A stretch of DNA of 54,347 nt from Planctomycetota bacterium (GCA_020057085.1 JAGVGO010000194.1:1-54347), one strand, 5' to 3'. Positions 1 through 54,347 are shown, numbered from the stretch's first letter. A program made the numbers and translations. The notes: a model not told the origin generated them from the letters alone.

Positions 1-70
1 AACTGTGAGTCAAAGATGTGGGTACAAAACAGCCCGCCAGGGGAGAGGTTATACTCTACCCATAATTTTT

Positions 71-2473
71 TTATCCCCCCGAAGTGTTAGATACGCCCTC
101 TTTTAGCGCCGCGAGAATTTTCTCCGGCGTGATCGGCAGGTCTCTTATCCTGATGCCGACAGCATTGTAGATGGCATTGGCAATGGCCGGTGCGGTGGGG
201 ACAAGGCCCGGTTCGCCGACACCCTTGGCTCCCCATGGCCCAAAGCTATCGTGCGTTTCGATAAATTCCAGTTCGATGGGAAAATTCATTTCCTGGATAG
301 TCGGAATCTTGTAGTCGCGGAAGTCGGGGTTCAAGATTTTGCCGTCTTTACAAAGAATCTCTTCGTAGAGGGCATAGCCGATTCCCTGCGCCAGCGCACC
401 ATACATCTGTCCCTTCAATGCCTGCGGATTCAGTACCTTGCCCACATCATGAACCGCAATGAGGCGCAAAATCTTCACCTCGCCGGTGTCGGTATCTACC
501 TCCACTTCCACCCCCTGGCAACCATAGGCATAGGTGGCCGATAGATTGCCATAGCCCTTGCCCCAATCAGCCATTTCATTGGGTGGATCATAAAATACTT
601 GCGTGCCCAACATGCTACCTTGCTCACGGAAATGGATGGCGCGGATGAGAATACCCAATTCTATCCGCAGCCAGGGTTCGCGCGGTGCATCTTTGATAAA
701 TACATAGCCATCTGCGAGATCGAAGTGTTCTTTTTGTGAGGCCTCTTCGACATCGAATTGCGGCGGCCGGTAGCCGGAATTTTTCTTGCGGAACGTGTCC
801 AGATTTTTCGCTGCGAGTGCGGGAAATAGCGTCTCGGCCTGCTCAAACAGTTTACCTCTGAGTTCTTTAGCCGCAAGAATGGCAGCATTACAGGCCATAA
901 ACGCGCCTCTGCTCGCATGCGTACCTACGTCCCACGGGCAAGTGGCTGTATCTACCTGATTGATGAACACCTTCTCTGGCCGGACGCCCAGAGCTTCGGC
1001 AAGCGCCAGTGCCAGTACCGAGTGCAGCCCCTGTCCCATTTCTACCCCACCATGAGAAGCATAGACATTGCCAAAATCGTCCAGTTTCAAAATCATGCCG
1101 GTGCCGTCGGATTTGTAGATTCTGGCGCCGCCGCCCACATGAAACAAGGACGCCAGGCCTACACCCCGGCATTTGCCCTGGCTACGCGCCTGCTGCCAGT
1201 CCAGTTTGCGGGCGACCGAGGTAATGCATTCCTTAAGTCCACAGGTAGTGACTTTGAGCCCCATGGGCGTAGTTTCACCAGGCTCGTTGCAGTTGATAAT
1301 CCTGAATTCATAAGGATCTATGCCTGCCGCTTCGGCGAGTTCGTCGCTATTGTTTTCGAGTGCCCAGGTAAGTTCCGGATTGCCGTAGCCGCGCATGGCC
1401 TGGGCATACGTGTTGTTCGTATAATAGAGGTCGGCATGGAAGTAAACATTGGGCACGCGGTAGAGTGAAGTGGCCGGCAGCATCATCACACTGGGAAAAG
1501 TAGCGCCCCAGGAGGTGTAGGCACCGTTGTCCTGGACAATTTCCACCTCTCTGAAAGTCAGCCTGCCATTCGCATCGCAGCCTTGTGTGATCTTTATTTG
1601 CGAAGACTGGCGAGGGGACAGATAGGCAAACTCTTCCTCCCGCTCATAGACGATCTTGATCGCTCTGCCGGTTCTGTGCGCCAGCAGGATGGCAATATAC
1701 TCATAGGCATGGGTATCGAGCCCTGAGCCGAAAGCGCCACCCAGCGTAGGCACGATCACTCGCACGTTTTTATCGTTCAGGCCAAGACAAGGGAGAAAAT
1801 TGATAAAATCTCGTTGTGCGAGAAACGGAATCTGCGTCTTGGTCCAGATCGTGAGGTTATCGTTCATATCGAACTCGGCGATAGAGCCGGCCGTTCCCAT
1901 GCAGCTTTGCTGAATCAATGGCGTGGAAAATTCCCCCGACACGATATGTCTGGCAGCTCTTTTGCCGGCGTCCATATCGCCTGAAGCGTGGTGGAAGAGT
2001 ACAGGCACTTTGTTGTCTTTGCGGGGCTGCCCTTGTGGGTCCAGTTCATGAATGAGAATGGCGTTCTCTTGTCTGGCTTCTTCCGGCGAAAAGATACCGG
2101 GGAGAGGTTCATAAGACACTTCGATCAGCCTGAGCGCCTCTTCGGCAATTTCTGGGGAAATGGCCGCGACAGCCGCCACTTCGTCTCTGAATTGTCGTAC
2201 TTTGTCTTTCTTCAGCACGAAATTGTCGCGTAAAAAGCCAAACCGCATCTCAGGCGTGTTGTAGGCCGTGACGACGGCCACAACGCCGGGCAGTTTTTCG
2301 GCTTTGCTCGTTTCGATGTGCAAAATCCTGGCATGGGCATGGGCGCTAAATTTGATCTTACCATAGAGCATACCCGGCCGCGTAAGATCATGGATATAAT
2401 GCGCCTTCCCCGCAGCCTTGTCTGCGCTATCTGGGCGGGAGACTTTTTGCCCAATATGATGTAATTCACTCAC
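71..2473 (-). CDS. Xanthine dehydrogenase family protein, molybdopterin-binding subunit
   Basis: 800-aa ORF with molybdenum hydroxylase motifs ([41 protein letters not shown]); overlaps the 2Fe-2S subunit gene. Confidence 0.93.
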
Positions 2474-2949
2474 GGCTTACCCCTTAACTGACTAGCTGCC
2501 GCTTTGACAGATTCTATGATTTGTACATAACCTGTGCAACGACAGAGATTGCCCAGCAAAGCCGTGCGGATTTCTTCTTCGCTGGGGTTATTTTTTTTGT
2601 CCAGCAGTGCTTTGGTTGACATAATCATGCCAGGCGTGCAGAAACCGCACTGAATGCCACCGTTTTCGATAAAAGCCTTCTGTATTACCGAGAGCTTGTT
2701 TTCTGCTCCTTGGAGTCCTTCGATGGTGGTAAGCGATTTGCCTTCTACCTCAAAAGCAGGATACAGACAAGAGTTTACGGCTCTGCCGTCTACGATCACG
2801 GTGCAAGCTCCACATTCTCCGGCGCCGCAGCCTTCTTTAGTGCCGGTAAGTCCGAGCTGGCTGCGGATGATATCTAAAAGCCGCATATGACTGGCGACTG
2901 TTTCTGTCACTTGCTTGCCGTTGATCGTGAAACTAATTTCTCTTGTCAT
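2470..2949 (-). CDS. (2Fe-2S)-binding subunit of xanthine dehydrogenase family
   Basis: [11 protein letters not shown] plant-type ferredoxin motif and [11 protein letters not shown] / GNLCRCTGY second cluster motif. Confidence 0.95.
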
Positions 2950-3799
2950 GTCTCGCTCCGTCCACTAATTTTTGTATGCCATGCTTTACATACACCCCGA
3001 CCAGATGGCGTCTGTAATCGGCGGTAGAGCGGACATCGCTGATGGGCGATACACTTTCCATAGCGACTTTTTGCGCTTCCCGCACCTTTTCTTCGGTAAT
3101 TTCCGCATTTTCCAAAACTTTCTCCACCTCCCTGAGCCGAAGCGGTACAGTAGCCACCGAGCCGGCGGCAAGACGCGCCTTTTTACAATGATTGCCTTCC
3201 AGTTCCAGCAGTACCGCCACGCTCGCCAGAGCGAGATCCAACTGCACCCTGCCTTTTTTCATAGCGATGGCTTTTACAGTGGAATTGGGCTTATCCATGC
3301 GTAACTCCACTAAAATTTCTTGCGGCGCGAGGCAGCTCTCGCCCGGCCCTACAAAAAAATTGTGCAGGGGGATTTCTCTGGTATGTTGAACGCTGCATAC
3401 CACAGCTCTTGCCTCCAGCACGAGAAGAGCGGGCGCGGTATCGGCACATGGCGAACAATTGCAGAGGTTACCGCCAATCGTGCCGACATTGCGGATTTGC
3501 ACGCTACCTATCGTTTTGGCCGCCTGCACCAGCACCGGCAGTACACTCTCCAGTTGTGGATGTTCGATCAACTCCGTCATGGTAGTAGCGGCGCCGATAC
3601 GGATATCTTCGCCGCTGCTAATGTTTTTGAGTTCAGGAACCGCGCGCAGAGAAATCAGTGCCTCCGGAGCGAGAATGCCTTTCCTGACCCGCACCATTAT
3701 GTCGGTTCCCCCGGCAATGTAGCGCGCCCCCGGGATTTTTTCTCTCAGTTCCCAAATCTCGTTTAAAGACTGTGGCTTGTAATATTCAAAATGGCTCAT
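2933..3799 (-). CDS. FAD-binding subunit of xanthine dehydrogenase family
   Basis: [15 protein letters not shown] and [20 protein letters not shown] motifs of the CO-dehydrogenase/XDH FAD subunit. Confidence 0.93.
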
Positions 3800-3829
3800 A
3801 AGTAAACCCTTAATTATTGGATACGCCCT

Positions 3830-4258
3830 TTACCAACTGCTCGGCCAATAGTTCGGCCTGTTTACGGTGTATTGATTGACCGCCACGAATTTGTTGTTGC
3901 CAGGCACGGCAAAATCTATGAGCCACACGTAGTCGCTTTTGTCGTTGCCATCCCGGCGATATTGCACTGGTACGCCCTCGGTGAGGAAGCGATGGAAGGT
4001 TTCATTGTTGGTGAGCAGCACCGGCGAGTAGATGCGCAAGACTTTCTGCAGCGCCTCGTCTCTGGCAGTTTCAGGGATAGTGGGGTTGAGCGCCTGGATG
4101 GCTGCTCTCAGCCTGCCCACCAGCACGACATCGCTATACTCTTTGCGCTCCGGTGACTCGCCATCAGGGGCAATGTCCGGGCCGTAGAGGGGACGATAGC
4201 CCAGCTTTTCTAGTTCAGCAAGCGCGTAACATTCGATTTCATTTTCAGTGAGGCTCAT
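3830..4258 (-). pseudogene. Type I restriction enzyme HsdR, N-terminal fragment (truncated)
   Basis: Matches the HsdR N-terminal pattern (FHRFLTEGVPVQYRRDG...DYVWLIDF..P.NNKFVAVNQYTV) but ends after 142 aa with no endonuclease or helicase domains. Confidence 0.8.
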
Positions 4259-4261
4259 CGG

Positions 4262-4696
4262 TCATGCCTCCCTGTCTTGAACACGATTTTTAAGATTTGC
4301 AGGATGGACAGGATGTACCAACTTCTTGTTGTAAACCCGTTTAAAATCTAGGCTTGTTCCGCCAAAATTTATCAGTAAACCATCAGCAATGTTATATGCT
4401 TCACAATAGTTGATTGCTTGTGCCTTATGGACATCTTCCAATTTTTCTATAGCTTTCAATTCTACCATAACGGCTTGTTCCACGAAAAAATCGACTCGTC
4501 TTGTGCCGATTTGCATTTCTCGATAGAATATCGGCATTTCCTTTTCTCGCTCAAATGATAGTTTCTGAAGTTCCATTTCTATTGCTAATGCACGTTGATA
4601 AATAACTTCTTGAAAACCATTCCCAAGTGCTGAATGTACCTTCATCGCACAACCGATAATCTTGTGCGTCAATTCGTTTATAGCAGTGTTTTCCAT
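4262..4696 (-). CDS. GxxExxY family protein (PD-(D/E)XK-like)
   Basis: ELTHKIIGCAMKVHSALGNGFQEVIYQRAL contains GxxExxY; DFFVEQAVMVELKAIEKL. Internal ATG preceded by a GGTGAGG-like site; in frame with the upstream PIN-like segment. Confidence 0.8.
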   Translation of the reverse strand: MENTAINELTHKIIGCAMKVHSALGNGFQEVIYQRALAIEMELQKLSFEREKEMPIFYREMQIGTRRVDFFVEQAVMVELKAIEKLEDVHKAQAINYCEAYNIADGLLINFGGTSLDFKRVYNKKLVHPVHPANLKNRVQDREA

Positions 4697-4975
4697 AATA
4701 ACCACCTCACCGTGTATTTCCGGTTCTGCCGCGAGTAGTTTCCTGCTTGCATCGTCGAAAGTGTTACATTTCTCCAACCACTTCCAAGTCTCGTAGGCAA
4801 TCATTAAAAAAGAAAATCGTCGGTCTTGGTCTGGGTTCTTGTCACTCAAAAATTCTCTTTCCACCGAAACAGGTATGAAAACATGGCTGTACAGAAAAGG
4901 CACACGATCTAAAATCTGCAACCTATACACGGCATCGAGAAAAGTGGTATCGGGTACGATAATAGTTTTAGTCAT
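4697..4975 (-). pseudogene. PIN-like (DUF3368-like) domain, truncated and in frame with the GxxExxY ORF
   Basis: MTKTIIVPDTTFLDAVYRLQILDRVPFLYSHVFIPVSVEREFL resembles a PIN N-terminal half; stops resembling the family at ...PEIHGE. Confidence 0.5.
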
Positions 4976-5468
4976 TTTTTTTAGATAAAGCCCAGAGCAG
5001 GAACAATCCGAGTCCAATCCCTACAAGCGCGGCTGCTACGTTGTTTTCGGGCGATGGCTGTTTTGGTGCCGCATTTTTTATAAATCCTCCGTGCCGGGCG
5101 ACTCGTTCCATAACAGTCGCGGACGTGTCCAGCAAGGGATCAAAGTACTCTTCTGTCACATTCGCGCGAGACGTGTCCAGGTTTTTCCCGACGTTTTTGT
5201 CATAAAATATGAGTACCCGTTTATCCAGAGAAAAAGCGTATGCTACCTCTTCTTCCACTTGCCGGTGGAGAGTTTGTGTTGAAAACATGACAAAGAGGTC
5301 GGCATCGGCAATCCGCTGTTTAGTGCTGTCTTTCAACTTGGAACTACCAAATCTGTCGGGAAGGTGGATAACGGCACCATACAATCCGGCCAGAGTTTGC
5401 AGGCGAAGAGCGGTACTCTGCTCAATTTCAACACCCGGGTTATAACTGACGAAAATTTTTGGAATCAT
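4968..5468 (-). CDS. TIR-like domain protein with C-terminal transmembrane helix
   Basis: MIPKIFVSYNPG..., central EEEVAYAFSLDKRVLIFYD, C-terminal hydrophobic VAAALVGIGLGLFLLWAL. Start ATG overlaps the stop of the hsdM remnant (ATGA, 5465-5468). Confidence 0.6.
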   Translation of the reverse strand: MIPKIFVSYNPGVEIEQSTALRLQTLAGLYGAVIHLPDRFGSSKLKDSTKQRIADADLFVMFSTQTLHRQVEEEVAYAFSLDKRVLIFYDKNVGKNLDTSRANVTEEYFDPLLDTSATVMERVARHGGFIKNAAPKQPSPENNVAAALVGIGLGLFLLWALSKKND

Positions 5469-5762
5469 GCACGATTCTCCCATGTAATCTTTTCCAGATT
5501 TTTCAGAATTTCTTGATTTAATTTCGTTTCTTCGGCCATCTGCTGTTCCAGTTCCGCCTTGAGCTTGCCGAATTGTTCCGCAAAATCGAAATCATCTTCA
5601 GGTCTTTGTGTAAATCATTGAGAAACGAGCCTTCATTGTTCCACTTCACATTGCTGCTGTCAATGCCACAGATCGCCAGGTTCATTTTGCATAGCCGCCA
5701 GGTGGTCTGGTTGCTCTCCTGGCCGAAAATGGAGATGCGGCCTTCCACAACTTCTTCTCCAT
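5465..5762 (-). pseudogene. Type I DNA methyltransferase HsdM remnant with internal deletion
   Basis: [28 protein letters not shown]...[10 protein letters not shown] is the HsdM core motif region. A frame change leads directly into the HsdM-type C-terminus [37 protein letters not shown]. Confidence 0.8.
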
Positions 5763-5829
5763 CGGCTCATTCTAGGCGGCCTTGTTCTCTTTGTCACTAC
5801 GCGGCATCCATCGTTCTCCTCTGTATCTG

Positions 5830-6951
5830 CTACAGCACTTCCTTGAGTTTCTCGATAAACATCCTGTTCTGTTCCATGGTGCCGATGGTCACACGCAGGC
5901 AGGTCTTGATTCTGGGCTGTCGCATGGGCCTTACGATGACACCGCGCTTTTGCAGCGCCTGGAATGTCTCTTCACTGTCTTTCCCTGTATCCAGCAAAAT
6001 GAAATTGGCAAAAGTGGGATAATAGCGTACTTTCATCTCATCTAGCGTTTTGTACAGATATGCTTTTCCTTGCTCATTGATTTCTATGCCCGCTTGGGCA
6101 TATTCTTCGTCATCTAAAGCTGCGATGGCAGCCAGCTGCGAGAGAAGATTGACACTAAAAGGAATTTTTACTTTATTGAGCATGACGATAATTTCGGATT
6201 TCGCAATGCCATAGCCGACTCTTAGCCCGGCCAGGTTATAAAACTTAGAGAATGTCCTCAAGACGAGAATATTTTCATGTTTTTGCAATAAATCAAGGCA
6301 TTGATGACCATAATCCTGACCCACATATTCGATGTAAGCCACATCAATCACAGCCAGGATATGTTGCGGGATTTGCGCCACAAATTTTTCGAGCTGGCTA
6401 TAGTTGACGAGCTTGCCGGTGGGATTGTTCGGAGTAGCGATAAAGACAACTTTGGTTTTTGGGGTGATGCTGGCAAGCATGAGATCGAGATCGAGGTCTA
6501 AATTACTGTCTACCGGCACCATGACGGGGACAGCGTTATGCACGGTGCATAGCAGAGCATACAAGGGGAAAGTGACATCTCCCATGACCACTTCATCTTG
6601 AGGTTCCACTAGCGTATCGAAAACCCACTTAATGATTTCGACGGAACCGCAACCAGCCACCAGCATGTCAGGCGGTACACCCAGTTTCTGGCTCAGTTTT
6701 GCGAGAAGATCGTGGCAACTGGAATCAGGATAGAGTCGTACTTCGCCGGCATGAGCACGCAATACTTCTTCCACTTTTTTTGATGGGCCCAATGGGTTTT
6801 CGTTGGAGGCAAGCTTGATTACGTCCTTAAGCCCAAATTCCCGTTTGACTTGTTCTATCGGTTTGCCAGGTTCGTATGGAGAGAGGTGCAAGACGTTTTT
6901 CTTCCATTTCAGGCTTGTAGGATGCTCTGTGTCGCAATTTTTTTTAGCCAT
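5830..6951 (-). CDS. hisC: Histidinol-phosphate aminotransferase
   Basis: KLASNENPLGPS, PNNPTGKLV, RTFSKFYNLAGLRVGYGIA motifs of HisC-type class I/II aminotransferases. Confidence 0.93.
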   Translation of the reverse strand: MAKKNCDTEHPTSLKWKKNVLHLSPYEPGKPIEQVKREFGLKDVIKLASNENPLGPSKKVEEVLRAHAGEVRLYPDSSCHDLLAKLSQKLGVPPDMLVAGCGSVEIIKWVFDTLVEPQDEVVMGDVTFPLYALLCTVHNAVPVMVPVDSNLDLDLDLMLASITPKTKVVFIATPNNPTGKLVNYSQLEKFVAQIPQHILAVIDVAYIEYVGQDYGHQCLDLLQKHENILVLRTFSKFYNLAGLRVGYGIAKSEIIVMLNKVKIPFSVNLLSQLAAIAALDDEEYAQAGIEINEQGKAYLYKTLDEMKVRYYPTFANFILLDTGKDSEETFQALQKRGVIVRPMRQPRIKTCLRVTIGTMEQNRMFIEKLKEVL

Positions 6952-7209
6952 AAACAGAACTTTCGAAAAATTTGTAAAGATTTGAGAATTTTGATTTGTA
7001 ATGAAAATTCTCTCTCCAAAATATCACAAAGTTACCAGAAATTCAAGATATTATCGTGCAAGCGAGCGAAGAAAATTAATCCGCGAGTATCGTGTAGACG
7101 CAGGGCCAGTAATCCTGTTGAATTTATAAAAATCTATGCTATTATTATGCTATTGTTATGTCGGAATTGCTTTTGCCAAGTTTTACATGTAGCTACAATT
7201 TTTTCTACA

Positions 7210-8619
7210 GACGACAGGATGAAAGATTTTATGTGTGAGCGCATTTTGCTTGGGATAACGGAGTCAACTTGCCCGGTTTGTAAAGCTCTCGTTCCCACCA
7301 AGGTGTTGGGGATGCACGGTAATGTTTACTTCGAGAAATTTTGCCCGGCGCATGGCACGAGTCTCGTTTTTGTGCGCGCCGATGCAGAAGAGTATCTGCG
7401 CACTTTGCACTACGTAAAACCCGCCACGAAACCTTTTATAAACCACGGCAGAGACGATCTGCCATGCCCGACAGGATGCGGTTTTTGTGATCGCCACGAG
7501 CAACACCTGTGCCTGCCGATTATCGAAATCACTCAGGGGTGCGACATGGCATGTCCGATATGCCTGGTAGATGCGAAAGGCAGCGACAGGCTGAGTGTGG
7601 AAGAGTTTTCGTTCATTTTAGACGAGCTGCTCAAGGCCGAACCGCAGATTGATGTTCTCAACCTGTCTGGCGGCGAACCTTTGACCCACCCTGATCTCCT
7701 GGCTTTGCTCGACATCGCGCTCAAACGCCCAGAAATCGTCCGCGTCAGCATTTCCACCAACGGCCTGCGTTTGCTCGAAGAACCACGTTTGCTTGCCGAA
7801 CTCAAAGCCAGGAACGTGGTTGTCTCGCTGCAATTCGACGGCAGCGAAGATCGCATTTACCGGACACTGCGCGGCAGGCCACTTGGCAAAGAAAAACAAA
7901 GCATGCTTGACAAACTGTCGGCTTACGACATTACCACCTCTCTCACCATGACGGTCGCCCGCAATGTGAATGAGGATGCTGTCGGGTCGGTCATCGAGAT
8001 GCTCTTCACTGTCCCCAATATCGTCAGTTGTATGCTGCAACCCATGGTGTATGGCGGCAGAGGCCGCAATTTGCCTGTGCCTGAGAAGCGGCTGACGATA
8101 CCGGACATTGCAAAATTATTGGCTGCTAGCGGCAAAGTGGACGCCGGCGACTTCACCCCGCTTCCCTGCTGCCATCCGGCCTGTTTCAGCCTGGCTTTTT
8201 ATTTGCTGCTCAACGACGGCGGACATGTGTCGCTGGGGAAAATCCTGGATGCTCCCAGGCGACTCGATGCCATTGCCAACAAAGCGATATTCGGCCTCGA
8301 CGAACAGGGACACGAAGAAATCAAAACCCTGATCTACGATCTCTGGTCCGGGCCTGCGGCGGCAAACCCGGAATCAGAGGCGGTACTCAAAACGGTGCGT
8401 ACACTGCTCAAGGAAATCAGCAAAGGCTCCAGCTTTGACCCGAGAGCCGCTTTCTCGGTGAGCGAAAGAAAGATCAAGTCGGTTTTTATCCATGCTTTCC
8501 AGGATGTCGACACTTTCGATCTCGCCAGAGTGCGGCGATGCTGCAACGGCTACCCGCAGAAGGACGGCCGCGTCATTCCGGCATGTGTACAGAATGTGCT
8601 GAGGAGAAGAAATGCATAA
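7210..8619 (+). CDS. Radical SAM protein, tetraether lipid synthase (Tes/MJ0619)-like
   Basis: N-terminal CPVCKALVPTKV..NVYFEKFCPAHG, CPTGCGFCDRH, then radical SAM CDMACPIC and LSGGEPLTHPDL; C-terminus RRCCNGYPQKDGRVIPACVQNV. Start chosen at ATGAAAGATTTTATG rather than the longer ORF from 6850. Confidence 0.8.
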   Translation, partial: DDRMKDFMCERILLGITESTCPVCKALVPTKVLGMHGNVYFEKFCPAHGTSLVFVRADAEEYLRTLHYVKPATKPFINHGRDDLPCPTGCGFCDRHEQHLCLPIIEITQGCDMACPICLVDAKGSDRLSVEEFSFILDELLKAEPQIDVLNLSGGEPLTHPDLLALLDIALKRPEIVRVSISTNGLRLLEEPRLLAELKARNVVVSLQFDGSEDRIYRTLRGRPLGKEKQSMLDKLSAYDITTSLTMTVARNVNEDAVGSVIEMLFTVPNIVSCMLQPMVYGGRGRNLPVPEKRLTIPDIAKLLAASGKVDAGDFTPLPCCHPACFSLAFYLLLNDGGHVSLGKILDAPRRLDAIANKAIFGLDEQGHEEIKTLIYDLWSGPAAANPESEAVLKTVRTLLKEISKGSSFDPRAAFSVSERKIKSVFIHAFQDVDTFDLARVRRCCNGYPQKDGRVIPACVQNVLRRRNA

Positions 8620-9811
8620 TTTGCTAAACGGCTATCGTCTCAAAGATTTGCTGCATTATAAGTCGCTCTATAACAGGCATCTCCGGCGTAACAGGGCGTG
8701 GGCCAAAGAATTTCGTAAGGCTCAACAGCAAAAGAGTTTTTCCCTGCCTTATCCAGTGCTGCTCCAGGTGGTACCGACAGAGACCTGCAATCTGTCTTGC
8801 AAAATGTGCAACCAATGGGGTGATGTGGGCTATTACAAAGGGCACAGCAAAGATGTTGCCTCCATGCCCATAGAGAACCTGCTCCACCTTCTCAAATCGT
8901 CGGAGAATTATGACTGTTTGCTCAGTATCTATGGCGGCGAGCCGTTTACCTACAAGCATATGGCTGCACTGTTGGACTATCTTATAGCAAGCGGGCGGGA
9001 CGTGGTCTTTACCACCAATGGTACGCTGATGGAGCCTTACATCTCGCAGTTGGGAAAACTCAAGAACGCCGTCTATATGGTCTCCGTTGACGGCGCCAAG
9101 GAGACCAACGACCGTATTCGCGGCCAAGGTGTCTATGAGCGTGTCAAACATAGTCTGACGCTTCTGCATGAAAGCTGTCTTGACCAGACTGGTATCAGAC
9201 CTCTGGTGTTTATGAACTGTTGCATCTCTAACTCTTTTGTGCCAGAAGACATCTTGCAGGCCCGCGAGGCGGCGCGTGAGCTTGGTATGGTCAACATCAA
9301 TTATGAACTGCTGTGGTTTTTCACCGAGGAAATGGGGCGGCGCTATGAAGACGAATTTGTGCAAGAATTTGGCTTTGCAGCGTCGAACTGCTGGCGTGGT
9401 GCCTGCTGTGAACTGGGTGCATTTGATGCGGAAGGGGTAGGTAAGGCTGTCGCGCGCGTCATGAACGACTTCGCCTGTAGGCTTTTTGTACCCAATGTCA
9501 GTGTCATTCCACGGATGGCTACGACTGCCGACAGATTCAGCAGATATTTCCGTGATGCCAACTACTCTTTTGCCCGTGAGCGGTGTCTCTATCCAGCCTA
9601 TTCCTGCCGTATCCAATCCACTGGCGACATGATTTTCTGCCCTGGATTACCTGACGTTATTGCCGGTAATGTGTTGCAAAAAGGGTTTCATAAAACCTTC
9701 AACAGTGCGGCTGCCCAGCATCTTCGCCGGTTCCTCAGTGAAAAACGTTTCACTATTTGTAACCGCTGCTGTGGTTTGTACCTGACTTATGATGTGGATA
9801 GGCTGGTTTAG
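8612..9811 (+). CDS. Radical SAM protein with SPASM/twitch-like C-terminus
   Basis: TCNLSCKMCNQW, SIYGGEPFTY; C-terminal Cys-rich CLYPAYSC..CPGLPD..ICNRCCGLY. Overlaps the preceding gene by 8 bp. Confidence 0.85.
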   Translation: MHNLLNGYRLKDLLHYKSLYNRHLRRNRAWAKEFRKAQQQKSFSLPYPVLLQVVPTETCNLSCKMCNQWGDVGYYKGHSKDVASMPIENLLHLLKSSENYDCLLSIYGGEPFTYKHMAALLDYLIASGRDVVFTTNGTLMEPYISQLGKLKNAVYMVSVDGAKETNDRIRGQGVYERVKHSLTLLHESCLDQTGIRPLVFMNCCISNSFVPEDILQAREAARELGMVNINYELLWFFTEEMGRRYEDEFVQEFGFAASNCWRGACCELGAFDAEGVGKAVARVMNDFACRLFVPNVSVIPRMATTADRFSRYFRDANYSFARERCLYPAYSCRIQSTGDMIFCPGLPDVIAGNVLQKGFHKTFNSAAAQHLRRFLSEKRFTICNRCCGLYLTYDVDRLV

Positions 9812-9813
9812 CT

Positions 9814-10650
9814 ATGTTTACAAGAGACCCAAAAGAAGAAGTAGCAGAATTTTATAAAAATGAATGTTATCTGGCACAGATCGCCGGCGAGGAAGTGCCT
9901 CACCTGCATCAGGGATACTGGTATCCGGATACCGATGTACACGATCTGAAGACCGCACAGTACAATTATTTACAAGAGTTGGTGAAAAACATACCGAGGC
10001 CCAAAGGCGATGTGATTCTGGATCTGGGGTGCGGCTATGGAGCGGCCGCCATCTGGCTCGCCACGCATTTCGCTTGTCGGGTATATGCAATCGATCTGTT
10101 GGAGTCGCACATTGCCAAAGCAAAAACGGCAATACAAAAATACGGTTTACAGGATAAAATTGAACTGCATTTGGCAGACATCTTAGACACCGATTTCTTG
10201 CCGGACACCTTTGCTCATGTGCTTGCCGTAGAGTCCTTATATCATATCGCACAAAAAGAAAAAGTCTTTGCTAAAGTGCAAAAATCACTGAAAAAAGGGG
10301 GGCTTTTTGCCATTGCCGATTATTTATTGTATGCGCCATGTTCCTGGCTATCGGCTAAAATAGCCCCGCTAGCTTCCGGTGGCAGCTATATCGGATACGC
10401 AAGTGAATATTCCGACCTCTTGCAGAAGTGTGGCTTTACCATTATTGGTATAGAAGACGTTACAGAGCAAACACTGCTCAAGACTTTTCTTTGTTCGCAA
10501 AGCGAAAATCATGACCATTTGCGCGACTATGTGCGTAAAAACCACGGTGTCGTCGCCAGTTTCATTATCCCCAGGATTTTTAAGGCGTGCATGGCCGGGC
10601 CTGCCAAAAAACATTGGGGGGTCAGCTTTATCTGGGCACGCAAAGATTAG
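9814..10650 (+). CDS. SAM-dependent methyltransferase (class I)
   Basis: VILDLGCGYGAAAIWLA motif I; small-molecule/lipid-type class I methyltransferase layout; begins 2 nt after the preceding gene. Confidence 0.85.
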   Translation: MFTRDPKEEVAEFYKNECYLAQIAGEEVPHLHQGYWYPDTDVHDLKTAQYNYLQELVKNIPRPKGDVILDLGCGYGAAAIWLATHFACRVYAIDLLESHIAKAKTAIQKYGLQDKIELHLADILDTDFLPDTFAHVLAVESLYHIAQKEKVFAKVQKSLKKGGLFAIADYLLYAPCSWLSAKIAPLASGGSYIGYASEYSDLLQKCGFTIIGIEDVTEQTLLKTFLCSQSENHDHLRDYVRKNHGVVASFIIPRIFKACMAGPAKKHWGVSFIWARKD

Positions 10651-10691
10651 TTTGACAGCCGAAACCGTTTGAAAAAATTTAAGGAAGAAAC

Positions 10692-12089
10692 ATGAACGCT
10701 TTTTCCAAGTTGTATTATAAAACCACTTCGATGTGTCCTTTTTGCAAATCTCTGCTGCCAGGAGAAGTCGTGGCACGGGACAATCAGGTGTTCGTCACCC
10801 GCAATTGCCCTACGCATGGCAAAGTGGAAGGGCTGATTTGTTCAGATATGGAATGGTATGAAAATCTTGCTCGCTTCGACGTCACGCCCATCAAACCAGC
10901 CAAGTCCCAAACTGCGAGGGACAAAGGTTGCCCTGAAGATTGCGGGCTATGCCCTGCGCACAGGCAGATTGCCGGAACTGTGGCACTGGAAATTTCCAAT
11001 TTCTGCAACGCCGCCTGTCCGGTTTGCCTTGCAGACAATAAAGGGACTTTCGAGTTATCTGTCCGTGAAGTACAAGCGATTGTCAGCGATCTCTTGAAAC
11101 GCCAGCAAGTCGTTGATGCCTTTACCCTCTCCGGCGGCGAGCCGACAATCCATCCTCATCTCTTTGAGATAATAGAACTCCTGGAACGGGCGGGCATGTC
11201 GCGTATTGTCATTAACAGCAACGGGAAAAGAATTGCCGAGGATGATGCATTCTTAGATGAGATGGCCAGGCACCCCAAGGTGTATGTCTGTCTGCACATA
11301 GATGGGGCAAATTCCATAGCGACCAGAGGTGTGACTGCGGATACCCAGCAAAAAGCTCTGGCACGGCTTTGTCAGTGGAACATCAATGTTTCTCCTCTGA
11401 TCCTGGCTGTTAAGGATGTCAATGAGCACGAGCTGGGCACTCTTACCTTGCGCCTCCTGGCACAATCTCCCAGCGTCAAATCCGTTTTCCTTTCCATGAT
11501 GGCATCCTGTGGCACACGTGGCTCTCAATTCCCCTTTGATCCTCTGACACGCCTCACCATTCCTGCCGCTCTGGGAGCGATGGAAGCAGACACCAACGGT
11601 TTACTGAAAAAACACGATTTTATGCCGCTGCCCATGCCAAATCCCATGTGTGCCTCCATCGGCTATTTCATTGTGGATGGCGAGGAGGTAATCCCGCTCT
11701 TGCGGTTTATGGCAATAGAGCAGTTCATTGACCATATCAAGAATGCTCATTTCGCACGCGCCGAACATGAACTGGAAGATTTTCTCAAAGACACGCTAGA
11801 TGCCATCTATGCCAGCCCAGCCAAATATGAAAATGCGCCGCGCATTTTAAAAGCATTCAAGAATCTGTACACCCAGCTTTTTGAACGTGGCATAGCAGCC
11901 GACCAGCGCCAAAAGATAGTGGAAGAAAGAATCAAGACGGTGTTTCTCATGCAGTTCATGGATACATGGAGTTTCGATGCGGTGCGTTTGAGCAAATGCA
12001 GTTGCCAACATTTGCTACCGGGCAACAGGACTGTGCCGAGCTGCGGCTATTATGCGTACCATCGCAATTTAGATCCGCGGTTCGCTTAA
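10692..12089 (+). CDS. Second radical SAM protein, tetraether lipid synthase (Tes)-like
   Basis: MCPFCKSLLPGEVV..NCPTHG, CPEDCGLCPAHR, CNAACPVCLADNKG, LSGGEPTIHPHL; same architecture as the 7210-8619 protein. Confidence 0.8.
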   Translation: MNAFSKLYYKTTSMCPFCKSLLPGEVVARDNQVFVTRNCPTHGKVEGLICSDMEWYENLARFDVTPIKPAKSQTARDKGCPEDCGLCPAHRQIAGTVALEISNFCNAACPVCLADNKGTFELSVREVQAIVSDLLKRQQVVDAFTLSGGEPTIHPHLFEIIELLERAGMSRIVINSNGKRIAEDDAFLDEMARHPKVYVCLHIDGANSIATRGVTADTQQKALARLCQWNINVSPLILAVKDVNEHELGTLTLRLLAQSPSVKSVFLSMMASCGTRGSQFPFDPLTRLTIPAALGAMEADTNGLLKKHDFMPLPMPNPMCASIGYFIVDGEEVIPLLRFMAIEQFIDHIKNAHFARAEHELEDFLKDTLDAIYASPAKYENAPRILKAFKNLYTQLFERGIAADQRQKIVEERIKTVFLMQFMDTWSFDAVRLSKCSCQHLLPGNRTVPSCGYYAYHRNLDPRFA

Positions 12090-12099
12090 GGAAGAGTTC

Positions 12100-13161
12100 G
12101 TGCATTGTTTTTTCAAATATTTCCATCATTTGTGGGCGGAAAACTCGCGCCAATGGCAGCCCATGCTCGGTATTTATTACCTTACCTATGCCTGTAATTT
12201 TCGCTGCCCTTATTGCAGCGACGGCAAAAATGTTCCCTATTACCAACTGCCGGCCAAGATTTTGCATGGGACAGAAGTCATCGAGCTGCTGCGGCGGGTA
12301 CGCGCATATACGGATTTTTTGGTGATCACCGGTGGTGAACCGCTCTTGCACCCGGATTTCGCTTATGTCATGGAGCATTTACCTGCCTTACGTTTTAAGG
12401 GAGTGCTGCTCACCACGAATGCCTACTATCTCCACCGCTATCTGTCCGTAGTAGCCTCTGCTGTCAACTATCTCTTAGTCAGTGTGGATACTTTGCATCA
12501 TGGCAAGGCCGATGGCTGGTATAGCGTCGGGGAAGGCGTACTGAGCAAAATTTTAGAGAACATCACCACCGCTGCCGATTACCCGGGCCGGCGCTATGAA
12601 ATTATCATCTCAGCAGTTGCTACTCCAGGCAATATCGAAGACTTATACGGCGTTTACCACTATGCTAAGGAGAGAGGTTTTCGTTTTGCGGTTGCCCCGC
12701 AACTGATAGGAGTCAATGTGCATCCGGACCTTATTGACAATACCCAATATAAAAGGTTCTATGACTTTCTCATGGCGGAGAAAAAACAGGGCTATGCGAT
12801 CAATATCAATGGCAGCCTCCTCTATTTGAAGCACATGAGAAATTTTAGCAAATTTTCTTGCCGTCCTTTTACGCTGGTCACGGTAGCACCTACGGGCGAT
12901 GTCTATTATCCGTGCCTGGAAATCGGCCATGTTGCAGGCAATCTTCTCGAAACGCCTGATTTACATCAGATTCGCCGGAACGGGCTGCGCGTTTTCGGCC
13001 CCCAGCCCAAGTGCGAGGCATCTTGCCAGTCTGCGTGTGCTTTGGGTTTTAGTTTGCCTCTCGGCCATCCTCTTTCCATGCTGCACGAGTGCTGTCTTGT
13101 GGCCAAAGGCTGGGGGCGCAAAATTTTTACGAAAAAATCTTCCCCAGGGCAACAGGTTTAG
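12100..13161 (+). CDS. Radical SAM protein with SPASM-like C-terminus
   Basis: YACNFRCPYCSDG, ITGGEPLLHPDF; C-terminal CRPFTLVTVAPTGDVYYPCLEIGHVAGNL...CEASCQSACAL. Confidence 0.85.
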   Translation: MHCFFKYFHHLWAENSRQWQPMLGIYYLTYACNFRCPYCSDGKNVPYYQLPAKILHGTEVIELLRRVRAYTDFLVITGGEPLLHPDFAYVMEHLPALRFKGVLLTTNAYYLHRYLSVVASAVNYLLVSVDTLHHGKADGWYSVGEGVLSKILENITTAADYPGRRYEIIISAVATPGNIEDLYGVYHYAKERGFRFAVAPQLIGVNVHPDLIDNTQYKRFYDFLMAEKKQGYAININGSLLYLKHMRNFSKFSCRPFTLVTVAPTGDVYYPCLEIGHVAGNLLETPDLHQIRRNGLRVFGPQPKCEASCQSACALGFSLPLGHPLSMLHECCLVAKGWGRKIFTKKSSPGQQV

Positions 13162-14164
13162 TCATCTGATAATAATCGAAAACATTACCTAGCTTCTGCG
13201 TGCCGTGCCGGATGGTTTCGATTGAACCGCGGCAACTGGTCCAGCAGGCGCGGCAATCCTGGCGCTTTTGTTGTACTTCCAGTTTCCTGACAATTTCCTG
13301 CATATCATCGGTAAGGATATTACCGACGGCTTCGTCCAGGCGGTCTATGCAGCGGCTGACACTGCCATTACTATCAATATTGCATAAATTCTTGCCCGCA
13401 TAGCAAGGCCCTATTCCTTGTTCGCGTACGGCTTGCGAAAATTTGCCAATATAACCGCGCAGAGAGACGAAATGCTTGTATTTAGCCTTGAGGCTTAACA
13501 GATGAGGGCTGATATCCTTGGGTATAACCCGCGTTTCTTTTTTGCCCCGCATGTTGCTGTAAAGGGTGACCATATAGGTAATGCCCATTTCCTGGCACAG
13601 ACGTAGCAGAGGTTCTACCTCTTCCAGGTTGTCGTCCATGATCACGGAAATCATGTTGACTCGCTGGTAAGGGTCTCTTCTGTTTTCCTGTAAAATACGA
13701 AGACCACGCATGGCTCGTGCAAAAGCTCCCGGCATGCCCCGTTGTTTATCGTGTTTATCGCTGCTGGCATAGTCTACGGAGATACTGATTTCCTCCATGC
13801 CGGCGGCAAAGAGTGTTCTTGCTATTTCGGGCGTCACAAACCAGCCATTGCAAATCATCACCGGAAAATGATAGCGGGCCAGGGCACGCACTATCTCTAC
13901 CAAGTCTTTGTGGATAAGCGGCTCACCTCCGCCAATGGAAATGATCTGCGGGCCAACCTGGTTCAATTTTTCGGCAATGACCTCTATTTGCGCCACCGAC
14001 AGCCTGGGCAATTCTTTATATTCTTGGTGCCAGAAGTCACAAATGTTGCATTTGAAATTACAATCGTATAAAAGTTGCAAATTCGTGTGGATCAAACGGT
14101 TCTTCAGGAAAGAATCCATATACCGCATTCTTTTGCAGCTTTTTTGCAGATTATAGACCATCAT
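13127..14164 (-). CDS. Radical SAM protein with SPASM-like C-terminus
   Basis: YDCNFKCNICDFW, ISIGGGEPLIHKDL; C-terminal CYAGKNLCNIDSNGSVSRCID...CRACWTSCRG. Start uncertain (14164 or a nearby downstream ATG). 3' end overlaps the opposite-strand radical SAM gene by 35 bp. Confidence 0.85.
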   Translation of the reverse strand: MMVYNLQKSCKRMRYMDSFLKNRLIHTNLQLLYDCNFKCNICDFWHQEYKELPRLSVAQIEVIAEKLNQVGPQIISIGGGEPLIHKDLVEIVRALARYHFPVMICNGWFVTPEIARTLFAAGMEEISISVDYASSDKHDKQRGMPGAFARAMRGLRILQENRRDPYQRVNMISVIMDDNLEEVEPLLRLCQEMGITYMVTLYSNMRGKKETRVIPKDISPHLLSLKAKYKHFVSLRGYIGKFSQAVREQGIGPCYAGKNLCNIDSNGSVSRCIDRLDEAVGNILTDDMQEIVRKLEVQQKRQDCRACWTSCRGSIETIRHGTQKLGNVFDYYQMTKPVALGKIFS

Positions 14165-14195
14165 GCCTGCCTTTCTGTTGCTGGAGGAGGAAAAA

Positions 14196-14825
14196 ATGAA
14201 TTGCTCTATTTTTGCGCAAAAGAGTGAGCCGGTCAAGGAAAAATTGGCCACAGGCGAAGCCAGGCCACCGAGATGGTGGGGATTTTTCCCGCTGGGTATC
14301 CTGATTTGGCACAGTTGCAACACCATCTTCTACGAAAATCCTCAATACTTGCTGTTTGTTTGTTATACGGCAAATCTGCTGGTCGCTATCGGCATCATTT
14401 GCCGTTGGCGCCTGATTTTTGGCATGGGCTTTCTGTGGACTGTGGCCGCTCTCCCGCTTTTCATCTACGACAATAGTTACGAGAGCGTCTCTTCCACGCT
14501 TGCCGCTATTCTTTGCCGCTGCACCTGCATGCTGTTCCATGTGAGCGGCTTTATCGTTGGCTTGCTGGTATTGAAATTCTACCGCCTGCCCAAATTCACA
14601 TGGCTGGCTGCGCTGGGACTGGGTCTTGCTCTGCAAGTGCTGGCGAGGTCATTCAGCGACGAGTCACTCAACATCAATGCCGCGTTCAGGGTCTACCAGG
14701 GCTGGGAAGGAGTGTTCAGCGACTACACGGTCTACACGATAACGATGCTGCTATCCTTTGGCATCAGTTTCATCTTGCTGCAATGGGGCAGTAATCGCTT
14801 GTTCGGCAGGAAAGAGCGGAAATAG
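14196..14825 (+). CDS. Integral membrane protein of unknown function
   Basis: Several hydrophobic segments (FLLFVCYTANLLVAIGII, FLWTVAALPLFIY, GFIVGLLVL, TITMLLSFGISFILL); strong SD GGAGGAGG before ATG 14196. Confidence 0.65.
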   Translation: MNCSIFAQKSEPVKEKLATGEARPPRWWGFFPLGILIWHSCNTIFYENPQYLLFVCYTANLLVAIGIICRWRLIFGMGFLWTVAALPLFIYDNSYESVSSTLAAILCRCTCMLFHVSGFIVGLLVLKFYRLPKFTWLAALGLGLALQVLARSFSDESLNINAAFRVYQGWEGVFSDYTVYTITMLLSFGISFILLQWGSNRLFGRKERK

Positions 14826-14831
14826 AGTTTG

Positions 14832-15158
14832 TTATCTTTTCAAATTTCCTATCCGCACATAGGAGACAAGTTGGGCGACTACATGTGGGCCGATACCGGC
14901 AGCCTGTGCCAGTTCGTCGAGTGTTCGGTACGCTCCCCGCGCACGACGCTCTCGGTAAATCTTTTCGGCGCGTCGCGCGCCGATCTCAGGCAACGACCGC
15001 AGTTCCGCTACGCCGGCGCTATTGACATCGAGACGGTAGGGTTTCACTTCCTGGCGCTTCTCGCTGCCGGCGAACAAAGAGCAAGCCAGTGCCACGCTTC
15101 CCAGAATCACCAGCAGCGTGGCCTGGTCGCGTGGATGCACGAGAAATAGTTGCGACAT
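14832..15158 (-). CDS. ComEA-like helix-hairpin-helix protein with N-terminal TM segment
   Basis: LDVNSAGVAELRSLPEIGARRAEKIYRERRARGAYRTLDELAQAAGIG is a ComEA HhH signature. Confidence 0.85.
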   Translation of the reverse strand: MSQLFLVHPRDQATLLVILGSVALACSLFAGSEKRQEVKPYRLDVNSAGVAELRSLPEIGARRAEKIYRERRARGAYRTLDELAQAAGIGPHVVAQLVSYVRIGNLKR

Positions 15159-15170
15159 GCCTTTGCCTTT

Positions 15171-18100
15171 CTACAGTTTTTCTCTCACATGCTGGATTCT
15201 TTCCTTCACCTTTTTGATCATCTCCGTGTCGTTCAGGTCTTCATAGAACGGCAGTGATTTTTCGAGATACCACAGAGCGCGCGCGTAATTGCGATGGTTG
15301 TAGTGGAGAATAGCAATATGGTTGTAGGCGTTGGCCATACCCAGTTTGTCGCTGACCTTTTTGCAAATCTTTAAATTCTTGGCATAATATTCAAGAGCCT
15401 TTTCGTACTCATTCTTGGCATCGTAGATACAGCCGATATTATGATAGGAAGTGGCAAGACCTGGCCAATCCTGCGCTTCTTCTTGAATTTTCACGCTCTT
15501 TTCGAAATAGTTGAGCGCCTCGTAGAAATTGCCACGTTCTTTGTAAATCAGCCCCATCTTGTTGTAAATAAGGGCAAGGGCGGAAATATCCTTGATTTCT
15601 TCCAACATGCGCGCACATTCCTGGTAAGACGCAAGCGCCTCGGTATTCTCACCGCGCAGGTTGTAGATGAGCGCCTCGGTACTCTTGATGTGAGCAAGGC
15701 CACGTTTGTCATTGAGTTCGCCGTAAATCTTGTTGCTTTCTTCGAGGATTTGCAGCGCCGCCACAAAATCATTCCTGTATGCCAGCACGCCTGCGATCTT
15801 GTCGCACGCCTCGGCCATGCCAGCTTTTCGGTTGCCGGCGCGTCGCAGTTTGAGGCTTTCCTGATAGGCGTTATATGCCTCACTCAATTCGCCACGTTTA
15901 TGGTGGAGCATACCCAGGTGGAATAGGATATTACCTATGCCCGCCTGGTCGCCGCGCCGTTCGTAAATGCCGCGTGCCTTGCCGAAATATTCTTTGGCTT
16001 TCTCGCTGCGGTTCTGTTCCATCTCCAGCAAACCGAATTGTTCATAGCAGTAGGCCATCTGCGCTTCATTACCTAATTCGGTCAGGATATCGAGAGATTT
16101 GTAGAAATAGCGAAATGCCTCGTCGTTCTTGTTAGCTTCGCGACACACGCAGCCGAGAGCAAGATAGGACTCTGCCAGCGACTCCTGGTCATCCAGGCTT
16201 TCAAAAATTTCGAGGCAATTGATGAATGTGGAAATCGCTTTACGTGCGTCGCCGCTATCTGCCAATAGTTGTGCAAGATTTTTCTGACACGCAGCCGCCT
16301 CGCGGCTCTCTCCGCTTTCTCGCAAGAGTGTTACCGCATCTTCCAGGAGCGCGATAGCCTGTTGTTTGTCGCCGGTCTGTTGCAAAATATGGGCCATGCT
16401 GGCGAGTGATTTGCCTGTCTTGTGTTCCTGCCCTATGTCCTCCAAGATTTTCTTCTGCCGGGTAAAATGTTGCAAGGCTTTATCCTTGTTGCCCTGGTGG
16501 TAGGCAAGGTGTCCCAATTCTCCGTACAAGTCGGCTTCGCGTGCGGTGCCACTGATTTTTTGTTGATTGGCCAGCGATTTTTGCAAAAAACTTTCGGCTC
16601 TTTCCCAGTCTCCCAGTTCACGATGTGCCGTACACAGCAGATTGTACACCTCCGCTTCTTTGTCGGCGTTTTCGATTTTTTTGAGCAGTTTGTAACTTTT
16701 TTTGTACAACTTGCTCGCCTGCTTGTTGTCTTTGGCTTTTTGAAAACTGCAACCGGCAAGAATCATAAAGACGACCGGCTGGTAAGGGAAATCCATCGTC
16801 GTTTCGTTCTGCGACAATCTTTCCCAGAGCGCACCCGCCGATTTGAAGTTCTCTTCGCGGTACAGATAAGAGGCAAACTGATTCAGTGCCATGACCACGA
16901 CCGGCGTGCGAATATTCAGCAGAAGCTGAATGAGAGCGTTGATAGTACTGTCTTCGCCCGAGGTGCGCGAACTGATCTGTTCCTTCATCAGCAAAAGGTC
17001 GTACAACAACTGGGCAACCGCCACGTGCGATTGGTCCGTTTTTTTGATGATTTCTACCGCTCGTTCCACATACTGTTTCTCGATGAGGCGCAGCAGGGCA
17101 AAATAAAGGACGCCCCACAAAGTCAGGTTGCCGTTGACAAGATCGCTCAGATATTTTCCCAGCATTTCATCGGTATGCTTGCCGGCTAAAGCCACGGTGC
17201 GGTAGATGAGATAATCTTGCAAAATTTGTGACGGGAAATGCAACACGGTGTCGTCTTTGTCGTTCAAGTATTTACAGGCATAGCGTTCGAGAAAGCCTTC
17301 TGCGCTCAACGCGGAGAGTCCATTAAAAGCATGGAAACCCAATATTTCTTTGATGAGATGGGTGTCGTCGCTGTCGAGCAACTGCTCGATCGTGATAGGA
17401 AGTGTGCGTGATTTGAGTACCACTTCCATGAAACGATCGACAAATTCGCGCCGCTCTTTGCAGAACGAAATGTGGTTCATGACGAACCCTTCCAGCGCGT
17501 CGCGGATGCCAAGATATTTGGGAATTTCACGGTTACGCAGCGACAGCAGAAAAATTTTGGCGAGGGCCGGGCAGCGCAGCATACCGCGCATATGGCGTGG
17601 AATCGAGTTGAAAGATGGTGCAATGTTCCCTACATTGGCCGACAGCGTAGCGTATACATCTTTGAGTTCGCTACGTGCAAATTGCCCCAAGCGAAAATAA
17701 GGTCGCGCCGAATCGAGTATGGGGCAAGAGCCATCCACCGGCATAATCAAATCGTTTGCCAGATATTTCTGCCAGAACTGGTAATGGGTTTCCGGCAACG
17801 CAAGAATGATTTTGCAGGTGGCACGGTATTGCTTGGCAAAATTGTGCAAACCGAGGAAAAACTCCTCCGGGCTGTTGCTGTTTTCGGCGCCGTCCAAAAT
17901 GATAGTCCATTTTTTATGTGTATCGCCAGCCACCGTCATTGCTTCTTCCCACGCCGCTTTGCCACCCAATGCCAGAGCGAGATCCTTGGCCAGGTCGACA
18001 CCGCGGCTGTTGAACACTCGCCACAGAAATACCACTTCGCCCTGGCTCAACCATTTGCGTGCCATCTGCGCCAGCAACACCGTTTTGCCCACGCCCTTCG

Positions 18101-19214
18101 GCCCGATGAGCAGAAAGATAGGTGCTGTCTTTTGGCTGATAAAATAGTCGAGCACTTGCTCCGCTTCTTTGCGCGGGTAGTAGTTCTGGAGAATTTTGGC
18201 CTCTTTCAGCTCATGCAGGGTTGCTTCGGTGATTTGAAAAGCTCGTTCCCAAATCTCTTTCAGTGACTTGCTTGGCTCCTGTATGGCTACGCGCGCGTTC
18301 TGCTGAAGTTGTATATACGCCTGGAACGGCTCACGCAAAGGAATTTTATGGAAAGAGCCCGTATAGTAAAGACGGCGCACGCCGCGACCGAAGAAACAGA
18401 AGAACTCCCATGGATTTACCTTTTCCTCGCGCATGCAATAGTAGCATTCCTGGTACACCACCCAAGGGTGCAGCGGGCGAAACATTTTACTTTCAGGTTC
18501 CCACAGCCATACTTGCCCTGGCGTCAATTTTTGTGCGTTATCGAGCGATACTTTGTTGCTGCTGCTGAGATTGGCGCCAAGGAGCGATCTGGCGACCACT
18601 TTGCCCTTCTCGCCGGCGACATTTTCGATGTGGTAAAGCGGATACTGCGGCAAAAACCTGAGTTCTTGCAAAACTTTCTGCAACGAAGTCAGTGCATACT
18701 GCGCATACATTTTTTGTTCGTCACTATTCATCACGGCGAACGTCGTCAGCAAACTTTGCCGAACTTCGTGCAAGTTGGCCAAATGTCCGATTTCGCGTTT
18801 CTTGGCTCGCTGCTCGCTGATCTCCTGCAAGTGGATGCCTTTGTTTTGCTCTATTCTGCTCAACGCTTCAGCGATTTTACGCCACAGGGAAGATGAATCG
18901 GTTTGTATGTGTGCCGCTTGCTGGACGAACTCAAACCAGTGATCGAATTGCAGACCTCCCAATTGTGTGAGAGATGGTGGCGTACTCTTTTTCTCGTCAG
19001 AGCGATAGCAATATGCAAGAGCAAGTACGCCAAGGTAGTGTACGAGTTGTTCGTAGGCGGCGATGATCGCTATGAGTTGGGCAGGCGGGTCTTGTTCGTC
19101 GTTGATCTTTTGGCAAGCATAGGCAATGGGGAAAGGATAGTGGGTGGCAACATGCACCAACAACGAGTTGGGTTCCGCTTCCAAATTTTTTACGGGAATT
19201 TTGGCAGTATCCAT
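15171..19214 (-). CDS. STAND-type NTPase with C-terminal TPR array (1347 aa)
   Basis: Walker A LLIGPKGVGKT, Walker B-like WTIILDGAEN; long C-terminal TPR array (repeated A..Y...L......G....A.....); helical N-terminal domain (YPFPIAYACQKI...LVHYLGVLALAYCYR). Confidence 0.8.
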   Translation of the reverse strand: MDTAKIPVKNLEAEPNSLLVHVATHYPFPIAYACQKINDEQDPPAQLIAIIAAYEQLVHYLGVLALAYCYRSDEKKSTPPSLTQLGGLQFDHWFEFVQQAAHIQTDSSSLWRKIAEALSRIEQNKGIHLQEISEQRAKKREIGHLANLHEVRQSLLTTFAVMNSDEQKMYAQYALTSLQKVLQELRFLPQYPLYHIENVAGEKGKVVARSLLGANLSSSNKVSLDNAQKLTPGQVWLWEPESKMFRPLHPWVVYQECYYCMREEKVNPWEFFCFFGRGVRRLYYTGSFHKIPLREPFQAYIQLQQNARVAIQEPSKSLKEIWERAFQITEATLHELKEAKILQNYYPRKEAEQVLDYFISQKTAPIFLLIGPKGVGKTVLLAQMARKWLSQGEVVFLWRVFNSRGVDLAKDLALALGGKAAWEEAMTVAGDTHKKWTIILDGAENSNSPEEFFLGLHNFAKQYRATCKIILALPETHYQFWQKYLANDLIMPVDGSCPILDSARPYFRLGQFARSELKDVYATLSANVGNIAPSFNSIPRHMRGMLRCPALAKIFLLSLRNREIPKYLGIRDALEGFVMNHISFCKERREFVDRFMEVVLKSRTLPITIEQLLDSDDTHLIKEILGFHAFNGLSALSAEGFLERYACKYLNDKDDTVLHFPSQILQDYLIYRTVALAGKHTDEMLGKYLSDLVNGNLTLWGVLYFALLRLIEKQYVERAVEIIKKTDQSHVAVAQLLYDLLLMKEQISSRTSGEDSTINALIQLLLNIRTPVVVMALNQFASYLYREENFKSAGALWERLSQNETTMDFPYQPVVFMILAGCSFQKAKDNKQASKLYKKSYKLLKKIENADKEAEVYNLLCTAHRELGDWERAESFLQKSLANQQKISGTAREADLYGELGHLAYHQGNKDKALQHFTRQKKILEDIGQEHKTGKSLASMAHILQQTGDKQQAIALLEDAVTLLRESGESREAAACQKNLAQLLADSGDARKAISTFINCLEIFESLDDQESLAESYLALGCVCREANKNDEAFRYFYKSLDILTELGNEAQMAYCYEQFGLLEMEQNRSEKAKEYFGKARGIYERRGDQAGIGNILFHLGMLHHKRGELSEAYNAYQESLKLRRAGNRKAGMAEACDKIAGVLAYRNDFVAALQILEESNKIYGELNDKRGLAHIKSTEALIYNLRGENTEALASYQECARMLEEIKDISALALIYNKMGLIYKERGNFYEALNYFEKSVKIQEEAQDWPGLATSYHNIGCIYDAKNEYEKALEYYAKNLKICKKVSDKLGMANAYNHIAILHYNHRNYARALWYLEKSLPFYEDLNDTEMIKKVKERIQHVREKL

Positions 19215-19325
19215 AGTCTCGACCTCAATTACCAGTTCGGCGTGGAAATTTTGCTAGGGCTTGGCTAACATAAAGGTTCTCAGACTCAAGTATAGCACAG
19301 GACTGGTAAAAAACAACGGAAAACT

Positions 19326-19796
19326 TCAGTACGTAGAAATGTCTTTTCTTCTCAGCACATCACCCACCATCTTGAGTGCTACGTCGAAGGCTTTCATCAT
19401 ATCGTGCGTGGTGAGTATGCCGATAGGTTTGCCTTCCCTATCCAGTACCGGCAAGGCGCCGAAACGATGTTCCAGGAAAAATTTCCCCGCTTTTTCCAAA
19501 CTGTCGCCGGGCGTGACACTCTTGACATCCGTACTCATCACAAAGCGCACTTCGCAGTCGTCGTCAATATTGTAAAATTCATTCCAGCCGTCTGCCTCTT
19601 TGGAAACATCTGGACGACGCAGATCCCGGTCGGTAACGATGCCGACCAGACGATCATTGTCAACCACCAAAAGATGGCGGAAACCACCGTGGCGCATCTG
19701 CATGAAGGCATTGCGCACCGAGGTGCTGGGTGACACATACTCCGGATTAGGCGTCATCCACTGGCCGACCGTCCACTTGTCTTTTCTGTCCTGCAT
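19326..19796 (-). CDS. CBS domain pair protein
   Basis: VGQWMTPNPEYVSPSTSVRNAFMQMR..GFRHLLVVDNDRLVGIVTDRDLR and a second CBS repeat. Confidence 0.9.
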   Translation of the reverse strand: MQDRKDKWTVGQWMTPNPEYVSPSTSVRNAFMQMRHGGFRHLLVVDNDRLVGIVTDRDLRRPDVSKEADGWNEFYNIDDDCEVRFVMSTDVKSVTPGDSLEKAGKFFLEHRFGALPVLDREGKPIGILTTHDMMKAFDVALKMVGDVLRRKDISTY

Positions 19797-19860
19797 AGCA
19801 TTTCCTTTCCAAAAGTTTTCAGAATATACACCCACACCGCGTCAATTTTCCGGTAGCTGA

Positions 19861-20721
19861 CTACTGCGTACCGCTATTTTTTTCCTGTGGTTTGCCTCCG
19901 CTAAAATAGGTAAGCGGGTCTTCCAGGATGCGTACCACGCTGTTGATGCCAATCCCGGCAGTAAGTCCGTCGTCAATGCGCTCGTCATAACTCCAGCGGA
20001 TGTGCATGAGGCGGCGGGCGCAAACTTTGCCGTCCTCCACTACCGGCATGTCGCGGATTTCGCCGACCATACCGAAGAGCGGGATAGTGCCGTATTCATA
20101 GAGATGGTGAAAGCCGGCATCCATGCCGAGTGTGCCGAGGTTGGCGATGAAAAGGCTGGCGTACATCGGATCGCTTTTGATGTAACCGTAGGGCAATAGG
20201 TTGTGCGCGTCGAGCCAGTAGAGAAACCACACCAGGAAGCGCAGGAGAAAACGCGGCAGCAATGTCACCAGGACGATTTCCTTGTCGGTGTAGGTTTTCT
20301 TGTCGCTCCTTTCCACCTGCAAGCGGCTCTGGATGCGGTCAGCCAGTATCTCGACGCTTTCTTCCGGTATCACCTCCATCTTCACCACCTTGATCGGTGA
20401 GCGGGACACTTTTTCTTTTTTCATCGAGAACGAAATTTCGATCTTGTCGCGCTGGTACAAGCGGTAGCCGCAGACAAAGCGGTTCATCTTGGGGTTTTCT
20501 TTCATGCCCATGGCGCACGCCTTGAGCACGCAATGGGTAATGGTAATCTTGTGCGGATTGTCGCCGAGGCTCTTCAGATATGCTTCCAGTTTCTCGGCCT
20601 TGACATAGGTGTCGTAATAAACCACCGATTCGTTGCGCGTAGGCATCAAAAAGGGCATCAGTTGCCGATAGCTGGGCAGATCTGTGATTCTCTCTCCGTC
20701 TTTGCGTTTGAACAAAGCCAT
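19861..20721 (-). CDS. 2-oxoacid dehydrogenase E2-like acyltransferase-domain protein
   Basis: E2 catalytic-domain-like fold signature (SLFIANLGTLGMDAGFHHLYEYGTIPLFGMVGEI); stand-alone with no lipoyl domain; motif is ERIDDG where HRxxDG is expected. Confidence 0.7.
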   Translation of the reverse strand: MALFKRKDGERITDLPSYRQLMPFLMPTRNESVVYYDTYVKAEKLEAYLKSLGDNPHKITITHCVLKACAMGMKENPKMNRFVCGYRLYQRDKIEISFSMKKEKVSRSPIKVVKMEVIPEESVEILADRIQSRLQVERSDKKTYTDKEIVLVTLLPRFLLRFLVWFLYWLDAHNLLPYGYIKSDPMYASLFIANLGTLGMDAGFHHLYEYGTIPLFGMVGEIRDMPVVEDGKVCARRLMHIRWSYDERIDDGLTAGIGINSVVRILEDPLTYFSGGKPQEKNSGTQ

Positions 20722-20784
20722 TTCTCCTTAAAAACTAAAAGCAAAAACGACAGGGCAATTGTAGCAAAAGATTGAGGAGTTTCC

Positions 20785-20814
20785 AAAAAAAATGCCCGCC
20801 GAAGATGGGCGGGC
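20785..20814 (-). terminator. Rho-independent terminator downstream of the DUF35/thiolase/HMGS genes
   Basis: On minus strand GCCCGCC-atcttc-GGCGGGC followed by an 8-nt T run. Confidence 0.8.
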
Positions 20815-20826
20815 TCGTTTCAATCT

Positions 20827-21237
20827 CTATTCGTTGCGATTGCAGGGAACCGCCTTGTAGCCGTAGCAAAGGGCACCTTGTAAACCGTTCTTCTGGATAC
20901 GGCGGAACTCCAGGCGCAGTTTTTGCCCGGCTTGTAATTTCTCCGGTACCACATCGACGATCTGACAGGTCAGTTTGACACCGTCTCCTACGTCTATAAT
21001 GCCCAAAGCATAAGGTGTCTGGTCAGTGAATGCAGCGGGACCGACACGAATCACGGTAAAGGTAAGAAGCGTGCCTTCCCATGGCAGGGACACTTTTTCA
21101 AACTCCCGGTGCTTGCATTTGTCGCAGATCAAACGAGGAGGAAAAAATACCTTGCCACATTTCTTGCATTTGGCCGCTTCCAGACGATAGCGCTGGGGAA
21201 ATTCGCGCCATATTTTCGATGGGAACATAGTTAGCAT
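20827..21237 (-). CDS. Zn-ribbon/OB-fold (DUF35) acyl-CoA-associated protein
   Basis: [42 protein letters not shown]. Confidence 0.9.
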
Positions 21238-22388
21238 GCCTCCAAAATATGGACTACACTGCTTGCCGCGGTCCCTCCCATGTTTTGGGCAAGACCGATT
21301 TTGGCGCCGGAAACCTGTCTGGGTCCGGCTTCCTGGCGAAGCTGCTCCACCAGTTCGATGATCTGGGCAATGCCGGTGGCTCCCACCGGGTGTCCCTTGG
21401 ATTTCAAACCGCCCGAAGTGTTGACCGGCAGTTCGCCGCCAAGTCTTGTCATACCTTGGGCTGCGGCTTTACCGGCTTTGCCTTCGGCAAATAGCCCGAG
21501 CGATTCGAGAGCACAGATTTCGGCGATGGTGAAACAGTCGTGCACTTCGACCAGATTGACCTGCTCCAGCTTGATTTTCGCCATTTGCAGCGCCTTCTGC
21601 GCCGCCCTGGCCGTTGATTTGAAGAAAGTCAGGCTGTCGCGCTGGTGCAAGGCTATGGTGTCGGAAGCCTGGCCGCTGCCGATTACCTTGATCGGCCGTT
21701 TTTTACCGAGTTTGGCGGCTTCGCTGAGCGGGCACAGGACGACGGCGGCGCCACCATCCGTTACCGGCGAGCAGTCGAGAAGCCGTAATGGATCGGCGAT
21801 CATGGTCGAATGCATGACCTGTTCGAGTGTCACTTCTTTGGGAAACTGGGCACGCGGGTTTTTGGCTCCATGCGCGTGGTTTTTTACGGCTACGGCAGCC
21901 AGGTCTTCGCGGGACAGCTTGTATTTGTCCATGTAGGCGCGTGCAATCAGTGCATAAAGGCCTGGGAAAGTGGCACCCTGGAACGACTCGTATTCCTGAT
22001 CGGCAGCCGTACCCAGGGCAAAAGTTGCGGCGCCTCCATCCACATCGGTCATCTTTTCTACGCCGCCGGCCAGAACAATGTCGGAAATTCCCGATGCCAC
22101 TTCAATGAACGCCTGGCGGAATGCCACCCCGCCCGAGGCGCAGGCAGACTCCACCCGTACGGCAGGAACGGGTGCGACACCCAGGTAGTCGGCCAGTAGT
22201 GCGCCGATGTGCTCCTGATCGACAAAGAGTCCACTGGACATACAGCCGACGTACATCGAATCTATATGATCCACCCCGCTGTCATCTATGGCAGCCAGTG
22301 CTGCTTCTACGAATATGTCACGTAAAGATTTTGCCCACAGTTCTCCCCACTTGGGCATTCCTACGCCTATGACGGCAACGTCGCGCAT
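21231..22388 (-). CDS. Acetyl-CoA acetyltransferase (archaeal-type thiolase)
   Basis: [18 protein letters not shown]..., [31 protein letters not shown]; start set at the internal Met after the non-coding-looking N-terminal extension. Confidence 0.9.
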
Positions 22389-22399
22389 CTCTGGTCTCC

Positions 22400-23452
22400 T
22401 TACTCTGACTCTTTTTTCAAAATTTTGCCACGGAACTTCGCATACATGCCATATTCCAGGTAGAACTTGCCATGATCCAATTGTTCCCTGGTCTTGGGAG
22501 CCTTGTCGCGGATTTTGCCAAGCTGCTCCGTCACGCGCCAGATGAAGGCATCGCTGCCCGCTCCTGAACCAAACGACACCATGAGGATTCTGTCCTTGGG
22601 TTTGGCTTTGTCGAGAATCGCAGTGAGTCCGATTGGAGAGGCTCCTGAGTAGGTGTTGCCGAGCGTGGGCGAGAGGAGTCCGTCTTCCCATTGCTCTTTT
22701 TTGAAACCCAGCTTCTGCCCAGCCATGACAGGGAACTTGCCGTTGGGCTGGTGAAACACCACATACTGGAAATCTTCGGGTTTGGCTTTGTTGCGTTCCA
22801 TGATGCCCTTGGCCGCAGACAGGACATGCTTGAAATAGGCAGGTTCGCCGGTAAAACGTCCGCCATGCGTGGGATAGTGTGCTCCTTCACGTCGCCAGAA
22901 ATCGGGCGTATCGGTCATGAAGGTGTAGCTGTCTTCGAGTTCTACGGCGATATTTTCAGTGCCAAAGATGTAGGCTGCCGCGCCTGCGGACGCAGAAAAT
23001 TCCAGCGCATCTCCCGGTGCTCCCTGGGACGTGTCGGCACCGATGGCAAGTCCATATTTGATCTTGCCGGAAGCGACAAGACTAGAACAGACAAACATGG
23101 CTTCCGTACCTGCCTTGCAGGCAAACTCAAAGTTTACGCAATGGGTATTGGTGCTGGCGCCAATGGCCTCGGCCACTACCGTCCCACTAGGTTTGACTGC
23201 GTATGGGTGAGATTCCGAACCGATATAAAGGGCGCCAATTTCCCTGGCATCCACACCGGACCTGCGCAAGGCGTAACGGCTCGACTCCACCGACATGGTG
23301 ATTACATACTGATCGGGTCCTGGTACCGATTTTTCATACAGCATGAGGCCTTCTTTGTAGCTTTCGGCATCGAGTCCCCATACCTTGGCGATTTCTTCCA
23401 CTTTGATTCGATACCTGGGAACATAGGCGCCATAACCAACTATTCCTACCAT
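22400..23452 (-). CDS. Hydroxymethylglutaryl-CoA synthase, archaeal type
   Basis: [62 protein letters not shown]. Confidence 0.92.
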
Positions 23453-23634
23453 AATTTCTCAAACCTCCACGAATGAGCAGTCTTATGATTCTCAGGTCAT
23501 TACTTCAAACACTGACGCTGTGATTTTGGATTGGGAGCGTGAATTCAGTACTTGAAAACAGCTTCATTTTACCATAAAAACAAGGCAAAAGAAAGAAAGA
23601 AAGAAAGAGGAAAAAACCTGGACCGGATGCGTGC

Positions 23635-23970
23635 CTATTCTCTGCCTGGTTCGATGATATCGGTAATGCGGATGCCGAAATTTTCATCCACTGCGACCAC
23701 CTCACCGTGCCCTATCAATTTGCCGTTGACGAGCAAGTCAATGGGTTCGTTGACCTGACGTTTGAGCATGATGGTAGAGCCGATGGAGAGAAACAACACC
23801 TCTTCGATGTTCATCTGGATGCGGCCCAGCTCGACGGAAATGGTAACCGGTATATCCTTGAGAAAGGCGCTTGACTTGGTCGTTTTGCCGGCTGGTGGGT
23901 TACGTGGCAATTCCGACACCCGCACCGGCGATACTGTGACCTGCTTTTCTTGTTGCATATCTCCGCTCAT
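23635..23970 (-). CDS. fliN: Flagellar motor switch protein FliN
   Basis: SpoA-domain: IPVTISVELGRIQMNIEEVLFLSIGSTIMLKRQVNEPIDLLVNGKLIGHGEVVAVDENFGIRIT. Confidence 0.93.
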   Translation of the reverse strand: MSGDMQQEKQVTVSPVRVSELPRNPPAGKTTKSSAFLKDIPVTISVELGRIQMNIEEVLFLSIGSTIMLKRQVNEPIDLLVNGKLIGHGEVVAVDENFGIRITDIIEPGRE

Positions 23971-24932
23971 AGTTTTTCTCCTGTGCCATTTTCAATCATA
24001 CAAGCCCAAAACTCGCCTACTCTGCCCAGTTTGGCGGTATATTTTTCGACATCTTCGACGTACACCAAGACCGGGCTGTCGAGTGTACGGTCCAACCGGA
24101 CAATGTCGCCGACCCGCAGGCTATTGAGATCGTTCAGTGACAACTCCAAGATGCCTAGCTGCACAGAGATAGTCGCCGGTATCTTGTGCAGATGCTGCAA
24201 AAAACGGCTATTGATTGGTTTGCTCTGCATTGTCACAGACTGGTTTTTCCTGTATTTTTCAAAATACGAAACGATGTCCTGTGTGGCGATGCACAATTGG
24301 ATAAGGCCGGACGGCAACTGACCTTTGATCTCGAAAGTGAGAGTTACCACGTTCTCTTTGTCGGGCAATACCGAAGCCAGCATCGGGTTGGACTCCTGGC
24401 GATGGATACGCCAGATGATCGGACCGATACTGTGGAAAGATTTCTGCACTTCTTCAAGGATCATGTTGGTAATGCGCGCGATGATCGCATTGTCTACGCT
24501 GGTGAATTCCACAATGACCGGCTTCTCGATAATGCGCGCGCCCAGGACTCTTTCTACCAGAGACGAAATGGTAGGGAGGTTTTGCACCAACAGCGAATGG
24601 TGCTGAAACTCTTGATTCTGTAAAATATGGATACACGAAGAAGACGGCAGGTGGCCTATGAAATCGGCAAATACCAGCGAATCCATGCCACGCCAGAACA
24701 CCTCGATGTTGAAACGCAAGTATTGTTTGAGCGCCACCTGAACCTTGTGAGCGCAGTAGTCGCCGATCTGGCGGATGATGTTACGGTATTCCTTGGGAAA
24801 TTTCGAGCTGCTCGGACTGTAGGCGGCGATTTTCTCCTGCTCTTTTGTCTTGTCAGGTGAACCGGCGGGTGGTGTTGCGGTGTTTTTGTCACCACCCTCT
24901 GGCAGTGCTTGATTGTTTTCTTTTTTTTCCAT
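23967..24932 (-). CDS. fliM: Flagellar motor switch protein FliM
   Basis: FliM-like length and C-terminal SpoA domain, position between fliL and fliN. Confidence 0.88.
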   Translation of the reverse strand: MEKKENNQALPEGGDKNTATPPAGSPDKTKEQEKIAAYSPSSSKFPKEYRNIIRQIGDYCAHKVQVALKQYLRFNIEVFWRGMDSLVFADFIGHLPSSSCIHILQNQEFQHHSLLVQNLPTISSLVERVLGARIIEKPVIVEFTSVDNAIIARITNMILEEVQKSFHSIGPIIWRIHRQESNPMLASVLPDKENVVTLTFEIKGQLPSGLIQLCIATQDIVSYFEKYRKNQSVTMQSKPINSRFLQHLHKIPATISVQLGILELSLNDLNSLRVGDIVRLDRTLDSPVLVYVEDVEKYTAKLGRVGEFWACMIENGTGEKL

Positions 24933-24939
24933 CGTTGCC

Positions 24940-25377
24940 TCACTGTATCAGAAACATCTGATAATAGACGCCCAAGATCGTCACCACTTTTTTCTCGTAT
25001 TGCAGAATCTTGTTGAATTTCAGGCAGATTTCATCTTTTAGCATTTCTTTGTTTTCATAACCGTCTATGCTGGCTACGGTTTTGTTTGACAACAACATGA
25101 GCATGGCATCAATGAGTACCAGTTTCTTGTCGTCAAGAATGGCTTTGCTGTTGTCCTCGTTGGCGCTTTCGTATTCCAGTGCCAGCTCCATTTTAAGATA
25201 CCGTTTGCCATCTGTACCACTCAGATTGACTACCTGGGGCGGCAGACGATAGAGAAATTTCTGTTGTTTCGACGGCTCTGCCGGCTGGTTCTTGGCAATG
25301 AGTGCCAGCGCCGCGACATAGGCCAGAGCGAACATGGTGAGCAAAAGGCCGGCGATGCTGAAAATTTGCTTGCGCAT
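24940..25377 (-). CDS. fliL: Flagellar basal body-associated protein FliL
   Basis: N-terminal TM; LPPQVVNLSGTDGKRYLKMELALEYE; gene context. Confidence 0.85.
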   Translation of the reverse strand: MRKQIFSIAGLLLTMFALAYVAALALIAKNQPAEPSKQQKFLYRLPPQVVNLSGTDGKRYLKMELALEYESANEDNSKAILDDKKLVLIDAMLMLLSNKTVASIDGYENKEMLKDEICLKFNKILQYEKKVVTILGVYYQMFLIQ

Positions 25378-25399
25378 GCCTTGTCTCCTTAAAAAAATT

Positions 25400-26068
25400 T
25401 TATTTTTCAGTCCCCTGCTGCATGAGCTGCGTCAAGGTTTTTACCTTGTCCGGATCCATCTGGCTCAAAATTTTGGAGGCGCTGCGCGGTGCCATCAGCG
25501 ACAAAATCCTGGCACAGGTGGTTGCCTCCATCTGTCCCAATCGTTCGGTGGCTTGATCAACATCCATGCCGGCAAACAGTTTGGCTAGTTTTTTCAAGTT
25601 TTGCTCCTCGCTGACTTTTTGTGCCGCCTGTTGTTGCTCCTTGCCACGTTTCTTGTCGTCGAGTTCGCCGAGCAGGGAACTCACTTTTTCCATCAGCACC
25701 AGCACTTCCTGTTTGCGCTCTTCAAGGACGTTCTTGACTCGTGCCAGTTGTTCGCGTTCCGCTTCAAGCGCCTTGAGTTTGCTGTCGTACTCTTGCTGTT
25801 TTTCCTTAAGGCTCTGCATCAACTGGGCGATTTCCTCGAACGAAAACGGAGGCGGCAAAGGGAACATAAAATTTTTACCGCTGTTTTCGTCCGGCACTTT
25901 GTCCTGCGCGGCGGGTGCTTTAGCCTGCTCTGTTTTGCTGCTGTCGGCTGGCTTGACCCAGCCGTCGCTGGTAACCGCACCACGGCTCCACAACACCAAC
26001 CAGAAAAACAGAGCAAATGAAAGGAGTGCCAGCGTTGCCAGCAAAAATATCCTGAGCTTACCCCTCAT
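25400..26068 (-). CDS. MotE-like flagellar protein (MgtE-N/FliG-like C-terminus)
   Basis: N-terminal TM, coiled coil, C-terminal KLAKLFAGMDVDQATERLGQMEATTCARILSLMAPRSASKILSQMD. Confidence 0.8.
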   Translation of the reverse strand: MRGKLRIFLLATLALLSFALFFWLVLWSRGAVTSDGWVKPADSSKTEQAKAPAAQDKVPDENSGKNFMFPLPPPFSFEEIAQLMQSLKEKQQEYDSKLKALEAEREQLARVKNVLEERKQEVLVLMEKVSSLLGELDDKKRGKEQQQAAQKVSEEQNLKKLAKLFAGMDVDQATERLGQMEATTCARILSLMAPRSASKILSQMDPDKVKTLTQLMQQGTEK

Positions 26069-26507
26069 GTTGAATCTCCGTTCGCACGAACTGTTGCAGG
26101 CTGGCTTCCGTTGCCAGCTCTTCTTCCTTGTGCATTACCTCCGCCATCGCCTCCCGGCAATATTTTTGTCGTAGATTGTCGAGCAGGATACGTTTTTCTG
26201 CGACCGCCCGCAGTTGTTCGCGTAGCTGGTTTTCCTGTTTGCGCATCTGCGCAAGCCGTGTCTCACACCAGGAGACGCGCACCTGCAAGTTGCGGCAGAA
26301 CGATAGCAGTTGCGCCAGCAAATGTGGCACAGTGGCGGCCTTGGTGAATTGACATACCTCTTTTTCTGCTTGTGCCAGATCGCGTTGCAAGACGCAGATT
26401 TCGTTTTCCACCTGGCAGACGGCGCGTGCCGTGTCCGCCATTTGCGCTTTGAGTGCATCTTCCTGATGCTTATGCACGCGAATCAAAGTGTCGGCCCACG
26501 TCTTCAT
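26058..26507 (-). CDS. fliJ: Flagellar FliJ-like protein
   Basis: ~150-aa coiled coil protein directly downstream of fliI. Confidence 0.75.
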   Translation of the reverse strand: MKTWADTLIRVHKHQEDALKAQMADTARAVCQVENEICVLQRDLAQAEKEVCQFTKAATVPHLLAQLLSFCRNLQVRVSWCETRLAQMRKQENQLREQLRAVAEKRILLDNLRQKYCREAMAEVMHKEEELATEASLQQFVRTEIQHEG

Positions 26508-26508
26508 G

Positions 26509-27807
26509 TTACCTCGCCAATTCCGTCAGTTTGGCCACGGTTTCGCTGTAACCGCATTTTTCTGCGGCGTTTTGGCACAAGAACAGGTTGATGCGGACGA
26601 TCTTTTGCAATGCCTCGTCAATGACCGGGTTACTGCCCGCTTTGTAAGCACCGATATTGATCAGTTCTTGTGCATTGTGGTAAGCATGGTATAACTGGCG
26701 GAAATGGTTGGCCAGTTTTTTATGCTCCGGCGTGACCAGCTCGTTCATCAGCCGACTCACGCTTTCCAAGACAGCGACCGGCGGAAAATGGCCTTGTTCT
26801 GCCAGATCACGCCGCAACACGATATGCCCGTCGAGCAGAGAACGCATGGTGTCGGCCACCGGTTCGTTGAAATCTTCTCCTTCCACCAGCACGGTGAGAA
26901 AACTGGTAATGCTGCCTTTGCTGGTGTTGCCGAGCCTCTCCACCATCTTCGACAGAACCGAGTACAGCGACGGCGGATAGCCGCGCAAAGTGGGCGGTTC
27001 GTGCCGGGACAGGCCGATTTCGCGGATGGCCATGGCTGTGCGCGTGATCGAATCGCACATGAACAATACCTTGCATCCCTGGTCACGGAAATATTCGGCG
27101 ATGGTGAGCGCGGTGAGTACTCCTTTCACGCGCTTGAGCGCCGAAGTGTCGGAAGTAGCCACCACCAACACGCTGTTGGCCAGCCCAGTTTTACCGAGGA
27201 TGTCGTCGAGGAAGCTTTTCACCTCGCGGCCGCGTTCGCCGATCAAGGCCAACACTGAAATATCGGCTTCGCTACCGCGCGCCAGCGAGCCGAGCAAGGT
27301 ACTTTTGCCAACGCCACTGCCAGCGAAAATGCCGACGCGCTGTCCTTTGCCGCAAGTAAGTAACCCGTCTATCGCTCTGACACCTGTGGTAAAGATTTCT
27401 TTGATCGCCGGGCGATCCAGGGGGTTGGGGCAAGCGGCGAGGATCGGCACTTCTTCGCCTTCGGGTAGCGGCTCTCCGTTGAGCGGCTTGCCATAACCGT
27501 CGAGCACCATGCCGCGCAGCCAATTTCCTACTTTTACCGTGAGCGGTTTGTCGCAAGGCATTACACGGTCGCCATAACCCACCCCTTCGAGTTGTTCGAG
27601 CGGCATGAGAATGCTCACGCGGTCTTCGATGCCGATCACTTCACACAAAGTGGTCGTGCCGCTTACCTGGGAAATCACGCTGCACAGATCGCCAAGCCTG
27701 GGTGCAATGCCGGTGCATTCGAGCGTCAGGCCAGCCACTTTGCACACGTAACCTTCCCATCGAGTCCAGCGTATCTGGTTGAGCCGCGACAGATATTTCG
27801 TCAACAT
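26509..27807 (-). CDS. fliI: Flagellum-specific ATPase FliI
   Basis: GIFAGSGVGKSTLLGSLAR Walker A; ALIGERGREVKSFL; F1-like ATPase motifs. Confidence 0.96.
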   Translation of the reverse strand: MLTKYLSRLNQIRWTRWEGYVCKVAGLTLECTGIAPRLGDLCSVISQVSGTTTLCEVIGIEDRVSILMPLEQLEGVGYGDRVMPCDKPLTVKVGNWLRGMVLDGYGKPLNGEPLPEGEEVPILAACPNPLDRPAIKEIFTTGVRAIDGLLTCGKGQRVGIFAGSGVGKSTLLGSLARGSEADISVLALIGERGREVKSFLDDILGKTGLANSVLVVATSDTSALKRVKGVLTALTIAEYFRDQGCKVLFMCDSITRTAMAIREIGLSRHEPPTLRGYPPSLYSVLSKMVERLGNTSKGSITSFLTVLVEGEDFNEPVADTMRSLLDGHIVLRRDLAEQGHFPPVAVLESVSRLMNELVTPEHKKLANHFRQLYHAYHNAQELINIGAYKAGSNPVIDEALQKIVRINLFLCQNAAEKCGYSETVAKLTELAR

Positions 27808-28391
27808 ACCGATGCCTCGCGAAATAAAGTTTCTATTTGCCGCAACCGGTCGTGCAGGGTCACCACTACCTGACCGAGATTGGTCTTCACCAGACAGTCA
27901 CCACGGCCAACGCGGGTATTGGCGATGAAGTGGATTTCACCGTATCTCCCTGCCTGTTTGGTAATAACGGCAATGTCGTCAGGATGGCAGTGGAGTTCCA
28001 GAACATTGAGTGCGGGAATCATCCGTAGTTCGGCAAACACCTTGTCGCAGATGCGGACGATGTCGTACCGCCCAGCCTCTATTTCGCGTAGCAAAAGGTG
28101 TTCCAAAATTTTTAGCGAAAGCTCCAACAGTTGCGGCTCCAGGGTTGCGAGAAATTCTTGCCATTGTTTTTCAACGCCTGCTCCTTGGACGACCAGCGAC
28201 TGGCATAATTTGTCCAATTCTTGGTGCGCCGCCATGCCTTCTTGGTAGCCGCGCGCATATGCCTGTTGCAATTGTTCTTCACTGGCGGAAGCAGCGGGCA
28301 CGGCCATGGCCGTGCATGGTTCCGGTCCGTTGTCGGTGCTGATGTGTATGGTCTTGATCGGTGAGTCCAGGTGCAAAGTGACTTTTTTCAT
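27801..28391 (-). CDS. fliH: Flagellar assembly protein FliH
   Basis: Position between fliG and fliI; QQAYARGYQEGMAAHQ and C-terminal HCHPDDIAVI..RGDCLVKTNLGQVVVTLHDRL. Confidence 0.85.
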   Translation of the reverse strand: MKKVTLHLDSPIKTIHISTDNGPEPCTAMAVPAASASEEQLQQAYARGYQEGMAAHQELDKLCQSLVVQGAGVEKQWQEFLATLEPQLLELSLKILEHLLLREIEAGRYDIVRICDKVFAELRMIPALNVLELHCHPDDIAVITKQAGRYGEIHFIANTRVGRGDCLVKTNLGQVVVTLHDRLRQIETLFREASVC

Positions 28392-28392
28392 G

Positions 28393-29418
28393 CTATTCCA
28401 CCATTTGCGCTTCGGCACCCTTGGTTTTGCGGATGTGTATCTTGCCCGCTTCATTCAAAGTGCGTGCCGCCTTGACCACTTCCCGCTGGGCATCCTGTAC
28501 TTCGCCTATCGGCACCATGCCGAGCATCGCTTTCTCATCCATAACGACGTCTCGTACACGTTTCGACATTGCATTGAGGATGTAGTCGCGCAGCTCGTCG
28601 GGGATACCTTTGAGCGCATAGGCGATGGTCTTGGTGTTGACCTGCGACATGACAAACTGCATGTCGCGCGGTGACACAAAACGCAGGTCGCTGAATACGA
28701 ACATGTGGTCTTGCACCTGCTCGGCGATTTCCGGCGACATCTCGTACAATTTTTTCAGCACGACCTTTTCACCGAAATCGCCCAGATAATTGAGGATGTC
28801 GGCGATATTCTTGATGCGCTCACCCAGCTCGCGCTTGATGGTAGAGCGGTCCTGTGCCCAGATCGAAGCCTTGGCCGAGATCGTATCGTTGATCTGTTGG
28901 ATGATCTCTAGAGGAGCCTCTTCCAGGGTGAGCAGTCGCTCGATGATGTCGAGGCGTTTGTCTTCGGGAAAGTTTTGTAGAATCTGTGAAGTGCGCTCGG
29001 TATCGAGGTGGGAGAGTACCAGCGAAATGGTTTGCGGATGTTCGCCGTGGAGGATACCGCTCAACGTGTCGCTGTCCATTTGTTTTAGATTCTCGAATGG
29101 ACGCACTTTGACTTTCTCACTTTTCAGTTGCTCCATAATTTCAGTGGCCTGCGCTTCGCCGAGAGCATCCTTGAGCAGGAAGAATAGCTGTTGCGTGGTT
29201 TCCTGTGGCAAACCGCCGTCCCTGGACTGGCTGAGGCATTCTTTGAGTACTTTTTCTACGGCGTTGCGGTCAAAACACAGCTTCTCCATCTGCGCCATAG
29301 TCAGACCGAGCTCGAGTATCTCTTCCTGGGTGAATGTCTTGACGATCTCGACCGCCGACACTTTATCGAGATTGAGAAGTACCATAGCGACTTTCTGTTT
29401 GCCAGAAGAAAGGCTCAT
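28393..29418 (-). CDS. fliG: Flagellar motor switch protein FliG
   Basis: EHPQTISLVLSHLDTERTSQILQNFPEDKRLDIIERLLTLE; MFVFSDLRFVSPRDMQFVM. Confidence 0.95.
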   Translation of the reverse strand: MSLSSGKQKVAMVLLNLDKVSAVEIVKTFTQEEILELGLTMAQMEKLCFDRNAVEKVLKECLSQSRDGGLPQETTQQLFFLLKDALGEAQATEIMEQLKSEKVKVRPFENLKQMDSDTLSGILHGEHPQTISLVLSHLDTERTSQILQNFPEDKRLDIIERLLTLEEAPLEIIQQINDTISAKASIWAQDRSTIKRELGERIKNIADILNYLGDFGEKVVLKKLYEMSPEIAEQVQDHMFVFSDLRFVSPRDMQFVMSQVNTKTIAYALKGIPDELRDYILNAMSKRVRDVVMDEKAMLGMVPIGEVQDAQREVVKAARTLNEAGKIHIRKTKGAEAQMVE

Positions 29419-30947
29419 GTGGTTGGCCCTTTCGTTTCTTCATTGAACCATCTATGCAACAATGTAGCCATTTCCTGCGGATTTTCCTTGGCAACCTGAC
29501 GTACCTGACGGACTGTCGCCGGCAGCGTGTCGCTGGCTGGCAATTTTTCGATTGCTTCCTGCGTCAGATTGCTCGCCAGTGCAATTGCCGCTGGCGCAGT
29601 GTTGGTTTTCTTGAGCAGGCGCATCAGCAAAAAACCAAGCAACAACAAGACAATACTCGGAGTGACGAATTTGATGGCCAACACGACAAACGGGTAATAG
29701 GGCTGCCACCATATCACCGGCTCAGGTGCCGGTTTTTCTTCTTTCTGGAACGGGACGGTGATGAACTGGTAGGTATCGCCGCGTTTTTTATCAATGCCGA
29801 CCGCTTCCTGCACCAGCTTGCCGATAGCTTCGCTCTGGCTGGCAAGCGACTGGTCTAACACGAGAGCCAGCGCTATCCGCTTGACACCGCCGTTTTTGTT
29901 CTCGATTTCTTTAACCGTCTTGTCGAGCGCGTAGCGCACATCGCGGGTTTCTTCCTGTTCGTCTTTTTGTTTATCATGGCCGGAGGTTGCCGGTTTTTTT
30001 ACTTTGGCCGTGCTGCTGGTCGCATTTTCCGGCAGATTTTCGCGCGATTTATGCGTACGCACCGTCTCCGACATGATGGTCTGGTTTTCCGGGTTGTAGG
30101 TCTCGTGTACCTCTTTGCTCATTTGCATATCCATCTCGGCATTGATACGCACGAGCGCGCGTTCTTTGCCCAACACCTGATCGAGCATGGTTTGCGCCTT
30201 GTGTCGCAGATACTCTTCTATGTTTTTCTGCAGCTCGAGAGCCGAGTGAATGGCAGGGGTGTCACCACTGCCTTGTCTCTGCCATAACAACTGGCCGTGC
30301 TGATCAATGATGGTGATATCTTCGGTGTTGAGACCTTCCACTGCACTCGCCACCAGATAGGTGATGCCATAAATCTGCTGTTGACTGAATGAGTGGCCAC
30401 GTCGCACGTGCAACACTACCGAAGCGGTGGTAGCCTGGCTCTTGTGCTGGAACAGCGATGGCTTGGGCCGGGCAATATGCACAGTGGCTTTTTCTACGCC
30501 TTCGAGGTGGCCGATGGTGCGGCTCAACTCGCCTTGCAAAGCACGCGTGTAGTTGAGTTGCTGCACAAACTCGGTGGCACCGAAATGGTTCTGATCGAAC
30601 AACTCGAAACCGACGACCTTGTTCTTGGGCAACCCTTTGCCTGCCAGTTGCAGGCGAATCTCGTGCAAACGGTCGCCAGGAACGAGAATGGTGCGGCCTT
30701 CGCTTTGCAGCCGGTAGGCGATCTTCTCTTGCCGCAGCCATTCCACGACCTGGCTGGCGTCTTCCGTCTCCATGTCGCGAAACAGCAGGCGGTAGTCGCC
30801 GTCGAGGCTGTAGCAGATAGTGAAAATCAAAGTCGCCAGAAACAGACAGGCCACTACGGCAATGAAAATTTTCTGCCGCAACGGCATTCTTTTCCACCAA
30901 CCGGCTGCTTTGGGTGCCATTTCTTTTTTTGGGGTTACATCTGCCAC
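29415..30947 (-). CDS. fliF: Flagellar M-ring protein FliF
   Basis: LFRDMETEDASQVVEWLRQEKIAYRL, VVGFELFDQNHFGATEFVQQLNYTRALQGELSRTI. Confidence 0.96.
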   Translation of the reverse strand: MADVTPKKEMAPKAAGWWKRMPLRQKIFIAVVACLFLATLIFTICYSLDGDYRLLFRDMETEDASQVVEWLRQEKIAYRLQSEGRTILVPGDRLHEIRLQLAGKGLPKNKVVGFELFDQNHFGATEFVQQLNYTRALQGELSRTIGHLEGVEKATVHIARPKPSLFQHKSQATTASVVLHVRRGHSFSQQQIYGITYLVASAVEGLNTEDITIIDQHGQLLWQRQGSGDTPAIHSALELQKNIEEYLRHKAQTMLDQVLGKERALVRINAEMDMQMSKEVHETYNPENQTIMSETVRTHKSRENLPENATSSTAKVKKPATSGHDKQKDEQEETRDVRYALDKTVKEIENKNGGVKRIALALVLDQSLASQSEAIGKLVQEAVGIDKKRGDTYQFITVPFQKEEKPAPEPVIWWQPYYPFVVLAIKFVTPSIVLLLLGFLLMRLLKKTNTAPAAIALASNLTQEAIEKLPASDTLPATVRQVRQVAKENPQEMATLLHRWFNEETKGPTT

Positions 30948-30955
30948 AGCATCAC

Positions 30956-31288
30956 CTATACATTCATGCGCATCACTTCCTGATACGCTTCTATCGCTTT
31001 GTTGCGCACTTCGGTCGCCAGTTTGAGCCCCAGATCGGCCTTATTGATAGCCATGCTCACGGCCAGGATGTCTTTCTTGCCCAGGGCGAATTCCTGCACG
31101 GTCTGATCTGCCTGTTGCTGCAGACCGTTTACCTGCTCTACCATCTTGCCTACTACCTGGCCGAAATTGGGGGCTTGCGCTCTCTCCTGTTGAGAAACAC
31201 CTTGCCCTGAAGTCGGCGTAGCTGGTTGAGTCGGCTTCAAGTATAGCGAGGCGTTGTAGATGGCATTGGTATAAATGGGCGAGATCAT
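30956..31288 (-). CDS. fliE: Flagellar hook-basal body complex protein FliE
   Basis: Short protein ending LKLATEVRNKAIEAYQEVMRMNV. Confidence 0.93.
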   Translation of the reverse strand: MISPIYTNAIYNASLYLKPTQPATPTSGQGVSQQERAQAPNFGQVVGKMVEQVNGLQQQADQTVQEFALGKKDILAVSMAINKADLGLKLATEVRNKAIEAYQEVMRMNV

Positions 31289-31291
31289 AGC

Positions 31292-31702
31292 TTATTGTCC
31301 CATGGTAAGCGTGCGCTGCGCTATCTCTTTGCTCACTTTCATCGCCACCAGATTGGCCTGGTAAGCGCGGGCTGCAGAGAGCAAGTCAACCATTTCAAAG
31401 TGCAGCTCGACGTTGGGCATGCGCACATAACCTTTGTCGTCGGCATCCGGGTGTCCCGGTCGGTATACCATTTGTGGCGGCGTCGTATCCGGTTCGATGC
31501 CTGCCACTGCAACACCTTGCATGGCCTTGTCCACAACTTCGGAGAACAACACTTCCTTGCGCTGATAGGGCTTGGCTATGCCGTTCTGCCGTGTAGTATG
31601 GATGTTGGCGATATTTTCGGCGATCGCCTGCATACGCACCCGTTCGGCCAACAAACCGGATGCGTTGACGGAAAATTGACTAAATAGCGCATCGCTTTTC
31701 AT
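31292..31702 (-). CDS. flgC: Flagellar basal-body rod protein FlgC
   Basis: SGLLAERVRMQAIAENIANIHT and C-terminal rod signature. Confidence 0.95.
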   Translation of the reverse strand: MKSDALFSQFSVNASGLLAERVRMQAIAENIANIHTTRQNGIAKPYQRKEVLFSEVVDKAMQGVAVAGIEPDTTPPQMVYRPGHPDADDKGYVRMPNVELHFEMVDLLSAARAYQANLVAMKVSKEIAQRTLTMGQ

Positions 31703-31759
31703 ATATACCTCCTGAGATTACCGTAAAAGTACGGTCACGCTGATAGTAGCCTTAAACAC

Positions 31760-32107
31760 TTACTGACTCCGCCCGGTAATAGCTCCTTCCAACGATTTGA
31801 TCTTGTAACTGATAGCCTGCAAATATGCCTCGTATCTGAGGCTATTTGCAGTCAGATATTGCATCTCCCGTTCGAGAGAAGATGAATTGCCGTCCAACCG
31901 GTTTTGCTCCTTGCTTTCCACGACTTTTGCCTGGGTATTGTTTATTGTCTGTTGCATTTGCGCCTGGTCGAGCAATTCCTCGAAAGCGACGGTTTTGCGT
32001 GCAAAACCAGGGGTGTTGAGATTGGCAATGTTGTGCGAGATTACCTGATGGCGCAGCGAAGAGACGGTAAGCAGTTTGCCGAGCATGGACAGTTCTTCAG
32101 CGATCAT
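31760..32107 (-). CDS. flgB: Flagellar basal-body rod protein FlgB
   Basis: SLRHQVISHNIANLNTPGFARKTVAFEELL. Confidence 0.93.
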   Translation of the reverse strand: MIAEELSMLGKLLTVSSLRHQVISHNIANLNTPGFARKTVAFEELLDQAQMQQTINNTQAKVVESKEQNRLDGNSSSLEREMQYLTANSLRYEAYLQAISYKIKSLEGAITGRSQ

Positions 32108-32122
32108 GGCAGTTCTCCTTTT

Positions 32123-33391
32123 TTATTCCGCAACCTGGAAGTTCGTTACGCCGCTTGTCAGGGTCTGGCTCAGTTTTTCGTATTGTTCATGGATTTTTTC
32201 GAGCAACCGGCACACCGGCGCAAAAATATCTCCCTGACTTACAGTCTGTCGCCGGTCTACGGCGGCAAGGCTGCCGATTTCTTTGGCCAGGGCGGCGATA
32301 TCCGCTTCCGTTTCAAGCGGCATCTCGCCGGTTTGCCAGAATGTTTGCAATATTTTCAGTTGTTCGAGTTTGCTTTGAGTGGCGGCATTGGGCGTCTGGA
32401 GTTTAATCCAGGTCGCCACATCTTTACCACTGTTTACGCATTGCTGCAACTCGCTTGCCAATTTTTGAATTTCTTTTGGATAATGTCCCATTGTCACCAC
32501 ATAACCATTGATTTTGTTCGCCTCTATCGAAGACTTGGTTTCTGCCACCTGCCACTGTGTGAGGTCCAGCGCACGCAGTCGCTTCAGTTGCCTGGCAAGT
32601 TGTGTATACCATTTGCCGGGATATTGGGCTATCGTTTGTATTTTGGCCGCAGGTACGGACTCAGTATTGGCTGGCGCGGTCGGTATTTTGGCCGCAGGCA
32701 CAGGCTCAGTATTGGTTGGCGGTGCAGGATGGCTTGTCAACGCCTGTGGCGCATAGCGTGCCAGTTGTTCTACCGTCTCCCTTTTCCATCGCAGATATTG
32801 TAGACACCAGCCCCCTTCTTTGCCCAGATATGTATCGCTATATTCGGTAGACAGTCGCTGGTAATACTCTTCGGCTTTAGGCCATTCGCCGTTTTTTTCG
32901 TGTGCATAGGCTATGCGATAAAACACCATGGCCGGTAGTTTAGTCTGTTTTTTCTGGTATTGCAGATAGGCGTCGAGAGCTTCGCTGTACCGTTTCTGTT
33001 GCCAATACAAATCGGCGAGCGCCAGCCATGTTCCAGGCGAATCGGCAACTTTTGCCGGTGTTATGACCTGAAGTTTGGCACTGCGTTCCCAGGCTTTTGC
33101 TATTTCCGGTGACAACGGCACGGGTTGTGCGAACGCTGTCGGCGGTTTTTGCAAAGATTGGTAAACCTGGCGTAACCTTGTCAACTCGGCCATCTCCTGT
33201 TCCAACTGTTGTCTTGGGTCGTTGCCGACCTGCTCGTGTTGACGACGCAGCTCCTCCAGTTGCCTGCCCAGTTCCTGTAGCTTTTGCTGATACTCCGGCT
33301 GCGGGGTAACTTGTGGGAGAATCCGGTTGTCCTGCGCCGACAAGTAGAAGCCGAAGAGTACCCATAAAATGAATCCAATGCCGCGTTTCAT
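32123..33391 (-). CDS. Predicted exported coiled-coil/TPR protein embedded in the flagellar cluster
   Basis: N-terminal hydrophobic segment/signal, coiled coil, TPR-like region (WLALADLYWQQKRYSEALDAYLQY). Confidence 0.6.
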   Translation of the reverse strand: MKRGIGFILWVLFGFYLSAQDNRILPQVTPQPEYQQKLQELGRQLEELRRQHEQVGNDPRQQLEQEMAELTRLRQVYQSLQKPPTAFAQPVPLSPEIAKAWERSAKLQVITPAKVADSPGTWLALADLYWQQKRYSEALDAYLQYQKKQTKLPAMVFYRIAYAHEKNGEWPKAEEYYQRLSTEYSDTYLGKEGGWCLQYLRWKRETVEQLARYAPQALTSHPAPPTNTEPVPAAKIPTAPANTESVPAAKIQTIAQYPGKWYTQLARQLKRLRALDLTQWQVAETKSSIEANKINGYVVTMGHYPKEIQKLASELQQCVNSGKDVATWIKLQTPNAATQSKLEQLKILQTFWQTGEMPLETEADIAALAKEIGSLAAVDRRQTVSQGDIFAPVCRLLEKIHEQYEKLSQTLTSGVTNFQVAE

Positions 33392-33394
33392 GCT

Positions 33395-34924
33395 CTACCT
33401 CTTTCCTTGCCACAGGGCAATGGCCTTGTCCGGCTCGCCTAACGCTCGCCAACACTCGCCTGCCACATAGCTGGCTTCGCCGGCTACGTCCGGTGTCGTC
33501 ATTTTGTCTTGCCAATTTTTGAAATTCTGCAGACACTCCCGATAGTTACCTGCGGCATAGTCGCATTCCAGGAGTCGTAGATAAACTATGTCTCCCAGCC
33601 GGCTTTCCAGATGCCAAAAAGTTTGTCTCGCTTTTTGCCATTGTCGTTCCTGTTGGTAAGCCAGCCCGACTTCATACAGCATGGCCGGTGCCTTGATTTC
33701 CAGTTCGGCGAATACCTCGCTAGCATCGTCCAGTGCCGCATAAGCCAGACCGCCACTGCCTGTTTTCATCATTGCCCGATGCGCCAATAACGCGAATTGA
33801 GTTCGCAGTTGTGCATCGCCGGATTTGCGCATCATCATCGCCACATAGTAGCAGCCCCAGTTGTCTCCTTGCTGCAACAAACTTGTGGCGTGCAGCAACA
33901 ATACTTTGGCCAGTGACGAATGTTGCGCAAATTCTCGGTAAAACTGGGCAAAAACAGGCCTCGCTTCGTAGTGCCTTGCGAGTGCTATGTTGCAATGCAG
34001 ATAGGCATACATCGCCTCCGCTTTGTCATTGGACTGACTTGGCAGCAGAGAAACCGCCTGCTCCAGCATCGGTAAGGCGTCACGTAGTCGCTCCTGTTGC
34101 AGATACAACTGCCCCAGCTTGCTGGCAGTGTTTGCTTGATAGCGAGAGTCCGGCTTGCGCAGCAGATATTGATAGACCTGCATGGCCTGAATGCGGTTCT
34201 GCTCTTTTTCATAGCAGTCGGCCAGCATGAGAAAAGCGGCATCAACGAACTCGTTTTTCGGAAAACGATTGAAGAACAGGCTCAAGGTGGTACGTGCTCG
34301 TTCGGGCTGGCCGTTCGCTATAAAAGAGCGGGCTAACATGAGCAGCGTATGCGCCAGAAACCCATGCTGCGGAAACTGTTGCAAGATTTGTTGGTATTCC
34401 GCCGCCGCCAGATCATATTTGCCACCAAGATAAAACAGCGTTCCCAGGCTGAAATAGCCGAGCGAAATACGGTCTTCCCAGCTTTTGTTGTCGTTGTCGG
34501 CAGTGCCTGCCACCATGAGTTTTTTGTAACCGCTGATGATTTCCTTGGGCCGCTCGCTCCGCGTCGGTTCGCGGAACAAGATAATTTCTTTGTCGCTCAG
34601 ACGAAACTGGCAGTTGGCGGTACCGGCAAGAAATTCTACTACTTCCGCCACAGGCCGTTTCTTCAACACGACAAACGGCCGCATGTTCTTGAGTTCTTCC
34701 GCCAGCTTGGCCGTTATCACCAGCCTGCACTGGATGCCACCCGCCAGGCGGCTCAACACGGTAGATAATGGCCGGTTGGCGGCGGTGATGGACACCAGCG
34801 ACTGGCCGCCCGTTTTTTCCACCTGAAACAGATCGGGCAATGGTTTGTCGGCCGGCTGCGAGGATTGACCAGGAGCTGGCAAAGCCAGCAGCGAGAGCAA
34901 AATCAGCAAAACTACGATACGCAT
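33395..34924 (-). CDS. Predicted exported protein with STN-like domain and TPR repeats
   Basis: Signal peptide MRIVVLLILLSLLALPAPG; STN-like VSITAANRPLSTVLSRLAGGIQCRLVI; TPR array (YQQILQQFPQHGFLAHTLLMLARS). Confidence 0.65.
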   Translation of the reverse strand: MRIVVLLILLSLLALPAPGQSSQPADKPLPDLFQVEKTGGQSLVSITAANRPLSTVLSRLAGGIQCRLVITAKLAEELKNMRPFVVLKKRPVAEVVEFLAGTANCQFRLSDKEIILFREPTRSERPKEIISGYKKLMVAGTADNDNKSWEDRISLGYFSLGTLFYLGGKYDLAAAEYQQILQQFPQHGFLAHTLLMLARSFIANGQPERARTTLSLFFNRFPKNEFVDAAFLMLADCYEKEQNRIQAMQVYQYLLRKPDSRYQANTASKLGQLYLQQERLRDALPMLEQAVSLLPSQSNDKAEAMYAYLHCNIALARHYEARPVFAQFYREFAQHSSLAKVLLLHATSLLQQGDNWGCYYVAMMMRKSGDAQLRTQFALLAHRAMMKTGSGGLAYAALDDASEVFAELEIKAPAMLYEVGLAYQQERQWQKARQTFWHLESRLGDIVYLRLLECDYAAGNYRECLQNFKNWQDKMTTPDVAGEASYVAGECWRALGEPDKAIALWQGKR

Positions 34925-34947
34925 GTTACATCCTTTCCGCTGTGGTG

Positions 34948-35709
34948 CTAAGCGGCGTTGGATACAACCAAAATACTGATGCGTCGGTTGGCTATATCGA
35001 ACGGCACGTTTGGATTGCGCAATCTGCGATCCGCATATCCTGTAATTTGTGCTACCTGCGTGTTGCGAAGGCCGCCGGCGATGAGTCCACGCAGGGTACT
35101 ATTGGCACGCTCGATGCTGAGGCCGAAGTTTTTATAATTTTCCGTGTTGCTATCCAGGCGGCTCTCGGTATGTCCTTCAATGATAACCTGGTTGGTAAGA
35201 TAGCCTAATTCTCTGGCGATCAGCTTCAGTATTTCCTCTCCTGCCGGTATCAATATGGCGGTGCCGGGTTCGAACAAAGACAACCCTGGTTTGTCGCACA
35301 ATTCGATGCGTAGCCCCTCACTTACAAGTTCTGTCGTTGTCTGAGCTAAGAACGGCTGGAGTTTTGGCTGTTTGGCCAGTATTTTTTTGATTTTTCCGCC
35401 CAGTGTTTCCAGGTCTTTTTTTTCCCGCCATTGCGCATAACTCAATTCTTTGGCGGTGCCGATTTTTTCGTCCATTAGCGAAGGCGGAACCCGCGGCATA
35501 GAGAACATCCCTAACCCTGGGTCGCGAAAATATGCAGCGACCGCCTGCCGGAGCTCTTCGTTTTGCGAAGAAATCCAAAGTACGATAAAGAGCGCCATCA
35601 TGGCGGTGACGAAATCGGCATACGCTACTTTCCATGCTCCGCCATGTGATGCGTGTTTTTTGCGCGATTTTTTTCTGAGAATGATCGGCTCGTTTTCTTT
35701 ATCTGACAT
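34948..35709 (-). CDS. motB: Flagellar motor protein MotB (OmpA-like domain)
   Basis: HGGAWKVAYADFVTAMMALFIVLWI plug/TM region; OmpA-like VIIEGHTESR. Confidence 0.93.
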   Translation of the reverse strand: MSDKENEPIILRKKSRKKHASHGGAWKVAYADFVTAMMALFIVLWISSQNEELRQAVAAYFRDPGLGMFSMPRVPPSLMDEKIGTAKELSYAQWREKKDLETLGGKIKKILAKQPKLQPFLAQTTTELVSEGLRIELCDKPGLSLFEPGTAILIPAGEEILKLIARELGYLTNQVIIEGHTESRLDSNTENYKNFGLSIERANSTLRGLIAGGLRNTQVAQITGYADRRLRNPNVPFDIANRRISILVVSNAA

Positions 35710-35722
35710 AGTTCACCCCGAA

Positions 35723-36598
35723 TTACTGTTGATTACTCTTGTTTTTGATAGAACGTAAGGCTTCTTCCAGTTCTTCAAACGTCGGCCGCGTGTCGGTAGG
35801 GACGACGCGCCGGGCGAACTCTGCCACCAGCGATGCCGGGATGCCTTTGGCGTAGGCCAGCACGGCTACCTTGATGCATTCGATGTACTGCACCTGCGAT
35901 TGCCCGATCAGTTCCAACGACGAGGCGAATGGCTGGAAAAAACCATAGCAGGCCAGTACGCCAAGGAAGGTGCCTACCAGGGCAGCGGCGACGTGTTTGC
36001 CTACTTCTGACGCCTCGCCGCCGATTGATTGCATGGTGATGATGATGCCGAGCACTGCCGCGACAATGCCTAACCCTGGCAGCGAATCTGCGATTTTTCC
36101 CAATAGCGCCGCCGGATAGCTTACTTCCTCGCGTAATATTTCCAGGTCTTGGTCCAGCATCGTGTCTAAATCGTGTGTCGCCCCACCGCCAGCCATCTGC
36201 AGGAATTTCATCGTATCTGTCAAAAAGCACACGGCTTCATGATTGGCGAGAAAAAAATGATTTTTGCTGAACACAATACTTTTTTCCGGCGTCGCGATAT
36301 GGTCTTCGATGCCACTGAAACCTTCGAGCGCGGCAATATTGAAAAACTCGAATATCGTTTTCAGCAGGTTCAGGTATTGTTTTTTGTTGTAAGGATTGCC
36401 TTTGAGCAGGGTAATAATCCCACCGACCATTCTTTTCAGGATCGAAAGTGGGCTTGAGATAAGCAACGCGCCGAATGCTGCTCCCAGGATGACGATAAAC
36501 TCGGAAGGTTGCCACAGCAGCAACGGGTTTCCTCCCGCCACCATAAATCCGCCCAGAACAGAGCCAATTACAAGGGCGATACCGACAATCAAGAGCAT
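35723..36598 (-). CDS. motA: Flagellar motor stator protein MotA
   Basis: LADSLPGLGIVAAVLGIIITMQSI..HVAAALVGTFLGVLACYGF; start at MLLIVGIALVIGSVLGGFMVAGG. Confidence 0.93.
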   Translation of the reverse strand: MLLIVGIALVIGSVLGGFMVAGGNPLLLWQPSEFIVILGAAFGALLISSPLSILKRMVGGIITLLKGNPYNKKQYLNLLKTIFEFFNIAALEGFSGIEDHIATPEKSIVFSKNHFFLANHEAVCFLTDTMKFLQMAGGGATHDLDTMLDQDLEILREEVSYPAALLGKIADSLPGLGIVAAVLGIIITMQSIGGEASEVGKHVAAALVGTFLGVLACYGFFQPFASSLELIGQSQVQYIECIKVAVLAYAKGIPASLVAEFARRVVPTDTRPTFEELEEALRSIKNKSNQQ

Positions 36599-36613
36599 GG
36601 ATAACCTACCTTC

Positions 36614-36654
36614 AAAAAAAAAGACACCACCGAGAAACGTTCTCAATGATGTCT
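36614..36654 (-). terminator. Terminator/attenuator-like hairpin between flgL and motA
   Basis: 14-bp stem (AGACATCATTGAGA/TCTCGGTGGTGTCT, with G-U pairs), 5-nt loop, then a T tract on minus strand; ends 16 nt before the motA ATG. Confidence 0.75.
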
Positions 36655-36682
36655 GGTGAGCAAAAAACTTGCCGGACAGAGC

Positions 36683-37603
36683 CTATGTCATAAAATCGAG
36701 AAGACTTTTCTGCGATCCCTGAGCGACCGCGTAGAGCGAGGCGGTGTAGGCATTGCTACGGACGTTTAGTTCAGTCACGGCAGTGGGAATGTCGAGGTCC
36801 TGATACTTTGACAGTTCCTGGCTGAGGTTCAGCCTCTCGTCCTCGTGGCGAGAGGCTTGCGACTCTACGTGTTCCAGGCTGCTGCCGACAGTGGCCAGGT
36901 GCGACAATACTCTCTCGCTTGTCTTGCCAAGATCCGTGAGCATGTCGGAGATGGCTGCAAGCTGCTGATTTTCCGGCAGGTTGTCTTTATTGAGCAACAA
37001 GTCACGCAGTTTGACGAGAGCGGCGAAGCCGTCGCTAAACGCCTCATCGCCGGGCACGGTAGCAGAGATCGCCTCACTCTGACCGATAGGAATTTTGTGC
37101 GTTTCGGAGTTACCCTGGTAATTGGCGGCGGTGATCCGGTTGTCGCTATCGCGCGTAAAGCCGAACGATGCTTCCGTGGTATTGGTGCCGGCGAACAGAG
37201 ATTGTCCGGCATGGCGGCTGTTGGCTAATTCGGCCAGGCTTTCCAGCGCGTGGTCGAGCTGCGTGGCAAGAACCTTGCGATCTTCGGGCAGCAGCATGCC
37301 GTTACCGCCGGCGATAGCAGTTTCTCGCGCATCGCTGAGGTGACTGGAAATCTGAGTCAACGCCGTCTGCGTTGCGTTGAGCGAAGATATGGCGTCGTCG
37401 CTCAACGCCAGGTAGCGGCTTTCTTCAGCTATCGTCAGCTCGACGGCGCGGCTCTTGCGCATCTCTGCCGGGGCATCCGACGGCTTGCTGAAGTTCTTGC
37501 CGGAGGCCATCTTTTCCTGTGCCTCCAGAAGCTGGCTCGCCTTGTTTTGCACTGTTTGCATCCGACTCTCATGCATCATCTGTGAAGTCACGCGCATAAA
37601 CAC
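36683..37603 (-). CDS. flgL: Flagellar hook-associated protein FlgL
   Basis: Flagellin-like N- and C-termini; MRVTSQMMHESRMQTVQNKASQLLEAQEKMASGKNFSKPSDAP. Confidence 0.92.
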   Translation of the reverse strand: MFMRVTSQMMHESRMQTVQNKASQLLEAQEKMASGKNFSKPSDAPAEMRKSRAVELTIAEESRYLALSDDAISSLNATQTALTQISSHLSDARETAIAGGNGMLLPEDRKVLATQLDHALESLAELANSRHAGQSLFAGTNTTEASFGFTRDSDNRITAANYQGNSETHKIPIGQSEAISATVPGDEAFSDGFAALVKLRDLLLNKDNLPENQQLAAISDMLTDLGKTSERVLSHLATVGSSLEHVESQASRHEDERLNLSQELSKYQDLDIPTAVTELNVRSNAYTASLYAVAQGSQKSLLDFMT

Positions 37604-37610
37604 TACCTTT

Positions 37611-39257
37611 CTACAAATTGATCGCCGTTTGCATCATCTCGTCTACGGTCTGGAACACCCTGGCCGCAGCCTCGTAGCCATGCTGGAATTTTTTGAGCTG
37701 GATCAACTCCTCGTCGAGCGACACGCCGGCTGCCTGTTCCCGTTGCCTGGTCCAGTCGTTCAGCACTTGCGTGGCGATCTCTACGTCGTCGCCCTTGGCT
37801 GCTACCTCTGCTCCAAGCTGGGCAATGGTGTCGTTCCAGAAACCCGACAGCGTCATGTCACCGAGGTTTACATAGGTGTCGTTTTGCATCGCTTGTAGCA
37901 TCGCCCTGGCGTTGTCGCTGTTGCCCGGCGCAAAGGTCTTGGCCAGTGCAAGGTTTTTTGCGTCGCCGGACACGCGCGCGGTAACGGCAATGTCGCCGGC
38001 ATCGCTGCCGCGTAGCAGCGTATTGAGACCGACCTCGGCGAGAAAATCGGAACCGTCGCTGGCAAAGGCAAAACCGTAGCCGGCCACGCTTTGCAACTGG
38101 AGGCGACCGTTAGCGTCTACGCTTGCGTTCAGGTTCGGGATGGCGCTCAATCGAACGACCATATCTTGCATGGTGTCGGTGTCGGGCGCGATGGCGATGT
38201 CGTAGTTGCTGACGCTACCCGTCGCGGCCTCTCGCATACTCACCGTGAGCGTGCCGTTTTTCATGGCAAAGCCGGCGGCATTGAGAGGTTGGTTGACATC
38301 GCTTACCGTACTCTCGGCACTGAGTTGTGTCATTGCACCATCAAGGCCATTTCCTGTGGCATGCAGACGGTTGATAGCGGTCATGAACTGCTGCGCCAGG
38401 GTATCGAGTTTGGCAATATACGCCGGCGCAACATTGTTGTGAAAATTCATAATCCCCGCCACCGCCCCTGCCCCTATACGGATGTCCACGCTGCTGCCCT
38501 GGTAACGCATCGCCACCTGCCCGTTACCGGCATCTGCCGCCTCAATGGACATAGCGTGGGTCTTGTCTACCAAGAGGCTGTTGCCAAGTACCACTTGCGC
38601 GCTATTCTCTTTGCTGTAACTTACCCGCACATCGGCGAGTTCGCTCAACTGTCGTACCAGCTCTTCACGCTGGTCGAGCAAATCGTTCGGCGGCTCTGGG
38701 CTGGCCATGATACTGCGATTGAGCCGGGCAATCTGCTGACCGAGGTTATTGATGGAGGTCGCCTTGCTGTCGAGTTCCTGGCGACTGTCGCTCTGTAGTT
38801 GCTGCAACTTGGTGTCCAGCTCGTGGAACGAAGTGGTGGCATTGCCGAGGCTGGTGGTAAACAAAGTGCGCAGCCCACTGTCTTCCGGTTGCGAAATCAG
38901 GTTTTGCAGGTTGTCCATTGCCTTGCCAAGACTGCTCACCAGGTCGCCTTGGCCGGGCTGCAGCACTGTTTCGATCTGCCTGAGTTTGTCCTGTTCCGCG
39001 GTGGCATGCGTGAGTACCTGCGTTGCCTGCTGCACACGCCCGGTGGCGAGCGAGTCGTTTTGCCTGCCGACGCCTGCCGTTTCGATCCCTTGGCCCAAGT
39101 AGCCGACGCCAGGGATAAAAAGTGCCGGCGCCGCCTGGAGCTGCGCCTTTTGTCTGGTATAGCCAGGCGTGTCGGCGTTGGCTATGTTGTGTTGGGTGGT
39201 CTCCATCGCCCATCGCTGCGCAGACAGTGCTTTGAGGCTCAGATCGAAACGTAACAT
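37611..39257 (-). CDS. flgK: Flagellar hook-associated protein FlgK
   Basis: NIANADTPGYTRQKAQLQAAP; C-terminal DEELIQLKKFQHGYEAAARVFQTVDEMMQTAI. Confidence 0.95.
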   Translation of the reverse strand: MLRFDLSLKALSAQRWAMETTQHNIANADTPGYTRQKAQLQAAPALFIPGVGYLGQGIETAGVGRQNDSLATGRVQQATQVLTHATAEQDKLRQIETVLQPGQGDLVSSLGKAMDNLQNLISQPEDSGLRTLFTTSLGNATTSFHELDTKLQQLQSDSRQELDSKATSINNLGQQIARLNRSIMASPEPPNDLLDQREELVRQLSELADVRVSYSKENSAQVVLGNSLLVDKTHAMSIEAADAGNGQVAMRYQGSSVDIRIGAGAVAGIMNFHNNVAPAYIAKLDTLAQQFMTAINRLHATGNGLDGAMTQLSAESTVSDVNQPLNAAGFAMKNGTLTVSMREAATGSVSNYDIAIAPDTDTMQDMVVRLSAIPNLNASVDANGRLQLQSVAGYGFAFASDGSDFLAEVGLNTLLRGSDAGDIAVTARVSGDAKNLALAKTFAPGNSDNARAMLQAMQNDTYVNLGDMTLSGFWNDTIAQLGAEVAAKGDDVEIATQVLNDWTRQREQAAGVSLDEELIQLKKFQHGYEAAARVFQTVDEMMQTAINL

Positions 39258-39270
39258 ATGTTTTCTCCGT

Positions 39271-39756
39271 CTAATAACGGCAATCTATGGCGGCCGTGGC
39301 GTAACCGGCATGTGGACGCCCACGCCCGTCGTAAGTGCCTGTGGTGATAGTACAAATCTCCTGCCACTGACGGTTGAGGCCGGCGTGGCAAGCGAGTAGT
39401 TTGCGCGAGCGTTGCAGTATCGCTGCCAACGCCGTCTTGCCGTCTTGCCATTGTCGCTGTAAGTCATGCAACATCTCTTGTTCCTCCTGAGGAACGTGGC
39501 ACAATAGCGAAGCGAATTGCACATTGCTACAGCAAATGTCGAGCGAGGCAGCCAGCTCCTGTTTGAGCTTTACGCAGTCGGCAGAAAGTCTTTGCATCTC
39601 ATGCACGTGCCCACTGATGCTGCTCAACACCACTTCCCATTTGAGCGGTTCTTCGGTCCACAAGGTACAGATCGTCTGTAATCTCTCGCTGATATTTGCA
39701 AACAGGCCAATTTGCCGCTGCAAGTTGTGCTTCAACGCCAGCATCTCCTCTAACAT
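39271..39756 (-). CDS. FlgN-like flagellar chaperone candidate
   Basis: Helical ~160-aa protein between flgJ and flgK; start at MLEEMLALKHN. Confidence 0.55.
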   Translation of the reverse strand: MLEEMLALKHNLQRQIGLFANISERLQTICTLWTEEPLKWEVVLSSISGHVHEMQRLSADCVKLKQELAASLDICCSNVQFASLLCHVPQEEQEMLHDLQRQWQDGKTALAAILQRSRKLLACHAGLNRQWQEICTITTGTYDGRGRPHAGYATAAIDCRY

Positions 39757-40022
39757 GGTTTTCCTCCTTGTCGCTCGATACTTTCCACGACCATCTTGGC
39801 AATATGGAACGGGTCGGAGGCCGCCATTGTCTGTGCCAGGCATTGGTTTACCATATCGCTGGCACCGGGCATACTGTTTTCCCCGCCATCACTCCACATC
39901 GGTTCGCTCGCCTGGCGCAGCATTATCTCCACGAACATCCGTGAAAATTCATTGGCCGCCGCCTGTTGTCGTGCGGTCGTGTTCGTGTTGGCGCGGTTTG
40001 TGGATAGCGATACGGGCTGCAT
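39750..40022 (-). CDS. flgJ: FlgJ-type rod-binding protein (N-terminal domain only)
   Basis: AANEFSRMFVEIMLRQASEPMW..DMVNQCLAQTMAAS; no muramidase domain. Confidence 0.8.
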   Translation of the reverse strand: MQPVSLSTNRANTNTTARQQAAANEFSRMFVEIMLRQASEPMWSDGGENSMPGASDMVNQCLAQTMAASDPFHIAKMVVESIERQGGKPC

Positions 40023-40048
40023 GGGCTTCTCCTTTTTTGTTCACGAAA

Positions 40049-40198
40049 TGTAATAGTTCTCGTAAAACTCGCATTCGCGCATCAATGCCTTCTCCACGAG
40101 GATCGGAACAACGAACGCTTGCACCCAGAGTATGCGTAAGCTCTACAGCCGATCCTCGTTACCAAGGCATTTGCTGCGCTCATTTTTGTGCTATTACA
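40049..40198 (+). mobile_element. 150-bp MITE-like element, TGTAATAG/CTATTACA ends
   Basis: Inverted termini TGTAATAG...CTATTACA; flanked by direct repeat TTTTTGTTCACGAAA / TTCTTGTTCACGAAA (40034-40048 / 40199-40213); internal nested inverted repeats. Confidence 0.8.
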
Positions 40199-40205
40199 TT
40201 CTTGT

Positions 40206-41195
40206 TCACGAAATGATCAGTTCGGCATGCAGCGCACCGGCGCGTTTCAGCATGCGAAAAATATCCACCAAATCTTTGGTGCTCACCTGCATTGCGGCAA
40301 GCGCAGTCACCAGTTTCTGGACCGTGACGCACCCTTGTTCGGTGTTGTCGGCGCGGATATGGATGGTGATTTGGTTGTGGGAAATGGTGACCGGACGCAG
40401 GGTCACGCTTTCACCCATGATCACCGTGCCGGTGCGTTCGTTGATGACCACACGCGCTGGCACTTCCGTAGCCACCGGCAAATTGAAAATCTCGGCGATG
40501 AAGTCGCTCACGCGATTACCCAGCAAGTGTTTTTTCGGCACCGCCACCTGTACCAGCCCAAGATCCATAGCCTGTGCACATGGTGTGCCAAAATGTTGGT
40601 TGATGACGCCGGCGATGCGCACGGCAGTATTGAAATCGGGTGCAGTCAGGCGCAACGACACAGTGCCTTGCGGTGACACCATGGCAACCGGCACCTCGCG
40701 TTCGACAATCGCCCCACTCGTAGCGATAGCGATGGTCGGCAACGTCGCCGTCTGGCTCAACACTCCTTGCGCCACGGCATACACCTGATCGTCGAGCCCT
40801 TTAAGAAATGTGGCGAGGAGGATGCCGCCAGAGAGACTCTTGGCGTCGGCCAGTGAGGCAATCGTGGCATCCAGCCGAGTACCTTTGCGCGAGAGCGGCG
40901 GCAAGCTGGCCGTGACCATAACGAGAGCGATGTTACCGGGATTGATCTGCTCGTTCGTAATCTGAAATTTTTGCCGTTTGAGCAGATTCTGCAACGCTTT
41001 CACCGCAGCGTCCGATTTGTCGCCGGTGCCTTTGAGCCCAACCACCAGCCCCATGCCCATGAGATGGTTGTCGCGCAGGTTACTCACTTCGGCTACGTCC
41101 TTGATGCGGGTATAGGGTGGCATCTGCGTCGTCTGTGTCATGGCCAGTGGTGCCAGACACCATAACAAACATAAGCAAAGCAATGTGTTGCGCAT
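40206..41195 (-). CDS. flgI: Flagellar P-ring protein FlgI
   Basis: RIKDVAEVSNLRDNHLMGMGLVVGLKGTGD; FlgI length and motifs. Confidence 0.96.
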   Translation of the reverse strand: MRNTLLCLCLLWCLAPLAMTQTTQMPPYTRIKDVAEVSNLRDNHLMGMGLVVGLKGTGDKSDAAVKALQNLLKRQKFQITNEQINPGNIALVMVTASLPPLSRKGTRLDATIASLADAKSLSGGILLATFLKGLDDQVYAVAQGVLSQTATLPTIAIATSGAIVEREVPVAMVSPQGTVSLRLTAPDFNTAVRIAGVINQHFGTPCAQAMDLGLVQVAVPKKHLLGNRVSDFIAEIFNLPVATEVPARVVINERTGTVIMGESVTLRPVTISHNQITIHIRADNTEQGCVTVQKLVTALAAMQVSTKDLVDIFRMLKRAGALHAELIIS

Positions 41196-41213
41196 AAAAT
41201 CCTCTGTTGTTAA

Positions 41214-41240
41214 TTATCGGTTGCAACGGGCTATGCTTTA
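41214..41240 (-). promoter_or_regulatory. Predicted sigma28-type promoter upstream of flgI
   Basis: TAAAGCAT-N11-ACCGATAA on minus strand; matches the enteric sigma28 consensus TAAAGTTT-N11-GCCGATAA at 13/16 with exact spacing. Confidence 0.6.
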
Positions 41241-41263
41241 GCTCTGTGCAAAATTCTTTCCAA

Positions 41264-42190
41264 TCAATTTGGGTACGGCGTTGCATTTTCAAAGAGAGTC
41301 AGCTGTTCTGGCTTCGTTTTCAAGCCGTGGTTATGTGATACCATACTATCTTGCCGGAAGTTAAATACCAAAGCTTCTACAATAGGATTTCTATTCTCTT
41401 CTTTAGCACCGGAGTGATAAAAATGGTCTTTGGTGATGATGTTGAAATTAGACCAGTATTTCTCTAACATCTGGTTTTGACGATAATAGTTATGATGCCA
41501 CGACGAAAGTATGAACCGTGCCTTAGTTTTTTGAAGAAGAGATGCCAAATCCCGTTCGTCATCTTCAGACCAATTGTTGTAATAGTCTGTATATCTTCCG
41601 AGGTACGGCGGATCGCAGTAAATCAAATCTCCTGGTCGAGCGTCTGCTATGGTAATTCTGAAATCTTGCCGAACAAAAATCCATTCTGGACATATGCGTT
41701 TTGCGCATGCATCTACCTGGTTTACAATTTTCGTGATATATGCTTGAGCAAAACGATTTGGTTTTTTGCAGAACGGAATATTCCATTTCCCTGCCTTTGA
41801 AAACCGCATCATACCATTAAAACCTGCTCTTGACAGAAAAAGAAAATCCAGCGGATCAAAAATTTTATTGAAGCGGTCCCTTACTTGGCGATAGTGAACA
41901 TAGCCGTCTTCAGAAGCATATTTAAGCAATTCCCCTTCGACTTCCAAATATTGCTTTACAGTGGATGCACATATCTTTCCTGACTGCATATCCTGGTAAA
42001 AACGGATAATATGTGGATTCGAATCGGCAAGCACTGCGCTTTTGGGATAGGCGTTAAAACTTACAACCCCACTTCCCATAAACGGTTCCATCCACCGTTC
42101 ATATTGAGTGCCCGCCAACTCAAGAATCCAGGAAACAAGTTTGCTCTTGATGCCTTGGCATTTTAAAGGTGGAATGATAAGTCTTCTCAT
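41264..42190 (-). CDS. Dam-family N6-adenine DNA methyltransferase (partner of the EcoRV-like endonuclease)
   Basis: EPFMGSGVVSFNAYP, LIYCDPPYLGRYTDYYN (DPPY); overlaps the endonuclease ORF by 4 bp. Confidence 0.9.
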   Translation of the reverse strand: MRRLIIPPLKCQGIKSKLVSWILELAGTQYERWMEPFMGSGVVSFNAYPKSAVLADSNPHIIRFYQDMQSGKICASTVKQYLEVEGELLKYASEDGYVHYRQVRDRFNKIFDPLDFLFLSRAGFNGMMRFSKAGKWNIPFCKKPNRFAQAYITKIVNQVDACAKRICPEWIFVRQDFRITIADARPGDLIYCDPPYLGRYTDYYNNWSEDDERDLASLLQKTKARFILSSWHHNYYRQNQMLEKYWSNFNIITKDHFYHSGAKEENRNPIVEALVFNFRQDSMVSHNHGLKTKPEQLTLFENATPYPN

Positions 42191-43035
42191 TCTTCGCCCT
42201 CCAATGCATCATCAGCAAGACGTTTGATGTCGTTTTCGTAGACTTTGAGAGTATCGATTCCTCTTTTTTTATATTCAAGATAGGTTTTAAGGTTTGTGTA
42301 TGGCCTTTCTGACTCTGAAGCTCTTGCCATATCTTTTGTAAGATAGTACATCCAATAATCATCGTAGACATCTTCTCCTAGCTTACTGAAAGGCCCTGTA
42401 CCATTAACTAGTTCTTCAATTTTGGTGCATGCCCCTATGTTTTTTGTATTTCCACTCCCAGGACGCCAGCTAGCGATACGATATTTAGGCTGGACAAAAA
42501 AATTAAAATCGTGAATCACGGAAGGTATTTTATGGAGATCATCCAAAGAATATTTTGCGCGTTCATCTATGGCTTCTTTATTTTGCGAATAAAGCACTCC
42601 GAGAACAAAGTGAGCGTCATATTCTTTGTAAGCGTATTTTGTGTTCTTCGTACTCGTGCGATTTCTGAAATAGCCTGTAAACGCACCTAAAGTCATACCA
42701 TTGATTGTTGTACTACTATCACGATAACTACTTTTAATATCAACTGCAAATTTTTTATTTGTAGTTTCGTGTACGAAAGAGATGTCGGGATAAAAATTTT
42801 GCTGCGGTGACGATTCAAGGCGAAAAGAAAATTTCTTACCAAATTCTACCAACATTGGGCAAAGAAGCAGCTCTAAAACTTTCGAGACAACCTTTGTGTC
42901 TATCGAAATCGCATAGATGTTCTGGTAAACATCTATGAAGCCTTTGATAATCCATTGCCCTTCTGCGGTTGCCACGGCTTGGGCGAAAGAACGAATTTCG
43001 GATTGGAGAGAAGCGAGGAAGGTATCTGTATCCAT
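42187..43035 (-). CDS. EcoRV-like type II restriction endonuclease
   Basis: Motif-by-motif resemblance to EcoRV from memory: QQNFYPDISF...KKFAVDIKSSYRD (EcoRV QQNHYPDFTL...KKIAIDIKTTYTN), TLGAFTGYFRNRT, SGNTKNIGACTKIEELVNGTGPF, DYW. Confidence 0.88.
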   Translation of the reverse strand: MDTDTFLASLQSEIRSFAQAVATAEGQWIIKGFIDVYQNIYAISIDTKVVSKVLELLLCPMLVEFGKKFSFRLESSPQQNFYPDISFVHETTNKKFAVDIKSSYRDSSTTINGMTLGAFTGYFRNRTSTKNTKYAYKEYDAHFVLGVLYSQNKEAIDERAKYSLDDLHKIPSVIHDFNFFVQPKYRIASWRPGSGNTKNIGACTKIEELVNGTGPFSKLGEDVYDDYWMYYLTKDMARASESERPYTNLKTYLEYKKRGIDTLKVYENDIKRLADDALEGEE

Positions 43036-43123
43036 GCTTTTATTCCTTTAGAAAATGAAATGCAAGTATAGAAATTATAGCAAACGCCTGACATTAATTT
43101 CTATAAAATTCTGGCTATGCCTT

Positions 43124-43813
43124 TCAGAATGGCCAGACCAGGTCGAATATCCATTGGAAGGTGCGGGCGGCGAAGCCGGGTTCGGTGGTGGCGGTGAGGA
43201 CTCCTTCGCCCTCTACCTGGATGGAAGAAAGGGCGATGCGGTCGGAAGATACGCTGTTGTCGCTCATTACATCGCCGGCGTTGACGAGTCCGGTGAGGGC
43301 CAGGGTCTTGGTTTCGTTCGGCAGAGTGATCTGGCGCTTGCCGTAGACCACCAAAAGCCCGTCGGGGCGGACTTCGGTGACCACCACTGCAAGGCGGTCG
43401 GTGAGGTAAGACTTCTTCTCGTATTTTACCTTGTTTTCATGTTTGCTCTCGCGGCTGCCCTGCAACTTGCCTATGGCGTCGGTGAGGAACGACAGTTGCG
43501 AGAGTAAAGCCTTGGGTTCGATGTTGGCCGACACATTGAGCTCGGATTTCTTCTGCAAGTTAACGTCGTCGTTCTCCTGTACCGTGTGCCTTTCCTGAAT
43601 CAGCACGGTGAGCACGTCGCCGGTCTTGTGGGCCGTGGTGTCACTGTACAGGTCTTCACGCGGCTGGAACACTGAGCCATCCTGTGGTGCTGTCGCTACC
43701 GGCACGGGAAGAGAAGCAGCAGGTGCAGGATAGACCGGCGGCGTGATTTTTTCCTGCGCACTACAAGCGACTACCAGCAAAACGAACATTAGCAGTAATT
43801 TACGGGCTCTCAT
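43124..43813 (-). CDS. flgH: Flagellar L-ring protein FlgH
   Basis: LYSDTTAHKTGDVLTVLIQE; VYGKRQITLPNETKTLALTGLVNAGDV. Confidence 0.93.
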   Translation of the reverse strand: MRARKLLLMFVLLVVACSAQEKITPPVYPAPAASLPVPVATAPQDGSVFQPREDLYSDTTAHKTGDVLTVLIQERHTVQENDDVNLQKKSELNVSANIEPKALLSQLSFLTDAIGKLQGSRESKHENKVKYEKKSYLTDRLAVVVTEVRPDGLLVVYGKRQITLPNETKTLALTGLVNAGDVMSDNSVSSDRIALSSIQVEGEGVLTATTEPGFAARTFQWIFDLVWPF

Positions 43814-43815
43814 GT

Positions 43816-44772
43816 CTATTCTCCAGTAACGAGAGCGATGGTGGAAGCGTCCACCACGCGACCTTTGATGATGCGGTTGGTTGACAGGTTGAGGGCACGG
43901 ATGACCTCACCAACCTTGCCCTGGTCTAGGCTTTTGGCTGGCGACGTCACACGGAGGCCGGTGGTCTCGAACACCACAGTGACAAGTGCGCCGCGCCGGA
44001 TGTCAGGGCTTTCCTCGACATCTTGGAACGTCAACACCTGACCGGGATTCAGGTTGCGACGGGTCTGCCAGGTAGCATAGTTGCCTGCCGCCGGTAGCGG
44101 GGCGTTGGCCAGGTTGGTGATTTCCAGACGCCGTTGACATACATGAACGGCGGCAAGGGTGGTGTTGCGCGGCACGAAATTTTTCGTCATCAGCACCGTC
44201 TGCCACACCCGCACCTGAAACGTCAGTGACACTGTACGCAGAGGCTGGCCGTCAATGGCGATGCCCAATTCTATCACCACCCGGCCTTTGTGGCGTGGCA
44301 CTGCCGGAAAACGCGGCGCGATTTCGAGTGTCTGGCGCGGCGCAGGCAGCGTGAGCGCGCGGGGCGGGTCAGCGTCAAGGTCGTAGCTCATGTCGGCAGC
44401 CGGCCAGGTCAGGTTTTGCGCCAGAAATTCACGGCCTTTGGCGCTCTGTTCTTCGCTGCTCACGACGATGGCGTCGGTGGCAATTTCCACACTCTCGGCA
44501 CCGAGCCAATCCAGCGCCTCGACCGCAACGCCGGCCTCTTCTAGTTTGCGCTCCAGTGTGGCGCGGTCGAAGTTGACGGTAATGCCGGGGGCTGGCGTCT
44601 TGCCGAGTCGTGTCTGCTGCCACGGCGGATTCCCCTCGATGTCAGCGATGTCACTGCAAAAGAAGTAAACGCCCTTGACGTTCACACTCTCTTTCAGGGT
44701 GATCTTTTGTGCCCACGCCAGCGAGGGCATGGCGAGGCACAGCCACAAGCAGCAAAAACAAATACTACGCAT
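43816..44772 (-). CDS. flgA: Flagellar P-ring assembly protein FlgA
   Basis: SAF-like C-terminus (RRNLNPGQVLTFQDVE, RGALVTVVFETTGLRVTSPAKSLDQGKVGEVIRALNLSTNRIIKGRVVD). Confidence 0.9.
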   Translation of the reverse strand: MRSICFCCLWLCLAMPSLAWAQKITLKESVNVKGVYFFCSDIADIEGNPPWQQTRLGKTPAPGITVNFDRATLERKLEEAGVAVEALDWLGAESVEIATDAIVVSSEEQSAKGREFLAQNLTWPAADMSYDLDADPPRALTLPAPRQTLEIAPRFPAVPRHKGRVVIELGIAIDGQPLRTVSLTFQVRVWQTVLMTKNFVPRNTTLAAVHVCQRRLEITNLANAPLPAAGNYATWQTRRNLNPGQVLTFQDVEESPDIRRGALVTVVFETTGLRVTSPAKSLDQGKVGEVIRALNLSTNRIIKGRVVDASTIALVTGE

Positions 44773-44775
44773 AAA

Positions 44776-45564
44776 TTACCTCACAAGGTTGTTGACCATT
44801 GAAAGCATCTCGTCGCCGCTGCGGATGACTTTCGAGTTGATCTCGTAAGCGCGTTGCGCGGTGATGAGCCTTACCATTTCGCTTACCACGTCAACATTCG
44901 AGCGTTCCAGCATGCTCTGGCTCAGGGTGCCGTTGCCGCCCACTCCTGGCTTGTTGAGAATCGCTTCGCCTGAAGCGGCAGTCTGTTTGAGCAAATTGGA
45001 ACCTTCGCTGGAAAGGCCGGACGGATTGGGAAAACGGGCCATGACGATTTCAGCGACAGTCTGCAACTGATTTTGCCCCTCGATTGCCACCGACACTACG
45101 CCGTCGCGTCCGATGTAAATTTTTGACGCATTCTCCGGGATGGTGATGGCAGGCTGCAGCGGATAGCCGTGCGACGAGACAAGGCGGCGCTGGCTGTCGA
45201 GTTTGAACGAACCGTCGCGCGTGTAGGCTGTCTCGTTGTCGCGGTAAGACAGCGGCAGGAAACCTTCACCGTCTATGGCGACGTCGAGTTCGCGCTGTGT
45301 TTCTTCCAGTGTGCCCTGGCTGAGGCTCTTGAGATTGGCTATGGTGCGCGCACCGCTGCCGATCTGTAGCCCCGGCGAAACCTGATTTTCGGCGCTGGCC
45401 TGACCTTCACTGTTGCCGATATTGAGATAGAGCAGGTCTTCGAATTCCAGACGACTCTTCTTGAACGCCGTGGTATTGGCATTGGCCAGGTTGTGGGAAA
45501 TATTGTCAACGGTGAGTTCCTGCACCTTCATGCCAGAGGCGGCGGTATTCAGAGCGCGCAGCAT
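44776..45564 (-). CDS. flgG: Flagellar distal rod protein FlgG
   Basis: MLRALNTAASGMKVQELTVDNISHNLANANTTAFKKSRLEFEDLLY; C-terminal rod signature. Confidence 0.95.
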   Translation of the reverse strand: MLRALNTAASGMKVQELTVDNISHNLANANTTAFKKSRLEFEDLLYLNIGNSEGQASAENQVSPGLQIGSGARTIANLKSLSQGTLEETQRELDVAIDGEGFLPLSYRDNETAYTRDGSFKLDSQRRLVSSHGYPLQPAITIPENASKIYIGRDGVVSVAIEGQNQLQTVAEIVMARFPNPSGLSSEGSNLLKQTAASGEAILNKPGVGGNGTLSQSMLERSNVDVVSEMVRLITAQRAYEINSKVIRSGDEMLSMVNNLVR

Positions 45565-45597
45565 GATAATTCTCCTTTTTTTATTTTTTACACAGAC

Positions 45598-45801
45598 TGT
45601 AATAGTGCAGAAGTAACATTGAGGGAGCGGGATAGCAAGCCCTGAAGCACAGCGATGAGCGTCGGGAAACGACTGGACGCACTGGCGCGCGAGAACTTGT
45701 CAATGTAAGCAATCTTTCAGCAGACCGCCGGCCTGCGCCGCATTGCGGAAGGACTGGTATCCCGCGACCACGATTTGTCACTCATCGCCTGAACTATTAC
45801 A
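45598..45801 (+). mobile_element. 204-bp MITE-like element, TGTAATAG/CTATTACA ends, perfect 14-bp target duplication
   Basis: TGTAATAGTGCAG...CTGAACTATTACA; perfect direct repeat TTTTTTACACAGAC at 45584-45597 and 45802-45815. Confidence 0.88.
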
Positions 45802-45805
45802 TTTT

Positions 45806-46507
45806 TTACACAGACAGTAAATTTTGCCACCCTTCGTCCAGGACGCGGGTGATTTTTTGCATTGTTTCCAGATAGCGCATGTTAGCGATCATGTCGCTCA
45901 TCGCCTGCATCGCCTGTACGGTAGATTTCTCGACACACCCTTGTGCCACTTCACAGGTGCTATTTTCTTCCTGCATAGCGGTCGGATTGCGGTAGCTGCC
46001 CTCTTCGCTCACCAATTTTTGCGGCGAGCCGAAGCGTACCAGTTTGAGATGCCCCGCCACCTGATTTCCCAACGCCAACTCGCCGTATCTGCCGATTTGC
46101 AAGAGATGCACGCGCGCAGGGTCAAGCTGGAGCGGGCCGTCTTCGCCCTGCACGAGAAACCCCTGGCTGGTGGCGAGATAGCCGTTCTCATCAACGTGCA
46201 GATGCCCGCTACGCCAGTAACGCCGCTCGCCGTTCTTTTCCACCGCGACAAAACCGTCTCCCAGCAGCGCGACATCGAGCATTTCACCGGTTTTTTCTAG
46301 CTGGCCCTGCGTGAAAACAGTGGCCTGACACGCGCGTGGTATGCCCTGCCCGCCGTTTTCTTGCAAGCTGGCGGGCATATTTTCCATGGCGCTCAACACC
46401 TCTTTAAAACCAGCCGTCTCGGTATTCGCCAGGTTGTTGGCGATGCGCTGCTGTTCCTGCGTCGAAAAATCGAGCGCGGCGGCAATCAGATAAAGGCTAT
46501 TGTCCAT
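45806..46507 (-). CDS. flgF: Flagellar rod protein FlgF-like
   Basis: QEQQRIANNLANTETAGFKEV; FlgF/FlgG family with C-terminal signature; stop codon lies in the adjacent element's target duplication. Confidence 0.85.
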   Translation of the reverse strand: MDNSLYLIAAALDFSTQEQQRIANNLANTETAGFKEVLSAMENMPASLQENGGQGIPRACQATVFTQGQLEKTGEMLDVALLGDGFVAVEKNGERRYWRSGHLHVDENGYLATSQGFLVQGEDGPLQLDPARVHLLQIGRYGELALGNQVAGHLKLVRFGSPQKLVSEEGSYRNPTAMQEENSTCEVAQGCVEKSTVQAMQAMSDMIANMRYLETMQKITRVLDEGWQNLLSV

Positions 46508-46519
46508 GGCTTATCCCCC

Positions 46520-47749
46520 TTATCGCACCAGATCGGCAATCTCTTGCAATATCTCGTTCGACACGGTGATGACGCGGGCGTTTACCTGAAAGCCTCGTTG
46601 CGCCACGATCATGAGAGCCATCTCTTTGGAAACATCAACATTGCTGCCTTCCAGGTTGCCGCCGAGCACGCTGCCAGCGCGTCCGCTCAAACCTTTGCCC
46701 AAAATGGCCTGGCCGGAGTTGGCCGATTCCTGGTACATATTGTCGTTCACTTTTTCGAGGCCTTCGGCATTGGGGAAAGTGGCAATGACTAGCTGCGACA
46801 AATCCAGCAGCCGGCCATTGCTGTATTGACCGCTCAATGCACCGTCGGGTTTGACCGATAGCGACAAGAGCGAGCCTGCCTCGTAGCCGTCCTGATCCAC
46901 TGCTGCCGCCGTGCTTTCGCCACCGAGCTGGGTAAGGCCATCGAAGCCAGAGGCAGTGCCAAGGGCGAAACTGATGGTTTGCGGCGTGGTAAGGCCGTTG
47001 AAAGTGAGCGTGATGTCGTTGTCGCCGGCTCCGCCGCCGGTGACGCCGGCAAACGAACCGTCTTCGTTGAAGGTGATGCCGTCAACTTGATTGTCGCTAA
47101 ACACACCATCGCTATCGGGCAGGGCGGCGCTCATACCCCAGGTCATGGGCCCTGTTTTGGTAAGCGACAGTTCGACACGATGCGCCTGGCCGCGACTATC
47201 CATGACCTGGATCGAAGTGACTATAGGGCTGCCGGCGACCACCGTTGTCGGATCGAGGTTGCCACGCAAGGTGATGGAGCCGGTAGCCCGCGGCGGCAGC
47301 GGATCGTCTTTGGGCACAGTGATGTTGCCGGTGGTGGACTGCACATGGAAGCCGGTTGCCTGATCTACCAGCGAATAGTCGCTGTCGAGGGCGAAGCTGC
47401 CGACGCGCGAGTAGTACTTGGTCGCTGCGCCGTTGCCGAGTACGAAGAAACCGTCTCCCTGGATCGCCATATCGAGTGAGCGGCCGGTGCCTTCCATGGT
47501 GCCCTGGTTGAAATCTACACTGAATGCACCCAGTCTGACGCCACGCCCGATCTGGAGAGGATTGGTGCCACCGAGGCTGGCAGTCGGCGCCGTGGAGGCG
47601 GTCAGCATTTCGCTGAACCCTTCCGCCAGGCGTGAATCGCTGCGCTTGAAACCGTTGGTGTTGAGGTTGGCGATGTTGTTGGAAATCACGTCCAGCATTT
47701 TTTGGTGGGCGGAAAGTCCGGACAACCCGTTGAATAAAGACATCGTCAT
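46520..47749 (-). CDS. flgE: Flagellar hook protein FlgE
   Basis: SLFNGLSGLSAHQKMLDVISNNIANLNTNGFKRSDSRLAEGF; hook-protein length and termini. Confidence 0.95.
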   Translation of the reverse strand: MTMSLFNGLSGLSAHQKMLDVISNNIANLNTNGFKRSDSRLAEGFSEMLTASTAPTASLGGTNPLQIGRGVRLGAFSVDFNQGTMEGTGRSLDMAIQGDGFFVLGNGAATKYYSRVGSFALDSDYSLVDQATGFHVQSTTGNITVPKDDPLPPRATGSITLRGNLDPTTVVAGSPIVTSIQVMDSRGQAHRVELSLTKTGPMTWGMSAALPDSDGVFSDNQVDGITFNEDGSFAGVTGGGAGDNDITLTFNGLTTPQTISFALGTASGFDGLTQLGGESTAAAVDQDGYEAGSLLSLSVKPDGALSGQYSNGRLLDLSQLVIATFPNAEGLEKVNDNMYQESANSGQAILGKGLSGRAGSVLGGNLEGSNVDVSKEMALMIVAQRGFQVNARVITVSNEILQEIADLVR

Positions 47750-48171
47750 ACTTGCACTCCTTTTTGCTCTTTTACCTGCGATATGCTGGTGAAAGGAATT
47801 TTCTTGTCTCCGACGTCCACAAACAGCTCGCCGTTTTTCTGGGAAACCCCGGACACAATGCCTTGCTGAGTGGCGTTGACTTCATCGCTATAGGTGATTT
47901 GCTTGCCTACCAGACTGGCGGCTTGCAGGAAACCTACCATCTGTTTGAGCGACTCCAACTGTTTATTGAGTGTCGCCATCTGGTTGTAACTGGAAAATTG
48001 CACGAACTGCTGCACCCATTCTTTGTTGTCCATCGGCGACAATGGGTTTTGATGTGCAAGTTCCGTGCTAAAAATCTTGAGAAAAATATCTTGCACGTCT
48101 TTGGTCGTCGGCTGGCCGGACAGAGGGTTGGCTGCTGTCATTGCAGCGTTGGCGTTCACGGCATTTAGCAT
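47746..48171 (-). CDS. flgD: Flagellar hook capping protein FlgD
   Basis: DVQDIFLKIFSTELAHQNPLSPMDNKEWVQQFVQFSSYNQM; start at MLNAVNANAAM. Confidence 0.92.
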   Translation of the reverse strand: MLNAVNANAAMTAANPLSGQPTTKDVQDIFLKIFSTELAHQNPLSPMDNKEWVQQFVQFSSYNQMATLNKQLESLKQMVGFLQAASLVGKQITYSDEVNATQQGIVSGVSQKNGELFVDVGDKKIPFTSISQVKEQKGVQV

Positions 48172-48181
48172 ATATTTCCTT

Positions 48182-49432
48182 TCATGCGTAGTAGCTGACT
48201 TTGCCATCGCCATGGACGATCCACATGCGTGGCTGTGTAGTCTGGGCGACAATCGTCTTGGCGCTTTCCTCTTCTTCACGATAGCCGGTAAACTGTTGTG
48301 GCAGCAGGCTCTTGGAAGAATGGCCGGCGTCGCTCGTCGGTGTTTGCGTAGTACAAGCAAATGCCATCTGCGCCACCTCGACGCCTTGCTGTTGCAGCAT
48401 CTGTCTAAGCTCGTCGGCATGACGATGCAACAACTGGGCGGTAGCCGCTTCGGCAGTGACGAACTGGGCTTCGAGGGCATGCCCTTTGAGCTTGACACTC
48501 ACTTCGAGGCGAGTGCCGGGGCGTTCGATATGGATGACCGCCCGTTGTTCCTGCTGCATGATCTGTGCCAGCAGATAAGGTCGGGAGGCGAACAATTCAT
48601 CATGGGACGGTGCAGCAGCCGCGGGTGTACCTTGTGTCGGAAGCTGCGGAGTCGGCGTCTTGCTGTCCTGGGCGGCAAAATATATGCCGTCCGACTGAGC
48701 GGATTGCGGCAATGCCGCTTGCGTTTTTTCGCTTTCGTACTGCCAGTGTTGCGGTTCATTATCGCTCTGCTCCGGCACTTGCGGAAAATTTTCTGGTGCG
48801 AGCGCCGGCGACGACGCGGCAGGCTGCATCTTGCCTGCGTCGCTGGCTTGTTGCATGGCAACAGGTTGCGACGTTTCCGCACCGCCTGCCTGCTGGGTAA
48901 TGGCCGGCAAAAGGGAAATGTGGACACCGGCTATGGCACGTGGCGGCATCTGTTCCACTGCCTGCTGGGTAATGGCCGGCAAAAGGGAAATGTGGACACC
49001 GGCTATGGCACGTGGCGGCATCTGTTCCACATGTTTTACCGTCTCTACATTTGTGGTAACTATTGCTGTCCCCTCGTTTGGGCTGGCTTGTTGCGGCAGT
49101 TGGAGTACACCTGCCATGCCTGTCGCACCACTGTTCTGCACGCCATCGCTTGCAGGCGTCCCATTGGTCGGCGCGCCATTGCTGGCAGGTGTCCCATTTG
49201 CCGGTACACTATCGCTGGCAGATGTCCCATTTGCCGGCAGAAGCTGCAACAGGCAGGCCATAAGCTGCTCTATGACTTGATCTGCGTCCAGAGTCTGATC
49301 AGGTTCGACGGCTGATGTAGAGTCCACGAAGCTGTCCAAAATGTCGGCAAACGGCGATGCTTCGCCTTGTTGTCCCAATGGCGCAATCGTTATCTGGTCG
49401 GGCATGGTTTGGGTTATGGTCACGACGTTCAT
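48182..49432 (-). CDS. fliK: Flagellar hook-length control protein FliK
   Basis: Gln/Ala/Pro-rich N-terminus; C-terminal GTRLEVSVKLKGHALEAQFVTAEAATAQLLHRHADELRQMLQQQGVEVAQM. Confidence 0.88.
   Translation of the reverse strand: MNVVTITQTMPDQITIAPLGQQGEASPFADILDSFVDSTSAVEPDQTLDADQVIEQLMACLLQLLPANGTSASDSVPANGTPASNGAPTNGTPASDGVQNSGATGMAGVLQLPQQASPNEGTAIVTTNVETVKHVEQMPPRAIAGVHISLLPAITQQAVEQMPPRAIAGVHISLLPAITQQAGGAETSQPVAMQQASDAGKMQPAASSPALAPENFPQVPEQSDNEPQHWQYESEKTQAALPQSAQSDGIYFAAQDSKTPTPQLPTQGTPAAAAPSHDELFASRPYLLAQIMQQEQRAVIHIERPGTRLEVSVKLKGHALEAQFVTAEAATAQLLHRHADELRQMLQQQGVEVAQMAFACTTQTPTSDAGHSSKSLLPQQFTGYREEEESAKTIVAQTTQPRMWIVHGDGKVSYYA
48889..49030 (-). repeat. 72-bp (24-aa) tandem duplication inside fliK
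   Basis: Copy 1 48889-48960, copy 2 from 48961; 70 consecutive identical bases per copy; encodes EQMPPRAIAGVHISLLPAITQQA twice. Confidence 0.95.
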
Positions 49433-49505
49433 GGCAAATCTCCTTTCAAATTAACTACACCTAGTACAAAAATAACGCCAAAAATATTTATTTTTTTACA
49501 GCTCC

Positions 49506-49532
49506 TAATCTTTTGACAAATTCCGCCGATAA
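49506..49532 (+). promoter_or_regulatory. Predicted sigma28-type promoter upstream of flgM
   Basis: TAATCTTT-N11-GCCGATAA; -10 exact, -35 6/8, exact spacing. Confidence 0.75.
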
Positions 49533-49584
49533 ATATAGAATAGAAACTGCACATGGTCGGGCTTCGCAGGAAAGGAGCAAAATT

Positions 49585-49893
49585 ATGCAGATACATCCAC
49601 TCAACAAATCACAACCCATGGAAAGCATCGCCAAAGAGCGGGTGGCGGGCAAAAATGAGGTGCAGAGCGCACCTCAGGCGGATCAGATCAATCTTCGCAC
49701 GGTAGCTCGCGGCGCCCGGGTAAGTGAGCTGGTGAAAATGTCAGCATTGCTTGCACCGTCGCGCACGGAGAAAGTCGAGGCGGCGAAAAATTTATTGGCA
49801 TCCGGTGCACACAACGACCGGCAGACGATCGCCAAAACAGCACACAACATGCTGTATCAACATCCATTAGATATGGAAGTTGCAGAAAACTGA
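49585..49893 (+). CDS. flgM: FlgM-like anti-sigma28 factor
   Basis: Short protein with RGARVSELVKMSALLAPSRTEKVEAAKNLLASGAHNDRQTIAKTAHNMLYQHPLD; SD AAAGGAG before ATG 49585; sigma28-like promoter upstream. Confidence 0.8.
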   Translation: MQIHPLNKSQPMESIAKERVAGKNEVQSAPQADQINLRTVARGARVSELVKMSALLAPSRTEKVEAAKNLLASGAHNDRQTIAKTAHNMLYQHPLDMEVAEN

Positions 49894-49991
49894 ACTCACT
49901 ATCTCAAATGGCAACTTGCACTCTTTTAAACCGTTTGGCTTCTTTATTGCAGGAGGCAACAGATAAACTTTATTTTTTGAAGGATAGCTGT

Positions 49992-50762
49992 ATGCCCCAA
50001 TATCCATATCTGGCTGCATTGGTATGTGCGATGGCGGTCATGTCCATATCTTATGCCTATGGAGATGAATCACCGGAGCGACCTCAAGCACAAGCGCCCG
50101 CTGTAGCCTTGCACGTACACAGCGATAGTAAAAGCGAAGATTTCTCGGCTGTAATCAAAATTTTCCTGTTCATGACACTCCTTTCTCTGCTGCCCGCATT
50201 GCTCTTCAGCATTACCTCTTTTACCCGCATCATCATTGTCCTTTCATTTGCCCGCCAGGCCTTCGGCGTACAAAATTTACCACCCAACCCTGTATTGATC
50301 GGGCTGGCACTGTTTCTGACCGTCTTTGTCATGACGCCGGTGTGGGAAAAAGTGTATCGGCAAGCATACCAGCCTTATCAGAAAAAAGAAATCGCGAGCG
50401 AGCAGGCACTGCAAATAACGGTGTCTCAATTCCGTACCTTCATGCTGGCGCATACCCGCGAGAAAGACTTGGCACTGATGTTACACCTTGGCAACTACGT
50501 GTGCCAGAGCGAAAGCGACATTCCTACCACTGCCCTGATACCGGCATTTCTCGTGAGCGAACTCACCATCGCTTTCCAGATGGGATTTTTAATCTTGTTA
50601 CCGTTCTTGATAATTGATATTATCGTTGCCAGTACTCTTCTCGCTATGGGCATGATGATGCTGCCGCCCGCTGTGGTAGGTGTACCGTTCAAGATTTTGT
50701 TGTTTATCCTGGTAGATGGCTGGCATCTCGTAGTAAAAACCTTAGTGTTGAGCTATACGTGA
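49992..50762 (+). CDS. fliP: Flagellar export apparatus protein FliP
   Basis: SFTRIIIVLSFARQAFGVQNLPPNPVLIGLALFLTVFVM; C-terminal GMMMLPPAVVGVPFKILLFILVDGWHLV. Confidence 0.96.
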   Translation: MPQYPYLAALVCAMAVMSISYAYGDESPERPQAQAPAVALHVHSDSKSEDFSAVIKIFLFMTLLSLLPALLFSITSFTRIIIVLSFARQAFGVQNLPPNPVLIGLALFLTVFVMTPVWEKVYRQAYQPYQKKEIASEQALQITVSQFRTFMLAHTREKDLALMLHLGNYVCQSESDIPTTALIPAFLVSELTIAFQMGFLILLPFLIIDIIVASTLLAMGMMMLPPAVVGVPFKILLFILVDGWHLVVKTLVLSYT

Positions 50763-50773
50763 AAGGTAAATGT

Positions 50774-51046
50774 ATGAGCCAGGAAATGGTATTGCAAATC
50801 ATGCAACAGATTTTCTATACCACTGCGCTGCTCGCCTTGCCGATCCTTGGGGTGACGTTTCTCATCGGCATCGGCATGAGTATCTTCCAGGCGGTGACTA
50901 ACATCCAGGAGCAGACGCTGGTATTTATACCGAAAATGATTGCGGTGATGGTAGTGTTGTTCTTCGCCATGCCGTGGATGTTCCGGACACTGGCACACCT
51001 TACCGTCTCTTTTTTCGATTATATGCTGGCGATCGCCAGACATTGA
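50774..51046 (+). CDS. fliQ: Flagellar export apparatus protein FliQ
   Basis: MSQEMVLQIMQQIFYTTALLALPILGVTFLIGIGMSIFQAVTNIQEQTLVFIPKM. Confidence 0.95.
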   Translation: MSQEMVLQIMQQIFYTTALLALPILGVTFLIGIGMSIFQAVTNIQEQTLVFIPKMIAVMVVLFFAMPWMFRTLAHLTVSFFDYMLAIARH

Positions 51047-51077
51047 CAGTCGCCTAGAGAGGGAGAGGGTTTGCATT

Positions 51078-52460
51078 ATGAATAGTGAAGCTCAGTCTCA
51101 TATATTGATTGTGGATGACGAGGCAATGTGCTTGCAGTTTTTGCAGGAAGTGATGGTACATGGCGGCTACAAGACGACGACATCTACCACGTGCGCCCGC
51201 ACTATGGAGTTGATAAACGAAACTTTTTTCGATCTGATCTTGCTCGATGTCAATCTGCCCGATGGTTCGGGGCTCGACTTGTGCAAGAAAATCAAAGAGT
51301 CGCAGCTCAATTGTTATACCCCGATCATCCTGGTGACTGGCTATGGCAGCATCAAGATGGCTGTCGAGGCGATGCAGTTGGGTGCATTCTACTTCGCCAG
51401 CAAACCGGTAGGCTGCAACGAATTGCTGTTGCTGGTAAAAAGAGGTCTCGAACACAGCGCGCTCAGCCGCGAAGTGTCCCGGCTGAAAAACAAATTGCTG
51501 CAAGGCGAGATGTCTAGTTCGATCATCGGTAAAAGCCACAAGATGCAACAGGTATTCACCGCCATTGCCCAGGTTGCGCCGCGCGATACCACGGTGCTGA
51601 TCCAGGGTGAAAGCGGCACCGGCAAGGAGCTGGTAGCGCGAGCCATCCATCAGAACAGTCCGCGCTGCCAAAACCCGTTCGTCACCATAGATTGCGGCTC
51701 CATCTCGGAAAATTTACTGGAGAGCGAGCTGTTCGGCCATGTCAAGGGCGCTTTTACCGGCGCGGTGGCGGAGCGCAAAGGTTTGTTCCAGCGGGCGAAC
51801 TATGGCACTTTGTTTCTCGACGAAGTGGGCAATCTGCCGCTCGCCTTGCAGGTCAAGCTGCTGCGCGCGTTGCAGGAGCATGAAGTCACGCCTGTGGGCA
51901 GCGACAAGACGATAAAGGTAGATGTGCGCATCATCGCCGCCACCAACATGTCTCTAACGAACATGGTGGCAGAAGGGACTTTTCGCAACGATCTGTTCTT
52001 TCGCCTGAACGTGGTCAACATCCAATTGCCGTCGCTCAAAGAACGGGCTGAAGATATTCCGCTGCTGGCGCAATATTTCCTGAGCAAACGCCAGGAAAAA
52101 GGCAGTCGTGTCGCCGGTTTTTCCAAGTCGGCGTTAAAGCTGTTGCTCGACTACGACTGGCCCGGTAACATCCGCGAGCTGGAACATGCAGTAGAACACG
52201 CCGAGATCGTCGCCAAAGGCGAAAATCTCCAGGCAGAAGATTGGCCGGAAGCCCTGCGCGTTCAGAAACAGATAACCATGCATAGCATTGCACCTTTGTA
52301 TTCGCTCGAACAGGTGGAAAAAATATACATCGAACAGGTACTCAAACATAGCAACTACAACCAGAACCAGGCGACTGCCGTACTGGGCATTGATCGTAAA
52401 AGTTTGTGGCGCAAAATCAAGAAATACAGCATCGAAGTCAATAAAATCAATAAAACGTAA
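51078..52460 (+). CDS. Sigma54-dependent response regulator (FlrC/AtoC-like)
   Basis: Receiver domain (ILIVDDEA, ILLDVNLPDGSG), AAA+ GESGTGKELVARAIH, GAFTGA, Fis-type HTH (NQNQATAVLGIDRKSLWRKIKKY). Confidence 0.95.
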   Translation: MNSEAQSHILIVDDEAMCLQFLQEVMVHGGYKTTTSTTCARTMELINETFFDLILLDVNLPDGSGLDLCKKIKESQLNCYTPIILVTGYGSIKMAVEAMQLGAFYFASKPVGCNELLLLVKRGLEHSALSREVSRLKNKLLQGEMSSSIIGKSHKMQQVFTAIAQVAPRDTTVLIQGESGTGKELVARAIHQNSPRCQNPFVTIDCGSISENLLESELFGHVKGAFTGAVAERKGLFQRANYGTLFLDEVGNLPLALQVKLLRALQEHEVTPVGSDKTIKVDVRIIAATNMSLTNMVAEGTFRNDLFFRLNVVNIQLPSLKERAEDIPLLAQYFLSKRQEKGSRVAGFSKSALKLLLDYDWPGNIRELEHAVEHAEIVAKGENLQAEDWPEALRVQKQITMHSIAPLYSLEQVEKIYIEQVLKHSNYNQNQATAVLGIDRKSLWRKIKKYSIEVNKINKT

Positions 52461-52547
52461 TGGGGCATTTTGCCACTTGTCTACCATGGACCTCAAATAA
52501 ATCTTGCCTGAATCCTCATTTCACAAGCTCTTCTGGAAGTTCAGCCT

Positions 52548-52599
52548 AAAAAAAAGAGATGTGGCATTTTGCCCCATCATGGGGTATTTTGCCACATCT
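52548..52599 (-). terminator. Rho-independent terminator of the flagellin gene
   Basis: On minus strand AGATGTGGCA...CCCCATGATGGGG...TGCCACATCT two-part stem, then CTCTTTTTTTT. Confidence 0.85.
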
Positions 52600-52627
52600 C
52601 CTGGCTGAAGCCTGTTTTTTCAGCTTG

Positions 52628-54016
52628 TTATTGCAACAGATTCATGACGACTTGAGAAGAAGCCTTGGCCTGCGACAGGATGGCAGCGCCTACTTGCTGC
52701 TGCATCATGCCTTTGGTCATGTTGAGGGTTTCACTGGCGAAATCCACATCCATCAGCCGCGAACGGGCGGCGGTGATGTTCTCCGACACGTTGCTCAGGT
52801 TGGACATGGTTGACTCCAGGCGGTTCTGGATGGCGCCCAGTTCGCCACGACGGGTGCCAATCTTGGAGAGAGCTGCATCTACACGGTCTATGGCATCGGT
52901 GGCGCCGGAGATCGAGGTGATGTCGAGGTCGCGGATGGTGGAAGTGTCGAGGGCGATCACCGTGCTGCCGCCGAAACCAAGGCGGTTGCTGGCGTCGGTG
53001 AGAGTGATGGTGGTGGCGTCGCTGAGCTGCATCTTGCCACGGGTGATGCCGGTGGTGAATGGGTTGGCGCCGGTGCCGTTGGCGGCGGTGATGTCTACAT
53101 TACGGCCATCGGCGGCAGTCAGGGTAATTTGCGTGCCGGCGGCATTGAGTGCAGAGCTCACGCCGGTTTGGCTCGAATAAGCGTTGATCACATCGTTGAG
53201 TTCTGTGTAGCTGTCAACCGCCGTACCTTGCGAACCGCTGAGGATGGTGACGCCGTTCATTGTCAATGTTTCGCTGCCGTTCATCACCGAGCCGGTAGCA
53301 CTGGCGAGCGAGGTGGCCTGCGCCTCGGCGCGCGCGCCGGTGTTGCTGGCATTGATCGCCCGAGCCTTGGCATAGGCACTGTCAGCACTGCGGCCGTTCG
53401 ATTCGGCATAAGAGGAAGAGGCGTTGACAGTGACGCCGTTGATCAGTACTTCCGAAGCGCCGATGCCCGATGTACCCACTGCGGTGGCACCAGTCTGCTT
53501 GGCGATCTGGCCGAAGTCGTCCGCTTCGGACGCGTTGATCGAGATAGCGATGGTTTGTCCTGCATCGGCACCGACCTGGAGCGAAGTACTGAACGAGCCG
53601 TCGAGCAGCTTGCGGCCGTTGAAGGTGGTGTCTACCGCGATGCGGTCCATTTCACTTTTGAGAGCCGTCACTTCATCCTGGAGCGACTGACGATCTTCGT
53701 TGCTGTATGTACCGTTGGCTGCCTGCACCGCTAACTCGCGCATACGCTGCATGATGTTGGTCGTTTCGTTGAGAGCGCCTTCTGCGGTTTGCACCAGAGA
53801 GATACCATCGTTGGCGTTACGGATGGCCTGGCCGAGACCGCGGCCTTGTGCGGTGAATCTTTCGGCAATCTTAAAGCGACCGGCGTCATCGGCGGCGCGG
53901 TTGATGCGTAGTCCAGTTGACAGTTTCTCGAATGTTTTGCCGAGATCCATCTGCACCTTGTTCATTTGCCTTCCGGCGTTCATGGCGGATACGTTAGTGT
54001 TGATTGAAATACCCAT
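52628..54016 (-). CDS. fliC: Flagellin
   Basis: MGISINTNVSAMNAGRQMNKVQMDLGKTFEKLSTGLRINRAADDAGRFKIAERFTAQGRGLGQAIRNANDGISLVQTAEGALNE; C-terminal QVGAAILSQAKASSQVVMNLLQ; GGAGG SD. Confidence 0.97.
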   Translation of the reverse strand: MGISINTNVSAMNAGRQMNKVQMDLGKTFEKLSTGLRINRAADDAGRFKIAERFTAQGRGLGQAIRNANDGISLVQTAEGALNETTNIMQRMRELAVQAANGTYSNEDRQSLQDEVTALKSEMDRIAVDTTFNGRKLLDGSFSTSLQVGADAGQTIAISINASEADDFGQIAKQTGATAVGTSGIGASEVLINGVTVNASSSYAESNGRSADSAYAKARAINASNTGARAEAQATSLASATGSVMNGSETLTMNGVTILSGSQGTAVDSYTELNDVINAYSSQTGVSSALNAAGTQITLTAADGRNVDITAANGTGANPFTTGITRGKMQLSDATTITLTDASNRLGFGGSTVIALDTSTIRDLDITSISGATDAIDRVDAALSKIGTRRGELGAIQNRLESTMSNLSNVSENITAARSRLMDVDFASETLNMTKGMMQQQVGAAILSQAKASSQVVMNLLQ

Positions 54017-54117
54017 GGCTAAACCCTCCAAATTTTATCGTTGTTCGTTTGCTTACTTAGTATCTATCTTCATCCCAGCTTTGACTGTTGCTGTAAATCG
54101 CATTGTTCTTACTGTTA

Positions 54118-54144
54118 TTATCGCCGTCTGTGTGAAAAACTTTA
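54118..54144 (-). promoter_or_regulatory. Predicted sigma28-type promoter of flagellin
   Basis: TAAAGTTT-N11-GGCGATAA on minus strand; 15/16 match to the enteric sigma28 consensus with exact spacing. Confidence 0.85.
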
Positions 54145-54181
54145 GGGGGTTTTTATTTTTTTTGGCTTTTTTATTGCAATC

Positions 54182-54347
54182 TGTAATAGTGCAGAAGAAT
54201 AGTAACATTGAGGGAGCGTGATACCAAGCCCTGAAGCACAGCGATGAACGTCGAAAAACGACTGGATGCACCGACGCGCGCGAACTTGTCAATGCAAGCA
54301 ATCGTTTAGCAGATCGCCGGCCTGCGCCGCATTGCGGATACTCTGTG
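54182..54347 (+). mobile_element. Partial copy of the TGTAATAG MITE-like element, truncated by window end
   Basis: TGTAATAGTGCAGAAG..TAACATTGAGGGAGCG.GATA.CAAGCCCTGAAGCACAGCGATGA.CGTCG..AAACGACTGGA aligns along its length with the 45598-45801 copy. Confidence 0.85.

What the first reader, a model, noticed from the sequence alone, without database searches (positions are those of the whole stretch)
7210..14825. Multi-radical-SAM cluster with two Tes-like enzymes, a methyltransferase and a membrane protein
Five tightly packed + strand genes (8-bp overlap, 2-nt, 41-nt and 10-nt gaps) alternate Tes-like rSAM, SPASM-like rSAM, SAM methyltransferase, Tes-like rSAM, SPASM-like rSAM. A sixth gene (another SPASM-like rSAM) converges and overlaps by 35 bp, and a polytopic membrane protein diverges from it. 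Established: the Tes family (archaeal MJ0619-type) makes C-C bonds between lipid tails and has many uncharacterised bacterial relatives; SPASM-like proteins modify peptides or small molecules. Inference: this is a biosynthetic pathway, plausibly for modified or membrane-spanning lipids or an unusual small molecule. I do not recognise this gene combination.
Basis: partly seen in the sequence, partly recalled or inferred. Interest (0 to 1): 0.75.

Follow-up and report, generated by a model that had tools for sequence, protein, structure and literature searches.

The report
Paired Tes-like enzymes, likely lipid pathway
Five packed genes plus two neighbours belong to an apparently undescribed gene cluster, scattered over many bacterial phyla, that pairs its own fatty-acid-building enzymes with two relatives of the archaeal enzyme that welds lipid tails together, so these bacteria probably make an unusual coupled or ring-closed lipid.

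Summary
Both Tes-like proteins are real relatives of archaeal tetraether synthase GDGT-MAS (E 2e-46 and 6e-45; the model of the first matches 7TOM at TM 0.84). Both fall well below the curated cut-offs for Tes and TrsS. With a third copy (TesB) on another contig of the same genome they form their own clade: TesA (7219-8619), TesB and TesC (10692-12089). In 72/72 TesA and 68/68 TesB the three C-terminal cysteines (probable [Fe4S4]C ligands) are kept, but the labile Met439 is His.

The neighbourhood is conserved. In 34 of 56 longer relative loci, TesA/TesB sit with at least three of KAS, CLF, FabA-like dehydratase, ACP and nitroreductase; none of 20 loci of other Tes-like genes has these. The window's own genome carries the same genes on contigs C109 and C256. 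The fifth and sixth radical SAM genes and the membrane protein recur in these clusters; SP1 and the methyltransferase do not.

Best reading: a dedicated acyl chain is built on its own ACP, coupled or cyclised by TesA/TesB, and probably placed in membrane lipid. Lipid pathway: well supported. C-C coupling: inferred. Membrane-spanning product: unproven. Sulfur incorporation is a serious rival.

The parts
7219..8619 (+). TesA: Tes-like radical SAM, 466 aa (rubredoxin-type Zn ribbon, N-terminal auxiliary cluster, RS core, C-terminal auxiliary cluster with His in place of Met439)
   Evidence: PF04055 + PF23545; 7tol E 2e-46; model TM 0.84 to 7TOM; 56-58% relatives; ligands
8612..9811 (+). SP1: radical SAM/SPASM protein, 399 aa; no orthologue found in the sampled relatives
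   Evidence: PF04055 61 bits, PF13186 27.5 bits; absent from other clusters; best matches in other genomes of the phylum 27-29% identity
9814..10650 (+). MT: class I SAM methyltransferase, 278 aa, specificity unknown
   Evidence: Methyltransf_25 67.5 bits; best solved relatives are small-molecule methyltransferases such as MitM; not found in other clusters
10692..12089 (+). TesC: second Tes-like radical SAM, 465 aa; keeps Met439
   Evidence: PF04055 + PF23545; 7tol E 6e-45; 54% relatives next to TesA/TesB in L075 and L093; own clade 100*; ligands
12100..13161 (+). rS5: radical SAM protein, 353 aa, conserved C-terminal Cys set; orthologues 50-56% in TesA/TesB clusters
   Evidence: PF04055 52.6 bits
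13127..14326 (-). SP6: radical SAM/SPASM protein (likely start 14161/14164 or lower); orthologues 52-61% in TesA/TesB clusters
   Evidence: PF04055 80.7, PF13186 23.8 bits. Same convergent layout with rS5 in L085 and L130
14163..14825 (+). MEM: polytopic membrane protein, 220 aa, recurrent in the clusters; distant TMEM164-like fold suspected; near-invariant Cys67 and His126
   Evidence: 21 homologues in cluster loci; AF2 pLDDT 86.5; TMEM164 hints

Best explanation
The window holds part of a split specialised-lipid pathway. A dedicated type II fatty-acid/polyketide-like set (KAS with CLF, two dehydratases, SDR ketoreductase, nitroreductase, ACP; in this genome on contigs C256 and C109) builds a particular acyl chain on its own ACP. 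TesA and TesB then act like GDGT-MAS. A 5'-deoxyadenosyl radical takes H from an unactivated chain carbon, the carbon radical is parked on a sulfide of the C-terminal [4Fe-4S] cluster (three Cys plus His instead of Met439), and a second radical attacks it to form a C-C bond that couples two chains or closes a ring. TesC, rS5 and SP6 make further radical modifications, MT may methylate, and MEM may transfer the finished acyl chain into membrane lipid. Shown: gene content, homology, fold, ligand conservation, conserved co-occurrence. Inferred: the coupling reaction, order of steps, split of labour, MEM function, and that the three contigs work together.
For: TesA/TesC similarity to GDGT-MAS over the whole length, including the cofactor motifs; model TM 0.84 to 7TOM against at most about 0.39 for other listed chains. 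FAS modules in 34/56 relative loci of 12 kb or more and in none of 20 loci of other Tes-like genes. At least two Tes-like genes in 48/56 such loci. Own-genome FAS genes on C256 (FabA, CLF, KAS) and C109 (nitroreductase, ACP, SDR, DH2, TesB); the nearest relative by TesA, G037, shows the same set over two contigs. KAS keeps Cys-His-His, CLF lacks the Cys. MEM, a hexapeptide transferase (14 loci) and a PEMT-like protein (9 loci) recur. The chemistry of GDGT-MAS and its Fe-S-bound intermediate are established for MJ0619 (PMC9433317).
Against: No product is known. TesA/TesB lie far from true Tes (205 and 191 bits against a cut-off of 450) and have His at the Met439 position, so the reaction may differ. 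In the window contig itself the FAS genes are absent; linkage to C109/C256 rests on the genome bin (59% complete) and on synteny elsewhere. 22 of 56 longer loci do not show three FAS modules, and many contigs are short. MEM as an acyltransferase is a weak hint (Pfam best E 0.001, 3 of 22 members; Foldseek E 4, TM 0.50).
Confidence: 0.5

Rival explanations
1. Sulfur chemistry: TesA/TesB use the C-terminal Fe-S cluster as sulfur source or anchor, as biotin synthase and lipoyl synthase do, and make thioether or thiolated acyl chains instead of C-C bonds.
For: GDGT-MAS itself forms a C-S(cluster) intermediate, and its authors note odd cluster ligands in S-C-forming enzymes (PMC9433317). TesA/TesB have an invariant His as putative odd ligand. 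Rhodanese-domain membrane proteins recur in 12 cluster loci and a protein with a cysteine-desulfurase-like sequence in 4; G037 has an Aminotran_5-rhodanese fusion near TesA.
Against: Rhodanese/desulfurase genes can also serve Fe-S assembly; they are absent from most clusters and were not seen in the window. No cluster motif beyond the GDGT-MAS set was seen.
Confidence: 0.18
2. The cluster makes classic membrane-spanning lipids (diabolic-acid or brGDGT-like tail-to-tail dimers of ordinary membrane fatty acids), TesA/TesB being the bacterial Tes.
For: Fold and cofactors of GDGT-MAS; bacterial Tes homologues have been proposed for brGDGTs (PMC8941075).
Against: Dedicated KAS/CLF/ACP would not be needed for ordinary fatty acids. 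Bona fide Tes (576 bits) exists separately in planctomycetes (L051, L055), with G037 carrying both. TesA/TesB are far below the Tes cut-off and come as a pair.
Confidence: 0.14
3. A ladderane-type pathway: polyunsaturated acyl chains made by a special FASII are cyclised by radical SAM enzymes, as proposed for anammox bacteria.
For: FASII plus several radical SAM genes, a methyltransferase and a divergent FabF paralogue resemble the anammox/Desulfotalea clusters (PMC2649909).
Against: 27 anammox-like genomes have no full-length Tes-family match (best 80 bits, generic RS core only, against 365-707 bits in G000/G037). Phytoene-desaturase-like genes, typical there, were not noticed among recurring neighbours. 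The host's own look-alike of the anammox cluster is a different contig, C120.
Confidence: 0.08
4. The two Tes-like proteins are TrsS-type proteins working with the neighbouring methyltransferase (a Trs/DVU_1556-like redox system) or pterin methylases, unrelated to lipids.
For: TrsS is the best or second NCBIfam hit (256 and 223 bits) and the MT resembles DVU_1556-family MT (59.6 bits).
Against: All far below cut-offs (490, 155). Many TrsS-like singles have lost the C-terminal cluster cysteines that TesA/B/C all keep. The MT is not conserved in the clusters, FAS genes are. The pterin role of MJ0619 could not be corroborated (PMC9433317).
Confidence: 0.04

Closest known systems
GDGT-MAS / tetraether synthase Tes (MJ0619, PDB 7TOL/7TOM; NF045702)
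   Same: Full-length fold (TM 0.84), rubredoxin-type Zn ribbon, N-terminal cluster C-x3-C-x2-C-x2-H, CX3CX2C, and three C-terminal cysteines aligned with MJ C338/C455/C470
   Different: About 25% identity in the structural match; 205/191/228 bits (TesA/TesB/TesC) against cut-off 450; TesA/TesB have His for Met439; occur as a bacterial pair with a dedicated FASII set
TrsS radical SAM (seleno)protein (NF045646)
   Same: Same broad rSAM family with HMPTM ribbon; best NCBIfam hit for TesA (256 bits)
   Different: Below cut-off 490; many TrsS-like singles lack the C-terminal cluster cysteines and have no FAS neighbours
Anammox/Desulfotalea FASII clusters proposed for ladderanes or PUFA (Rattray 2009, PMC2649909)
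   Same: FASII with divergent FabF paralogue, radical SAM enzymes and methyltransferase in one cluster
   Different: No Tes-family proteins in 27 anammox-like genomes; phytoene-desaturase-like genes there, not noted here
Bacterial membrane-spanning lipid synthase Mss (literature)
   Same: Enzyme said to share the catalytic architecture of Tes and to couple fatty acyl tails (PMC13274423)
   Different: Thermotoga maritima, a diabolic-acid producer (own knowledge), has no PF23545 protein, so its Mss is not of this domain type; Mss sequence itself not held
TMEM164 acyltransferase (PF14808, PDB 9lw1) for MEM
   Same: Small polytopic membrane protein; highest TM-score among listed PDB matches (0.50); near-invariant Cys and His
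   Different: Sequence relation marginal (best E 0.001); the human enzyme's catalytic residues are recalled, not checked

Membership tests
Tetraether synthase Tes / GDGT-MAS | NCBIfam NF045702 score at or above 450 bits | tested here: not met
   TesA 204.8, TesC 227.8, TesB 191.3 bits; control true Tes in L051/L055 576 bits
Tetraether synthase Tes / GDGT-MAS | Cysteine/histidine ligands of rubredoxin site, N-terminal cluster, RS cluster and three C-terminal cysteines | tested here: met
   C9, C12, C33, C73, C77, C80, H83, C98, C102, C105, C338, C455, C470 essentially invariant in TesA (72), TesB (68), TesC (3); H36 is sometimes Cys or Asp. Assignment of C338/C455/C470 as [Fe4S4]C ligands is inferred from conservation
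Tetraether synthase Tes / GDGT-MAS | Labile Met439 (said to be fully conserved in 1000 archaeal homologues) | tested here: not met
   His in 72/72 TesA and 68/68 TesB; Met in 3/3 TesC
Tetraether synthase Tes / GDGT-MAS | Couples lipid tails through a Csp3-Csp3 bond | not testable with these tools
   Needs enzyme assay or lipidomics
TrsS | NF045646 score at or above 490 bits | tested here: not met
   TesA 255.7, TesC 223.1, TesB 179 bits
TrsS | Accompanied by DVU_1556-family methyltransferase (NF045667, cut-off 155) | tested here: not met
   MT 59.6 bits. That TrsS travels with this MT is own knowledge
HMPTM-type Zn ribbon proteins (PF23545) | PF23545 at or above 27 bits | tested here: met
   44.1 and 55 bits; exactly three in the genome: TesA, TesC, TesB
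Anammox ladderane-type cluster | Shared Tes-family rSAM with anammox genomes | tested here: not met
   27 anammox-like genomes, best 80 bits, RS core only; anammox identity inferred from HZS_alpha ORFs of about 800-840 aa
Mss (bacterial membrane-spanning lipid synthase) | Sequence orthology to Mss | tested here: inconclusive
   Mss sequence not held; T. maritima has no PF23545 match
SPASM radical SAM | PF13186 over cut-off 21.5 | tested here: met
   SP1 27.5, SP6 23.8 bits; not met for rS5
TMEM164 acyltransferase (MEM) | PF14808 over cut-off 25 | tested here: not met
   Best member E 0.001; L112 member 13 bits; fold hint only

The most novel reading that the evidence does not exclude
A multi-phylum, so far undescribed bacterial pathway in which a paired Tes-like radical SAM system (TesA/TesB, with a His-ligated auxiliary Fe-S cluster) couples or cyclises acyl chains built by its own KAS/CLF FASII, yielding a new class of bacterial lipids, present even in cultured Sorangium cellulosum.
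Probability: 0.4. Interest if true: 0.87.

Novelty: new variant of a known kind. Interest (0 to 1): 0.7.

Why it matters
Bacterial Tes homologues are being read as hints of membrane-spanning lipids (for example in planctomycetes of anoxic waters, PMC11868695). This work separates a large subset, TesA/TesB/TesC, from true Tes by tree, by a simple residue rule for TesA/TesB (His for Met439) and by their FASII neighbours, so such surveys can avoid miscounting. It also names a cultured host (Sorangium cellulosum So ce26) in which the product could be looked for directly, and offers a natural His variant of the Fe-S cluster that holds the radical intermediate in GDGT-MAS.

Tried and rejected
TrsS/DVU_1556 system: scores far below cut-offs, cluster cysteines differ. 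Anammox ladderane cluster: no Tes-family proteins in 27 anammox-like genomes. Heme b/d1-type role for SP6: 100 bits against a cut-off of 500. Gms (GMGT synthase) for SP6: Gms homologues are longer than 420 aa with an N-terminal helical domain (PMC11186832), SP6 homologues are about 340 aa; sequences not compared. SP1 and MT as core members: no counterparts in other clusters. Mis-binned contig: FliF on the same contig is nearest to same-family G003 (52%) and same-order G005 (46%), so the contig fits the host. Sequence search of PDB with the MEM profile: nothing; BFVD hits to baculovirus proteins have E above 0.1 and no function. The iterated TesC profile drifted and labels many myxobacterial TesA proteins as TesC; subfamilies are therefore taken from the tree. 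Papers describing the cluster: none found in the searches made.

Full report
OBSERVATION. The gene layout is as described: 7219-8619, 8612-9811, 9814-10650, 10692-12089 and 12100-13161 on the + strand, then 13127-14326 on the - strand, and a membrane ORF at 14163-14825 (+). The only correction is the first start: 7210 is GAC, and the in-frame ATG is at 7219. Pfam gives Radical_SAM in genes 1, 2, 4, 5 and 6, the HMPTM zinc ribbon in genes 1 and 4, SPASM in genes 2 and 6 (not 5), and a class I methyltransferase for gene 3. Gene 7 has no confident family.

THE TES-LIKE PROTEINS. By sequence, genes 1 and 4 match GDGT-MAS (7tol) with E 2e-46 and 6e-45. NCBIfam places them below both nearest curated families: TrsS 256/223 bits (cut-off 490) and Tes 205/228 bits (cut-off 450). 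The host genome has exactly three proteins with the HMPTM ribbon: these two and one on contig C109. A maximum-likelihood tree (quick mode, SH-aLRT support only) puts them in three subfamilies of one clade (99*): TesA (gene 1), TesB (C109) and TesC (gene 4; 54% relatives in L075 and L093). The clade is apart from true Tes (MJ0619, and L051 and L055, which score 576 bits) and from single TrsS-like genes.

COFACTOR SITES. Aligned to MJ0619, the cysteine positions of the rubredoxin site, the N-terminal cluster and the radical SAM cluster are kept. The three C-terminal cysteines (MJ C338, C455, C470) are kept in 72/72 TesA, 68/68 TesB and 3/3 TesC, while many TrsS-like singles have lost them. I infer from conservation that these three ligate the C-terminal cluster; the paper text held names only Met439. 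Met439 is His in 72/72 TesA and 68/68 TesB, and Met in TesC and true Tes. In GDGT-MAS this cluster binds the substrate carbon as an intermediate and Met439 is dispensable (PMC9433317). The AF2 model of TesA matches 7TOM over its length (TM 0.84, E 1e-38; next chains about 0.39, core only).

CONSERVED NEIGHBOURHOOD. One genome-contig scan returned 79 loci, in Planctomycetota, Myxococcota, Riflebacteria, Verrucomicrobiota, Acidobacteriota, Elusimicrobiota and others, including cultured Sorangium cellulosum and Polyangium. Profile searches of the called ORFs cover 80 test loci (75 of the 79 after removing duplicates, plus five from the genome search). Of these, 64 have at least two Tes-like genes. 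Among the 56 of at least 12 kb, 48 do, and 34 have three or more of KAS, CLF, FabA-like dehydratase, ACP and nitroreductase. SDRs are in 51/56. Twenty loci of other Tes-like genes (12, 8) have none of these FAS modules. The test loci were chosen for TesA/TesB similarity, not for their neighbours, but they are related to one another, so the counts are not independent trials. KAS proteins keep Cys-His-His; CLF proteins lack the Cys. Recurring extras are rS5, SP6, MEM, class III aminotransferase, hexapeptide transferase (14 loci), rhodanese-membrane protein (12) and PEMT-like protein (9).

HOW THE WINDOW FITS. rS5 and SP6 of the window have 50-61% orthologues in such clusters; in L085 and L130 they are convergent as here. 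MEM has 21 homologues there. The FAS part lies on other contigs of the same genome: C256 with FabA-CLF-KAS, and C109 with nitroreductase-ACP-SDR-DH2-TesB at the contig end. G037 has the same order split over C185 and C166. SP1 and MT have no counterparts. In 392 sampled Planctomycetota genomes the A/B/C type (430 bits or more) is in 9, with a gap to the next class at 400 bits; the three same-family genomes lack it. So the cluster is sporadic, which suggests transfer or loss. The contig itself fits the host.

MEMBRANE PROTEIN. The AF2 model is good (pLDDT 86.5). No significant fold match exists; the highest TM-score among the listed PDB chains by far is TMEM164 (0.50, E 4), and 3 of 22 homologues hit Pfam TMEM164 weakly (best E 0.001). 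Cys67 and His126 are nearly invariant. A phospholipid acyltransferase role is a lead only.

INTERPRETATION. The evidence supports a dedicated acyl-lipid pathway with Tes-type radical enzymes. That TesA/TesB form C-C bonds is inference from homology. The His ligand, the rhodanese proteins and cysteine-desulfurase-like genes keep a sulfur-incorporation rival alive. A ladderane pathway is disfavoured because anammox-like genomes lack the family. Membrane-spanning lipids in the narrow sense are possible but do not explain the dedicated KAS/CLF/ACP.

LIMITS. Genome 59% complete; ORFs called mechanically; many short contigs; profile drift for the TesC label; literature restricted to open-licence papers; no lipid data.

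Noticed in passing
G000:C120:1-14000 (L152): Another cluster in the host genome with three radical SAM genes, two phytoene-desaturase-like FAD proteins, two KAS and an ACP, resembling the anammox/Desulfotalea FASII clusters of Rattray 2009 (names partly from reading the N-termini; not scanned with Pfam).
   Followed up: no
window 42187-43035: EcoRV-like restriction endonuclease (PF09233, E 4e-102) amid flagellar genes.
   Followed up: no
window 20827-23452: HMG-CoA-synthase/KASIII-like protein, thiolase and a small protein in a row, like the archaeal-type HMG-CoA synthase trio.
   Followed up: no
window 71-3799: Three-subunit molybdenum hydroxylase (xanthine dehydrogenase/CO dehydrogenase type) operon.
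   Followed up: no
L055 (G058:C58) 8553-11364: An SP6-like radical SAM gene (35%) stands divergently next to a bona fide Tes (576 bits) in another planctomycete, so SP6 may be linked to Tes chemistry more generally.
   Followed up: partly
L069 11395-13824, L078 18991-21369 (Riflebacteria/Ozemobacter): CLF and KAS appear fused in one 790-810 aa protein.
   Followed up: no
L042, L133, L134, L135 and parts of L094, L107: A second, smaller cluster type: TesB-like + SDR + class III aminotransferase + SDR, without KAS nearby (Polyangium and others).
   Followed up: no
G037 (L051, L039, L050): One genome carries both a true Tes and the TesA/TesB cluster; its record is titled Candidatus Kuenenia stuttgartiensis (isolate FI88_62_9), yet it lies in a different family (f34) from the anammox-like genomes (f43, f74, f93), so a mislabel is suspected.
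   Followed up: partly
window 15171-19214: Very long TPR-like protein with a P-loop sequence (1347 aa), apparently unrelated to the cluster.
   Followed up: no
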